Source: Sphaerolaimus hirsutus (lineage: Eukaryota > Nematoda > Chromadorea > Monhysterida > Sphaerolaimidae). From it: a stretch of DNA of 64,000 nucleotides. The stretch covers positions 27,415,785-27,479,784 of the forward strand of contig OZ038452.1 in assembly GCA_964036195.1 (NCBI GenBank), read 5' to 3'. Below are positions 1 through 64,000 of the stretch, one piece after another. The notes below the pieces were generated by a model. That model was given only the letters and a program-made list of their open reading frames with translations, did no database searches and was not told the origin of the DNA. How positions within the stretch are numbered: the first letter of the stretch is position 1; each line of letters opens with the position of its first letter. The translations under genes and the position numbers were made by a program.

Positions 1-96
1 TTGTATATCCAAATCACGCTCGCAAGGCTCCAAACAAGGGCAACCTGATTACAGTACCTAACCCTATAAAAAGATCCTGTAGAAATGATATAACTA
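1..96. other. No feature seen
   Basis: Short AT-rich stretch without a convincing exon or repeat boundary. Confidence 0.3.
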
Positions 97-423
97 AGTG
101 GGATAATTCTTAATAGGTATTTACATTTACTCAAAAAGTATGTATACTCGAATACTGAGTAAATACATTTTTTAGCGGTCCTCGCATGGAGGCTGGTGTT
201 TTGCACCCCTGGAGTGACCATTGACAACAATCACATGAAAAAATGGGGGTTTTGATGTATCGTGAAGCATCAGGAATACTCCCGGACGCTTCACAAAGGA
301 GGACTGAGGCTTCCCGAGGCTTCAGGAAATTGAATCTAATAAGTTTTCTGTACTCACTGTACTGTAATAAATACTTTACGTTTACGTATACTTTTAAAAA
401 GTTTGGTAATTTTAACAACTCTG
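97..423. repeat. Diverged relative of the 27.4 kb and 43.9 kb hAT-type elements
   Basis: The right end reads TTTTAACAACTCTG, the same terminus as the elements at 27,414-27,934 and 43,870-44,370, and both flanks carry the same TTTACGTTTAC/TACTC-rich subterminal sequence. The left end has decayed and no target-site duplication could be recognised. The left boundary is approximate. Confidence 0.5.
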
Positions 424-469
424 CTACATGGGTGCAAAATCTTTTAGAGCTAATTTTACAGGACTTTTC

Positions 470-873
470 TCAGTCTTGAATAGTTTTGTCATTTTTACAG
501 GAGATTTTACAGGATATGGAAGGGTCACCTGGATGTTCATAGATTACCACGCTCAAATTTGGAAAATCCATTTCAATGCCAGAGCAGTTCAATTTTGTGC
601 ATCCTTGATGGCATATAAATAAAAAAGTAGGTAATATTGTATACCTCCAAAATAAAACAATTTTAAAAACATATTCTCACCAGAAAAATCAATTTGGAGT
701 AAAAGAAAACTTGAAAATGATGAATTATCGGGCCAAAAAATTTCATTTTCGTCACAGTAGCCCTCAGTTTCATCATGCGCTTCGAGACAACAAAAGTGAC
801 CAATTTTTGTGCATGAGCCATATATTTCATGCACATAACAAAAAGCAGCAATTATGAATATGTAAATTTTCAT
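470..873 (-). CDS. Secreted cysteine-rich small protein (two exons)
   Basis: Exons 873-681 and 603-470, joined in phase 1 (donor CTG|GTGAG, acceptor ATCAAG|GA), predict 108 aa. The first 18-20 residues form a hydrophobic signal peptide (MKIYIFIIAAFCYV...). The mature part has about ten cysteines in two groups, including CTKIGHFCC in exon 1 and CTKLNC plus CKISC in exon 2. It has two potential N-glycosylation sites (NSS in exon 1, NCS in exon 2). A TATA-like TTATAAAA lies about 25-30 bp upstream of the start. I do not recognise the family. The acceptor ends in AAG, which is unusual but recurs in this window. A disulfide-stabilised secreted peptide is an inference from the signal peptide and cysteines only. 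Confidence 0.6.
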
Positions 874-1050
874 TTTCGCTTCTGTTATTTTCTCAATTTT
901 ATAACATAGCCTAGCAATGCAACAGTGTATTTTACCCAACCGCTAAAAATGATATTTATAAACACGCTGTGTTCCATAAGACTTGAGATGGTATATTTTT
1001 CAAAAACAGAATAAATAATAAAATAATAAGCCATAAAATTTCACAAAAAA

Positions 1051-1661
1051 TTAAGATATGTCGTCAGGGTATTCTTTAAATAATTCTGGGCAATAAGCCA
1101 ACGCAATGCGCTCAACATCCCTCAAGGTATATGGGTTCAAAACATAAGTGCCAGTTAATGAGTTCACCTGAAAATAGGAAAAACATGTTTTTATTTGTAC
1201 ATTTTCTAAAATACTTTCAGTTGAAAAACCGTAGGTACAGCTTTGGCTTTTTGAAAGCCAAATAATTCATAAATTATTGTCCCAGTGTTGCTGTCCCGTA
1301 TTTCAGTTATCGGATTGCTGCTGGCGGCAAATTGATCCACAATTTGACTGTAAACACAAAATCTAAACATATAAAAAAATAAAAAAATAAAAAAATCAAC
1401 CTTAAAGTATCCAAAGCAATTTTTGATCTTTGTAGTTCACGAAAATTGGGTGTTCGCCTAAAATATTTTTGATTTTTAATGACTTTTTAGTAAAAATTTT
1501 ATTAAAAATTACCATATGAATGGAGCCACTATTTGATAAGGATTCTGGAACACGGGTTTAGGAATTACAATGTCATTCCCATATAAAAGATATTGATTAA
1601 GAAGATTTTCTGTTTCACCAACATTTGGTGACATTCTAATCATTTTTTTTCCAGTTGCCAT
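1051..1661 (-). CDS. Hypothetical 151-aa protein (four exons)
   Basis: Exons 1661-1513, 1457-1401, 1347-1215 and 1167-1051 close in phase (2, 2, 0) with introns of 47-55 bp and acceptors such as TATTTTCAG. The start is the first ATG after a TATAAAAG box at about 1706-1713 (minus strand), roughly 50 bp downstream, the same spacing as in other genes of this block. The product begins MATGKKMIRMSPNVGE and has no signal peptide, membrane helix or cysteine cluster. I do not recognise it. It opens a block of similarly small, intron-rich genes running to about 10.1 kb that look lineage-specific or virus-derived; that origin is speculation. Confidence 0.6.
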
Positions 1662-1899
1662 TAGAACAAAAATATTGAGAATTGTTTCGTAAATTCTACG
1701 GGGTGTTCTTTTATACAAATTCTCGGGTAAGTAAACACCATCTCACAACTTTCTATTACACTTTTGATGTAATCAGTCTTTGTTTTTTATTTGTAGGTGT
1801 TCTGTAAACACGCATATTTCTAACTAAAAAGTTTAATAGAAGTCTGGAAGTCAAGTTGCCATCTATTTTCCATAAAATATTTAACGGAAACCTCAAAAT

Positions 1900-2720
1900 G
1901 CCTCAACTGTGAAGTGGAACACACGGCATGCGCTTCCTATAAAAAGTGGATTGGGGATTGAATAAAACAAAATAATTTAGTTATGAAAACTCCCACAGAA
2001 ACTCAAATATAGATCTTCTACACCCGAGATTTATTGACTTAAAATTGCACCCTGAATAAAGCGACAAACTTGTTTGGTAAAACAAAAGGTACCGGGTTTG
2101 AAGTGGTACTTCATGGCACAGAGTTGGCCCCAAGAAGTAGTGTCTAAACAGCACCCTCAATAAACTGACAATTTCTTATGCAAATCTTTCATGTAAAAAT
2201 AAAAAAATGTCAACTGTCAAATGGTACCCCATGACACATGTTTACAAGCTCGACTTATTGACTTAAAAAGCCAGACTCAATTGACCACAACTTTTATATC
2301 AAAATATCACGGAAACGGAGTCTGTGTCAACTGGTACTCCATGACACACGATTACATCCAAGATTTATCACCTCAAAAAACGACAGCTGGAATAAAATAC
2401 AGAAAAGTAAACAGAAGTGTTCTCGTCAACAGAAAAATTTAATAGGAAAAATGTCAAGTGAAGCTAAATAGCACATTCTACCACCAAGATTTATTACCTC
2501 AGAAAAGGACACCTCCAATAAACAGAAAGTTTTTCATGTGAAATGAAACTTAAAATGAGAGATCTCTCACCTGGTACTCCATGGCACACGCCTTGGAGTC
2601 CAGACATATTAACTCAAAAGAGAAACCCTCAATAATTTTTCTTATCAAAACCGTACCGGATCGGTACCGGTAACTGGTACTCCATAACACAAGCTCGCAC
2701 CCCGTATCTATGAGAAAAAA
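1900..2720. repeat. Degenerate tandem repeat, unit about 110-120 bp
   Basis: The phrase AACTGGTACTCCATGACACA recurs with changes near 2098, 2218, 2330, 2569 and 2672, and a weaker copy near 1913. Each is followed by a 'TTATTNACTTAAAA...CCTCAATAA' stretch. Short open frames inside are by-products of the repeat. Confidence 0.7.
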
Positions 2721-2861
2721 TTTAATTATTGAGGCGACCATAATTCTCCTGTTACTGAATGACACAAAAATGTGGCTTGGAAAACAATACACAGCTAATG
2801 GGGTAATATATAAGGGGAACATATTTCACTCATTTTTCAATCACTTTGAAAGTGAAAGAAA

Positions 2862-3845
2862 ATGGCAATCCCAACGCGAGCACTTCGGCAAGGGGCAATC
2901 ACTAAACCCGCTCTACTCAATACTCCTCAAGAAATGGAAAATCAAGACTCTCAAGAAAAATGTAATTTTATTTTTTTCAATTTTATCATTTTTAAATATT
3001 TTTCAATAAAGTTATTTTTCAGCGCTAAAACAATTGAAACATCATTTTGATAAAATAAAGAGGAGATCGTTCAGAAATTACCAGAGAAATAAATATTTTC
3101 AAAAAAAAAATTCCAAAAGTGCAAGAAAAGCAGAGGAAAAAGCTGAAAAAGCATTAAAGGCTTACAACATAGCTACCGTTTCACTTGAATTAATTGACAA
3201 AAGTGAAAATGGCCTGGAATTATCTCCTGAAGAGCGAGTATTTTTGGGAATGGAATGTGTTGAGGATGCAATCAATGCTCAGGAAATAATTAATGCAGAA
3301 CAAGTTAGAAATGGTCACCAATCTCAGAATATGGAAGAGACGGAGGTTTGATATAATTTTAGCCCAAGTAATGTCTTATATCACTTCGCAGTTCGGTTTT
3401 TCACACAAATTTTAGGAACAATCTGCCAACAATCAACATGATGACCATAATCAACTTGAGCCATCAGTGGTAAAAAGTTCTATATAAATTTTACCATATT
3501 TCAATGAAATACCATGAAATATCGTAAATATAAATAATTACATTTTAGAATCCGAGCTGGTATCCTGCAATTGGGTTGCTACCGCCTCCACCGACAACTC
3601 CAGTTTTCACTCAGAATGCATTCCCACTTGAAATACCCAATAGAATTGACGGGGGTGGTAAGGTATGGAGCGGAAAATGGAGAAATGGAGCCCAATCCAC
3701 CGATGATGAATCTCCAACCGAAGGCATCTCTTTAGAAAGACGGCCTAATTTAACAAAGGAAGATGAAACTGCAAGGGAAAATGTGTTGAAAAAGCTAAAA
3801 AAAGGTAAATCGGTTATCCCACTGCCATTTTTTGGTAGAAATTAG
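2862..3845 (+). CDS. Hypothetical lysine-rich 257-aa protein (four exons)
   Basis: Exons 2862-2961, 3023-3345, 3416-3469 and 3549-3845 join in phases 1, 0, 0; introns are 61-79 bp with TTTTTCAG/TTTTAG acceptors. The N-terminal 70 residues are strongly basic (KIKRRSFRNYQRNKYFQKKN). A charged, probably helical stretch with AEEKAEKALKAY follows, then an acidic/glutamine segment and a proline-rich part containing NPSWYP and LLPPPPTTP. No signal peptide or membrane helix. The NPxxWYP motif is shared with the membrane protein at 4269-4897 next door, suggesting a related ancestry or a common binding partner (inference). Function unknown. Confidence 0.65.
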
Positions 3846-3865
3846 GTTTGACCTTTGCCTATGGT

Positions 3866-4109
3866 GCTCCCATTGGCGGTTGCCCTCATGGAGTGGACTC
3901 CTTTTTTTACTGAGTGTAAGCTCAAGCACCAATGAGACCTAGACTCATGAAATTTTCGTGGGGGGAATGGCGCTTGACGCACACTCAAAAATGGCGTTAA
4001 GCACCATTCCCACTACAGAAAATTTCCTGAGTCTAGGTCTCATTGCTGCTTGAGCTTACACTCAGTAAAAAAAGGAGTCCACTCCATGAGGGCAGCCGCT
4101 AATGGGAGC
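3866..4109. repeat. Foldback element (about 100-bp inverted arms)
   Basis: The left arm begins GCTCCCATTGGCGGTTGCCC and the right arm ends with its near-complement. Both arms include CTCAAGCANCAATGAGACCTAG on opposite strands, with a short unpaired centre near 3965-4010. It lies between two genes and carries no coding sequence. Confidence 0.8.
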
Positions 4110-4211
4110 AGCATTAATTCCACTGAGCAGGGGGTCCCCACCTAATCTGACCTCTAAAGTGTATTATCAAGGCTCAATCACACTACTGTGATATTGTTGG
4201 TGCTTAGTCAA

Positions 4212-4219
4212 CTATAAAT
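4212..4219 (+). promoter_or_regulatory. TATA box of the 4269 gene
   Basis: TATAAATA 50 bp ahead of the ATG at 4269. Transcription would be expected to begin near 4240-4245, which excludes the ATG at 4232 and supports 4269 as the first start codon in the transcript. Confidence 0.45.
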
Positions 4220-4268
4220 ATAAAATTTTCAATGTACAAACGCAGGAAACCCTCATCGAAATATACCG

Positions 4269-4897
4269 ATGCCTCCAAGAAGAAAAAACTCAAATATAGA
4301 CCCCGCAGAAAGCCGAAAATCCACCAATTCTGAAGATGAAGAATTAATCAACTGGAACACACTCAGCAACGAAATTTACACTGTAAATGCTTATTTATGT
4401 TCTCCCTATTGCATATAATTGAATTTTTACCAATCACTCAGGCCCAATATCAGAATCAGGCAATGGACACCGAATATATACCACAAAAAGATCTTTTGAT
4501 TCAAGAGAGCAATGAGAACACAGCCCTTTCGCCATGGGTGGAAAATGAACATGAGAACCCACAGTTGCTCCACACAACCACAGAGAATTGTGAGAACCCC
4601 CCAAATGCACAATTTTTGAATGGAGAAAACAACACAAATCGAATGGATATTGACATCATCAGAGAAAATCAACCGAAGGATAAAAATCCTGGTGAAAATA
4701 ACCCCACCCCCTGGTATCCGATATACAGAGCTAATGAAATTGATTTTGCCCCAGAAATAAGAGCGGTTGTTCCGGTGATCACACCTGGTATAAACCCCCC
4801 AGGTTATACACTTTTGCTTATCGGGCATATTATTCTCATTGCTATTCTTATAGGTATACTAAGCGGAGTTATAATCCATTTTTTTGTATTAACATAA
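4269..4897 (+). CDS. Tail-anchored membrane protein, 189 aa (two exons)
   Basis: Exons 4269-4382 and 4442-4897 join in phase 0 across a 59-bp intron ending CACTCAG. The N-terminal part is hydrophilic and acidic with many N, E and P residues and no signal peptide. The last 30 residues contain one hydrophobic segment (LLLIGHIILIAILIGILSGV) followed by only a few residues, so the protein should be inserted by its C-terminus with the bulk in the cytoplasm. It contains PTPWYP, resembling NPSWYP of the upstream neighbour. No family recognised. Confidence 0.6.
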
Positions 4898-4917
4898 ATA
4901 TATGAACATTTTCAGAA

Positions 4918-6411
4918 ATGCTTGAGATTTGGGAAAGAAACATCAAAATCGCTCGGCGAGTTCACATATCAACGCAATACCCGGCATTACAGGTAGAACC
5001 AAATTTTGCACCGCCAAGAAGTGAACCATTTTACCAGACAAGACCCCCACCAGGTTATCCGCATTGCGCCACACATCAACACTAAATGCTAACTGGTTAT
5101 ATTCCTAATTCAAAGATTCCATTTGAAGTTCTTTTGTCAAGTTGTGCTTTGAATCGGGATCCCCATTTGACATTTAGTGGCGATGTCAACTAGCTTCTAG
5201 ATGTCCTTTGAATCCCTGAAATCTCAGATAATACACGACCCATTTCTCTTACAGTATATGATGATCAGACAAACCACGGAAGAACTTATGCTGACTACCA
5301 CAATCCTGAAATGACTGAAAATTTTTATCGCCCAGAGACATTTAATCCACTTATGGCACACGATCACTACAATGAATTGGGTGGGGTTGGAGTGAACAGC
5401 ACACATTGTTGTCAGGTGACAATGTCAGACCATATAAAATGTAAAGTAAAGTGATAAGTGTCATGTTTGGTCCTTTCACACGCTTCACCCACGCACAGAT
5501 TTGCATGGGAGCGCCAAAGTACCTTCACATAGATTTTCATGATCTGGTGACCAGAGGATTCCTGACACGCCATCAAGCTTTTCTCACTTTCACACGGTTC
5601 ACCCACACACATTTGTATGGGAGCGCCAAAGTACCCTCAGAGAGATTTTTGTGATCTGGTGACCAGAAGATTCCTGACCCCTCACCAAAGCAAATATGTC
5701 CGTGGGTGAAGCGTGTGAAAGCGAGAAAAGCTTGATGGCGTGTCAGGAATCCTCTGGTCACCTGGTCGAAAATCTGTGTGAAGGTACTTTGGCGATCCCA
5801 TGCAAATGTATGCGCGGGTGAAGCGTCTGAAAGCGCCAAACATGACATTTCCAACTTTACTTTACATTCTACCGGGTCTGGGACTGCCACAAGATGTGTT
5901 ACAACATTTTCTTGGCTGAGAAGGGTCAGATGCCCCCAATGCATATTGTGAGCCACACTGAAACAGATGGAGGGGCCTTGACAAACAGGATACGAATTGC
6001 TTGTGATAAACAAGCCATTGAAGAAAAAACAGAAGAGCTAGAAAATAAATCTGTGATGACAGGTCACATTTTACTACCATTTTAAAACGATTAATAGAAA
6101 AGCCTAAACTGTATTTTTACAGATTGAATTCCAGACGGTCGCTTCATACATTTACACACTACAATTCCAAACAGTGTGAATTGTTTGTCGTCTGAAGAGC
6201 ACTGTCGCAGTGCAGTGCAAAAACAAAAACTGCAAGTGACATACCCAGGATCAGATGGAAAAGTATTTTACATACGGTATTTTCTATAGAAAATGTACCT
6301 TTCTACTTTTTCTATGTCTAGCTAATAAACCTGGACTTTTCCCAAAAGTATGTAAATATAAACACCTCAGATGCAATGGGCAGTGCCTGGCTCAACGAGG
6401 TCACGTTTTAA
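4918..6411 (+). CDS. Hypothetical protein, five exons, one intron formed by a foldback element
   Basis: The model uses exons 4918-5053, 5255-5415, 5894-6062, 6135-6262 and 6322-6411 (phases 1, 0, 1, 0) and predicts 227 aa. The N-terminal third is proline/tyrosine-rich (PFYQTRPPP in exon 1, NFYRPETFNP in exon 2). The C-terminal half is mixed and looks like a folded beta-rich domain with three cysteines. No signal peptide. Intron 1 contains a partial 'CTAGTTGACAT' repeat. Intron 3 (5416-5893) is almost exactly an inverted repeat. The last exon is uncertain: the same DNA is open in a second frame to 6551. Function unknown. Confidence 0.45.
5416..5893. mobile_element. Introner-like foldback element filling an intron
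   Basis: The intron starts GTGACAATGTCAGACC. The complement of its end reads GTGGCAGTCCCAGACC, starting only 3 nt from the splice acceptor. The arms then match for well over 100 bp (shared stretches include GAATTGAC-free runs such as TGTAAAGTAAAG, GACACGCCATCAAGC and GGTGACCAGAGGATTCC). The termini belong to the same family as the many 'GGCAGTCCCAGACCCTGTAAAATG' repeats elsewhere in the window. No clear target-site duplication was seen here. Confidence 0.7.
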
Positions 6412-6551
6412 CTTTACGATGCCTATCATGCGGAGAAATGGAGAATGCTCGGGTACCCCCAGAAAATTTACGTAACACAAAATTAATCTTGGGAAAACTG
6501 GATATTGATGCAATCAGTGAAGAAGAGGGGGTAAATCGTCAGTGGTACTAG
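6322..6551 (+). CDS. Possible alternative or overlapping zinc-ribbon-like exon
   Basis: A 76-codon open frame after the acceptor at 6320-6321 encodes C-x6-C-x3-C followed by CLSC, a plausible zinc-binding arrangement, and ends at 6551. It is in a different frame from the closing exon of the 4918-6411 model. It can be joined to a small upstream exon starting at the ATG at 6255 through a donor at about 6286, or to a donor at 6263. Either it is a separate short gene or the region is read in two frames by alternative splicing. Confidence 0.35.
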
Positions 6552-6799
6552 AATAAAGTCCAAAAGGCACTTTCCAGGTGGGATTTATTAAAATAATTAC
6601 GAAATCTCCAAAAAAACAATCCAAATACTGCTAAAAAGACCCCAGAAAATTTCACCTCAATACTTTGTATTTACTTTCCACTTTCACTCTTATCAATACC
6701 TATAAACATAAAAGGTGTGAATACCATCTGAAAAGTGTGAATGCTACACGCTCTGTTTCATAACTTTAGCTAAAACTGAACCTGAAAAACCTGGAAAAA

Positions 6800-7326
6800 A
6801 TGACAGGAAGTATGTCGTGTTTTTCTTTTTAATCGCTTTCACAAAAATATACAATTTTTATATCATTTTAGACAATATCCTCTCAAACTCCACAAACACG
6901 ACATACAAAGGACCGCTAGGTTTCTCTACAATTTTGTTCCGAATTATGTTTATGGGTGAAGGTACAGTGACTACAAAATTAAGTAAGCCCCAACCCGAAG
7001 TTGAATTTGATTCGGTAAGTCATGTTCCCCAGGTTCTTAGAATCTACTGTATTTTTATATTCCCAACTTTTCAGAATAACAATGAGCATGGAATTATACT
7101 AATCAATATTTACCCTTCAAAACCGGCCATTGTAACTGGAAACTCAGAACATAGGGTCCTACATATGGACTCGATGCATGGATTTGCTCTCAAAATTGGA
7201 AAAATTGATAATTTAGAGGTTGCATATCGCATTACTAATTTCTCAAATGAAAAAATTTCGATTTCTATTCTGCACCATATTGTTGAAAACGAGAATATAC
7301 AAATTATTGTGAAATTAACTGGGTAA
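6800..7326 (+). CDS. Beta-rich paralogue family member 1 (134 aa)
   Basis: Exons 6800-6809, 6872-7014 and 7075-7326 join in phases 1 and 0. The product has no signal peptide and alternates short hydrophobic and polar stretches, as in a beta sandwich or barrel. It resembles the three minus-strand genes at 7725-8554, 8693-9302 and 9447-10119: all have a phase-0 intron just before a strand with pattern G-x-hydrophobic-x-hydrophobic. All also have a second conserved block, here GFALKIGKIDNLEVAYRITN. The 10-bp first exon is the weakest part of the model. Function unknown. Confidence 0.5.
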
Positions 7327-7469
7327 TCTTTTTATTTTAACCTATTTTATTTTGATGCACCAAATAAATAATAAATAAATCAGTTCAAAAAATTACAGAA
7401 AATCCCTATGAAATAACCATAAATTCTTGAATAAGCCACACATAAAAATTGGACAATAGCGCCACGTCA

Positions 7470-7700
7470 CTTTTCATTGGGGGTTGTAAGTCAAAAAAAG
7501 TCCAATGCAGAACAAAATTTTGTCGCCCAGGGCATCAGGGTTTTGCACCACTGCGCCACTTATGCACAAGAAAACTGTGTCACGCAAGTAATGATAGAAT
7601 GGCGTTGCTACTCTGACATCATTGAGCAGCCTCATGGTTTTGCACCATTGCGAGGGGTATTGCACGACAGAGTTTTGTTGTGCTGGAGAAAACACTAGTG
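7470..7700. repeat. Inverted-repeat (foldback) element
   Basis: Imperfect arms with GGGTTTTGCACCACTGCGCC on one side and its diverged complement around 7640-7690 on the other, plus matching AACAAAATTTTGTCG/CGACAGAGTTTTGTTG ends. Open frames here are on both strands of the palindrome and are not taken as genes. Confidence 0.6.
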
Positions 7701-7724
7701 ATGCCCTAAAAAATCACTGAATAA

Positions 7725-8554
7725 TCACTTATTAGATGAACTACTAGATCCGGGCCCTAAAAATGTCGTGCTAGTGTCACCTGTTAGTGGCGAATAAGCC
7801 ACATTTGTTTCTATCAGATTTTTCAATGTGAATGAGTGAGTTATCATTCCACTTGGATTTTTTTCAGTCATGCTCTTAATTTTAACCCGAATATTTTCAT
7901 TAATACCGATGCAAAATATTATTTTTGACCCTCCAATATCTGCTATGCAGTAGCAACAAGGCACTTGAGCCTTGAGTTCTCCATAAACCATTAAATCGCA
8001 TGGATGAACACGATCTGGACACAATTCCAGACTCTGCAAAATCCAAAGTCCAATCCCAAGTTGAAAAATAAAATCTAAAGTAGAAGGGACACTTAAGCAT
8101 ATATAAAATCTTCACATAAGTTAAACATCGATGCTCGACACTTTACATCACCTAGATTTTACATACATACTTGACATTGGACTTTGGCTTTTGCAGAGTC
8201 TGGAATTGGTACCTGGTAAATCCCCCATGTTGTCATAAATTCCCAACATGATCATTCCATTCTTACCCTGGAAAATTAAAATAATACAGTACTTTCCTTC
8301 AAATAGTCTAACGTCTTCTAATATAATAGGTCATTTTTGTTTCAAAAATACAATTATAAATAACTTACGGTAATCAGAATTGCATGAAATCTTTGATTTG
8401 GATTAGCATCGGGAAATGGGGGCAAAGATTTCAGAGTGATAGTGACTGGAAAGCCATGAACAATTCCCTGGTGTGTCCATTCACCATTTGCGGTAAATGG
8501 ATAGTGTGCCAAACGTTTAAAGCCAGGGGCATATTTCCGACACAAACTCGACAT
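7725..8554 (-). CDS. Beta-rich paralogue family member 2 (about 176 aa)
   Basis: Exons 8554-8369, 8267-8213 and about 8014-7725 give 176 aa. The intron after exon 1 is phase 0 and occupies the position shared by the family. The last acceptor is uncertain: a CAG at about 8038 would add family-like residues (LELCP) but breaks the frame, while a CAG at 8015 keeps it. A 31-bp inverted repeat (8023-8053 against 8177-8207) flanks exactly this intron and may mark a small rearrangement. The C-terminal end is serine-rich (GPGSSSSS). Alignable blocks with member 3 are W-x3-G-x-x-HG, PPF and CP[DN]. No enzyme motif found. Confidence 0.5.
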
Positions 8555-8692
8555 TTTTAGGCCTTTTCCTCGGGTAGTGAGTAAAATATGAGTATAATTG
8601 GTTGTAAGCTAAGTTAATATGAAGAATACACAAAGGCCCTCTGATAAAATAAGCAAAATCTAGACAGAAAAAAAGTGACCGTAACCCTAGAA

Positions 8693-9302
8693 TTACACAT
8701 TCGCCACCACAGAGTCAATCAGAGTCGCAAGGATAGAAACAACTTCAGTGGAAACTGGGGGAATGTCATACACTGTCAAAACATTCTCCCCTTTTTTCGC
8801 AAAATCCAAATTTATCATCAACCGATTTGTAAAATCACTGTAAACTGAGGTTTGCCCCCTCAATGTAAGTATTGCGCCTTCTCGCATTGACTGTATCATC
8901 ATGATTATATTTGTGTTTTGAATAGACCCCAATCCAAAGGCGAAAGGGGTTTCATGTGTCAAATGACACAGAAAATCCAAATTCGGACATTTGACCAGCG
9001 TCACTGTATCGGGCCTTAGACTGATGTAAACACTGCATCTCCCCGCAGAGTCCTAAATATTAAATCCGAAAATCGAAAAACATAAACAGCAGAAGTTAAC
9101 AAAAAGTGAAAACTACACCTACCATAGAAATAGTCCCAACTAATCTTTCTTCACCAAGGGGGGCTACTCCTTCGCCAAAGGGGGGTATAGCTTGAAGGTA
9201 AATGTGAAGATATTCACCATGTATTTTTCCAAAAAAATTCCACCCCCCCGTCTCAATATTAAATAGGCCTGTTTTCAAATACTTGCAAGTTGTTTCTGCC
9301 AT
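8693..9302 (-). CDS. Beta-rich paralogue family member 3 (179 aa)
   Basis: Exons 9302-9123 and 9052-8693 join in phase 0 across a 70-bp intron. The start is the only in-frame ATG upstream of the splice. Conserved family features are GWNFFGKIHG, IPPFGEG followed by PLGE, the intron, then GRCSVYISLRP, and a later block GSIQNTNIIMMIQSM. No signal peptide or membrane segment; predicted to be all-beta by its alternation of residues. The layout (P-x-G loop, a V/I-rich strand, an LRP turn) is reminiscent of the trimeric dUTPase fold but lacks its catalytic motifs, so that link is only a hypothesis. Confidence 0.6.
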
Positions 9303-9446
9303 TTTTATGTAAACAGTACTTCGACTAGCAACTAAATTACTGCGAAAAATCACACTAAGCAGAACAGAACACTCAAAAAGTAAATAGGTCTTATCACACC
9401 TTTGTACCGTGGGAACAGAATAACTAAATTGACCGTAATCCGAGCA

Positions 9447-10119
9447 TTAAAAGGTAAAGCGGCGTTCGGGTCTGGTCCGCGCCAAAGTTACCTCTAGTCG
9501 CTCAGCATATGATGCAACCATACGCAATTTGATTGGGATAATAATCGAATTGTCACGTAAAAAAGCACCTGCCCCGAAATGTAACATCCGACCGTTCGGA
9601 TTCATATTCGAAAGTCCCAAAAGCACATGTCTATTCAGAATTTTCCCCACGTTGAATGATGTCGGTTCTCCAGAACACAAATTCCCAAAGTGAACACAAT
9701 CCGATACAGTAGTTGTAAACCTGAAAACCGGTGAAACAGGTCTAATTTCCAACATCAAGCATTGACCATCACCCTGAAAATGTTGAAAACTAAAATCTCA
9801 ACCTGACACTTATCGAACTTGTCAAAAACAAAAATCTCACCGGTCTCAATTTGACTTGGGCAAATGCGCCTAGAGGAACCATCTCTCCAGGCAAAAGCGT
9901 TACATTCAATGTAATCATATTGTCAAACCAGTTTCCACGATATTGCCATTCAAAAAAAGTAGCTCCGTTCAAAATTCCATTTACTGGTCTTACTTCGCCT
10001 AGAAAAATTTACATGTTTTCTACAATTCAACATCAAAACTAATGAGTATATCCAAATAAAAATTTTAATGAAAATCTACCGTGTATCTGATTCTGCAAAA
10101 AACGTATAAGTCCAGCCAT
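9447..10119 (-). CDS. Beta-rich paralogue family member 4 (174 aa)
   Basis: Exons 10119-10080, 9998-9841 and 9773-9447 join in phases 1 and 0 with acceptors TTTTTCTAG and ACATTTTCAG. The start ATG at 10119 is the first in the exon. Family blocks are FFEWQYRGNW, LLPGEMVPLG, the shared phase-0 intron, then GDGQCLMLEIRP and HVLLGLSNMNPNGR. The pattern 'PG...V...KLRP-G' and 'VLLGLSN' can be laid over strands of dUTPase-like proteins such as the one at 61,049, without any active-site residue. Tandem duplication with members 2 and 3 in the same orientation is the simplest origin. Confidence 0.6.
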
Positions 10120-10437
10120 AACGCGTTTTTTGAGTTTTGGGAAAATGTAGCGCTAATTTCACCACGCCAGTTAAAATTGTGAACGCTAATTTCAAGAATG
10201 GGCGCTCTTAAATGAAATACCGCGGTAGTAAATTTTTATCAACTATATCTATTTCAAATGTTTGTGTATTCCTAAAAAACACGTTGCGCATAAAAAAGTG
10301 TCAAACCAAAGTTTCTAAGTTTGCTGGGCTATTAAAAAGTTGCAAAAATACAGGAAGTTAGTTGCTATACTGATATAGCGTGCAGCTTGGGCCGCGAGCA
10401 GGCCTCCTGTAATTCCAAGCCATAAGTAAATTCTGGA

Positions 10438-11085
10438 CTAAAATATTTCTACTGGGGGTAATTTATGAAAAATTTTCACCAAAAATAAAATTTGCAGTTG
10501 TGGGGATGTTTTTTGTCACAGCGGGGCAAAATGGCATGTAATCCAGCGAAAAGTAGCAAAAAGTTATTTTCTAAGCCGCAGGGGACATTGAGCATATCAA
10601 GAAGCAGGGGTTTTCAATTGAAAACCCCCTCTAAAAGATACCCCCGGCTACAGAAGGGTGGCCTTCGGAGCCGAGGCGGTTTTGTTGCCTTGCGTTCCCT
10701 TCTGGGGTATAATAAATACTGTACATATGTACAAATCTAACGGTGTTGTATTTTGAGGGTGGTCGAAACTGATTGAAACATGAAGATTACGGGTTCAACA
10801 GTTTCACAATGTTGAACTCCAGCTCAACCCATAAATTCAGTGGGATTTCTACCGGGGTCTAATTAACAGAAAATTTATGCCAAAAAGTAAAGTTTTGGGG
10901 TAGTGGGGATGATTTTTTGTCATGTGCAGATAAATTGTCATGGCATGTACACAACAACTACGCATTTTGCAAAGGTCGAGGACATTGAGCTCGCTCAATG
11001 TCCTCGGACCTGGAGCGAAATTCGGAGTTGTTGTGTACATGCCATGACAATTTATCTGCACATGACAAAAAATCATCCCCACTAC
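10438..11085. repeat. Paired copies of a palindromic repeat
   Basis: A long palindrome spans about 10,900-11,085 (arms GTAGTGGGGATGATTTTTTG and complement; inner palindrome GAGGACATTGAGC around 10,977-11,007). A related half copy lies at 10,438-10,585 (GGGGATGTTTTTTGTCA...GGGGACATTGAGC). The region between them is GC-richer and shows no gene. Confidence 0.7.
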
Positions 11086-11090
11086 CACTA

Positions 11091-11397
11091 CTAGGAGGGT
11101 TTAAGGTTAAAAGTTATGTAAACAACATAACCTCTAAAATGCTTCCATAAAGAAATTTATTTGGGGTGAATGAAAAAGTGAAAATTTTGTCAAATTTTGT
11201 TCCTGAAATGACATCATTTTGACATCATAGAATTCACCCCAAGTAAATTTCCTTATGGAGGCATTTAAGAGGTGATGTTGTTCACATAACTTTGAACCTT
11301 AGACCATTCTCTAGTGAACTTTGTAAACCAACTTTGTAAGTGTGACACAAAAAAATGGTTTAAAGTGAAATTTTCATTCTACCATTTATGTGACAGG
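11091..11397. repeat. Foldback element, family shared with 20.1 kb
   Basis: Arms AGGGTTTAAGGTT...GGGGTGAATG and complement. The right flank (AAACCAACTTTGTAAGTGTG, then TTTAAAGTGAA) matches the right end of the fuller copy at 20,072-20,442. The left end seems to have been lost next to the palindrome at 10,900-11,085. Confidence 0.65.
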
Positions 11398-12944
11398 GTG
11401 GGTGCCCTACTGAAAAAAACTTTTTGTGGCTGAAAAAGTGTCCCAACCCGATTCAGTTTTATATTAGGTATGTTGTTGCAACATTTTTTAATGCAGTTGG
11501 GTGATGAACTTGTTTTGGGACACTTGGGTTGTTTTTAGAAAATGGTCAACTTTATATGCAGTGACCCATGCTTTAGTGGGTCGTTGGCAGCCGCCCCACT
11601 GGTGTATCGTGAGGGGGGTTGTTGGTAAGACATCCCCCAAATTTCAACTTTATACCGCCATCACAGCTGGATATATGGCTCTCGTAGTGTAGCCAATCCA
11701 GTGGGTGGTGAACTTGTTTGGGACACCAAAAACGCCAAAAAAATTTTTGCATATAGGGCAACCCACCCTGTAGTGAGTCGCCGCACCTCCCCCATTGTTA
11801 GGGAGTAGAGGGGTCTTACAACTTTATATATATACAAAGTTTCAGCTTTTAAACACCATCATGGACGGAGATATTGCATTCGAAGTGAAATAAAAAATGG
11901 GTGGTGAACTTGTCCGGGAAGGTGTTTATAGAAATAGTGCATACCTATTTTTGTTTTACAATAAAAATTTCTGACAGGAAAAAATGCAGGCAAGCTGCTG
12001 CTCTTGCCCGCTGAATATTATAATGTAAAACAATGCAATATCGCTATTAATAGTGTACTTTGGAATATAAATTTTACACAAAAATGCTATTAATCAAATG
12101 ATATTGTTGAATATAAATATCACACTGTTTCTTTATGCACCGCAGATGCAGAGTGCAGAATAAATTGATATGTGCATAAGTATGTGTACTGTGTAGGGAA
12201 TTTCTTCAAATCATTTTTTTAAACGTTGTTAAATAAAATGCACTTCAATTAAACAAAATTAAATTAAAAAATTTTTAAACAGCAGTCAAAATTTTTAGTA
12301 TTGGTTTACTAGGTATTTCTGCATATAATTTCAAATACAGGTGAATATTGCAGGTTGTTTTCATAGGTATTGTTGTATTTTTAGTGACAAACCTTCCATT
12401 TCTGTATTTTACCATGCAATAACAAGATATGATATGTTTAGTAAATATATAAGGTCAGCAGATGTGATTCTGAAGTAAATATGAAACGTTTTTCTCAATG
12501 TATTAATCTTCTCTTCTCAGTTTACTAGAGCACTGTTCTGTGTCCAAATTCACTTGAAGTCATTAATGTTCACTAAATGGTGATAAATGCACCAAGTTAA
12601 CATGGAAGTTTTGTAGACCACTTGAAATCTTTACCATTAAAAGGCTCTACAGATATTATAATTATGTTCTCAATAGTTATGACAATACATTATAAATTAT
12701 CTTATATGTTTAATCATCTTAGTTTTGAGAAGAAGAAAAGAAAAAAAGAAAAAAACTGCCATGAATGAAAAAAGTTTTTTTCATTCCCTACTCAAGATTT
12801 TATTTAGCAAAACAATATTCCCCGTGATAATTATTTGAACATCTGGTGTGAAGTTTTGTCCTTTATAATGCGCTGGTCCACCATTGGTGCAATCACATGC
12901 TATAAACATTAGTACCCAGAATATCTGCACACACATTTGGAAAC
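11398..12944. other. Intergenic; relic of a hAT-type core and ShKT gene promoter
   Basis: Around 11,400-11,930 are decayed 'GGGTGGTGAACTTGT' phrases without a gene. 12,230-12,720 is a diverged copy of the core shared by the elements near 29.5 kb and 41.7 kb (GTTGTTTTCATAGGTATTGT, later CACTTGAAGTCATTAATGTTCA). A TATAAA box at 12,901-12,906 lies about 40 bp before the start at 12,945. Confidence 0.45.
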
Positions 12945-15338
12945 ATGAAGCTGTGGTGTGTCTTCCTTGTTCTGGCCATACTGGTAAGCAGCAGCAAGTA
13001 TTTCAATGTCTTTTTATCAGCTGGAATGCAAACTAAGCAGAATGTGGCACATCACATTTGAACAGGTCTTCAGCCAATGCACATCAGGTGGCTCCAATGG
13101 GCAAAATGACAATGAAGACAACGACAATGACCAGGAAGGTGGCAATGGCAACCAAGGCAACCCCGACCAGCAAGGTGGAAATGGCAACCAAGGCAACCCC
13201 GACCAGCAAGGTGGAAATGGCAACCAAGACAACCCTGACCAGCAAGGTGGCAATGGCAACCAAGGAGCTGCCAATGGAGAGCGTGGTTAACTATCTACCT
13301 CTATACCTGTTTACCATATTTTGTGCCTGTTTTTTAGATAACCAAAAACTGTGTGAAAGTCCATAATCTGCAAAATCTGGGATAATTTAAAAAGGACAAA
13401 GAATGTAGAAGTGGTCAAGGATCTGAAACAAGCACGTTGTGTAGAAGTCTCCAATGGGGTGGGGGTGGGAGGATGGGCAACTCTCCCCAAATCAGCTGTC
13501 TACCATATTTCCTTGAATTACCCCCTCCCCTCGAAATACCCCCCCCCCAATTGAGTGTAAACAGAACGTACATCACAAAAGATGACGTTTGTGATTCAGG
13601 CAATGCAGAACACACGTTATAACAATGACTGTGTGACGTTAGAACAGTGTTCATACCATCTACTGTCTTTCCTCGAAATACCCCCCCGGGGGTTTATTTT
13701 TTCAGAGTGAAAATTTTGAGCAAAAAATGTGAAAAATGCAACAATATAATTTATAAGTTTTTACAGCCTTATATAAGGATGTAGATGGTATAAACGATGT
13801 TCTAACGTAACACAGTAAGTGTTTTGAACGTCTGTTATGCATTTCCCGGACCACAAATTCATAGTGTCCATTTTGAGGGGGGTATTTAGAGGAAATATGG
13901 TACCTATTTAAGTAGAGAAACACTTATTCTTGTCAATTATCGTTGCATTTTTCTATGTCTGCGTACCTTACAAACAACGAATTAGTACTGGGATTTAAAA
14001 AAATTTCTGGCAAAATAATTACCCCCCCCCCCTCGAATTACCCCACCCCCCCTCAAATTACCCCCCCCCCCCCTCGAAATACCCCCTCAAAAGTCTCACT
14101 CTGAAAAAATAAACCCCTGAGGGTATTTGGAAGAAATATGGTATCTATCCAGGCAGCTGCTCAGCTATCTATCTACCCAAGCTGGCAATCTATATAGCCC
14201 TACCCCCCCCCAGAAAAATTGTCATCTATATGTCCTACTCTGAAGTAGTGATAGAAAAGGCACTGGGAAATATGGAACCACACTGCATCGGCACCAGTGC
14301 CTATTTGAAAAAAAGTAGCACTGGCACCCTGGGGCACCAGCTGGCTACCGATGCTAGCACCAAAGGGACCGCACCTGATTGGAGCTTCCACAATGTTTAT
14401 CATGTATTTTCTCAGAGGCAGCACCTTCAGAACTGCATATTTCCATGAATTCTCTACTGATTTTGATCATGTCAAATGATCAGAATGATGTGGCAATCAT
14501 TTTATGAAGCAATTAGAATTAGTACAAATGATAGCTCAAATATTTAATATGCTCCAATATACTAGTCATTGGTCACTATTATCTACTGACTGGGTTGGAT
14601 GTTGTACTGAAAATGTTACTGACATAAATGCTCATAAACTGACAAAAAATTATGAACAAAATGACAAAACAAATGTAATATTTAAATGTAATATTTATTT
14701 AATATGAAAACAGCACAATTTTTGGTTCCTCTTCAGGAGGGTATGGCAGATTTCAAAGTATATTGTGATGGGATGTTTTTTTCCAAAATAGACTAAAACC
14801 ATTTGGGTATATTGCTGCTCTTGTAAATATGAATAAGCGCATGCTGTGGACATCATTTTACACCCTATGAAGACTCCGCTGGTGCCTTTCCTGGCGCCTT
14901 TTGCTTTGGCCCTGGTGCTAGCACCTTTGGCACCATCAAAAAAGGGCACTGCACCACACCCGCACTGGTGCTATTCTTTAAAAAATGGCAGCGGCACCGG
15001 CAGGGCACCCTAAAAGGGGCACCACACCACACCATCACCGATGCTGGTGCCATTCGTTGCCCAGCACTGTTGTCAAAATCCTGCATCTTCATTAGTCATT
15101 AACAACAGAACTACCTATTTTTTCATATTCATCATGAAATATGACTCTTTTGTGCATGTACTTGTGCATTTGTATACATATCATTCAGAGTTTGCACCTA
15201 AAGCACATATTTAATCCCAATCTTTGGTCAGGTGGCTGCAGGGACTATGCGAGCTGGTGTGCCCCCAAGTACAAGTCGTTCTGCAAGCCGGGCAAACACG
15301 CGTGGGAGTGGTGCAAGAAGATGTGCGGCAGATGCTAA
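12945..15338 (+). CDS. Secreted ShKT-domain protein with Gly/Asn/Gln-rich linker (three exons)
   Basis: Exons 12945-12983, 13066-13285 and 15232-15338 join in phases 0 and 1 and predict 121 aa. Exon 1 is a signal-peptide core (MKLWCVFLVLAIL). Exon 2 encodes an acidic stretch and four imperfect 12-residue repeats built on GGNGNQGNPDQQ. Exon 3 is one six-cysteine domain, C-x6-C-x7-C-x9-C-x3-C-x2-C, whose last three spacings are the ShKT signature. ShKT domains occur in cnidarian and nematode toxins but also in many non-toxic secreted enzymes and mucus proteins, so a toxin role is not shown. Intron 2 (1.9 kb) is full of repeats. Confidence 0.7.
13501..13902. mobile_element. Poly-C/G 'TACC[AG]TATT' MITE in the ShKT gene intron
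   Basis: Inverted ends TACCATATTTCCTTGAATTA and its near-complement ending at 13,902, with inner TCGAAATACCCCCC-type runs. One of at least ten copies of the family in the window. A second, partial copy follows at about 14,020-14,143 (GAAGAAATATGGTA end). Confidence 0.7.
14250..15075. mobile_element. Candidate element with GGTGCC/GGCACC minisatellite ends
   Basis: Both sides carry irregular GCACCAGTGCC/GGTGCTAGCACC units facing each other around an AT-rich core (14,455-14,860). The right end GCCCAGCACTG resembles a hAT terminus. No convincing target-site duplication was found. Confidence 0.45.
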
Positions 15339-15847
15339 GATGTGTACCCCCATCTAGCTTACTTTGGTGATGAATTACATGCTATTGTCAAATTGTCCTA
15401 ATGTCATGCTGATGATTTCTGTCCATGATTGTATTTTGTTTTGATGCATGGTTATTCAAATGTTCGTCAGTAGACAATAGGAAAGTGATACTGATTGTAA
15501 GCAGTTGTTACAAGTACTGAACTTTTCAAAATGATGTGTACAGGTGAATACCTTCATCTTTGCTCAGAAATGCATGGGTAAAGTACTTTTTTATCCAGTA
15601 CTGTAAAAGTATTGTTTTATTCATGGAAGGGTAAAATGTATTATTATCTTGGTACTTGCATAAATGTGTCTGCAAGTATTCTTCTAGGTCATTTTTGGCA
15701 TATATTTAGGTATGAAATTCAGTAGAAATTTTCCAACAAGAGAATGAATTCATTTCACTGAGTGTAAACAATGCAAATTTTTACAGGTGATAACATTTTA
15801 ATTGAAACATGACAAATTTGTGTGTGACTGTACATAACAAGTCACAA
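15339..15847. other. Intergenic, 3' flank of the ShKT gene
   Basis: AT-rich, no exon or repeat recognised beyond short homopolymers. Confidence 0.3.
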
Positions 15848-16218
15848 AATTGGCAGGGTACAATTGGGAGGGTACAATAGGGAGGGTACAATTGGGAGGG
15901 TAAAATTGGCAGGGTAAAATTCGGAGGGTAAAATTGGGAGGGTAATTGGGAGGGCAATTGGGAGGGTAAAATTGGGAGGGTAATTGGGAGGGTAAAATTG
16001 GGAGGGTAATTGGGAGGGTAATTGGGAGGGCAATTGGGAGGGTAATTGGGTGGGTAAAATTGGGAGGGTAAAATTGGGAGAGTAATTGGGAGGGTAAAAT
16101 TGGGAGGGTAAAGTTGGGAGGGTAAAATTGGGAGGGTAATTGGGAGGGCAATTGGGAGGGTAAAATTGGGAGGGTAATTGGGAGGGCAATTGGGAGGGTA
16201 ATTGGGTGGGTAAAATTG
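15848..16218. repeat. Minisatellite, GGGAGGGTAA(AA)TT units
   Basis: About 27 tandem units of 12-14 bp built on GGGAGGGTAATT / GGGAGGGTAAAATT. The long open frames across it on the minus strand (Pro/Ser/Leu-rich) simply translate the repeat. Confidence 0.9.
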
Positions 16219-16235
16219 GGATCACGCATTTTTTT

Positions 16236-16333
16236 GTGATGTGTGTGGTAGCGCTGGCATGCTTGGTGAAGCGTTCGGGAAGTGTTGGCGTGAAGACACT
16301 TCCCGACACTTCACCGCGCATCCACACACCCAT
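16236..16333. repeat. Imperfect palindrome
   Basis: GATGTGTGTGG...GTGAAGCGTTCGGGAAGTGT faces ACACTTCCCGACACTTCAC...CCACACACC: a stem of about 40 bp. The phrase TCGGGAAGTGT also occurs in diverged form near 280-325. Confidence 0.6.
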
Positions 16334-16633
16334 TTTTTGCTGTGAAAGTCACTACAGGTTACATTAGATGGTCAATCACAGGGGGGGGGGCTACAATTCC
16401 TCTAAAAAAAATTGTAAACAGATTACTTCTCCATTTGTTCAATCGACACCACAACCCTGTAGGATCTCGGCTCGACCATGAATGTATCCTAAAGTTGCCA
16501 CTGCGCCTGCCCTCGCCCAGTCTCATTCAAAGCTTGGATACCACTTGTTCGAGCCCATTTTCCATTGTCATCCATTTTGTCCCCATCAAACCAATATAGA
16601 GTGTTGTCTAAAATAACCATGCATCCTCTCCGA

Positions 16634-16855
16634 CCAGTGGGCAGTCCCAGACCCTGTAAAATGCCCTGTAAAATGTCAAATGTCATGCAAAGTGTCAAAA
16701 GTCATGTAAAATGTCCTGTAAAATGTCAAATGTCATGCAAAGTTTCAAAAGTCATGTAAAATGCCTGATAAATTGGCAAAGGTAAGTTTGACTTTTGACA
16801 CTTTGCATGACATTTGACATTTTACAGGGCATTTTACAGGGTCTGTGACTGACAC
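16634..16855. mobile_element. TGTAAAATGTC-family inverted-repeat element
   Basis: Left end GGGCAGTCCCAGACCCTGTAAAATG, right end CATTTTACAGGGTCTGTGACTGAC, with internal repeats of TGTCAAATGTCATGCAAAG. Same family as the introner-like elements at 5416-5893 and 57,208-57,473. Confidence 0.75.
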
Positions 16856-18725
16856 CAGGTCTCACCAAGGAGTAAGTTTCAGTATCCCACGCATTGGTTG
16901 TAGGATTGAACCTGTGTGAAAGTTACTAGCACAAATGGAGTTTCTACAGTTTTTTCATAGTACCAGATTTTTTCCGTGTAAACCACCCAGGTGTTATTCA
17001 GGGGTATTCTAGGTTTTGACCCTCTGGGGGTTGGATGGATAGCAATCGGTAGCTGGAAATTATTCTGGGGGGTTTGGTGGGGTTCGCGCGGGTTCAATAT
17101 ATAATGAGGCTTTTTCAGTGTAGAACAAAGAAAAGGGGGAAAATCGCTAAACGTAGGGGAAAAATAGCTCAAAATAGGTATATAAGAACATAAACGACTA
17201 AAAATAGCTCAAAATAGGCAGTTAGACACGTGAACTATCGATTATGGATGTGAAAATCTATAAAAAAAGTATGAAAATTAGCGATTTTGAGCAACAATAT
17301 ATTGAAGTAGATAGATAGATAGCCGAGCAGCCTCTAGGATAGGTAGATAGCTGGGCAGATTGGGGGTAACCCCCCAACCCCATTCCTATCCCTGGTGTTA
17401 TACAAAATTAACACACTTTTTAGCAACGTTTTTCAAAAATTGTATAACACCCAGGTGTTAGATCAATGTGGTGTTTTAGATGGAAACTTCACAAAACAAG
17501 CAAAACAGCTAAATATGGAGTGTAAAAGTGCCTCTGCGCTTTCATTTTCTATGAGCATCCCTACATGTTTTTTGTTCCCCGTGTGTAGCTAATTCGAAGG
17601 AAAAATGTGCTTGTCACAGAATTGAAAGTGTGGCGCCAGGCACAATATTCAGACAGTTCAAATTGAGTGGATGTTTTTTAACTGGATATAATGCTGTGTA
17701 ACACCCTGGGTGTTGTGCACGGGGTTGGTTTACACAGAGTAATACAGTAAACTTACTTAATACAACTTTGGTACCCATCCCCACCACAAACTATCAACTG
17801 GCCTTTGTGCACTGCGCAGTTGGCATGTCTCCTGCTGTGTGGCAAGGATGGCTCATTTTGCCATGTCCACTCAGCGCCCATGGACTCCACACCTGAGATG
17901 TTGATACAGGGGATTTTTTATTAGCATGGTACGCACAAAACATAAATGTAATAATTTGCATTCACATTTTGTTTTTCAGCCACATTTGAAACACAAGTAA
18001 CTCTTATTTTGGTGCTTTCTCAGCTATGTTGCTATTCTTGGCGGCAGCACATTTAGCACGGAAACCTACCATACTCATCTGAATAATTAACCAAAAATTA
18101 TAGTTTTTCATCGCAATATTTTGTTTGTTTTTTACTATGGAATTACGAAATAAATCACAAGATTTTAATCATGACATCATGGTAGGATTCTGTGCTTACT
18201 TTGGGGTGCGCCGAGTATACAAACTTCGGTTACACAACCGAAATAAATACGTTCGCCACACCGTAAACCGCAAACGGTGCGCATTTGTTACACCTTACCG
18301 CCGCCTCCCTGAGGCTCTTTCATATTCACGGTGCCGAGTAAAGAAGTAAAATAATCTGGCACGCTGCCAAAAAAATGAACGTACGTTAAAGCCACGCCCG
18401 GTCGTTCTTGACTCGTCCAATAAAAGTTTGGCAAGCGCCACGTAAATCTCTGGTGCACCCTAGAAAACTGGGGCCGCGCTTTCGATCGGAAACTTCCGCT
18501 TTTTTATCCGTCGCAGTGCTAGATTTTCATCCGTTTTGCATACAAATTCAAACTTTTTTGATTCATTGGAAGGTAAAATATTTCGGCACCAAAGCCCGTG
18601 CCGTCTGTTATTTTGAATTTAAAAATTGTCAACGTTCCAGCCAGTTCACTAAAAAAATTTTAATACGCATTTTGACTTCGAAATAATATTGGTGAAACGT
18701 GGCGCGTGGAAAGTGATCTAAAAAC
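16856..18725. other. Intergenic, no gene recognised
   Basis: Contains scattered GTGTTATAC/AACACCCAGG phrases (17,395-17,715) and a repeat at about 18,057-18,230 (GGAAACCTACCATA...TGGTAGGATTCTGTG) that recurs at 58,155-58,260. No exon chain could be built. Confidence 0.35.
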
Positions 18726-18733
18726 GCCATGGC

Positions 18734-19297
18734 TAGGGTGTCAACAAAAACTTTTTGGCGGAAAACGGAAACGGAAACGGAAAAAAATTTGCACTTGCCG
18801 GAAAACGGAAACGGAAACGGAAAAAAATTTGCACTTGCCGGAAAACGGAAAACGGAAAAATGAAAGGCCGGAAAACGGAAACGGAAACGGAAAAATTTGC
18901 CAAATATATGCCGGAAACGGAAAAAAATTGCTGAAATGTTGCCGGAAACGGAAAAAAAATTGCAGAAATTTATCCAGAAATAACAAAATTTGCAGAAATT
19001 TTGCTAAAAATGGGAAAAATTCACATAATTGAGAGCATGCATGCATGTTTACCAGTTTGGCTGAAACAGAAAACCAAAAAATGAGCTGGAAAGTGAAAAA
19101 AGTTCGAAAAACAGATAATTGAACCGGAAAACGGAAAAAAAGACGGAAAAACCAAAAATTTAGCCGGAAAACGGAAAATGAGCTGGAAAAACGGAAACGG
19201 AAACGGAAAAAAATTTAACAGCCGGAAAACGGAAACGGAAACGGAAAATAATTTGCCTGCGGAAAGCGGAAACGGAAAACGGAAAGTTGACACCCTA
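18734..19297. mobile_element. hAT-type element with CGGAAA minisatellite arms
   Basis: Terminal inverted repeat TAGGGTGTCAAC, flanked by an exact 8-bp duplication GCCATGGC (18,726-18,733 and 19,298-19,305). The interior is made of GGAAAACGGAAACGGAAACGG units facing outward from an AT-rich centre. 564 bp, no transposase. Confidence 0.9.
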
Positions 19298-19305
19298 GCC
19301 ATGGC

Positions 19306-20071
19306 GCTTTTACAATACAAGTTATGGGCTTGCTCACGCTTTACAATTAAATCTACCATATCCCATCGAATAAAGAATAGAAAAATTCTCAACATCTACC
19401 TAAGACTGCTAAAACTGCGTGTGGCATTGTCACAGATACTCACGTTGGTGCTTGATGGAATGTAGGCTTTTATTATAACTTCCATTCATTCATCACTTTA
19501 TCCATTCATCATTTGAAATGCTGTTCTTGTAAACTGCGTCCGGATCAAGTCCGGCAGTCAGTTTACAAACTTACAATTGACGCCGGATCTCCCGCTATGG
19601 GGGGCATATAAACCTGTATTTTTGGGGAAATATAGACGACACCCCCCTCTACTATATACCAATTGAGGGGCAGCGGCGACCCCCCGATGTAGGGTAACCG
19701 CGTAGGCAACAAATTTACTGCGATTTTCGCTGTCCGCGTCAGGTCCGGCACCCAGTGAATTTCCGCCACTTTGGGTTCCGGACCTATAGATAAGCGGGCA
19801 CAACGAAGTTGGAACTTGGTGGGGATAAAACCGACATCCCCACCACACTGTGCACTACTTCAAGTGTCAGCAGCCAGCCAAAAGCAATGCTCATCACACA
19901 TTATCCATTTAAAGCTGTGTGCGCATCATGTCCGGCACCCATTGGCCTTTTCAAAAAAGTAGGCAATGGATAACTCATTTTACAATATAATAGCACAGTA
20001 GCACACCATACCATGCTATGAAATCGGCTTTTTCTGCAACTGCTTAACAGGAACTCTACACCCGCCCCCTC
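19306..20071. other. Intergenic; decayed GTCCGGCACCCA repeats
   Basis: Phrases like AAGTCCGGCACCCAGTG recur here (19,540, 19,745, 19,930) and at 20,750, suggesting one old element broken by others. No gene seen. Confidence 0.35.
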
Positions 20072-20442
20072 TAGTCACATACAAAAAGTTACCACAAATC
20101 AATTTTTTTCAATGACACTTGAAAAGTTGGTTTAGGATGCCCTCTAGGGGAGGGTTTAAGGTGTAAAATGGCGTAAACGACCTTACCCCAAAAATGTCTC
20201 ACTGAAGAATTTAAATGGGGGTGAATGCAATGACGTCATTTATGACATCATTACAGTACAAAATGATGTCATAAGTGACGTCATCACATTCACCCCCATT
20301 AAAATTCCGTGGTGAGGCATTTTTAGGGTAAGGTCTTTTACGCAATTTTATACCTTAAACCCTCACAAAGAGGGCATCCTAAACCAACTTTAAAAGTGTA
20401 AAACAAAAAATCAATTTAAAGTGAATTTTCGGTATGTGACTC
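20072..20442. mobile_element. Foldback element (fuller copy of the 11.1 kb family)
   Basis: Ends TAGTCACATAC / GTATGTGACT; arms contain AGTTGGTTTAGGATGCCCTC, GGTTTAAGGT and GGGGGTGAATG, closing on a centre with ATGACATCATT. The arms run about 170 bp each. Confidence 0.8.
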
Positions 20443-22204
20443 TAAGCCTAAGGGGTTGCGGTGTTACCATTCAGCGGTGCTGAACAGGAAATTCCACTGT
20501 ATTTCACAAAATGGTATGGTACTGTGGAATTTTAATAATTACTAAAAAAATGCTTTTTATTGTAAATACCATCAAAATATTCCACTGGCGGAAAAAATCA
20601 ATAGGAGACAGAAATTTGAGGTGAGCGACACCTTTGGTGAGACGCTGGTGCCCTCCCCGCAGTGTACAATAGGATCGGGGATGTCGGCTATATCCTCCCA
20701 AGTTTCAACTCCATCATGCCCGCGTTTCTGTAGGTACGGCACCCAAAGTGGTCGAAATCCACTGGGTGCCGGACTTGATGCGGACAGATAAAATATCGAT
20801 TTTTTACTGCATATACGGCGACCGACATTTAGGTGGGTCGCCGGCGTACCCGCGTTAGTATATAGTAGGGGGTGGATGTGGGCTACATCCTCCCCAAATT
20901 TGACATCTTGACTCCCACCATAGCGGGAGATCAGGGGCCAGATTCAATTCTCGCGTAATGCGCCCTACACGCCCGAAATCGGGCAGCCTCCCTACAGATT
21001 GTTTACGGTTGCCCGACACGCACGCACCTCCCGACAACACAATTCAATTGCGTGTCGGGAGACGCAATTCGGGTGTAGGGCAGACGTACGACTGCCAGAA
21101 AATTGCAAAAAAGATAAATCTGAAAAAAATAATGAAATCTATACGTCGGTCATTATGATTGCATATGCGTATCCTGCTTTCAACTGTATCTATAGAGATT
21201 ATATAGAGTTATTTTAACTTAGTATTCGCTGTGTTTTTGTGGAAATAATGAATTCATATGATTTCGATTCACTTTTTTCATATAAAAATAGCAGATGGGT
21301 ATATTTTTCCGTTGATTGGGTTTTGGACGCGTTCAGAGTGGACACTCCTGTATTGGGGCCACACACGCTAGTTGACATCGACACCAAATGTCAACTGGTG
21401 CCGATCCCGATTCAAAGCTTGTTGACGAGTGGACGAATGACGTTCAAACGCAAGCTTTGAATTGGGAACCGCACCAGTTGACATTTGGTCTCGATGTCAA
21501 CTAGCGTGTGTGGGGCCATATGGGGAGTTCCATTCTAAAAGTTCACAAGCGTCAAATCCAGAAAAATCGAGTTAAGCGTGGATTTGAGATCCACGTATAG
21601 TTTTTCACATTATAGAAAAAAATCAGCGTTATAGTCCATTTCGTTCCCAAGATACAGTGGTACCGATTTTCAAAAAAATCGCAATTTTCACATCGAAAGT
21701 TCACATATCCATGACCAATCCCCCATGAAAAACAGGACTTTCACATCGAAAATGCATAAATCCAACTCAGACCGCCGGAGTTTCATATGGAAAATGCACA
21801 TCCAAAAAATAGTTTCATTTCCAAAAATGCATACGTGAATTTCCAAATCTATTTTGCACTATAAATCAAATATGCGTGCATATATTGATTTGAAAATTTA
21901 GGTTCAGGTACTTTCAGACACGGGCTTTGCAGTGATGTAATTCGTTTTTGCCTACGATGCACCGTTAAGAAGTTATTTAACATTTAATTTCAAATGTTCA
22001 GATTTGTTCCCAATTTTGGGTGACTTACAAAATCTCACATAACTCCCTAAATACTTCCTGGTCAACAAAATTTGTGGTCACAAAAATTGTAGAGAAATGT
22101 CGGATCTATATGAAAAGTTCAAGGCAAGCTTATTCGCCCGAACACAGCACCGTCAGGCCATCATCAAACTTTAAAATGCGATTTTGAAAAATTGAAAATT
22201 GTGG
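20443..22204. other. Intergenic with two inverted-repeat elements
   Basis: 20,955-21,080: GCCCTACACGCCCGAAATCG against its complement CGGGTGTAGGGC. 21,355-21,525: CACACACGCTAGTTGACATC against complement, a family also present near 5,090-5,205 (partial), 22,738-22,892, 33,583-33,668 (partial) and 52,830-52,992. No gene seen. Confidence 0.55.
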
Positions 22205-22645
22205 ATATCGTATTACCTCGAAATACCCCCATGGGGGTTTATTATTTCGCCAGCAAAATTTGAGGGGGGGTTAATTCGAGGGGGGGGTTTATTCGAGGGG
22301 GGGGGGTTATTATTTCGTCAGAAATTTTCGTAAGGATCGTAGTAAATAGTAAACATTTGCGTACCCAAAATAGGTAATAAATGTGTCCAAACAGGATATA
22401 TTTGGACAAAAAACGTAGATAGCTACACAAACTACTCTATGTGTAGCTGTAATGCAAATTAACAGTAATATACATCATGTACATTGCGTACATGACGTAT
22501 TTATTATGTACATGACGTACATCATTCCGAAGGGGGGGGGTATTTCGAGGGGGGGGTTTATTATTTCCCCAGCCCATTTTGAGGGGGGGTTAATTCGAGG
22601 GGGGGTTAATTCAAGGGGGGGGATAATTCGAGGTAATACGGTATA
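22205..22645. mobile_element. Poly-G/C 'TACCGTATTACC' MITE (carries an empty hAT target site)
   Basis: Left end TCGTATTACCTCGAAATACC, right end TTCGAGGTAATACGGTA, many GGGGG runs. The interior around 22,390-22,410 contains ATTTGGAC joined directly to ACAAAAAACGTAG: the unoccupied version of the site at which the 31.5 kb hAT element is inserted in the sister copy. Confidence 0.8.
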
Positions 22646-22737
22646 TGCATTTTTAGAATGAAACTCACCATACTCTTGGCCGCCGGCTAAAACAGTTTTT
22701 GAATGTACCGTTTTTATGCTGTTGTTGCTCTAGCACA

Positions 22738-22892
22738 GTCAGGGACTCACACTAGTTGACACATGTGTGTCAAGACAGATTTCGTCCAGTGCCGCAGAGG
22801 GATCTCCAAGCCGCACTGCTACACGTTAAGCCAAAGTGTGAGTTGATACAGACCAATTTACATACATCTGTCAACTAGTGTGTCGGCCACCG
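22738..22892. repeat. CTAGTTGACA inverted-repeat element
   Basis: CACACTAGTTGACA at the left and TGTCAACTAGTGTGT at the right; same family as 21,355-21,525 and 52,830-52,992. Confidence 0.6.
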
Positions 22893-23027
22893 TCAGCGTC
22901 CATTTCAATTAATCGCAATTTGCTGCAATTATCGGTGACACAGACAGAACTCTGTATCCAATGCCGTATCCAATACAAACTTGGACGGGAGCCAGGTTTA
23001 TATATTGTCCCTGACCTATTGTTGCAC

Positions 23028-23310
23028 GGCACACTCAAATTTTCAGTTGCAGTTTGAACACTTTTTCAAGGGTGGAATTAAAAATGGGGGCAGAATCCAA
23101 AAACATTCGAACTGCCCTCGATTTCAATTCCGCACATGAAACGTTCGAACACTTTGCACAATGGCGGAATTGCCCCGGATTGTGCATGGGCGGAATTATA
23201 TCAGACAGGTAGAAAAGTGCAAAATTTTTGAACTGCCCTTGGAATTCCACCTTGGTGGAACTCAAAAACGTCCGAACCACCCTTGACAATTTTGAGTGTG
23301 CAGTGCGCCA
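23028..23310. mobile_element. Inverted-repeat element, GGCACACTCAAAATTTTCAA ends
   Basis: Left ACGGCACACTCAAATTTTCA, right TTGACAATTTTGAGTGTGC. A related right half with GCCCTTGAAAATTTTGAGTGTGC is at about 24,000-24,255. Confidence 0.65.
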
Positions 23311-23496
23311 TCTAGGCAAGAAAACATTTGGACACTTTCTAGAGGGTGGAATTCAGTTTCAGTTTACACAAATATGCCACACGGTGAACTTCAATATCTT
23401 TTAAACAAGTGGATATTACTAAAAAAATTTTCTATTCATTTTTGAAGACAAAGTTTAGATCTACCTATAGATTTTTTTTCACAAATATGTTTGGTA

Positions 23497-23970
23497 AGGC
23501 GGTGTTTACACGGATTCTTTGTGACGACAAAAATTGTGATGTTGTCAACCATGTTTTTGGGTGAAAACCAATAAGTAGATAGATCGGACGCCTCAATTGA
23601 TCATTATTTGATCGACCCCATTACATGGAACAATAATTAATTTTTATAGATTGCGCAGTAATGCACAGTAGATAATGTATTTTTCTTGTTGTTGTAGCTT
23701 TGTTGGAGGGTTTGTTCTACGCGGCCTCGCTAGCGAGGCCGCGTAGAACAAACCCTCCGACAGACCTACGACAACATGCAAAAAGTGTGATCTAGTGTGC
23801 GTGATTAGGGAAATTATGGAATTTGATGTATGCCCCAGGCAGTGAAGCTGGCACAATCACGATCAATTGAGGTATCACACATGTAATATATTTCACGTTG
23901 ATTCCACAAGAACAATTATAAAAATTGCATTTTTGTCGTCACAGCAAATCCGTGTAAACGCCGCCTAAGA
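23497..23970. mobile_element. Foldback element with a perfect GC-rich central palindrome
   Basis: Ends GGCGGTGTTTACACGGATT / AATCCGTGTAAACGCCGCC. At 23,702-23,760 a palindrome GGGTTTGTTCTACGCGGCCTC + complement meets at CGCTAGCG. Subterminal AATTGATC repeats. No coding potential. Confidence 0.75.
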
Positions 23971-24404
23971 TAAATAAGATGTGTTTCTCATAACAACCTT
24001 CTCTAAAGGGCGTATCTCTTAAGTCAAGGGTGGAATTGAAAGTGTCCCAATGTTTTTGAAACGTTTTGTCATGATATGCAAATGGACAAAAACTGTGTGA
24101 ATTCATCCGGATTTGTGTGAATTTCATCCGAATGTCCTAAAAATGCCACACTTTTCCTAAATAAAAATGTTTGAACCGCCCTTGGAGTTCTGCCTTGGCG
24201 GAACTCAAAAACGTTCAAACCGCCCTTGAAAATTTTGAGTGTGCGGTGCGCCATTCAGACGTTTCAGATATAGGTTGTACAGGATACATCCATTTTATCA
24301 CTCTACTTTACACTTTTCTTCGTATTGTATGTTTACGGGCAGATTGCTGATGCGTACCTGCGCGTTGCGTACCTGTACCGATGAGAACCCAATTAGGGTT
24401 CCCA

Positions 24405-24472
24405 TCTGTACATGAGGGGTTCCCATCTGTACATGAGGGGTTCCCATCTGTACATGAGGGATTCCTTACAGT
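24405..24472. repeat. Tandem 20-bp repeat
   Basis: GGTTCCCATCTGTACATGAG in three near-perfect copies. Variants of the same phrase (GGTTCCCTATCTACATGAA) recur at 26,545-26,690. Confidence 0.8.
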
Positions 24473-24641
24473 CAACATATTAATTACCATAAAAAGCTTG
24501 CCCGGTTGTGTATCCACCTATCTACCGAACACCACCCAACACTTGATTGATTGATTGATAGGTTTATAATTATTTACCTACACGCGCGCGTGCACAGTGC
24601 GCGGAAGTAAATAGAGATGGTGTTTCACTGTGTGTCACTGC

Positions 24642-25861
24642 TAACGATGGCAAACAGTCGAAAAAAAAGTATTTAAATTTTTAAGTGTTTTTTCTGAAAT
24701 GAATTTTCGAATTTTCGAATTTTTCTTCAAAATAATTTTCGAATTTCGAATTTAATTTTCGAATTTCGAATTTTCGAATCTTTTTTGGCAATTTTCGAAT
24801 TTTTTTGGCTAGTTTTCAAATTTTTTCAAATAATTTTCGAATCTTTTTTGAAAAATATTGAATATTAAGCTTTAAACACAGAATTTAGACTGTCTTCATG
24901 TTCTGCTCAGTTGTTCTAACCTTATTTTAACCATAAATTAGCATTAAAAATGGACGAAGGAGTTATGCAAACCAGTGTGCTGCTTCATTTAATTCACACA
25001 TTGATACATTTAATTCGCCAACAGAGTGAAGGCAATAAAAACAACAATTTAAAAGTTGGCATCAAATAAAATATCAGCAAAAAAATACAAAAATGGCATC
25101 AAATACCATATTATTTTTTCAGAGTGGAAACTTGGGGGGGTTAAACGAGGGTGGGTATTTTGACGGGGTGTATTATTTAGCCAGAAATTTTTTGAAATCC
25201 CAGTACTAAATTGTTGTTTTTAGGTAACACAGATGTCAAAAAATGCAACAATAACTGCCATTTATAAGACTCTATATACTTATATAAGTACGTAGATGGT
25301 ACTAAATTAGATGGTACTAACGTAGATGGTACTAACGCCATTTATAAGACCCTGTTCTAAACAACACAGTCATTGTTTTCGATGTGTGTTCTGTATTTCC
25401 CAGATCACAAACTGCATTACGTTCTCTATACACCAAATTGGGGGGGGGGGGTGGTATTTCGAGGGGGGTTTATAAATGTATAGTGAAAACTTTGAGGGGG
25501 TATTTCGAGGGGGGGGGGGATATTTCGAGGAAATACAGTATAAAAATGGATGCGTTGAAGTCCGCCTCTTCCGCCGTGGATGACATTTCAACGTTTTTTT
25601 GTTACGTTTCGCTTTTCGATACGCGCCGAGTATCAATCTTTGATTTATTTAGCACGTTGAACTTAACAGCGTTTTTTGTTGCCTTGAATTCCCTAAAAAA
25701 TTCGAAAACTATTTTTGAATTTTCGAATTTTCGAATCTTTTGAAAAATAAATCGATTTTTAAGTGTTTTTTCTAGGGGCGAAAAAAAAAATTCGAAAATT
25801 ACGAAAAAATTCGAAAATTCGAAAATGTTTTCGAATTTTCGAATCTTTTTTGCCATCGTTA
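24642..25861. mobile_element. hAT-type element with TTCGAATTTTCGAA arms
   Basis: Terminal inverted repeat TAACGATGGCAAA with exact 8-bp duplication GTCACTGC (24,634-24,641 and 25,862-25,869). Arms are tandem AATTTTCGAA units. A poly-G/C MITE (about 25,093-25,543) is nested inside. Confidence 0.9.
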
Positions 25862-25899
25862 GTCACTGCGTCTGTTTCACTGCACCAAAAAATGTCAAT

Positions 25900-26135
25900 C
25901 TATCGCACTGAAACCTGAACTGGAAATGGAACCGGAATCGAAATTTGTCATCCTGGGTAATTTTTTGGAACACTACTGTACTGAACTACCTATTTACTTT
26001 TTACTGGACCCAGAATAGAAATTTGTAATTCCGGGTAGTTATTTGGAACACAAGTAAAGTAGGTAGTGTTCCAAATAACTACCCGGAATGACAAATTTCA
26101 ATTCCGGGTCCATTTCCGGTTCAGGTTTCGGTCCA
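25900..26135. repeat. Inverted repeat
   Basis: TGAACTGGAAATGGAACCGGAAT...GTAATTTTTTGGAACACTAC against GTAGTGTTCCAAATAACTACCCGGAAT...CCATTTCCGGTTCAGG, arms about 60 bp. Confidence 0.65.
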
Positions 26136-26760
26136 AAAAAAAATTTTTTTGTTGGTATTGTTTACAATTAAAATATTGTACGTAAGTAATAAGTTTAGCT
26201 ACATATTTACTTAAAATGAATGATTGTCGAATATTGAGTGCACTTAAACAGCTGCGTCAACTTTCTAATCCCCAATACTATGATCTAACCGCGTGCAGCT
26301 CTGGTTTCCGATTTGAGTGATCTTTTACAAGAATAATCGATGGAGCCCGTGCATGTGATAATATTGAGTGATTCCGTAATTGATTATCAGTCAAAACTTG
26401 TGGGTGGATCTCGCACAAACCAGCGACAAACGTCTCTGGGTAGCTCCCGCCGATCTTGTATTTACTTACTTGTGACGCAAACCCTGAATGAAATAAAATA
26501 AATAAATAAATAAATACACATGGAGCTAGGATGCACCAGTAGAGGTTCCCTATCTACATGAAGGTTCCCTAAGCTACATCGAAGGTTCCCTATGTTACAT
26601 TGCAAGTTTTGGGTATCCCGCGTAGTGGGGTTCCCATCGGTACATAGTCGAGGGTACGCATCGCGGGGGTTCTCAACAGTACCCTCCCTCATATAACTCT
26701 GCTGTTGGATGGGGGATCATATAACTAAGTTAGACATACCAAATAAAGCTACACCTGGGG
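26136..26760. other. Intergenic, no gene recognised
   Basis: Contains degenerate GGTTCCC...ACATG units (26,545-26,690); otherwise nothing supported. Confidence 0.3.
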
Positions 26761-27150
26761 GCAGTAGTCCCAAGCCCTGTAAAGTGTAAAGTAAAGTGTC
26801 AAATGTAAAGTCAAATGCAAAGTCAAATGTCAAAAGTAAAGTCAAATGTCAAATGTAAAGTAAAGTGTCAAATGCAAAGTCAAAAGTCAATTGTTATGCA
26901 AAGTGTCAAATGTAAAGTAGTGTCATTTGTGTATCCAAATCTTATTTTTTGTATCCAAATCTTATGTTGTTTTTGTATCCAAATCTTATGTCGAAAAATA
27001 AGATTTGGATATGAAAAATAAGATTTGGATACACAATTGACACTTTACTTTACATTTGACACTTGACATTACTTTTGACATTTGACTGTGTTTGACATTA
27101 CATTTGACACTTTACTTTACATTTGACACTTTACTTTTGACAGTTGACTT
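26761..27150. mobile_element. TGTAAAGTGTC-family element
   Basis: Starts GGCAGTAGTCCCAAGCCCTGTAAAG and continues with many TGTCAAATG/TAAAGT units. A central GTATCCAAATCTTAT is repeated three times in one orientation and twice in the other, then the complement of the first arm follows. Confidence 0.65.
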
Positions 27151-27413
27151 TGCATCAGGGGTCTAGAATGGTGGGGGGCGGGGGGGGGGGGTTACCCCCC
27201 CCCCAAACCGCACCGCTTTCTATCTATCCCGGAGGCTGCTCAGCTATCTATCTATCCCGGAGGCAAAAAATGGGCTACTACCCCCTAACCCCCCCCCCAA
27301 TCGCTCAGCTAAATATCTACCTATCTGGAGCGCTTTTTGAGAAATTATACCACAATTTTCGCTCAAAATCACTATTTTTCATACCTTTTTATACATTTTC
27401 ACCTCCAAAATAC

Positions 27414-27934
27414 CAGAGTTGTTAAAAGTACTGAACTTTTTTCAAAGTAAACGTAAACGTAAAGAATTTTTATTTTACTCACAGCTGAGTACCGAAAACG
27501 TAAAGTAATTTTTTTTTCTTTTACGCTGCGTAAAACGTGCGTAAAAAAACTTTTTCCCCGGGAAAACGTAAAAGCAGGTATTTTTTCTGACAGAAAACGT
27601 AAAAGCGGGTATTTTTTCTCACGGAAAACGTAAAAGTGAGTATTTTCTCTCGCAGAAAACGGAACAATCAGTGTTTTATGCAATTGTTACACTGGAATAC
27701 ATCAAATGCATGGATTGTTTTCTCCTGATACGTATTTTTGGGGAAATATCCAATCTTTGTCACTCTATATGTCCCCGTAAAATACGTTTTCGGTACTCGC
27801 GTACTTCCCAAAAGTACGTGAGTAAATGAGTACCGGTATTTTTGTCAGGAGGAAACTATTGGAGGTATTTTTGTCAGGTAGTACTCAAGTATCCGTATTT
27901 ATCGAGTAAACGTAAATACGTTTTAACAACTATG
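27414..27934. mobile_element. hAT-type element with AACGTAAA arms
   Basis: Ends CAGAGTTGTTAAAA / TTTTAACAACTATG with exact 8-bp duplication CAAAATAC (27,406-27,413 and 27,935-27,942). Subterminal units of GAAAACGTAAAAG. Confidence 0.88.
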
Positions 27935-27942
27935 CAAAATAC

Positions 27943-29077
27943 TAGTTGTTGTTCCTTTTAACATATTTTCAGTACTATTTATATGCTCTTGTATACCCAT
28001 TTTGAGCTCTTTTACACCTACTTTTAGCGATTTTCCTCCCTTTTCTTCCTTCTACACCCTGAAATAGCCTACATATCGAACCACCACAACCCCCCCAAAA
28101 ATTTTTTCCAGCTATCTACCTATCCAACCACTCGGAGGGTCAAAATTCAAGATACCTCTGCCTTGCATTTGACTTTACATTTGACACTACACTTTACAGG
28201 GCTTGGGATTGCCACCTGATTCATCGAATGTAAATGCAGTGTCTGCAACAAAAAATACAAAGGAATGTTAGCACCTGACAGCAACAGCAGATATTTTACA
28301 TAATGTAATTCTGAGGAAAGAACAACCCCCACAAAAATTCTGACAAAAAATTTCTCCGTGGTCCTATTCGAGGTTTGTACATACATAAATATACCATAGT
28401 ATTTATAACAGCAAATTCTCAAGCAATCCTGCAGTCGCTCATTCTGGACAAATAAGAGTGGGAAAATCGCTAATAAGTCTAACTTGTGAATACATTTATC
28501 AGATAACTGTTGGCATCTTGTCAAAATTTAAAAATAGGAAATACTGCAAAATAGTTCATGTGTGAGTAGCTCTTCATTTATCGCTCTCTGTTTTCAACCA
28601 AACATTTTCAAATCCAATAAAACATCACCACAGAAATGACCATAAAGCACGAAAGGGAGACCAGAAAACAAAATGGAGACCAAAAAAAACTAGCAGAGAG
28701 AACCAGTAAAAAGTAAAAAAAAACCCTGCAAATGATATGCTGACTAGCCCAAATATTTAAAGAAATCACAAATGGGTGAGTGTAAATCTAGGTATACCTA
28801 AATAAATTTACATCAGTAAACGATAGACATTGGAACAAAAATTTCAAGATACATTTCACAGGGAAACTTAAAAATGCCTCCAAAAGCCACAGCAAATGTC
28901 AAAAGCAACATCTATAATTAGAATTCCAAAAATGGACGATTTCCAGGGAAAAAATAATTGGAAATAATACCCCCTCAAAATGTGAACTCTGAGTTAAAAA
29001 TCAAAAAAAGTCATGAGATTTTTGGAATGCTATCTAAAACGCAAAAATAAGCACAACAACGTTCGACGAGTTTTTAC
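27943..29077. other. Intergenic, no gene recognised
   Basis: A TGTAAAGTG-family end lies at 28,155-28,215. An open frame on the minus strand (28,147-28,524) has hydrophobic stretches but no exon context or recognisable domain. Confidence 0.3.
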
Positions 29078-29231
29078 CAGTACGTTTTCGTGGAATCAAT
29101 GGAAAACCTATTGTTTTTGAAACACATGAACTGAACAACTTGATATTTACGTGTTTAAAATGAACACAATTGGAACAAACGTGTCTTTTGAAAAGTCCCA
29201 CCACTTTACCATCTCGCGCATTGACAAGAAT
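29078..29231 (-). pseudogene. Isolated exon resembling mitochondrial ribosomal protein bS18
   Basis: Between acceptor GATTACAG (29,232) and donor CTG|GTAAAA the frame reads C-x2-C, then KHVNIKLFSS and PLIPRKRTG. This follows the bS18 pattern CxxC...V-x-L-L/F-S-x-F/C-I/V-S ... PR+-x-TG. Neither an N-terminal exon nor the expected C-terminal basic helix exon was found, and it lies 30 bp downstream of the PICK1 stop on the same strand. It may be a gene remnant, a duplicated exon or part of a longer gene I could not assemble. Confidence 0.3.
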
Positions 29232-29262
29232 CTGTAATCGGCAAAAATGTACACACAAAAAA

Positions 29263-32200
29263 TTAGCCCAAATCTAAAAGCTGATCATCCCCTTCGCCTC
29301 CATTTTGGCCCCGTGCCAATTCCTGTTTAGCTTGGTCTACAAACTGCTGCGGCACCTGCGATGGATACAAATATGAGTGATTTGTTTCCACTTAAATGTC
29401 GACCTTGTCAAAATAATGTATACGCCAGTGAGTAGGGACGGCACATGACGTTTTTCAATTGATTTTTTCAATCATATTTCAATCACAGGGTGGCAACTAA
29501 TTTTTTTATATTTTATCAAAAGGCAAAACTTCCGGTAGACATGTACTTTTGTTCGAGCAAGCGCGCAGATTCATACACGTTACCAGCGGTGGTTGTTTTC
29601 ATTGGTTTTGAGGCATTTTTAGTGCAAAATCCTCCATTGATTCATGCTACTGTGTAATAAAAAGCCGTGATATGCTAGTTTAGTACATAATATTCAGCCA
29701 ATGTGCTCCCACATACATTTACAGTGAGAACTGTAACATATTAGCCTTCTCTTGCAATCTTATTTGAGTACCATTGCATGCTGAACTTCACTTTAAGTCG
29801 TTCGTGAACGTTCAACAAAAGGTGATACACATAATGAGTCGACTTAAATATTTTCGAAAGACATAAAAAACTGATTATAATGCTGTGCCATGAATGCGCA
29901 GTCATAATATGACCACATTACTAATAAACGTTACATTATGTTGTGACTAGTGATGTAAAAGCGCCATGGCGCTGGCGCCTGGCGCTAGCGCCAAAGCAAA
30001 AAGCGCCATGGCGCTTTTGGCGCTAAAATGCTCTGGCGCCATTGGCGCTTGGCGCCATGCTTCCGAAAGGCGCCATGGCGCTTTTGGCGCTTGGCGCTAT
30101 TTTCCGGTGGCGACATTGGCGCTTGGCGCTAGCATTTTAAAAAGCGCCAAAAAAGCGCCAGAGAATGAAAAATTTACGCTGCGATAACTGACTGCGAATT
30201 GCGTAAGCTCGATGGCCAATTCATTTTGTGGCTATTTTTATTCTTATGACTGTAGTGTGCATCATACTACCGGTCTTAAAAGTCTTAAAAGTCATGTAAA
30301 ATGCCCTGTAAAATGTGAAACATATTGAATTTTGACATTCTACGGGCTCTTTCAACTGACATTTTACAGAATATTTTACATGCCATTTGACATTTGACAA
30401 GTTTTCTTACAAAACTTTTGGCATTTTACAGGTAACTTGACACTTCACAGAGTTTTACAAGGTCTGGGAGTGTCTCCAGGTAGAATTTCTACCTTTAGTG
30501 TTAAGTAAGAAAGCTTTTTGGCCTTCATTTGGCTATTATTACGTTCTGGGAGACGATAGAAGTCATAAGGTGATGAAACTGATAGGTGAACTGTGCCTGC
30601 GTTATAAATGGAAAATATTTTGGCGCTGGCGCCATTGGCGCGTGGCGCCATAGCCTCCTGGCGCCATTGGCGCCGTGGTCTGGAAAAGCGCCATGGCGCT
30701 TTGGGCGCTTGGCGCTATTTTGTCGTGGCGCCATTGGCGCTTGGCGCTGAACTTGGAAAAGCGCCATGGCGCTTTTGGCGCTTGGCGCTAAAATCCTGGC
30801 GCTTTTTACATCACTAGTTGTGACACTTAAAGTATAGTAATATTTTCTCTATACACCCATTTTGACGATTTCTAAAAAATCTGATTTTAATTTTATATAT
30901 TTTTTTCAAAACGATTTTTTAAATCAATGCGTTTTAATATTTTTTTATTCTTTTCCAACCCTAGGAACAACAAAAAAAACAAAATTTTACATTTATTTAG
31001 TCACTTTGCAGGACATTTGACATTTGACTGCCCCAGGGCCCAAACCCAATTTCCCACCTGCATGTGGAGGGCGTCTTCCCCGTGTTCGGGTGAGGCGGTG
31101 TCGTCCGGGTCGGAATCGTCCATGTCGGGTGGCAACTGCCCAGTCGTGTTGTATTTTATGGCCACCTGTTTTTTTGATGTTTTTGGGTTGTATTTTATTT
31201 TGGTTGAGTTGTAGAGAACAATGATGGCAAACCCATCGGAAAAAGGTGTTGAAGTTTTTCAGAGATTTTTCTCAAGTCACTTTTAAATTTTTTTTCGATA
31301 AATATTTTTCGAATTTCAATTTACCTTATTCCCTCGAATTAACCCCCCTCAAAATGGGCTGGGGAAATGATAACCCCCCTCGGAATACCCCCCCCCCTTC
31401 GGAATGATGTACGTCATGTACGTAATAAATACGTCATGTATGCAATGTACATGATGTATATTCCTGCTAATTTGCATTGCAGCTACACATATACTAGTTT
31501 GTGTAGCTGTCTACGTTTTTATATCCAAATTAGGGTTGGAAAAAAAACGTTTTTTTTAACTCGATGTTGTTGTTTTTTTAATAAAAAACGTTGTTTTTTT
31601 AAAGCTCCCAGATATGACCTTGTGTCAACATATATAGGTATATAAGACAGTGGCAATACTCTGTGATGTTATATATGACCATAAAATGGCTGTTGAGCCA
31701 TGGGATAGCATTATAAGTGGTGATTTGTGTCCATTTTTTTGTCGATACGTTCGTATATCGCCTTATAGTCGAATGTTCGTGACTTCAGGTAAAGTTTGGC
31801 ACGGAATAGTGATGAAACAAGGTTATAAACGGAGGTTGTTACTTTGGGAGTGAAGTTACACACTGGAGGTACATGGAAGCACATTACCTCAATATTATAT
31901 ACTACAGCAACATATGACGGCTTAAAAGCAGCTGACAGCTTACGCTTGACAGCTTACCCATGGTAGCATATTTAAATGGATACTTTGATACTAAAAATGC
32001 CACAAAACCAATGAAAACAACCACCAATGTCAATTTGTGTGTGAAATTGCGCGCTTGCGCGCAAAAATTTCGCAAAATACCTAGTGCTTAGTACTAAAAA
32101 CTTCGGTCGATGTTTTTAAAAAAAAAAACATTTCGGACGTCATGTTTTGTTTTTTAAAAAAACGTTGTTTTTTTAAACGTTTTGAAAAAACATCGGCCAA

Positions 32201-35200
32201 CCCTAGTCCAAATATACCACGCTTGACACATTTATTACCTGTTTTGGGTATGCAAATGCCGACTTTTTACTACGATCCTTACGAAAATTTCTGACAGAAT
32301 AATAAAAAAACCCTCGAATAACCCCCCCCCCTCGAATTACCCCCCTCAAATTTTGCTGACGAAATAATAAACCCCCATGGGGGTATTTCGAAGTAATACG
32401 GTAGTTTTCTAATTTTCGAATGTAGGCAGTTTTCTTTCTTTACCACTCATTTTACCACTAGATTTCTGCATTTTCCTGAAAATGTTGAATAGGTACATGT
32501 TTGTTTTGCAGCACTCCAAACTGCCCAAAAACACGACCAAACGACTACAGTAACCCACCCCACCTACCGTACTCAAATCGACTTCCACGGGAAACAGCCC
32601 CCTCGTTGGCTCCAACACCCCCTTGCATTCCACGTGGTAGCGAGCCATAAGTTCCACAAAATTTTTCAACTGGAAACTTATGTCTTGCACGTGTTTGTTG
32701 TCCAAAAGTTCGATTTTCTCTAAAACGTCGCTGCGCAAACGTGCGAAACGTGTGCGCGCGTCTGACCGGCAACGTAGCACCAATCTGCGAGTTATTTTGG
32801 GTGGGGGTACGTTTGAGCGAAGCTTGACGCTAAAAAAGGACGTGTTGAAAATCTATTTAGGTGATGCAGTCATTGTTGATTCATATTGCGTTAAATGAGG
32901 GGCTAAAAATGTAATAAAACCCGATTAACAAAGACTATGGGGCACGCAAATCTGTATATCAGGGGTCTCCAATGTGGGGACACCCCCAAATCTGCCAGCT
33001 ATCTATCTATCCCGAAGGCCGCTCAACTATCTATCTATCTATACGGAGGCAAATTTTATACTTATATGCCTATTTTAGCCACTTTTAACGTATTTCTGGC
33101 TATTTTAACCCATTCTCACTCATTTTTCTGCCTTATCTGCCTGCAACATCACGAAAAAGCCTACATGTTGACCCCATGACTCCACCATGACTGTGTAGGT
33201 ACAACTTTAAGGCCCTGGTAAAAGAAATGCTGGCAACATGCCAACTCACCTGTACTCATAATTGCCAGTCTCCACCCGATACAACGGCTCCTGCAACTGC
33301 GCAAACTGTGCCTCTTCGTCGTCCATTTCCTTGAGCTTCAGACAATACGAAAGGTACTCGAATTTGGCGTCCAGGTACTTTTTGACCGTCAATTTTGTGT
33401 CCGGTATGGCCTGGGAAGTTTTGGTATATTTTTTTCCGGTTTTGTGTAATTTCTGGGGAAAATCTCTGATAAGTTCTAGGGATGGCCGGGGTTTTTCAGA
33501 TTTTGAAAAAATGTTGTTTTTTGAAACTTTACCATCGAAACCGTTTTTTTAAACCTTGGCCAAAATTGTGTATACACTAATTCGTAGTGTCACTCGTAAG
33601 CAAGCTTTGAATTGGGATGGGAACCAGTTGACATTCTGTGTCTTTGTAAACTAGTGTGTAGAGCCATTATCACAATTTTTCACCAACGAAACTGTAAACC
33701 ATAAACAAACCTTGACCAGAAATGTGTTCAAGTCATTCACCATTGGATGCATACTTTTCAACATTCTGACACTCTGTTTTTCCATGTTTCTGTGCGCCTC
33801 ACCAAAAACTGTAAAGGCTTCACTGGCGTTTGGCTGGGGCTCCCTGGCGCCGATTTCGGCAAATAATTCACCAAAACCTGGAATAGTGCCAACTATTGAT
33901 AGGTGGCAAACGGTATGTAAATTCTGCCATTAAATATATCGTACCGAATATCGACTATTTTTCATATCGAATATCGAATATTGAAAACTTTTTTCCTCTA
34001 GAATATCGATATCGAGGGTCTATATCGATACCGGGAAGTCATATCGTCCCAACCCTACCCCCACTAAAAAACAACAACAGCAAAACCTCACCCCTCTGAA
34101 CTTGGGCCAAACCGTAATAAGCCCTCCATACCCTCCTAGCGTTGTCCACTAAATGCGCGTACATCTCAGCAGTGCGTTCTAGTTCACCCAATTTTCTGAC
34201 CATCGCGTCGTTGCACAAAATGGCGCGGGAAAGTCCCAACGCGTCCGCTGTGTCTGATGACATTTTTTCTACCATTCGATGTTTCATCTGTAGGGGGGGG
34301 GGGGCGACTTTTTGTGTCTACAAGCTACACTAAAATAAGAACCACAATTTTGATTTTAGTTAGCCCAAAAATCAGCTTGCTTTGAATGCCATGAGTTTAC
34401 TAGGATGAGTTAACATTAATGTCCATGAGCTTTCAAGGTATAGAAGCAGAGAATCGGAAAATATCTTGAAATAACTCAGAGTGGGTACCGCATTTCCTAG
34501 AAATACCCCCTTGAATTCAACCCCCCCCCTCGAAATACCCCCCAGGTCTAATCGAGCTGCGGAAAAAATACCCCCCTCGAAGAACTCGAAATGGTGAAAT
34601 TTGGAAATGCCAGGACACTTTTGAAAAACAACAACAAAAAAGCGCTTATAATTGAAAAAAGCTGTTTTTAAAATAGTGGGCCGTCGAAAAATATCATTTT
34701 TCCATCCCTATCCTTCCAACACAACTTACTTTCTTCATGACAATATCCAACGTTTTTCCTTGTTTTGGATCGGCATGCAGTTTGTTATACTGAATTATAA
34801 CAGCGCCCTCGCTGTGATTTTGAATTAGCCGGGCGACTTCTGTCTTCGTTTTACCTTTGATTGAAATTCGGTTGACACCTGGACATGGGGGGGGGGGTAA
34901 TTTAAGGGTGACGTTTTTATTTTATTAGAGGAATATCCCAGTCCGGAACTTTTCAAGTCATGCGGCCGAAAGTGACACGAAAAGTGGGAAGTGATAAGTA
35001 AGGTTTTAGTAAATCGTGCCTGGTAAACTATTGTGAAAAAAAATTTCTTCGAATATTCACCAGTTATCCGTAACATTATTTGTCACGCCACAAAGCATCA
35101 ACGCATAAACTTCACTTGTCACTATCAACTTTTCTTATCAACCGTCCACTTGCTGAATTGCGACCTGATCCCAATCCAAACATCCCAAAATCCCACCTCC

Positions 35201-35504
35201 AAAAACACTTTTGACTCACTTTAAAAAAAAACTTTTTTTAAAAACCCGAACCTGTCAATTCATCGCCAGGTTCCAAATTGCCATCTTTTGATGCGGGGGT
35301 ATTGTCGAAAATCTGGACCACGTACAAACAGGGGCAGTAGGGAGCGCCGCCCCCAATGGAAATCCCTACCATGTTGTTGGGATCCTTTTCCAATGTGCAC
35401 AGGCCCGATGTGATGGACATGCCCCTGTCGAGTTTGGGGGTGAAATTTAAGCATTTTTTAAGTAGGGAGTAGTTTTTGCGTGATTGGCCAGGGTCTGTGG
35501 ACAT
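29263..35504 (-). CDS. PICK1: PICK1 orthologue (PDZ-BAR protein), complete, eight exons
   Basis: Exons 35504-35252, 34878-34730, 34287-34092, 33877-33711, 33410-33250, 32784-32568, 31165-31058 and 29355-29263 close in phase and predict 447 aa (vertebrate PICK1 about 415). PDZ domain about residues 25-117 with ISIGGGAPYCPCLYVVQIFD, keeping the CPC motif of the family. BAR (arfaptin-like) domain about 145-370 with SSDTADALGLSRAILCND, REPQPNASEAF and LDNKHVQDISFQL. Acidic tail (DDSDPDD). PICK1 proteins dimerise through BAR, bind curved membranes, and tether receptor, transporter and kinase C-termini in trafficking. Introns 6 and 7 hold nested hAT and poly-C elements. The identification is by recognised motifs in order along the whole length. 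Confidence 0.95.
29433..30963. mobile_element. Probable outer hAT-type element with GATTTTTTNAATC arms and the shared core
   Basis: TAGGGACGGC at the left and TTTTCCAACCCTA at the right enclose arms of GATTTTTTCAATC/AAAAAATCTGATTTT. The core (29,545-29,880, e.g. GTGGTTGTTTTCATTGGTTTTG) is also found in the 41.5 kb and 31.5 kb elements. It contains the complete GCGCC element as a nested insertion. No matching target-site duplication was seen. Confidence 0.5.
29948..30816. mobile_element. hAT-type element with GGCGCC/AAGCGCCA arms
   Basis: Ends TAGTGATGTAAAAGCGCCA / TGGCGCTTTTTACATCACTA (one base shorter run), exact 8-bp duplication GTTGTGAC (29,940-29,947 and 30,817-30,824). The arms are dense GCGCCATGGCGCTTTTGGCG units that read the same on both strands. 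A TGTAAAATG-family segment (about 30,285-30,475) sits in the middle. 869 bp, inside PICK1 intron 7. Confidence 0.92.
31322..32403. mobile_element. Poly-G/C 'TACCGTATT' MITE split by a hAT element, in PICK1 intron 6
   Basis: Left TACCTTATTCCCTCGAATTA, right CGAAGTAATACGGTA. Sequence on both sides of the nested insertion (GTAGCTGTCTACG; GACACATTTATTACCTGTTTTGGGTATGC) matches the continuous interior of the 22.2 kb copy in reverse orientation. Confidence 0.85.
31531..32205. mobile_element. hAT-type element with AAAACGTTTTTT arms
   Basis: Ends TAGGGTTGG / CCAACCCTA, flanked by ATCCAAAT (31,523-31,530) and GTCCAAAT (32,206-32,213), 7 of 8 identical. The empty site in the 22.2 kb sister repeat has a single GTCCAAAT. 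Its interior contains ATGCCACAAAACCAATGAAA, the shared core in reverse. Confidence 0.9.
34489..34580. repeat. Partial poly-C MITE in PICK1 intron 2
   Basis: TACCGCATTTCCTAGAAATACC followed by two CCCCCCCTCGAAATACCCCCC-type runs; the other half is missing. Confidence 0.5.
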
Positions 35505-36112
35505 CTTTACCCCCTGGACATCACGGTTAATTTGTAGAGTTACATTTCAGTGTGATATTCTTTGTGACATGTAAAACAATGTTTTGAATTTCAGCTAGAA
35601 TTGGGATGCTAATTCAACTAGTAGTAGGTAGTGATTTAATTGACATTTTCAAACGAATTTTTTAAATGGATATAGATAATTTTCACCGAGTAAATATTCT
35701 TTTCCGAATATGACTTTCTATGTCTAATTTTTTCAGAATAATGTCCTATCGTCATTGTTCATGCATATTCGTGCAAAGAGCTGCGATGTTCAGGAAGTAA
35801 TGATGTCTACCGTGCAATGACCGTTTTAGATGAAATGATTAATTGAATTTAAATTATTACACTCGAAATTGATTCTCTCATTTTTCACGAAACTTTGAAA
35901 CTTTATTACACTACGTTCCCAATTGAAATCATTCTCGAAAAAAATAATCAAAGGACGACACATTTAGCATGCACTAAGCTTCTACTTACCACATGACAGA
36001 ACCACACCCAGGTATTTACCGTTTTTCAAGTGACAAGAATTGTGATGGGCAAGCAAAGCGAAAATGCAAATGACAAGTAAAAGTACACATCACACATATT
36101 TTCATTGAAAAT
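35505..36112. other. PICK1 5' flank, no feature recognised
   Basis: AT-rich; no TATA box obvious within 60 bp of the PICK1 start. Confidence 0.3.
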
Positions 36113-37700
36113 TTACATGTCACTCAACTTATCCACTTGGAATTGCCACTTGGAATTGACAGCAAACATCAAAACCAAAACAACAACAACAAAAACATCA
36201 AACTTTGGCGGCGGCATTACGCCACGAGCAAGACCAATATCCCCAATCGTAGGTACAGTGCTGTCGAGAGTAAATGGGACACCAGAAAGTGGCGTATAAG
36301 GATAATTCCGATCGTATCTTCGCTGCTTGGCTTCCTTGTAAGCCATTTCAGTGACTAGCGACTCTATAAAAATGTGGGGGAAACACATAAGGCAAGCAGA
36401 GGTAGGAAAAGTGAAGCGTGTTTCGAAAGTTATGTCTTTTAGGTACTTTTTGAGAATGGTCTCGATGGTGATAAGAAAAGTGATAAGTAAAATCATAAGT
36501 GTAGGGTTCAAACGGGATCGACTTTTCGGGATCGGGATCGGGATTGGTTTTTCGAGATTTCGGGATCGGGATCGGGATTGGCCGGGATTGGGGTCACGGG
36601 ATCGGGATCGGGATTGGCCGGGATTGGGGTCACGGGATCGGGATCGGGATTGGCCGGGATTGGGGTCACGGGATCGGGATCGGGATTGGCATTTTTTCGG
36701 GATCGGGATTGGGGTTTTGGGATAGAGAATTTGGCCAATGTTCTGGCATCCAGTTGTTAATAAAGGTCTCAAAACACTGTTGAATGCCAGAAAATTGGCA
36801 TAAAATGGACGCTGGGGGTTTGTGTTCACATTTGCATGCAAAAATGTCATTTTTTTACTTTTTATTATTTCCACTAATTTTTCCGGGATCGGGATCCCGG
36901 ACTTGGGAGTTTCTCGGGTTCGGGATCAGGATTTGAAAATTTTCGGGATCGAAATCGGGACTGCTAAATCCCGGAATTTCACGGGATCCGGGATCGGGAT
37001 CCCGTTTGAACCCTACATAAGTGATATGGTAGGTCAACTGACAAGGGAATTTACAAGTTTTCTCAATTACCTCCAACCTATCATTTTTTTCGCACCGAAC
37101 TTTTCTTTTCCCGTCACTTTACTCACCACTTTTCTCATCATTTTACACCAGTAGTGAATCACAACTTTTTTGAAACAGGCTCCAGTAAGTGGACGTGCGG
37201 AAAGAGTGCAAAACAAACATTCACTGAGACACAAACACAACACAAGTATAAATAAACGCCGAAAAAAATAGCATTTCAGCCCCAATAATAAAATAACTTG
37301 CTGAGTTCCGAAAATAATGGGACAGTCATTTTCAAAGAGTGCATCGCTGACGTGCAACTTTTTATATTCTACTGATCGCAAACACAGAAATCTACATCTA
37401 CAGAACCAAAAACCTTTTATGACCTACTGACATTGCTATCATTATCAGTTACTTCGATGGAAATTCCTCCACATGACTTTTTCATACAAAAATGGTACGC
37501 TCCACTAGTGTCCCTAAATTTCCGGAACGCACCGTGCACAACAAATCCGCAATAAATACTGCAAAATATTTGGGCACAATGCCAAAATGATCAGCAGTCC
37601 AAAAGCGTCCCGAAAAATAGAAAAAAATTACCAAAACTATGCTAAATGAAACTCACAGTCTATCCTCGTCGTAGAAAAAATCGCCATAATAATCAGACAT
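36113..37700 (-). CDS. Two-helix membrane protein, 185 aa (three exons)
   Basis: Exons 37700-37657, 37391-37127 and 36361-36113 join in phases 2 and 0. The N-terminus is short and acidic (MSDYYGDFFYDED). A first hydrophobic region with many cysteines follows (ILVLCLCLSECLFC). The C-terminal part carries KEAKQRRYDRNYPY, then PPPKFD leading into a second helix (VFVVVVLVLMFAV) and a 15-residue tail. The last acceptor (ATAGAG) has a competing TAG two bases upstream; only the chosen one keeps frame. Intron 2 hosts a hAT-type element. No family recognised. Confidence 0.55.
36502..37015. mobile_element. hAT-type element with GGGATCGGGATC arms, copy 1
   Basis: Ends TAGGGTTCAAACGGGATC / complement, exact 8-bp duplication CATAAGTG (36,494-36,501 and 37,016-37,023). 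Left arm has a 37-bp tandem (GGGATCGGGATTGGCCGGGA...). Open frames with GIGIGRDW repeats are translations of it. Confidence 0.93.
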
Positions 37701-37974
37701 AGCACTTTTTGATCAAAAAATCATAAAAACAACGGACGAACAGCATACACTAAATTTCTTTTTAAGAAAAGTTACTAGCTAAGTGCAGCCTCCGCAGCTA
37801 CGCACAGTTATTTTGTCACAAAATGTGTGCGAAATATTTGGGCGTGCCGAAATCATTGTTTTTAGCTAGAAAATGAAGATTTTTTGATGGGTTTCAAATT
37901 ACATCATTTGATATTGCAACAAGACTGTAGACTTAAAAACGTCGTATCAAAATGTGTTTCTCAAGTCAGCTCTG
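37701..37974. other. Upstream region of the 36.1-37.7 kb gene
   Basis: No feature recognised. Confidence 0.25.
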
Positions 37975-38178
37975 TTGCCACCCACAGACACTGTAAACTG
38001 CTCTGTAAAATGCCAAATGTCATGCGAAGTGTCAAAACTCATGTAAAATGTCCTGGAAACTGTCACAAAAATTTTATTCTTCACCAGTTGTCTGACATTT
38101 TTCATGACATTATACATGACTTTAGACACTTTACATGACATTTTACATTTTAGAGGGCATTTTACAGTGTCTCGGAGT
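37975..38178. mobile_element. TGTAAAATGTC-family inverted-repeat element
   Basis: GTTGCCACCCACAGACACTG at the left; CAGTGTCTCGGAGTAACC at the right, with CATGTAAAATGTCCTG-type units in both arms. Confidence 0.65.
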
Positions 38179-41100
38179 AACCACTATTTATGTATAGCAT
38201 GCATACCCTGTCACAATTTGTCACAATGTCAACTCTATTGATCGCACATTTGACAATGCACACTTAAAAATGCACACTTGACAAATGACATTCACCATAC
38301 CAATAAAAACCAACAAAACTTTATTTTGTCTCATCACATTACATTGTTCTCACTAACATATTATTTTTCATTTTTGTTCATCAAATTATGGTATCATTCT
38401 TTGTAAAGCATTCATCCAATAAAATCCTATGTAAAAATATGTTCAAATCTTTTTAAATCTTATTTAACTGTTCAAATCTTAACACAGTTTCAACTTCCGC
38501 TACCAAGTTCATGGAGTGTCAATCGATAAAATTTTGCGTACTTTACATTCCATCCATAAAATACGCAATTTAATCTTGCAGACACGCGCTCTTATTGGCA
38601 CTGAGCCAAGGGGGCGTGTCTGTTCAAAAATACGACTCGTACGCGTCTGCATGCGTGCGCGCGTGTGATGTGTGCGAGATGTTTGAACACAAGTTTTGAG
38701 ATTGTATGATGTTGTGCTGTTTTTGTGATTTGTGTCAAATATTTTTACGCGATACATGTTCGCACCAAAATTTCGACACTTTTGTCGGCAAAAAAACATT
38801 TAACTGTGGCGTTAAGAAACTTTTGTTCGGAATTCCTACATTAGCGCTTTTTCTATCAACTTGAATAATATATAAACGATATATCGCATTCAATATATAA
38901 ACGATATATCGCATTCAATATATAAACGATATGTCGCATTAAACCCGATAAAAAAGTTGCATTTCTCCTTGAAATGCGAAACTTTTCGCTTTGAACTTTG
39001 ACACTCAATCTCGCCTTTGATTTCTGATTTTGATCTGCCGCACACGCCGAAAAATGATTCATTTGCGCGCTTTATTTATTTGCGAGTGCGCCACGGCCAT
39101 TGAACTTTTGCCCCCCCCCCCCCCCCCCACGCGCAAAGTGGGACACCCCCCGCGGCATTTGTGCAGTGTGACATTAAGATGTACGGGGTGGTTCATTTTC
39201 TGTATTTGTGTTTTTGTTGGTTAGGCTTAAAGTGAATTGCTTATTGGATTAATTTGTGATTTTGACCTTTACATTGTATTTAAAAAGATTTTTTTTACAA
39301 AGTTTTCAACAAGTACAGTCCATAAGTATGGGGTATTGTCATATCAAGACTTTACCAATACAAATAATATTGTAAAGTATTTTCTGCATGTGATACCAAT
39401 TAACTGACTTGTATATCTATGCTGCAGTTAGGGTCCAGTATGGTTGTGTTGGCAAACGATTTTTTCAGTGATTTAAAAAAATGCAATACCCAGTCCAATT
39501 TTTTTTAAATCACTGGCAAAATTTTTTGGTACTCATGCACTAGGCACTTCCATGCTGATTTATATTGCTTTCTCAGCAAGAACATGCAATTTCTCGCTAC
39601 AAAATTGCAAATGGTTGATGAAATGTGATTAATGCAGCAAAAATAATTATTTAATTACTTTGCAAACTTGATAATAATAGACTTTCAAGCTTTTCAAAAG
39701 CTCTAATATAATTATATTACCACAGTAAGCATAAGTGTGCACTGGCTATCAATTTATATGGCCTTTAATTCATCTATATCCCCTCATAGCTGATTTTATA
39801 GAAAAAGGTACTATTTTGACTCAAGATATTTTTATTTTAAAATAATCGATTTTTTAAATAAGGCAGCTTAAAAAATAGATTTTTATAACCTAGTCATAAG
39901 CTTCAGATTCCATAGATTTATCTCCTACAATAATAGACGTCATGTTATATTATCACTGTTTATGAAATCTTATGTCAAAATATTCTCCACAATTATCATT
40001 TCCACACCATCCCATTTCCACTCACCATAAAAAGCTACTTCCAAAAAAGTGCACCACCCTGTACTCGAATATGCCTTGGCTTGGCAATGAATGTGTGCCT
40101 TGGCATTCATTACATTGGGCAAAAGTGTAGACTCAAAGTGAGGTTCACTAAAACCTTTGCTGGCCTCAATGCCAAATGTGCATGTGTCTCGAACTTGTGA
40201 CCTTTTTCTCGCTCTGAGCTATGCAAATTGTAATATTGCCCAGTTTTGTGGATCCTGTGGAAGTGTGCCATCTTTTATGAGTTTTTATTGCTTTTGCGAT
40301 TTGGAATATGATTTGGGTTTTTTTAGCGTTTATTGATTGTGTTTTTTATTGGTTTGTATTGAATTTTGGGCGCAGCGACTTTGGTGTCTGTCTATTTTTT
40401 ATGTTGGCATTTGCTTGAACTTTTTATCAAAATGTGACCGTGTTCTAACCGTGTTCTAATTTCTGGGTTGATTGAATTATTGATCTTTTCAGTCATTTTT
40501 ACTCCAGTTTTACGTTATTCAGCGGTATCCCAGATCCCAAAATTAGAAAAAATCAAATCCCGATGTGGAAAAGTCTATTCCGAACCCTACTACTTTGCAA
40601 AGATTCATTAAATTAATTAAACATTGTAGTATTTAGTGTATTGACTTACCACAAATTGTAGTAAGTTAATCAACTACTACACCATAAATAACCTAACTTT
40701 ATACGGCCTTTGTATTCTCATATCACACTGTATTTTGTTTAATTCGATTTCTTTTCCTAACAAAAGTAATTTCATTGAAATGTTACACTTTTGCTGCCCA
40801 CTGATAAGTTCCCAAGCCACAAGTCCCAAGGTCATAAAAATGCTAAATTTCACTCAACACTGATGAAAAAGTTCCTTTTTTCTGCGCATTTCACAATTGT
40901 TTTATTTGTTTTCTGATTGTAAAAGTGAAGCGCAAGCCAAAAATGTCATGCGCATTTTGTGATAAGAGTTTTTGTGAAAGTGTAGAATTGAAACTCGCTG
41001 ATTTTGATAGGCATGTTTAAACTTGCATCAGTGCTATCAGTTTTTTTTCACACTATGGTGAAATTTCCATTTTCTACAGTTGTAAAAGAAGTATTTTCAT

Positions 41101-41493
41101 TTACCTTAAGTACCGAGGTATCTGTGAGTATTTTTTGGGGAAAAATGGCATAGTGAATATCGGAAAGATAAAAAAATAACAAAATTTTGGCTCTCGGAAA
41201 ATAGTATTTTTCTGATGTTTACGGTTTTTAATCATTACAAATACTTGGGTATTTAAAAAAGTATTTGCATTCAAATGAAATAAAATTGTTCATACCAAAT
41301 GAGTGATAACAGCATTGGCATCACTTTTTGTTTCAGAACTAATTTTGCACTAGTAATACAAGTAGTTGTTGGTTTTACTTGTTTCCTTGATAAATAGAAT
41401 TTTTAGATGGAATTATTAAATTCAATTGTATATTTTGTTTTATAACACATTTGCTTGAGTGAGTATTTTGACAATACTGTAAATTTCCGGTAT
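38179..41493. other. Large intergenic region without a recognisable gene
   Basis: Contains a 25-bp tandem repeat in three copies (AATATATAAACGATATATCG, 38,867-38,942), a run of about 19 C (39,110-39,128), and a fragment of a shared hAT core and terminus near 39,430-39,620 (TTTTGGTACTCATGCACTAGG, as at 41,610). Nothing else is supported. Confidence 0.4.
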
Positions 41494-41501
41494 GATGTAT
41501 A

Positions 41502-42198
41502 TAGGGATGGCAAGCGCTTTTTTTTAAGCGCTTTTTTTAAAAAAACGCCGCTTTTTTTTAAAAAAAAGCGCAAGGGTCCCAGCGCTTTTTTTTAAAAAAA
41601 AGCGCTGGCAAAAAATTTTGTACTCATGCACTAGGTATTTTGCAATTTTTTTTGTGCGCAAGCGCATAATTTCTTATGCAAATTGCCATTTGTGGTTGTT
41701 TTCATTGGTTTTGTAGCATTTTAGTGGCATTGCTTCTAGTAATAATAAGTTGAGGAGATATGTCAGTGTAGTAAATAATATCCAGCCAATGTGCTTCCAC
41801 TTTTCTACAGTGTGAAACATCACTGTCATGTATTAGCCTTCTTTTATAGCCAAATGTAAGCACTATTTCATGCCTTACATCACTTGCAGTCAAGGAACAT
41901 TCAAAAACGGCAATATACATCATGAGTCAACATAAAATTGGATTTTTTTGGCAGAAATCAGCACTTATAATGCTATCAGATGATTACACAGCCATTCTAT
42001 GGCTATATATCATCACAAGTACTGCCACTTGTCTGATATACCTGTATATATTGACTCAGGACCATATTTGGGAGCTTTTTAGGTAACGTCTTGACATTTT
42101 TTGAAAAAAAGCGAAAAAAGCGCGTTTTTTTAAAAAAAAGCGCTTTTTTTATAAAAAAAGCGGGGCCGTTAAAAAAAAGCGCTTTTTTTCCATCCCTA
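41502..42198. mobile_element. hAT-type element with AAAAAAGCGC arms
   Basis: Ends TAGGGATGGCAAGCGC / complement CATCCCTA, exact 8-bp duplication GATGTATA (41,494-41,501 and 42,199-42,206). Arms are poly-A/T broken by AAGCGC. The core has GTGGTTGTTTTCATTGGTTTTG and continues collinear with the core at 29.5 kb. Confidence 0.93.
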
Positions 42199-42634
42199 GA
42201 TGTATAATATCCAAAAATATAGCCCACAGAGCGCACACTTTGCAATAATATCTACCGTAGGCCATTTGAATAAATGCCCACATTTTTGTTCTGATCACTT
42301 AACATAGCTCTCGCAATGTGCCAATTTAGTGCACAATATTGGTGGCTTTATTCATAAAAATACGGCAACAATCATTGTATACTGGACAGACAGAACGCTA
42401 TACAATCATGAATGCTACCATATTTTGATGAATGTGATCCGATGAGAAAAAAATTTGATTTTTAATGTCTGTTCGTTTATTGATGTAGGATACGGTAGAA
42501 TTCACTGTGAGTATATTCGTTCAAGTTTACTTTTTCCAAACTTTTACAACTGACCGCGACATTTTATCAATCTGTAAAATAATTTCCCCATTATCCCTCA
42601 GACTTCACACTTTAAAAAAACTCTATTTAAAAAA

Positions 42635-45076
42635 ATGGACTACCGCACGCCGTTGAAAAAAGCTTCTCAAGCGAGGCGCTGTTTATTCGGCGGCGGCTCA
42701 GCGGCGGAAAATTTGTCGCAACAAAATTGGCTCGATGCCAAATTGGAGGCGATCAAAACGGAATCGATGAAAAAGTGGTCGTTTGATTTCGACAGCGATC
42801 GACCTTGCAGCAGCGGGTCGGAAAATGTCGATATGATTGAAGGAAATGGAAATGATCCCGAATGGCAGTGGGTCAAGGTTGAAGGTTTGTTTTTTCTCGA
42901 TTTTTTGGTGGAATTTTGTTGTTGTTTTTTGGCGTCGCCGAAAAAATCGTATTCGCGGGGGTGGCAAGAAAAGTGCTGTCAAAAATTAAGAGTACTTTCA
43001 AGTGCCAAAAGTAAAACTTGTAATAACATTCAAATATATATCATTGTCACTTGAAATACGTTACCACTTACTAGTTTCCTGCTACTTAGCACTTTTCTTG
43101 TCACTTGCCGAATTGACATGGTTATGTTTTTACAAATGCACATTTATTTGCTGAAGTATGAGCCCATGTTTTTATCCCGGTGCATAATAATGCTGCAAGT
43201 ATAAATTTTAGTGCTTTAATAATTGCACTTATTGCAGTTTTCTGACTTCTACGCTAGTGAAAAATTTATTCAACGTGTAAGACACCGCAAAATTAGTGCT
43301 GCTGTTTTTTATCTCAAATCTATACCCCAATCATTTAATAAGACCCTCACACAATACACATAATAAACTCTACACTTTACAACCTACGTAAACATGCGAT
43401 TTTATCTAAAATATCATGACCATATTTCCTCCCGACTCAACATAAAAATCGTTCCCACCCAAGTGCCATGTGTTCACATCTGTGCCCCGAAAAGTTTGGC
43501 TCAATATGATTCACATGAAAAATGTGCGTAAACAGGTAGACCCGTTGAACACCTGTGCTCCTGGGGTGGGATTTAGTTTGCCCGACGATTATTTTCGGGT
43601 ACCCGATAAATCGGGTTCGATTATTTTATTAATCCGATTTTTTATCCGTATCGGGCTGGTGCCGAATGTTGAAAAGAGTGAAAGAAAAGTGAAGTGTTAA
43701 GTGACAAGTAAAGTGATTAGTGACAAGACGAGTAAATTTTCGACTGAAAATACTTGTCTCGTTCGAATTTACTTGTCACTTGTCTCAGCACATTACTTTA
43801 CCAATACCACCTAAGATTTTGTGTCACGCTGAATCGACATCTAGTTTTTCCCCCGACATCCATATGCACCAGAGTTGTTAAAAATACTGAACTTTTTTTA
43901 AAGTATACGTAAACGTAAAGTATTTATTTTTTACTCACCCCCTGAGAACTGAAAACGTCAAGTAAAATATTTTCACTTTTACTCATGAGTAAACATTAGT
44001 AAATCTACTTTTTCCCTGTAAAATGTAAAAGTCAGTATTTTTGTGAAACTTTGCACCAATTTTCACCCAAATTCACTTACTTTCATAACTTTGTGGCTAA
44101 TTCCAGGGATTTTTTGCTAGGTATATGCTTATATACACATTTTTGACCCCTTTTCCTTTTTTTTAGACTATTTGCACCCTTTTTTCTCGTCTATGCCTTA
44201 AAAACTTAATGTAAAAGCCATCTGAAATACGTTTTCTGTACTCGAGTACTTTAAAAAGTATATGTAAAAGCAAGTACTGGTACTTTTTTCTGCGGAAACG
44301 TAAATGTATTTACTCAGTACTCGAGTATGCATATTTTGTGAGTAAAAGTAAATACGTTTTAACAACTATGGTATGCACATTGACGCTGCGCACACTAGCT
44401 GACTGCCTGTAAACTCAGATTCTGGTAAACTCATAAATCAGCTTTGGACGCATTTGAGTTTACTATAATTAGGTGTCTGTAAACTACAGTTGAAGATTTA
44501 GAATAACTCACTCTGATAAATTCAGATGAGTTCAAAGCTGATATATGAGCACTCAGTATGAGTTAACTCAAGTTAGTAAAATTGAATTTAACAAAAAATT
44601 AAGCTTAAATTATTATCGTCCTGTCAAATATCGGCATGAAAATTTACACATAGTCAATCGAGATGCCCCAAAATACATGTCGGGTTCCTTAAAAACGGCC
44701 CCTGGCCGAAACTGAAGATAATTTACCCATTCAACAATTCGCTTTACAATTTCCAGGCTGGCGCACACCTGTCTTCTACACGGAGCGGACAATTCCAGCG
44801 AAAAATCGAACTTCGTCGCTGAAAAAAGACACCGCGCCACGGGAATTTTTCTTGGCGCCGGGCCAAAATTCGAAGCGGTTGCCAGCGAAGAAAAAGTTGG
44901 GTGCCAAAAATGTAGACACTAGTGGTGGGAAGACTAATAGCGGTGGTAAAATTGCAAAACTTTGCACCGAGAGAAAGAGTGGGGGCAGAGTGAAGAGATG
45001 CCTTAATGGTTGGATTTATGTTTGGGATTTTATTCTTGGGGTTATTGTAGTTTGGGAAATATTTCGGCTTGAATAA
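42635..45076 (+). CDS. CDKN1: Cip/Kip-type cyclin-dependent kinase inhibitor, 189 aa (two exons)
   Basis: Exons 42635-42884 and 44757-45076 join in phase 1. The CDI domain is clear: cyclin-docking RRCLFG at residues 14-19, a linker helix (LDAKLEAIKTESMKKW), the CDK-binding strand KWSFDFD at 47-53, then EWQWVKVEG at 76-84. TPVFYTE follows in exon 2, as in p21/p27/p57 and Drosophila Dacapo. The rest is lysine/arginine-rich, consistent with nuclear entry. Such proteins bind cyclin-CDK complexes and impose G1 arrest. The intron falls just after the WxxV motif and carries a hAT-type element. The C-terminal hydrophobic stretch (WDFILGVIVVWEIF) is unusual for the family and may reflect an unrecognised further splice. 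Confidence 0.9.
43870..44370. mobile_element. hAT-type element, sister of the 27.4 kb copy, in the CDK inhibitor intron
   Basis: Ends CAGAGTTGTTAAAAATACTG / TTTTAACAACTATG; flanks ATATGCAC (43,862-43,869) and GTATGCAC (44,371-44,378), 7 of 8 identical. Confidence 0.85.
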
Positions 45077-46225
45077 TTATATCTGGGGTAGTACCGCCAA
45101 AATGCGCGTGATAATCCATTGACAATTTCAATACAATTTCCTTACAATGTTTTTCATTGGTGGAAAATTGTAATTGATTTTCCCCCATAAGTAGTATGAC
45201 CCTTCTTTTTGACCGCACTTTCACCTTGCTAACAAGTCCATTTATGCACACTTAAAGTAGTGTTAGTTATGCACACTTATTTTTTTACATGAAAACGAAG
45301 TCAATATTATTCATTGACAGCTGTGATATTTACTAAACGTTTCTGATGCATTTTATTTCAATGTTTATACGTTGTAGCTAAATTTTCGTTTGAACAGTAG
45401 TGATGTAAAGAAACCTGGGATGGTACCGGTACCGGTGCGGTGAGGTACCATTTTTCTGGTGTTTATGTGTTGTAGATAAATTTTCGTTTGCACAGTAGTG
45501 AGGTATTATTTTTCTGCCAAGTATTCCAGAGAGCAGGTACTCTTATCATGTGTCGGCAAAGGTTTCGTTGCGGTATGGTACAATTTTTCCCAGTGTCTTT
45601 AACATCACTATTGAACAGGCGTATTATTTTGTGTGAGTTGCCGCAGACCCTATTTAGCTAAATTTTTGTTTGAACAAACGTATAGCTTTGTGTGAGTTGC
45701 CGCAGGCCTTATTTAGTTATCTTTTATTTTGATGCGCACAAACGTATAGCTTTGTGTGAGTTGCCGCAGGCCTTATTTAGTTATCTTTTATTTTGATGCG
45801 CTACATTTTTATATTTACTTGTTGAGAGTTTATTTGTGGCCGCGAAATTGTATAATATTATATAAGTATAGCAACTGCGAATTTGTATTTTAGTAGGTTA
45901 TTTCATATTGAATATTTCTTAAGGTTGATAAATATTTTAAAATTATAATTATTGACATTGTATGGATCATTAAATTTTTTGAAGTTTTTGAAGAGAAAAT
46001 ATTTTATAAAGATATAAATGTTTAAATTAGGTGTGGACAAAGTTACTGAATATATTTCATTGAAATACCTATTGATTTTTACAGTAAGAAAGTTTGTAAA
46101 GAGTATTTTGAGGGTATTTTGAGTATTAGTAGAAGAAATATGTCAAAAATTATTATTTATTTATGTGAAAAAGTTGCTATTAAGTATCAAGTTTTTGTGT
46201 CCACATCGTTGCAATTTTTACTCAA
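45077..46225. repeat. Intergenic with a 64-bp direct duplication
   Basis: GTATAGCTTTGTGTGAGTTG... through TTTTGATGCGC occurs at about 45,681-45,738 and again at 45,745-45,802, with a third diverged copy at 45,610-45,660. GTACCGGTACCGGTGCGGT and 'TGTAGATAAATTTTCGTTTG' repeats lie at 45,380-45,520. No gene seen. Confidence 0.6.
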
Positions 46226-48688
46226 TCACTCATTCGTCGATTTTGTCTTCACGTGAGGACAAGTGTGGCAGCTGCAGTTGCCATAATCGGTCAATAGCTC
46301 TCCATTTTCGCATGAAATGTCGTCCTCGGAAACGTCCTTGCCCACTTTACACTTGTTACACTTTTCCGCGCCCAATTTCACCATACTCTTGTGTTTGATG
46401 ATTTTCACAATCATTTTCGCTTTTTCTGTGTGAATTTTTTATATTTAAAATATTTTAATTACTTCAAGACACTTATTAAGTTAAATTTTTTTTGTTTCAA
46501 TTGTTATGACAAAAGTTACAACTTAATTACCGTATATTCTCGAATAAGATCCCTTCGAATAAATTACCCTTGTATAGACCTCAAAACTTCTGATAAAATA
46601 ATAAGTCCCATCGAATAACACCTCAAAACCTTTGATGAAATAATAAACCCAGCTTCGAATAACTCCCCCTTCTGGATGTAATATTTAGATATACGGTATA
46701 TTTTCAATTATAACTAACCAATTTTCACCAATGGGCATTTGTCCTCCTTGTAAATTGCCGCTTTGCACTTGAAACAGTCAGCTACATACGCGGCAGAGTC
46801 CTTGTGCGTCATGATTTTCTTCCAAGCTACCAGTTTCGCTGTGTTTTGGTTTTAAATTATGGAAATGTGAAATACTATGTAATTGTTTGATTGTTCTATT
46901 GGGAATTTATGAAATTTCTGACGTAATAATAAATTCACTTCAATAACCCCTCGAAATACCCCCTACCCACCCCTCAAATTTTATTAGTGAAATAATAAAA
47001 CTCAATGAACTCAATTCAAGTTAATTTTGGTAGGTAAAATTTGTACTCACCATGTTTTACAATTTTGCATTCTTTCGATTTGCCGCACCCTTCATCACCG
47101 CTGCTAATATCGCTGTAGTAACCGCGCCGAGTGCGGCGACCATCCGGGCGCCTGCGTCCGGCAATTTTGGCAACTGGTCGCGCAGCCAATTGAACGCGAT
47201 GGCGCTCGCAGAGACCGCCAGCACCATCACAACCCCCGCCGCCGCCGCCGCCGCCGCCCCCAAAACCCCCGCCACCGCCGCCAAAATCTCCGCCGCCGCC
47301 CCCGCCGCCGCCGCCGCCGCCGCCCCCAAAACCCCCGCCACCGCCGCCAAAATCTCCGCCGCCGCCACCGCCGCCGCCGCCAAAACCTCCGCCGCCGCCA
47401 CCAAAACCTCCACCGCCAACACCGTCGCCACCGACACCACCTCCGCCAACATTGTCACCACCGACACCAGCGACCAATTGTCGCTGTTGCATGTATCGAG
47501 CCACGCGAAGTCTGCGTTGCTCTTTCTGAATTCTGCGCATAATTTTAGCCTTTTTGGCCTGCCTGTACGTTGGAACTTCTTCCAATTCATCCGACAGGTC
47601 GGAGTCGTTGGGCTGCATTTGGGGGGGGGTGGTTGGGTTATTTGTGAAGTTAGTGAGATGTATATGTGTTTATAGGCATAGATAACTGTATCTACACATA
47701 AACCATTTCCTAACATCACTCAATCATCGTTTTTACGTTCCACATTGTACAGATGACAAACTGCAGTATTTGTCATGTACATTCTCTTTACACTCAATTT
47801 TAGAGGAGTATTTCGAGGGGGTTAATTCAAGGGGGTAATTCGAGGTAATACGGTAGTTTGAAATGTCACTCACAAATATCTTGCGTTTTATCCTTTCGAT
47901 GTCGCGCCAACCGTCCGCAGACTTGATGTGATCTTGTTTGGCATATCTGACAATTTTCCTAGGGAACAGTACCACACATCGTGAAAAAACACTTTATTTC
48001 CACTTGACACATTTCCTACACTTTAAATACCTTCTAATGGAATACACCTTTCTATTTCAAAGTTCAAATTCAATCATTTCAGGGGGGTGTACTTCGAGGG
48101 GGTTTATTTTTACCAGTTCAAAAACATTTGAGGGAGGGCTATTTCGAGGGGTCAATTCAAGGGGTATTTCGGGGTTTTATTCAAGGGGTGTTTTGAGGAA
48201 ATACAGGTACCCAATAGAAGTTTCTATTTGTGATTTGAACTTCGAATTAGAAGGGTGTATTCCATTAGAAAGTATTTAAATTGCAGGAAATGTGTCAAGT
48301 GGAAATAAAGTGTTTTTCACTACGTGTGGAACTGTCACCTGAATGCATGTATATCGTGGTCCAAATCGTTGTCATCTGAATCGGTGACATCACCATTGAT
48401 CGGCGGCGCCGGTTGCGGTCCCGGTGCCGGTGCCGGATCTGGAACGGGTGCCGGATCCGGACCCATTGGTTGTTGTGTCAGGGCTTCCATAGCAGCCAAC
48501 GGTTGCTGGTGATTTATTACAATTACTCTTTCCTGAATTTGTGTGGGCGGAGGTGGGGGAATTAGCTGGTATGGGGGCATATACGGCAACTGCCCCCATT
48601 CCGGTGGTACCGGATGTAAATTAGCCATGACTACATCGTTATTTATGTATTCTTCAGGATTAGCCATGATTGGATTTAGATTCTGCAT
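46226..48688 (-). CDS. Glycine-rich, C-terminally cysteine-rich protein, 438 aa (five exons)
   Basis: Exons 48688-48339, 47958-47874, 47612-47051, 46838-46719 and 46425-46226 join in phases 2, 0, 1, 1. The N-terminal region is proline-rich (LIPPPPPTQ; a PDPAPAP-type run). A basic, helical part follows (RQAKKAKIMRRIQKEQRRLR). Next is a run of about 75 residues that is nearly all glycine with interspersed F and D, encoded by a GCC/GCCGCCG microsatellite. Then come arginine-rich sequence and two cysteine clusters: CFKC-x8-C and CNKC...C...CSCHTC. The clusters suggest metal binding. No family recognised. A second ATG at 48,667 is also possible. Intron 1 is an inverted-repeat element. Confidence 0.6.
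46531..46700. repeat. TACCGTAT MITE in an intron
   Basis: TACCGTATATTCTCGAATAAG at the left and ATATACGGTATA at the right, with CGAATAA repeats between. A related fragment lies at 46,920-47,000, and a right end (CGAGGTAATACGGTAG) at 47,800-47,855. Confidence 0.6.
47959..48338. mobile_element. Introner-like element: inverted repeat filling intron 1
   Basis: On the coding strand the intron begins GTGACAGTTCCACAC. The complement of its end reads CTAGGGAACAGTACCACAC, so the arms start at the donor and stop about 5 nt from the acceptor. Arms are about 110 bp each, near-identical through GTGAAAAA, CACTTTATTTCCACTTGACA and CTAATGGAATACACC. The centre (48,075-48,210) is a poly-G MITE-like segment. 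Confidence 0.8.
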
Positions 48689-49491
48689 TATTTTTGTAGC
48701 TGTATATTTTCTAAATGCTGAACAATTAAATGAAACAAACACTACATCGAATTTTTCAATTCAAACTACTACTGAAATACCAATGAATATTTTTTGTCAA
48801 AGTTATCAATTTAGGATTTGTATATGTGGGGCTAGACAAGAATTTTATTGTGTGAAAAACGAAAATTCAGAATTTGAAACGTTTTTGAACCCCTGTAAGC
48901 ATTTCAAAAAGGTTGAGATTTGTATTTTTAAATTTATTTCGAATGGATTATATTTTATCCAAAATTGAAAAAAATTATTTTAAAATTTTGAACTTTAATT
49001 TTCAGAATTGTCTTTTTGAAATGCTTAATATTGTTACCTATGTTGTGCAGAATATTATACAAAAATTGAAAATGGAGGAAGTTTTAAAATTATTTCAAAA
49101 GGTATTTATTTTCAGAAATCATGTATTGATATATACCGTATTTGCTTGAATAATCCCCCTGGGGGATTATTATTTCATCAGACTATTTTGAGGGGGGGAA
49201 CTAATTGAGGGGGAATTATTTGAGGGGGAATTATTATTTCGTCAACATTTTCAACCATGTTTCTTTTTTTATTCACACAAAAACGTGCCATTTTTGTTAA
49301 AATTGGGCACAATAAATTGAGCAAATTCTTTAAGGGAGGATTATTCGAGGGGGAATTATTCAAGGGGGTACTATTCAAGCAAATATGGTATATATATATT
49401 CTAGGTAAATGCAAGGGAGCTGATGGATCAAGTTCAAGTGGGGATTCTGTACTTTATGATATACTTGTGGGGAGAAACTGACTTTTTATAG
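48666..49491 (+). CDS. Secreted or membrane cysteine-containing protein, 142 aa (three exons)
   Basis: Exons 48666-48911, 49006-49101 and 49405-49491 join in phase 0 throughout. The first 18 residues form a signal peptide (MIGFRFCIIFVAVYFLNA). A threonine/asparagine-rich stretch with three N-x-T/S sites follows, then six cysteines (CQSYQFRICICG, FYC, NPC). Exons 2-3 are helical and hydrophobic, with VQVGILYFMIYLW near the end. The start ATG overlaps on the opposite strand with a possible ATG of the minus-strand neighbour (shared CATG). No family recognised. Confidence 0.5.
49135..49395. mobile_element. TACCGTATTTGC MITE in an intron
   Basis: Ends TACCGTATTTGCTTGAATAA / TTCAAGCAAATATGGTA, inner GAGGGGGAATTATT units. 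Flanked by TATA on both sides, compatible with a TA-type duplication. Confidence 0.8.
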
Positions 49492-49929
49492 TACTCATGT
49501 GAGTGATTTTACACCAGCATGAATTTTGTTTGTCAATGGAACTCTAATTTTACCCAAGCAAAAGTGACAAAGTAGTTTTTTTATTGGTCCAAATTGTTGG
49601 TCATTTTCCCTGGGAATGAGATTATTCTATATAACCTAAGAAAAAAATTGGGCAGTTAAAATGTGTTTTCTTTTTCAAATGCGGTTTTGCTGCACAAAAA
49701 CCACAAATTACCCTGACACCTGGGCCACAGATAGATCAGTGGACCTTCACTGTCTTTGTTCACTTCATTTCTTTTGTTGTAGAATTTTGGATTTTCATGT
49801 CCCAAAAGTATTGGGTCACTGTGTATATTTTGATCTATAAAGTAGTGTTTTCTATTTTCCAGATTTATGGATAAAATATAAAGTTGTATACTGGTTTCAA
49901 TATTGTTATATAATAATTTTCATGAAAGC
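49492..49929. other. Intergenic, upstream of the 49.9 kb gene
   Basis: Only a TATATAA near 49,905 stands out, close to the proposed start at 49,930. Confidence 0.3.
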
Positions 49930-51138
49930 ATGGAACAATTGTGGAACACCACACCTGACCAGGGAGATTCCCAGTTAGTCAAACACTGGTGTTAATAAAT
50001 ATAAAAATAAAAGTATTTTTCCATTTTATACCAAAATTTATAATATTTTTGAATTCTGAAAATGACATGAAGTGTGAGTTTTCCATTTTTCAGGCATAAC
50101 CTACCTGAAGCATTGGAAAATTTGAATACTGATGTGGACTTTTTGTCTCAATATTTTGACAAGGATTCATCCAAATCAGATAAATCATTAAAGAGAAAAA
50201 GTACAGACATATCTCAGGAACCATGTTGCAGTTCTGAAGTGGTTTCACAAGTAATGGTGTTAGATTCAACAAATGAAACTAAGTGTCAAGACAATTCTAC
50301 ACATTTCCTTCTACCAACACCAGAGCAAATTATGAACCCATATTTGAACCCAAATCCAATTAAAGGCAGTGCTGTTGAAAAAACTGTCAATTTTGGTCTT
50401 GAAATTCAATCAGGGTATTATCCTAGAGAGGGTGAAAATTTGTCAAATAATTTTCCATTCTTCTTTGGTCATTTAGACAGAATTTTAGAGAAAACTGAAG
50501 TCAAGAATATACAGTTAGTTTAATTATTTGTATATGAAAATACATAAATTATTTTCAAAAATGTTTTAGGAATCTTGGTGATGTACTACAGAACTGTCTG
50601 TTGAATAAATTTTGGGCATACAATGGTCAGATTGACAAAAAAATTGATGTCAATGATGTTGCATATGTGGCAGGCATAGTGAGATACATTTTTTACAATT
50701 TTTTCTAAATCAAATTTTTTTTAATTTCAGGCATTGTATTCATATCAAATTGCAAAACATATAATGGCTATATTGATTTGTAATTTAAACATCACTGATG
50801 AAAGTCACAGAGTGTCAATTGACCAGCTGATCAATATTGTACACAATTTTGAATTTAACCCATATTTGTGCAGATTGTTGTTTTTTAATCAGTTTCAAGC
50901 ATCTTCGGTCAATGTTTATGAAATTAAGCAATATGCTGCTATTTTCTTAAGTACCTCACCTGAATGTGTGAAAAAAGTACTCAATCGTTTCAGCAATGGA
51001 AATCATAGGCGTTTGAAGCGTGGACGTGATCTATTCAAAAGAATGGTCAATTCGACCACTGCAGAGTATGCAATTAATAAGTATTTTTTGGTACTTTTTT
51101 TAAGGTATTTATTGCGCATGGTTGCTGAGGAATATTAA
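49930..51138 (+). CDS. Hypothetical protein, 325 aa (four exons)
   Basis: Exons 49930-49988, 50094-50517, 50592-50678 and 50731-51138 join in phases 2, 0, 0. The intron 2 boundaries are the weakest: donor TTA|GTTTAA and acceptor TACTACAG were chosen because they keep frame. The N-terminal half is polar and low-complexity (DKDSSKSDKSLKRKS). The C-terminal half is helical, mixed charge, with GNHRRLKRGRDLFKRM and a hydrophobic FLVLFLRYLLRM close to the end. No signal peptide and no motif I recognise. Coding sequence is more AT-rich than PICK1 or the 52-57 kb gene. Confidence 0.55.
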
Positions 51139-52096
51139 TTTTAATATTTATTTGTCATCTCTAGTCAGGTGGATCAAGGTCATGGGTTGTGTCACCTCAT
51201 GGTTACTTATTTAGGTAATAAAATGCATGTTCAATAAGTCAAGGTTATGTGTGCATGAATTAAGTAGACACTAGAATATTTACATAGAGAAATTTTCATT
51301 TATATTAAATTATTTGATTTTGTGGAAGTGAAATGAAGCTTACATTTGACACAAATATATTACATAAATATGCATGCTTTAGTTGTGTTCTCATATCTAA
51401 TATTAATGAAATACCTTCACGATTGACACTTTTCATATTTCTTAGGGAAATGTCCGGTAAAATGGTAAACATACTATATTTTTACTCATTTCCCACTTGA
51501 CACTTTGCATGACATTTGACATTTTATAGGACATTTATCACAGAATTTTACTTATCTTTTACCATTTTATTTGTCAATTTGTTCTTTTGAAGGTGTCTCA
51601 TTATTTTCAGAACACCTCTTTGTATTTATTTACATGCGGCATCTCAATAGAGGGTGCGTAAATGAAGTTGGCTTTATTCCAAAATAAGTTTTGGATACAC
51701 TTGTTTGTATACTGGTGATAACGAACAAGTGAGACATGTTATGTGAAGATGACGTTGTTTTTAATTATATTCCCCAAACATTATCGTTGAAACACAAAAA
51801 TACCAAAATTCTGGTCATTTTTCATTTTTACAATGTAAGCGTATAGAAATACGAATTTGGAATTATGCCAACTTTATTTATTTGAAAAAAGAAAGTGCGA
51901 CAGATTGCTTGAATGGTATTCGTAGGGGCTGACAATTTTTTGTTTGACTTCCTGTGTTCAATTTGTTCTATTTTTATTTACATTGATTAACTTTAGTTTA
52001 TTTTACATGTTATTTTTACATTTTATCATCAAAAATTTTTACAGGTTGTGTCAATTGTGACTGGTATTTCTACGATCAATCATTCTCGGTGGCGGA
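51139..52096. other. Intergenic
   Basis: A TGTAAAATG-family fragment at about 51,440-51,545 (CACTTTGCATGACATTTGACA). Nothing else recognised. Confidence 0.35.
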
Positions 52097-55000
52097 ATGG
52101 CGTTCTGGGCGATTTTACGTGTTTGCTGCGTTTTGGCATTGTTCCAAGCTGCCCGATCGGCAGACCCCTGCGATGGAGGGTTGTGCAAGTGCAGCGATTT
52201 TACGGCTGTTTGCAGGGTTGAAGCGCAGTATGAAATTGACAGGTTATTGTAGGGTTTTTTGAAGTTTAGCTAGTTTGAATTGTGTTTAGGAAGTTTCGAT
52301 AGTTTTTTTGGGATTTGATATAAATTTTTGTTGGACACATGACATTTCACAGGATATTTTACATGAATTTTAAAACTTAGCATGACATTTGTCATTTTTA
52401 GGGTATTTTACATTAGAATTTCAAGAAATTTTTCAACCCTAGTGACAAAAATATCCATTTTTGCAGTTACGTCACCGATACGTCCATTTTGAGGGTCGAT
52501 ATTTTCACCCCCAGCAAGTATTTGTGCGAGCGTTTCGATGATCTATTCCCGAACGCTAAGAATTACAGGTGTATTTTGGTGAGTTTTTTTACAACTATTT
52601 AATTTTGGGTGCACATATTTTGATGCGCATTGTCATGTCACTCTAAATAGACTCCACCCAATTTCAATATCCACACCTCGAAAATTTCAACACACAATTC
52701 ACATTTTCAAGTGTACAATGGGTCTAAAAACCTCATAAAATGACTGTATAGGGAAAACGATGTGTAACGAAACCAAATTCACGTGTGGTTTTATGATGTA
52801 GGCTGACGAGATCGCGTAGTGTGTCAATGACTCTACATACGTTAGTTGACATCGTCACCAAATGTCAACTGTTATCGATACAGATTCAAATCTTCATGAC
52901 TAGTGTACGAACTGTTCAAACGTAATTGTTGAATCTGTATCGATAACAGTTGACATTTGGTGACGATGTCAACTAACGTATGTAGGGTCATTTACACATG
53001 TATCGGTACCAATACACGCAGGAATTTCTGTACACAATTCACTGTAGTTGAAAAAAATTATTTTTAAAACACAGGATACCGATGTGACCGGCGAAAGGTT
53101 GCAAGACGACGGGGACGGGCAATTGGGGGAGACTTTGAAGGATTTGTTCGAATTCGTGAGTTATCATTTTGTCTGACATTCAATATTGTGTCATGGGTCA
53201 CGAGTCAGTTATTACTTGTCGGTAGGGTTCAAACGGGATCCTCCCTGATCCCGATCACGGATCCTGTGAAATTCCGGGATTTAACAGTCCCGATACCGAT
53301 TTCGATCCTGTAACCCCAATCCCGACCAATCCCGATCCCGATCCCGATCCCGAAATTCTCAAAAAAAGAATCCCGATCCCGAAATTCTTAAAAAACCAAT
53401 ACCGAACCCGATCCCGAAAAGTTAATCCCGTTTGAACCCTACTTGTCGGAACATTTTGATTTTTTACATCACTTTTCAAAGTGTTCAAAAGTTTCTGCGT
53501 TCAGTGTTGAACTTTATTATTATTTTTCAGGCCGCCGCAGCCGCCGAAGTTGCTGATCAGCGAGAACAGAGCAAAGAACAGTCTGACGAACCAAATGCAG
53601 TGGTTGGTTCAGTTTCTCGTTGTGGACACCGTATTAGTTCGAATTACCCCCTCCCCTTGAATTAAACCCCTCGAAAACCCCCCGAAAACTATTTACTACG
53701 ATCCTTACAAAAATTTCTGACGAAATAATTAACTCTTCAAATTTTTGCTGGCAAAGAAATAAAATCCCATGGGGTATTTGGTAGGGTCAGGAGTAGGGAA
53801 AATGTGTTTTTGGATACCGTTTCTCAAAATATCCATTTTTGATGAAATAATAATGTTACCTTGAATAATCGGGTTGATTTTTGGTACATAATTATACATT
53901 TGCGTACATGTATTGATATATTAATAAAATTTTGTCCCCACCCCCTTTGAAACTGTGCAAAATTTATTTTCTGATAAAATAATACACCTGGGAATATTCC
54001 CAGGAAATACGGTAGTTGAATACATGTATCTGTTTTTATTGGTTTCACAAAAATAATCCCATTTTCAGCCATCGGGTGTGACCAGTGGTGAGTAAAATGC
54101 TTTATACTAGATAGATAGAATCTAACTCACTACTAGTGTCACTACCCAACCATCACAGCGTCCACCACCACCACTGACACACCTGACACCACCAACACCT
54201 CTAGTTTTATTAACACCACGGGAACACCGGTATCATTTAAAGTGTTCATGGGTGAACAGCTGGCGGATGAAGTATGCGTACCGTGTGAACCCTGCAGACC
54301 TTGCCCAGTGTTGGTTGCTTATGGACCACAAAAGCCAGAGAAAGTATGCCCACCTGAAAAAGTCTGCCCACCTGAAAAAGTCTGTCCGGCTGAAAAAGTC
54401 TGTCCGGCTGAAAAAGTCTGCCCGGCTGAAAAAGTCTGCCCGGCTGAAAAAGTCTGCCCGGCTGAAAAAGTCTGTCCGGCTGAAAAAGTCTGCCCGGCTG
54501 AAAAAGTCTGCCCGGTCGAAAAAGTCTGCCCGGCTGAAAAAGTCTGCCCGGCTGAAAAAGTCTGCCCGGCTGAAAAAGTCTGCCCGGTCGAAAAAGTCTG
54601 CCCAGCTGAAAAAGTCTGCCCACCTGTGAATGTCTGCAATGAATCAGCACATGAGGAAGTCTGGAACTCAGAGGGAATCTGTCCACAAGTTTGCACCATG
54701 GGGTTGGCTACCCACATGGTGATAAATAGCTCTAGATTCTTGGGCTATGTGTGCACATTCCACTGTGTACATGGAGGAAAAAGGTGAGACTGATTTTAAA
54801 TATTGAATGAATTATTGAACCAATCGAATAACAAATAACTAAATAACAGCTTTTTTCCAATTTGGTTTTTAGTTGTATTTCTGGTGCTTTCTGTTTTTCC
54901 TTTTTCCTAGGTGGTGTTGGTGAATTTTTCCACTATCATTTATGTCAACTCTCAGCGCCACGGCAACCTCCACCAGCACCACGACAACCTCCACCAGCAC

Positions 55001-57530
55001 CACGACAACTTCCAGCAGCACCAGCAAACCAACGCCAACACCCATCAGCACGAGCTCGACATACACAACTGATAATTGGGGTGGTGCGATCCACCCAGCG
55101 GCTTTCCATCGGAGGAGAAGTGTTGTGTCGACTACGGTCCGGCGTGTCAACAAATTCATATAGCTTTTCAGTGTGGTGTGGTTTTTTGTAACCCTACCTA
55201 GATGGTGTTGTGGTGTTTATTCCCCATATACTTGGTGTTGTGGTGGTGATTTCCCATACTTGGTGGGTGGTGTTGTGGTGGTGATTTCCCATATACTTGG
55301 TGTTGTTGTGCTGGTGATTTCACATACTGATATTTTTTATGGCACCAGAGACAATTTTTAATGAGTAGAAAAAGTGTTTTATTCAGATAACTTTGGATTT
55401 GGGTGCGGCACCATGTAAAATGGGAAATAAATGTTTAGAATTTATAGGACACTTTGCATGACATTTTGCATGACATTTGTCATTTTACAGGACACTTTGC
55501 ATGACATTTACCATTTTACAGGACACTTTACACACATTTACTATTTTACAGGGTACTTTGCATGACATTTGTCATTTTACAGGACACTTTGCATGATATT
55601 TACCATTTTACAGGACACTTTACATGACATTTGTCATTTTACAAAACACTTTACATGACATTTGTTATTTTACAGAACACTTTACAGGTTACTTTACACT
55701 GGCATCTTACAGGACAATTTTGCACGACATTTGTCATTTTACAGGACACTTTGCATGACATTTGTCATTTTACAGCGGTAGGGAGTGGTGACATGTGAAA
55801 TTACAAACAAATTTTCTACTCATTAAAAATTGGTAAATTTTTATACACAACCAATATTTTTCACGCAGCCGTCAACTCGCTGCCCCAAAGTTCACTGCCA
55901 ATGCACGTGCCCGAACCCGTGGCTAACGTGGCAGACTATGGTCATCATGCTCTATTCATTTGCCACTCACGTGATCGCCGGCGGTCTTGTTGCTAGAAAA
56001 CAGGTGAAAAATTATATTTTTCAGGTGAAAATGTATTACAATGACAAAAATTACACTTTTTATCACAGATTCGAAAGAGACGCGAACGCCGCCGAGCCAA
56101 TCAGCGCTACGGACGCCAGGGGTCGTTGTCTCGCCAACCCGCCAGACCTGCAATTAGCACCAGGTAGTAGTTTGTATCGTGTAAAACGTAAATTTAACCA
56201 TCAAATGTTACACAAAATGTTTCAAAAGTGTAAAATTTTAGGAGGGTTTTTAATTAACTTTGTGTAACATTTGATGGTTAAATTTACGTTTTACAGGTTG
56301 CGGGGTACTTTGAGGGTTGGTAGGGTGGAGGGTTTCCCATGCACAATTTAAGTGACTCAGTAATTTACATGGTGTGGTTTCAGTAATCGGGATTGGTTCA
56401 GTAATCGGTATTGGTTCAGTAATCGGGATTGGTTCAGTAATCGGGATTGGTTCAGTAATCGGGATTGGGTTTATATGGTGTGGGTTCAGTAATCGGGATT
56501 GGCTCAGTAATCGGGATTGGATTTATATGGTGTGGATTCAGTAATCGGGATTGGTTTACAGGTTGTATTTGGAATCTGTTGGGACATAGGAGAGGGTGGA
56601 ACGTACATTTATCACATATTGTCTCACCAGATTCTTACTAATGCAGGGACCCCGCGTACAACCCGTTGAACCCGTTTCTCCAGCAGATGCAACAGGAGCA
56701 GAATCAATACATACCTGCTGCCATCTACCCACCCGTAGTCTACCCGCTGGACACGTTCGGCAACACCAGCTGTGACACGACCATGCAACGCCGCGGTGAA
56801 GCCAGCAACAACACGACTATTGATCGCGGAAACGGAAGGCGCAGCCGCGCGCGCACTGCAACCAATGTGAATAGGTGGGTAAATGGTATATTTGTTTTTG
56901 TGAGGGTTGAACGACATATTTTCATGAGAAATTCTCATTTTTTATTTGGATGAGACATGTTATTTAAGTATATTTACATACATGTCACTTAACACTTTCG
57001 CTTGACTTTTGTAATAAATAGTGAACTGATATCACTTACCACTTTATTTCGAGGGGTATTTAATTTTACGTTAGTTCACACTTTTTTCAAAAGTCACGCG
57101 AAGCAATAAAGTGTTAAGTGACAAATAACACTTTTAAAACTCTACTTTATACATTCAGGCTGCACGCTTCCCACGTGGCTGCTGTTCACAGGCAGCGTGA
57201 AGCGCAGGTGCCAATTCCACAAATTGAGAAGTAAAATGGTAAAAGATAAGTAAAATAGAGTCGATAAATGTCCTGTAAAATTTCAAGTGTCACGCAAAGT
57301 GTCAAAAGTCATGGGGAATGAGTAAAAATATAGTATGCGTTACTATCATTTTACCGGACATTTCCCATGACTTTTGACACTTTGCGTGACACTTGACATT
57401 TCACAGGACATTTATCGACTCTATTTACTTATCTTTTACCATTTTACTTCTCAATTTGTGGAACTGACCCCAGGAAGCGCAGCAGCAACCGTCAGGCACG
57501 GGTGTCCAACTGGCCGAGTCTAGGTTCTGA
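52097..57530 (+). CDS. Mosaic type I membrane protein with ([EV]KVCP[AP])n repeats
   Basis: Exons 52097-52242, 52467-52578, 53075-53155, 53531 to about 53,627, 54069-54087, 54159-54783, about 54,942-55,160, 55869-56003, 56069-56163, 56647-56874, 57159-57207 and 57474-57530. Phases agree at every joint except those around the fourth and seventh exons, whose ends are uncertain. Order: signal peptide; CDGGLCKCSDFTAVC, like a leucine-rich-repeat N-cap; an acidic/Ala segment; Thr-rich linkers; about 18 heptads of EKVCPA; a Ser/Thr-rich mucin-like stretch; CPKVHCQCTCPNP just before the membrane helix (MVIMLYSFATHVIAGGL); a basic, then Gln/Pro-rich cytoplasmic tail. A disulfide-stiffened cell-surface rod is an inference. 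The final intron is an introner. Confidence 0.7.
52830..52992. repeat. CTAGTTGACATCG-family inverted repeat in an intron
   Basis: CTACATACGTTAGTTGACAT against its complement, near-perfect arms of about 65 bp around TCATGACTAGTG. Confidence 0.8.
53223..53441. mobile_element. hAT-type element with GGGATC arms, copy 2
   Basis: Ends TAGGGTTCAAACGGGATC / complement, exact 8-bp duplication CTTGTCGG (53,215-53,222 and 53,442-53,449). Short sister (219 bp) of the element at 36,502-37,015. Confidence 0.93.
53627..54016. mobile_element. Two adjacent TACCGTATT-family MITE copies
   Basis: CACCGTATTAGTTCGAATTACC opens the first; GGGAATATTCCCAGGAAATACGGTA closes the second. They lie between exons 4 and 5 and obscure the exon 4 donor. 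Confidence 0.6.
54339..54630 (+). repeat. Coding 21-bp minisatellite (EKVCPA heptads)
   Basis: GAAAAAGTCTGCCCGGCT in tandem with a few CCA/GTC substitutions, giving about 13-14 near-identical heptads plus flanking variants. The near-identity of synonymous sites implies recent expansion or homogenisation. Confidence 0.9.
55352..55833. mobile_element. Inverted-repeat element with a tandem TTTACAGGACACTTTGCATGACATTTGTCA core
   Basis: CAATTTTTAATGAGTAGAAAA at 55,352 faces its complement ending at 55,833. Between them (55,440-55,780) lie about ten 31-34-bp units of the TGTAAAATG family. Inside an intron of the membrane-protein gene. Confidence 0.75.
56180..56298. repeat. Short perfect hairpin in an intron
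   Basis: TGTAAAACGTAAATTTAACC...AATGTTACACAAA and its complement, 37-bp arms. Followed at 56,380-56,560 by seven copies of TTCAGTAATCGGGATTGG. Confidence 0.8.
57208..57473. mobile_element. Introner: inverted-repeat element spliced as the last intron
   Basis: Begins GTGCCAATTCCACAAATTGAGAAG; ends CTTCTCAATTTGTGGAACTGACCCCAG. Arms of about 100 bp contain TGTCAAAAGTCATG-type TGTAAAATG-family sequence. GAAGCGCAG is present immediately before (57,199-57,207) and immediately after (57,474-57,482). Removal from GT to AG leaves the frame open for 19 more codons. Confidence 0.85.
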
Positions 57531-58599
57531 AGTTTGGAGGAGTGATTTTTGATGTGCACAGGGCACATTTGGGTTTTTTTTTGATGTGCATAGGACACGT
57601 TTAGTTTTTTGATGTACACAGGTACCAATTCCAAATCCTGTAAAGTGTAAAATGTCAAACAAAACAAAATTTATCACTGTACTTTACATTTTACATGACA
57701 TTTGACACTTTGCATGACATTTTACATAACATTTTGCACAAGACTTTTCACTTAAACGGATTTGGGATTGTACCCAGGATACATTACCGTATTTGCTCGA
57801 ATAATTCCTCGAAAAAATGTAGCATAGGATTTTTGATAATTTTATTACCGTATTTGCTCGAATAATTCCTTGAAAAAATGTAGCATAGGATTTTTGATAA
57901 TTTTATTACTGTATTTGCTAGAATAATTCTCCTTGAATCATTGATTTTTAAAATCCAAATACCGTATTTGCTTAAATAATTCCTTTGGAAATTGAGGGGT
58001 TCCCATGAGAACTAAATTTTTGTGCATTTTTCTGATTCAATAGTGTCACCACTGCTAAATGGTACCCCCTTGAATTCTATCAAAGATAAAATTTCACTTA
58101 CCGACATTGGGTACCATTCCGTGTTTCCATTTTTAGATTCGGTAGGCAGTAGGGTGTTTAGTATGGAAACCTACCATAACTCACAAGTATGAAGTATTCA
58201 TTAAATTATGGTAGGATTCTGTGTATACTTTGCAACCCACCAAATATACATTCACTTTTTTTATGTGACATCGTTTTTTAAAGTAGTGGACAGCGTGATT
58301 CATTCTAGATGGGCATTTTTCGTGATTTAAAATCGATTAGGTACACACCATGATCCTGTAAAATGTCAAATATCATGCAAAGTTTAATATACAGTACCTG
58401 ATCGATTTTGGTACAGTAGCCTTAACGAGTTTCTAGTTTTTGCCCCAGTGAATTGTTTTTTGTACTGCCTGTGAGCAGTTTTTGTTTTATCTGTGAGCAG
58501 TTTGTTGTTTTTCTCTGAATTTGCGGTAAAGTAAATGTGTGAAAATTGAATTTGGACACTAGACAAAATAACGCAGTTGTTCGCTGAGTAGGATCTGGG
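57531..58599. other. 3' flank and repeats
   Basis: 57,600-57,760 is a TGTAAAGTG-family element. At 57,787-57,985 the phrase TACCGTATTTGCTCGAATAA occurs three to four times in tandem. At 58,155-58,260 the GGAAACCTACCATA repeat of 18.06 kb recurs. No gene seen. Confidence 0.5.
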
Positions 58600-59230
58600 A
58601 AACCCTTGCATACCCACCGCAGACCCTCCACACACCCACTGCATCCAGGATGGTTGCCCGCAAACCCACTGCGTCCTGGAAGGTCACCCACTGCGTCCAG
58701 GGGGTGGTCGCCCGCACGCCTCCTGTCCACATGGTGTCTGCAGACATGCCCACACACTCTACAGGGGGGTTGCCCACACACTCACTGCGTCCAGGGGGTT
58801 ACTCACATGCCCACCACGTTCAGGGGGAGGGTTGCCCGCACGCCAGCTGTTCCGGAACCCGCACGCACGCGTTGCACGCGTCGCAGACGCGTGGTAGGGG
58901 GGGTCGCACGCACGCGCGTCGCAGACGCGCCGAGGGGCCGCACGCACGCACGCGCGTCGCAGACGCGCCGAGGGGCCGCACGCACGCACGCGCGTCGCAG
59001 ACGCGCCGAGGGGCCGCACGCACGCACGCACGCGTCGCAGACGCGCCGTAGGGGCCGCACGCACGCACGCACGCGTCGCAGACGCGCCGTAGGGGGCCGC
59101 ACGCACGCACGCACGCGTCGCAGACGCGCCGTAGGGGGCCGCACGCACGCGTCGCACGCACGCCCGCACGCGTCGCGGACGCTACGCGTCGCAGACGCGT
59201 TGCAGGGACGGTTCGAGGGTGTGTGGGGGT
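58600..59230. repeat. GC-rich minisatellites
   Basis: 58,610-58,830: degenerate GCCCACACACTCACTGCGTCCAGGGGGT units. 58,860-59,205: about eight units of 40-44 bp with CACGCACGCACGCGTCGCAGACGCGCCG. Long arginine/histidine-rich open frames in all phases are artefacts of the repeat. Confidence 0.85.
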
Positions 59231-59284
59231 TTCAGCCAAGCTGCAGACGATGGTATGGAGTGCGACACACCCCGAGGGTGTGGG

Positions 59285-59520
59285 TGAGTTCAGTGTAGGG
59301 TGGGGTGAGGGGTTTCTTTGTAGCAGCCGAGTGTGGGGTGGGTTTCTTTCAGCAGCAGAGTGAGGGGTTTCTTTCAGCAGCCGAGTGTGGGGGGTGTGAG
59401 GGGTTTCTTTTAGCACCAGAGTGAGAGGGTTCTTTGCAGCAGCCGAGTGTTGGGGGGTGTGAGGGATTTCTTTCAGCAGCAGAGTGAGAGGGTTCTTTGC
59501 AGCAACTAAGGGTTGTGGGG
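59285..59520. repeat. G-rich minisatellite
   Basis: Six or seven units with GAGTGTGGGG...TTTCTTTCAGCAGC. Confidence 0.8.
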
Positions 59521-59730
59521 GGGTTAACAGATTCTAGCTATCAGAGGGTTCCTAAGGGTTCGTTGAAGTGAGGAGCTTAAAAAATGACAGACATAGATAA
59601 AATAAAACCATTTCAAGTGATTTTTAAGAAAACTTTTATTTATTTATTTATTCATAATCAATAAGTAACACCCGGGTGGAGAAAAAATAACAACAGATCA
59701 AACACGATCAGTAGGGAGGGAAGAAGATAC
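59521..59730. other. Gap to the viral module; polyadenylation region
   Basis: On the minus strand AATAAATCC at about 59,735 lies just after the stop at 59,731 and probably serves as the poly(A) signal of the next gene. Confidence 0.35.
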
Positions 59731-60671
59731 TCAGGATTTATTATTGCAAGTCATATTTATGGTTATGTCTCTACCACTGTGGTGTAAAATTTTTTTCTTC
59801 TTGCTTTTAGTTTGATCTACTTCAACGGATCCATCGTCTTCAGACCCTCCCACTGCTGTCACATGATGATGGTGACAGTGTTCGTGTATAATACGAGGTT
59901 GGTGAATCATTTCACCACCAGATTCATTACCATCACCATATTTATATATAAAACCCCATGGAATAGCGTTAGCTACTAAATCATCATCATCATCATCATC
60001 ATCAACCACAGGTTCAGTCCCTGGGGGGTGCAGTTGCTGCGTTGCCGGATGGATCCTCCGAAGTATGGGGAAGGGTGTCGGAGGTCGCGCAGTCGTCACG
60101 TACTCCGGACACTGAGTCCCTTCCTGCGAGTTAACCAACCCATGAGTGTCAATAAATGGTCATGAATTTATTTGAACTCACCTTTCTTCCATGCAGGTGA
60201 TCCTCCATCGGGTCCATCCCACTGCTCATTTTCTGTTGGTGTTCTGTAAATATTTCTTTCCAGTTCATCTCGTTTGTTTTGTCTGCTACGTAAAATTTCT
60301 ACCAACTTTTCGTGACGGTCTCGACAATGTGTACACATTCTAATGGAAACACTGATACTGTCATCTCCCCACAAAATACTGGGTAAAAATTTGGTACGTC
60401 CACTGCACCAAGAACACAAAGCAAAAGTGAGGGTGGAATAACTCGTCATTGTAGCCAGGGGGTAATTATATTTTTTCCATTTTTTCCATTTTGGACCTTC
60501 TTCCTTGTTTGGTTCTGTTTGCTGTTCGCTCCCAAGTACCACATGCTTACCTTCAGTGTCGGTACCAATCCCACTGTCGTCGCTCATATCCCTGGGTTGC
60601 GCCATCTCAGCTTCCCGTTGCAGTTGCTTCTCACGTATGGCGTCGGCTGTCAATGCCACTGGAGTGAACAT
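59731..60671 (-). CDS. Zinc-ribbon-like protein of the viral module (two exons)
   Basis: Exon 1 is 60671-60182 (163 codons plus one base). The start is the first ATG after the minus-strand TATA/initiator at 60,760/60,737. Exon 1 contains an acidic segment, CSWC and CTHC separated by 26 residues (a likely zinc site), then a charged helical stretch (RDRHEKLVEILRSRQNKRDE). The acceptor is double: CAG at 60,124 gives a 36-codon end (stop 60,014). AAG four bases later gives 129 codons ending at 59,731 beside the poly(A) signal, with DDDDDDDD and HCHHHH. I favour the longer one. Function unknown; it shares a divergent promoter with the dUTPase-like gene. Confidence 0.55.
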
Positions 60672-60727
60672 TTGGTGCTGATGCTGCTTGGGTGAGTTGT
60701 TTCTGCTTTTGTTGCTCAGAAGAGACA

Positions 60728-60978
60728 AACAATGACTGAAATGTGCGAAATGTGCAGTTCTTATACTCACCCGGTTCACTTTTTACCGATGTAAAAAATG
60801 CATTTTTGTACTGAGTATGGAATATTGCTAGAGCAAAATATTGTTATTCATACCCATGCAAAACCTATTTTTGGTTAGACAAAAATTTCAAACAGTACAA
60901 AAATGCATTTTTTACATCGGTAAAAAGTGAACCGGGTGAGTATAAGAACTGCACATTTTGCACATTTCAGTCATTGTT
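60728..60978. promoter_or_regulatory. Inverted-duplicate bidirectional promoter
   Basis: Two arms of 86 bp (60,728-60,813 and 60,893-60,978), 85 of 86 positions complementary by eye, separated by 79 bp. Each arm has its own TATAAG (plus 60,941-60,946; minus 60,760-60,765) and, about 28 bp on, TTCAGTCA, which fits an initiator. The arms point outward, one at the gene ending at 59,731, the other at 61,049. Confidence 0.8.
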
Positions 60979-61048
60979 CAACCAGTTGAACTCAACACAC
61001 CAACTAGCCAGGAAACTCATCAACTGACTGACTGACCGACCAGAAAAC

Positions 61049-61880
61049 ATGGCTACCAACAGCAAAGTGGGCTTCCAGCTGATAACGAACCGAGCGTTCA
61101 GACCAACATCATCGATATACAATCCATTCATCAAATTGTTCAGCGCTTATGACTACGAAATCCCTGCCTATGGGGGGCGTGCTCTGGTGCTGTTCGATTT
61201 GAGATTGAGGGCTCCGCATGGGCACTACTTGCGCATGACCAGCAGACTCGGTCTGGCTCTGTACAACGGCGTGGTCATGCATTCCGGTGAGTTTTTCGTC
61301 ATTTCTCAAAATGACTAATCTCATAAGAGTTCTGTCGGTATGCAGAAGCTCTGCACTGGTACGGCAATGCTGGAGTTCTGCTGTTCAACTTTTCGGACAA
61401 ACCGTTTTACGTGCACCGAGGTATGCATGTGGTCGACGCTACGTGCGAAGCGTTCCACACACCGGCTCTAGAGGAAATTCCGATGGGTATCAAGATTCAC
61501 GTTGGATGCGCTCCAAGTTACGATCAAGGTTTCCACAATTTCCTGATGCGTACCGATTTCGCTGCTGGAAAGAACCCTATCCCGAAGGGTAAGTCATCAG
61601 CTTCCCCCATACTGTGTAATGAGCACTACCAATGTTGCGTGCAGGTCATAACGAGGAATGGGGTTCTTCGTGGTACAAACCAAACAACCACAATTGGAGA
61701 CATCTCAATTCCGCTGCTGGCAATTCAATGTTTCACGTGCAAGTTCCGCCGTTCAAGAATTATGCCGTACCACCTCCGAAAATACAGACCAAGCCAAATT
61801 ACCAAGCATTCGACAAACCGCTGGAAACTTGGAACGATCTTGACAAAAACGACCACTCGTTGAATATGATTAGTGATTAA
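61049..61880 (+). CDS. dUTPase-fold protein of the viral module, active site apparently lost (238 aa)
   Basis: Exons 61049-61286, 61346-61588 and 61645-61880 join in phase 1 twice. Residues about 28-115 follow the trimeric dUTPase fold: SAYDYEIPAYG (motif 1 region), RLRAPHGHYLRMTSRLGLAL (motif 2), then WYGNAGVLLFNFS and FYVHRGMHVVDA (motifs 3-4). The Asp and Tyr of motif 3 that bind and orient the substrate are replaced (HWY in place of DYR), and no glycine-rich motif 5 is seen. The C-terminal 100 residues are extra and rich in W, N and P. A structural or regulatory role, as proposed for degenerate dUTPase relatives in DNA viruses, is likelier than catalysis. Confidence 0.7.
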
Positions 61881-61936
61881 ATGTTACACTAAGACCACCC
61901 ATCACCAAGTTCAACATGATTCAAATTTTTAAATTT

Positions 61937-62440
61937 TTATTCTTTTATTAGTTTTATCGCATTTTGAGTAAGATTATCCAATGATACTGTAGGAAACAAC
62001 ATTCTAAATAACAATGATATATTATTTTTACAACGGTTAATCACTTTAATAACTTCTCCTATTGCTATTCGTGTATCAAATAATAATACTAATTTTACAA
62101 ATATGAGTGCATAAATACCACATTTTGATGAATCTGCTTTTTGGGGTTGTATGCTATTTATTATAACATTACTACAACCTGGTACAAAATGTTTCAATAA
62201 AAATTCAATGGTTTTATTGTGGAGATTTTTTGCACCCAAACTATCAAATAAAATGGCAGTATTCTGCCCACTACGGTACAATGCAACAAAATGACCATAA
62301 GGTAAATCACAATATTGTAAAAAAACAATAACAGCACGTCTTTCGCCTAGCGGAAATACATTCTGCAATGTCACGCAATCTACATTAGATTTAATAATAG
62401 GGTCATGAAGTAAAATCTGGCGAATATCATTGATTTCCAT
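61937..62440 (-). CDS. PRO: Adenain-like cysteine protease (Polinton PRO), 167 aa
   Basis: Single exon. The catalytic set of the C5/Ulp1-like clan appears in order: His in PYGHFVALYR, Asp in AILFDSLGA, Gln in IQPQKADS and Cys in SSKCGIYAL. In adenoviruses and Polintons this enzyme matures capsid proteins. The ATG at 62,440 lies 2 bp after the capsid gene's stop codon, so the two may be expressed from one transcript, or PRO from its own promoter inside the capsid gene. No internal stop. The protein is about the size of its Polinton relatives, slightly shorter than adenain (about 200). Confidence 0.85.
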   Translation of the reverse strand: MEINDIRQILLHDPIIKSNVDCVTLQNVFPLGERRAVIVFLQYCDLPYGHFVALYRSGQNTAILFDSLGAKNLHNKTIEFLLKHFVPGCSNVIINSIQPQKADSSKCGIYALIFVKLVLLFDTRIAIGEVIKVINRCKNNISLLFRMLFPTVSLDNLTQNAIKLIKE

Positions 62441-62442
62441 AA

Positions 62443-63864
62443 TCAATAATTAGCATTACTCAAGATGGTTCTATCAGAATATAAATGAATAGAAGCTATT
62501 GTGAACATGAATACCAATACCGTTAACCCATTAGCATCAGTAGGTTTATGGAATCTAAGATCAACACCTAAACTTCCAATACTGTGAAGATTGCTCTGTT
62601 CTCCTGAAACTGCACAAGCCGTGGGATCAACGGCTAATAAAAACCTTCCCGTTTTAAAATCCTCAAACGACACAGAATTTTCAACACCAAAATTCTTCTT
62701 CAGACATCTGCACAACTCTACATAGGCAAGTTCGTATCCAAAGTCTGACTTGGGTGCCAAATCAAATTCATACGGATTTAATGGGTGTCGTGAGGAACCA
62801 AAAATTACCGATGCCCTTTGAATATTAGCTGGTGAAAAACTGAACTTTTGTTGAGACACATCATTTGTGAGGTATCGATTTTTATCCAAAAATTGTAGGA
62901 AAACAAATGAAGGAAGTTTTCCACTCATAATAGCATTTGTTGAGGATTCTTGAGTTCCAGGTTGTATTTGGACTCTAGCCACGCGGCAATTCAAAAAGTG
63001 CATTTTCAACGGTTTTCCAAGTAACATTTTCTCAACTGCCAAGCCAATTTCAGCTGCTGGCTGTAAAAATCTACCAAATAACTCAACTTTTAAGAATTTA
63101 AATTTATATTTTGACACTTGGTCACGAAAACCTGGCGCTTCATTCTCTTTTTTGAAACATTCTAACATGAATTGATCACTATTACGCTCCAATTGAAATT
63201 TTATTGGGAAGGAAGGAGGCCAATATCTCTTCACGCTGAGTAAATCCATCAACAGAGGGGCCATACTATTGCAAATTCTAGAACCTTCTATCATTTTTGC
63301 CCTTTCTTTGAAAGATTCAGTCATTATATTCGATTTTCTGTAGTTTTCCACAAACCATCCTTGTATTTCCTTTTGTTTGTCGTATTTTTTCATATCTTCC
63401 AGAACGTTATTCTTTATGTCAGCTAGATAGCTGTAATCTGAAACACATTCCATAATCAATTGTTCTTTTGAGAATATCTTCATCGTTCTCCACATAGTTT
63501 GAGCGATACCCGGAATAACGGCAACCCAATCAGTACAAACTTCTTCCGGAGTACCAAAAGTTGTTGGAATTTCATTCCCATCATCTTTTGTAACCTTAAA
63601 TCGTACCCTCATCCACAAATTACTGAGATCAAGGTAATACTGGGATGAATTTACTTCAAATGACCAACTAGTGCTGTCTTCTTGATGTTGAGTAACTAAC
63701 GGTATTGGTAAAAAATTTTGCTGTACAAATGCGCTATCTATAGTTGGAGCTTTGTAATACAATAGTTCATCTGGAGTTACAAAATTACTGTCGATATCAG
63801 GTTTTGATTTTAACAATGTTTCGGGTGCGACAACAGCACTCCCTGCTTCGTTTGTTGCAGCCAT
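62443..63864 (-). CDS. MCP: Polinton/Maverick major capsid protein (double jelly-roll), 473 aa
   Basis: Single intact exon starting at ATG 63,864; seven codons upstream are open but lack ATG. It follows the layout of the F54H12.2-like family now recognised as Polinton capsid proteins. An N-terminal strand is followed by a LDLSNLWMRVRFKV segment, then a region with WRTMKIFSKEQLIMEC, then MDLLSVKRYWPPSFPIKFQL and a second jelly roll with conserved FLNCRVARVQIQPGTQ. Length is within the family range (roughly 450-650). An uninterrupted frame of 474 codons in otherwise decayed DNA argues for a young or maintained element. The integrase, polymerase and ATPase genes expected of a full element would lie beyond 64,000 or are absent. 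Confidence 0.82.
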   Translation of the reverse strand: MAATNEAGSAVVAPETLLKSKPDIDSNFVTPDELLYYKAPTIDSAFVQQNFLPIPLVTQHQEDSTSWSFEVNSSQYYLDLSNLWMRVRFKVTKDDGNEIPTTFGTPEEVCTDWVAVIPGIAQTMWRTMKIFSKEQLIMECVSDYSYLADIKNNVLEDMKKYDKQKEIQGWFVENYRKSNIMTESFKERAKMIEGSRICNSMAPLLMDLLSVKRYWPPSFPIKFQLERNSDQFMLECFKKENEAPGFRDQVSKYKFKFLKVELFGRFLQPAAEIGLAVEKMLLGKPLKMHFLNCRVARVQIQPGTQESSTNAIMSGKLPSFVFLQFLDKNRYLTNDVSQQKFSFSPANIQRASVIFGSSRHPLNPYEFDLAPKSDFGYELAYVELCRCLKKNFGVENSVSFEDFKTGRFLLAVDPTACAVSGEQSNLHSIGSLGVDLRFHKPTDANGLTVLVFMFTIASIHLYSDRTILSNANY

Positions 63865-63925
63865 TTCTAACAACAAATGTAACAAACAATAATAATTAAT
63901 GTGTGAAAATAAAACAACAACATTG

Positions 63926-63933
63926 TTTATATA
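63926..63933 (-). promoter_or_regulatory. TATA box of the capsid gene
   Basis: TATATAAA on the minus strand, 62 bp upstream of the capsid ATG. Confidence 0.6.
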
Positions 63934-64000
63934 CTGGTAGCCTGTTAGCTACCTACTCAGTTCACCTAGGGAAAAGTGGTATCGTGACGGGATTCTTCTT

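What the first reader, a model, noticed from the sequence alone, without database searches (positions are those of the whole stretch)
57199..57482. An introner caught with its target-site duplication
A foldback element of 266 bp begins GTGCC and ends CCCAG. It is bounded on both sides by the exon sequence GAAGCGCAG (9 bp, or 8 plus one chance match). Splicing from its own GT to its own AG joins two in-phase exon parts (the protein then reads EAQ twice at the junction) and extends the frame from a premature TAA inside the element to a TGA at 57,530. The element has thus created an intron, supplying both splice sites, in a gene for a membrane protein. Introners of this kind are known from only some animal, algal and protist lineages.
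Basis: seen in the sequence. Interest (0 to 1): 0.92.

Follow-up and report, generated by a model that had tools for sequence, protein, structure and literature searches.

The report
Mobile elements that became gene introns
A short hairpin-shaped mobile DNA element appears to have jumped into the coding part of what looks like an animal gene and to have become an intron that can be cut out of the message, and three sister copies in neighbouring genes appear to have done the same.

Summary
A 266-bp foldback at 57208-57473 reads GT...AG, has GAAGCGCAG on both sides, and its removal joins two exon parts in frame. It is the last intron of an in-phase five-exon chain.

Two points of the interpretation change. 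First, six relatives with a similar terminal repeat lie in the window. Of the seven, 4 have exact 3-bp CAG or CTG direct repeats at their ends, 11 of 14 flanking triplets are CWG, and none of the five other copies tested has a 9-bp duplication. So the duplication is most likely CAG (3 bp): the element gives the GT, the second target copy gives the AG, and the mRNA is unchanged. The 9-bp repeat would be an older EAQ-EAQ tandem.

Second, it is not a lone case. Three relatives (48338-47959 minus, 8212-8015 minus, 5416-5893 plus) also run from CAG|GT to AG| between open frames of three other gene models.

Best reading: an introner family made of CWG-targeting MITEs, resembling NuwaI of the PIF/Harbinger (PHIS) superfamily, probably in an animal. 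No RNA, orthologue or whole genome could be examined; the species is unknown, and frame openness alone is not significant for the finding's own copy (P 0.24).

The parts
57208..57470 (+). Foldback element proper (263 bp) under the 3-bp reading: terminal repeats GTGCCAATTCCAC... and, from the other end, GGGTCAGTTCCAC...
57205..57207 (+). Left CAG: first copy of the probable target duplication and last three bases of the exon (5' splice site CAG|GTGCCA)
57471..57473 (+). Right CAG: second copy of the probable target duplication, gives the 3' splice AG
57199..57207 (+). GAAGCGCAG, left copy of the 9-bp repeat (codons E-A-Q)
57474..57482 (+). GAAGCGCAG, right copy of the 9-bp repeat (codons E-A-Q)
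57208..57473 (+). Predicted intron (266 bp) made by the element plus one CAG
57159..57207 (+). Exon part before the element, GC 0.65
57474..57530 (+). Exon part after the element, to the TGA, GC 0.61
55869..56003 (+). Exon of the same gene model (holds a hydrophobic stretch)
56069..56163 (+). Exon of the same gene model
56647..56874 (+). Exon of the same gene model
47959..48338 (-). Sister element as predicted intron (380 bp): ...ATTCAG|GTGACA...TTCCCTAG|GAAAAT; frame HDIHAF-R-KIVRYAKQ
8015..8212 (-). Sister element as predicted intron (198 bp): ...TACCAG|GTACCA...TGTCCAG|ATCGTG; frame MGDLP-DRVHPCD
5416..5893 (+). Sister element as predicted intron (478 bp): ...TGTCAG|GTGACA...CCACAAG|ATGTGT; frame STHCCQ-MCYNIF
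16638..16855 (-). Sister element, CAG/CAG on the + strand, splitting a minus-strand Kelch-like frame that reads CTG; not an exact GT-AG intron
57622..57774 (+). Sister element, CAG/CAG, about 90 bp after the stop codon of the finding's gene; no open frame across it
37975..38183 (.). Diverged sister element, CTG/CTA

Best explanation
The element is one copy of a family of non-autonomous DNA transposons (foldback MITEs) that insert at CWG and duplicate those 3 bp. When the coding strand reads CAG, the left CAG ends the exon, the element's terminal repeat starts with GT and makes the 5' splice site, and the second CAG gives the 3' AG. The spliceosome would then remove the element plus one CAG, leaving the mRNA as it was before insertion. 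The hairpin may help by bringing the two ends together. Shown here: the element and its ends, CWG at most ends of the family, and four copies lying exactly as GT-AG stretches between open frames. Inferred: transposition, splicing, the hairpin's role, and the parent transposase (NuwaI-like, PHIS superfamily).
For: Seven two-ended copies with similar terminal repeats; flanks CAG/CAG, CAG/CTA, CAG/CAG, CAG/AAG, CAG/CAG, CAG/CAG, CTG/CTA: 4 of 7 exact, 11 of 14 CWG. Five of the seven came from a complementarity-only scan of 50 foldbacks. In 4 of the 7 both intron ends fall on the element's ends and the frame is open across the join: P 0.24 (finding), 0.011, 0.084, 0.018 against random junctions. 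A codon model that leaves out the tested gene ranks the predicted frame first of three forward frames in 8 of 8 flanking exon parts, first of six in 6 of 8 (one tie, one miss). Where the right CAG has changed (AAG at 5893; CTAG at 47959) the AG is kept. GC profile. Five-exon phase.
Against: No transcript or orthologue seen; own-genome search did not complete (14 tries). The 5' splice site CAG|GTGCCA is weak (3.5 bits by a matrix from memory; the nine introns of the gene model span 2.9-9.4) and a stronger donor-like site (4.9) lies inside the element at 57239. Only 18 codons follow the element before the stop, and frame openness alone is not significant for this copy. The 9-bp repeat must be an older tandem under this reading; such X6-CWG-X6 sites are 3 of 1623 CWG sites in the window. 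A scan that asks only for a triplet repeat plus 20-nt inverted ends shows no clear excess for CWG over other triplets. Two of the seven copies are not introns by this test (57622, 16638; P 0.77 and 0.80); 37975 was not tested.
Confidence: 0.72

Rival explanations
1. Introner with an 8-9 bp target duplication: the element is 57208-57473, carries both splice sites and adds EAQ to the protein.
For: Perfect 9-bp repeat exactly at the ends of the GT-AG stretch.
Against: The five other copies compared have no such repeat; by my count their 9-mers agree at 2, 2, 2, 4 and 4 of 9 places, although two of these copies have arms 91% and 98% alike. It needs an element whose right end is 3 nt longer than its left and always ends in the triplet that stands at the left.
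Confidence: 0.12
2. The elements are plain insertions that are not spliced: the finding's gene simply ends at the TAA inside the element and the protein has a short new tail; the other sites are broken genes.
For: Weak 5' splice site; only a short frame after the element; openness not significant for this copy.
Against: Four copies with GT at one end, AG at the other and frame kept, with P 0.011, 0.084 and 0.018 for three; codon frame signal after each element, although weak for the parts at 8012-7728 and 47957-47874 (P 0.31 and 0.17).
Confidence: 0.1
3. The elements landed in older introns and happen to fill them.
For: Other introns of the same gene model hold foldbacks well inside them (56180-56295, 52820-52998).
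Against: In four of four cases both intron ends agree with the element's terminal repeats and no other intron sequence is left.
Confidence: 0.03

Closest known systems
Introners of Gozashti et al. 2022 (PMC9860276), in particular the Chrysochromulina mode of its Fig. 2C
   Same: Transposon-made introns; that mode carries its own 5' splice site and takes the 3' one from the target duplication (legend read). Many families have TSDs and/or TIRs.
   Different: The Chrysochromulina case has 4-bp duplications and no inverted repeats. In that survey introners were found in only two animal groups. Whether the present family is among its 548 families was not tested.
Aureococcus introners, Fig. 2F of PMC9860276
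   Same: Insertion inside a coding exon with in-frame splicing
Amoebophrya introner elements (PMC7789003, passages read)
   Same: Inverted repeats at the intron ends forming a hairpin, direct repeats of 3-5 nt over the exon/intron borders
   Different: Dinoflagellate; mostly non-canonical splice sites; inverted repeats of 8-20 nt.
NuwaI transposons, PHIS superfamily (PMC4482050, passages and section 7)
   Same: CWG target duplications, short terminal inverted repeats, animals
   Different: NuwaI repeats usually start GGG, here mostly GTG; no transposase seen here; intron making is not mentioned in the passages I read.
Oikopleura dioica introners
   Same: Named as an early-described animal case in a passage of PMC10597677
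   Different: Not compared here; details not read.

Membership tests
Introner | Several similar introns in different genes, with similarity reaching the splice sites at both ends | tested here: met
   Four copies, similar over the terminal repeats; interiors differ, so similarity is not end to end
Introner | Spliced from transcripts | not testable with these tools
   No RNA data
Introner | Intron absent from orthologues at the same place | tested here: inconclusive
   Three protein searches gave no relative, two of them with proteins from these genes
Introner | Marks of transposition: target duplication and/or terminal inverted repeats | tested here: met
   inverted repeats in all seven, exact CWG repeats in 4 of 7
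NuwaI (PHIS superfamily) | 3-bp CWG target duplication | tested here: met
   4 of 7 exact, 11 of 14 triplets CWG; the triplet scan shows no excess over other triplets
NuwaI (PHIS superfamily) | Terminal repeats of 12-61 bp, usually starting GGG | tested here: inconclusive
   Length of the shared tip fits; the tip is mostly GT, GGG only at 57470
NuwaI (PHIS superfamily) | DDE transposase and Myb/SANT protein in the autonomous element | not tested
   Only 17 protein stretches of the window were scanned with Pfam; genome search not answered
MITE | Short, no coding capacity, terminal inverted repeats, target duplication | tested here: met
   Lengths 153-475 bp, repeats and flanks; coding capacity judged from length only

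The most novel reading that the evidence does not exclude
An animal genome is being filled with introns by CWG-targeting, PIF/Harbinger-related MITEs whose target preference itself writes the splice sites: CAG before the element, GT at its tip, CAG after it. Any such family with a GT tip would be a ready-made introner whenever it lands on CAG in the coding sense, and its insertions would be silent at the mRNA level.
Probability: 0.5. Interest if true: 0.87.

Novelty: new member of a known kind. Interest (0 to 1): 0.74.

Why it matters
How new introns arise is an old question, and recent gains in animals are rarely caught; a 2022 survey found introners in only two animal groups (PMC9860276, section 4). 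Four look-alike introns in 64 kb would, if typical (one window, looked at after the fact), mean a very large number genome-wide. The model makes sharp, cheap predictions: introns flanked by CAG/CAG, silent in the mRNA, and an excess of coding insertions where CAG falls on the coding strand. It would tie intron gain to a transposon superfamily through its target site.

Tried and rejected
Rejected: a 9-bp duplication as the family rule. Not counted as a fifth intron: the relative at about 51425-51596, which shares the interior (85% over 148 nt) but has other ends. Partner ends for the single ends at 28215 and 30476 did not beat shuffles; those for 528 and 26758 did, but on interior repeats only, without a clear end. 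The matrix scan for terminal repeats found nothing beyond its seeds: 18 hits at score 12 or more against 6.0 expected, and by my count 13 of the 18 are seeds. The scan for CWG repeats plus 20-nt inverted ends gave 20 rows at 13 of 20 or better; 4 are family copies at their ends (16638, 57208, 57622, 8018), the rest overlaps, a nested foldback or chance, and at 14 of 20 the triplets CAG (6) and CTG (5) are not clearly above others (GCG 9, GTT 6, AAG 5). In one search the loose core motif was found near both ends in 16 of 50 foldback rows; the five taken as family were those in register with the arms, judged by eye.

No protein relatives. The two solved-structure searches gave nothing useful: no hit, and four hits at E 0.22-0.4. 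No Rfam match at gathering scores and no tRNA. Pfam gave no hit at all for the joined 8018 and 48338 proteins and the Kelch-like joined piece, and only hits below the curated cut-offs for the other four.

Literature, held open library only, 10 searches. Introners with Harbinger: one paper, PMC8476143, one mention of each, not read. Intron gain with Harbinger and splice site: four papers listed, not read. NuwaI: 82 papers by word start, 10 listed, PMC4482050 by far the main one. Introner with four animal or MITE terms, at least 3 of 5: 503 papers, 10 listed, none of the 10 holds introner. Introners with metazoa: three papers. Introner alone: 67 papers, 40 listed. Others. I saw no paper that joins NuwaI or CWG elements with introners; subscription papers and supplements were not searched.

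Full report
What is there. The sequence facts of the finding hold: a 266-bp stretch 57208-57473, GTGCC...CCCAG, between two copies of GAAGCGCAG. Its arms are 94.3% alike over 123 aligned nt, and as RNA it folds at -182.1 kcal/mol, z -25.5. Around it a gene model can be read: exons 55869-56003, 56069-56163, 56647-56874, 57159-57207 and 57474-57530 join in phase to 187 residues and a stop. Upstream, six more exons join in phase from an ATG at 52097 to 54783; the link between 54783 and 55869 was not resolved, so they may be one gene or two. GC is 0.65 and 0.61 in the exon parts beside the element, 0.35 in the element and 0.38 in the 90 bases after the stop; about 3% of 57-nt windows reach 0.61. 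So a GC-poor piece sits inside a GC-rich stretch.

The target duplication. The two ends align as CAG-GTGCCAATTCCAC and, from the other side, CTG-GGGTCAGTTCCAC, so CAG stands outside the inverted repeat on both sides. A scan by complementarity alone gave 50 foldbacks; five carry the terminal motif at both ends in register (judged by eye among 16 rows with a loose match). A motif search adds 57622-57774 (that motif contained CAG, so this copy is not independent), and the inverted-repeat list with a matrix scan adds 37975-38183. Flanks, along the strand given: CAG/CAG (57208), CAG/CTA (48338), CAG/CAG (8212), CAG/AAG (5416), CAG/CAG (57622), CAG/CAG (16638), CTG/CTA (37975): 4 of 7 exact, 11 of 14 triplets CWG. 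The 48338 copy reads CTAG at its right end and may be CAG with one inserted base; that is inference. A 9-bp repeat was seen in the finding's copy alone of the six compared. I therefore take CAG as the duplication and GAAGCGCAG-GAAGCGCAG (EAQ-EAQ) as older. That costs something: such X6-CWG-X6 sites are 3 of 1623 in the window. A scan that asks only for a triplet repeat plus inverted 20-mers does not single out CWG, so the CWG rule rests on the family, not on the window at large.

Sister introns. Searches joined the flanks of the other copies. At 48338-47959 (minus) the frame runs from an ATG through DDNDLDHDIHAF-R-KIVRYAKQDHIKSADGWRDIERIKRKIF to a GTGAGT donor, and the next exon continues in phase. 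At 8212-8015 (minus) it runs GKNGMIMLGIYDNMGDLP-DRVHPCDLMVYGELK... to a stop 95 codons on; the exon before it appears to join in phase at a GTAAGT donor (by eye). At 5416-5893 (plus) it runs ...NELGGVGVNSTHCCQ-MCYNIFLAEKGQMPPMHIVSHTETDGG... In each, the intron ends are the element's ends. Against 20,000 random junctions the openness has P 0.011, 0.084 and 0.018, and 0.24 for the finding's copy; 57622 and 16638 (plus) give 0.77 and 0.80. Against 102 CAG|GT..NAG pairs of the window the four values are 0 of 102, 0.14, 0.04 and 0.25. A codon model that leaves out the tested gene ranks the predicted frame first of three forward frames in 8 of 8 flanking parts (for the short part 8266-8213 the predicted frame is the printed f2), and first of six in 6 of 8, with one tie and one miss. 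Single P values run from 0.004 to 0.31, the latter for the part at 8012-7728; for 8266-8213 the printed value belongs to the wrong frame and is not used.

How it would work. A transposase cuts at CWG and duplicates it. If the coding strand reads CAG, the left CAG with the element's GT makes the 5' splice site, the right CAG is the 3' splice site, and splicing returns the old mRNA. The decayed copies agree: where the right CAG has changed (AAG; CTAG) the AG has stayed. The donor is weak (3.5 bits by a matrix from memory; a 4.9-bit site lies at 57239), so the hairpin, or weak splicing, may matter; neither was tested. In the 16638-16855 copy the host frame (Kelch-like: upstream exon Kelch_1 E 0.021, below the curated cut-off, while the joined piece itself had no Pfam hit) reads CTG, so no AG is on offer. 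The empty site is in frame (TYSLVRP-GRRGCMVILD); a rescue by a GTGAGA donor just upstream and TTTTACAG inside the element is possible, read by eye.

Comparison. Introners were reported in 175 of 3,325 genomes but in only two animal groups (PMC9860276: abstract and section 4 read). A family that carries its 5' splice site and takes the 3' one from the target is described there (Fig. 2C legend). Its methods section notes that where introns are always preceded by AG the duplication is hard to call unless inverted repeats help; here the inverted repeats help. CWG duplications mark NuwaI, reported from 16 animal genomes (PMC4482050, section 7). Membership is not shown: no transposase was sought in earnest and the tips differ. 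The animal origin rests on one Pfam hit above its cut-off, a cyclin-dependent kinase inhibitor domain at 42578-43054, and on general gene structure.

Limits. The window's genome could not be searched, no RNA or relative was available, the species is unknown, and one window cannot give a genome-wide rate.

Noticed in passing
51425-51596: A foldback that shares 148 nt of interior (85%) with the finding's element but has quite different ends (TAATGARAYACCTTC, perhaps with a TA duplication): the same interior under two kinds of tips.
   Followed up: partly
16638-16855: Family element splitting a Kelch-like minus-strand frame in the CTG sense; the empty site is in frame and an exon donor plus an acceptor inside the element could rescue it.
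   Followed up: partly
5547-5761: Nested foldback inside the 5416 element, CTG on both sides and 20 of 20 matching inverted ends, overlapping a tandem repeat with a 112-nt unit at 5473-5678.
   Followed up: no
60728-60978: Foldback with 86-nt arms, 99% complementary, probably a young insertion.
   Followed up: no
61937-63948: Two adjoining minus-strand ORFs of 170 and 501 aa that look viral or Polinton-like from recall; Pfam gave nothing above its cut-off.
   Followed up: no
54341-54621: About 15 units of an 18-nt repeat coding for EKVCPA in the long exon of the same gene region.
   Followed up: no
56364-56556: Array of TTCAGTAATCGGGATTGG units inside the intron 56164-56646, offering many TTCAG steps upstream of the predicted 3' splice site.
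   Followed up: no
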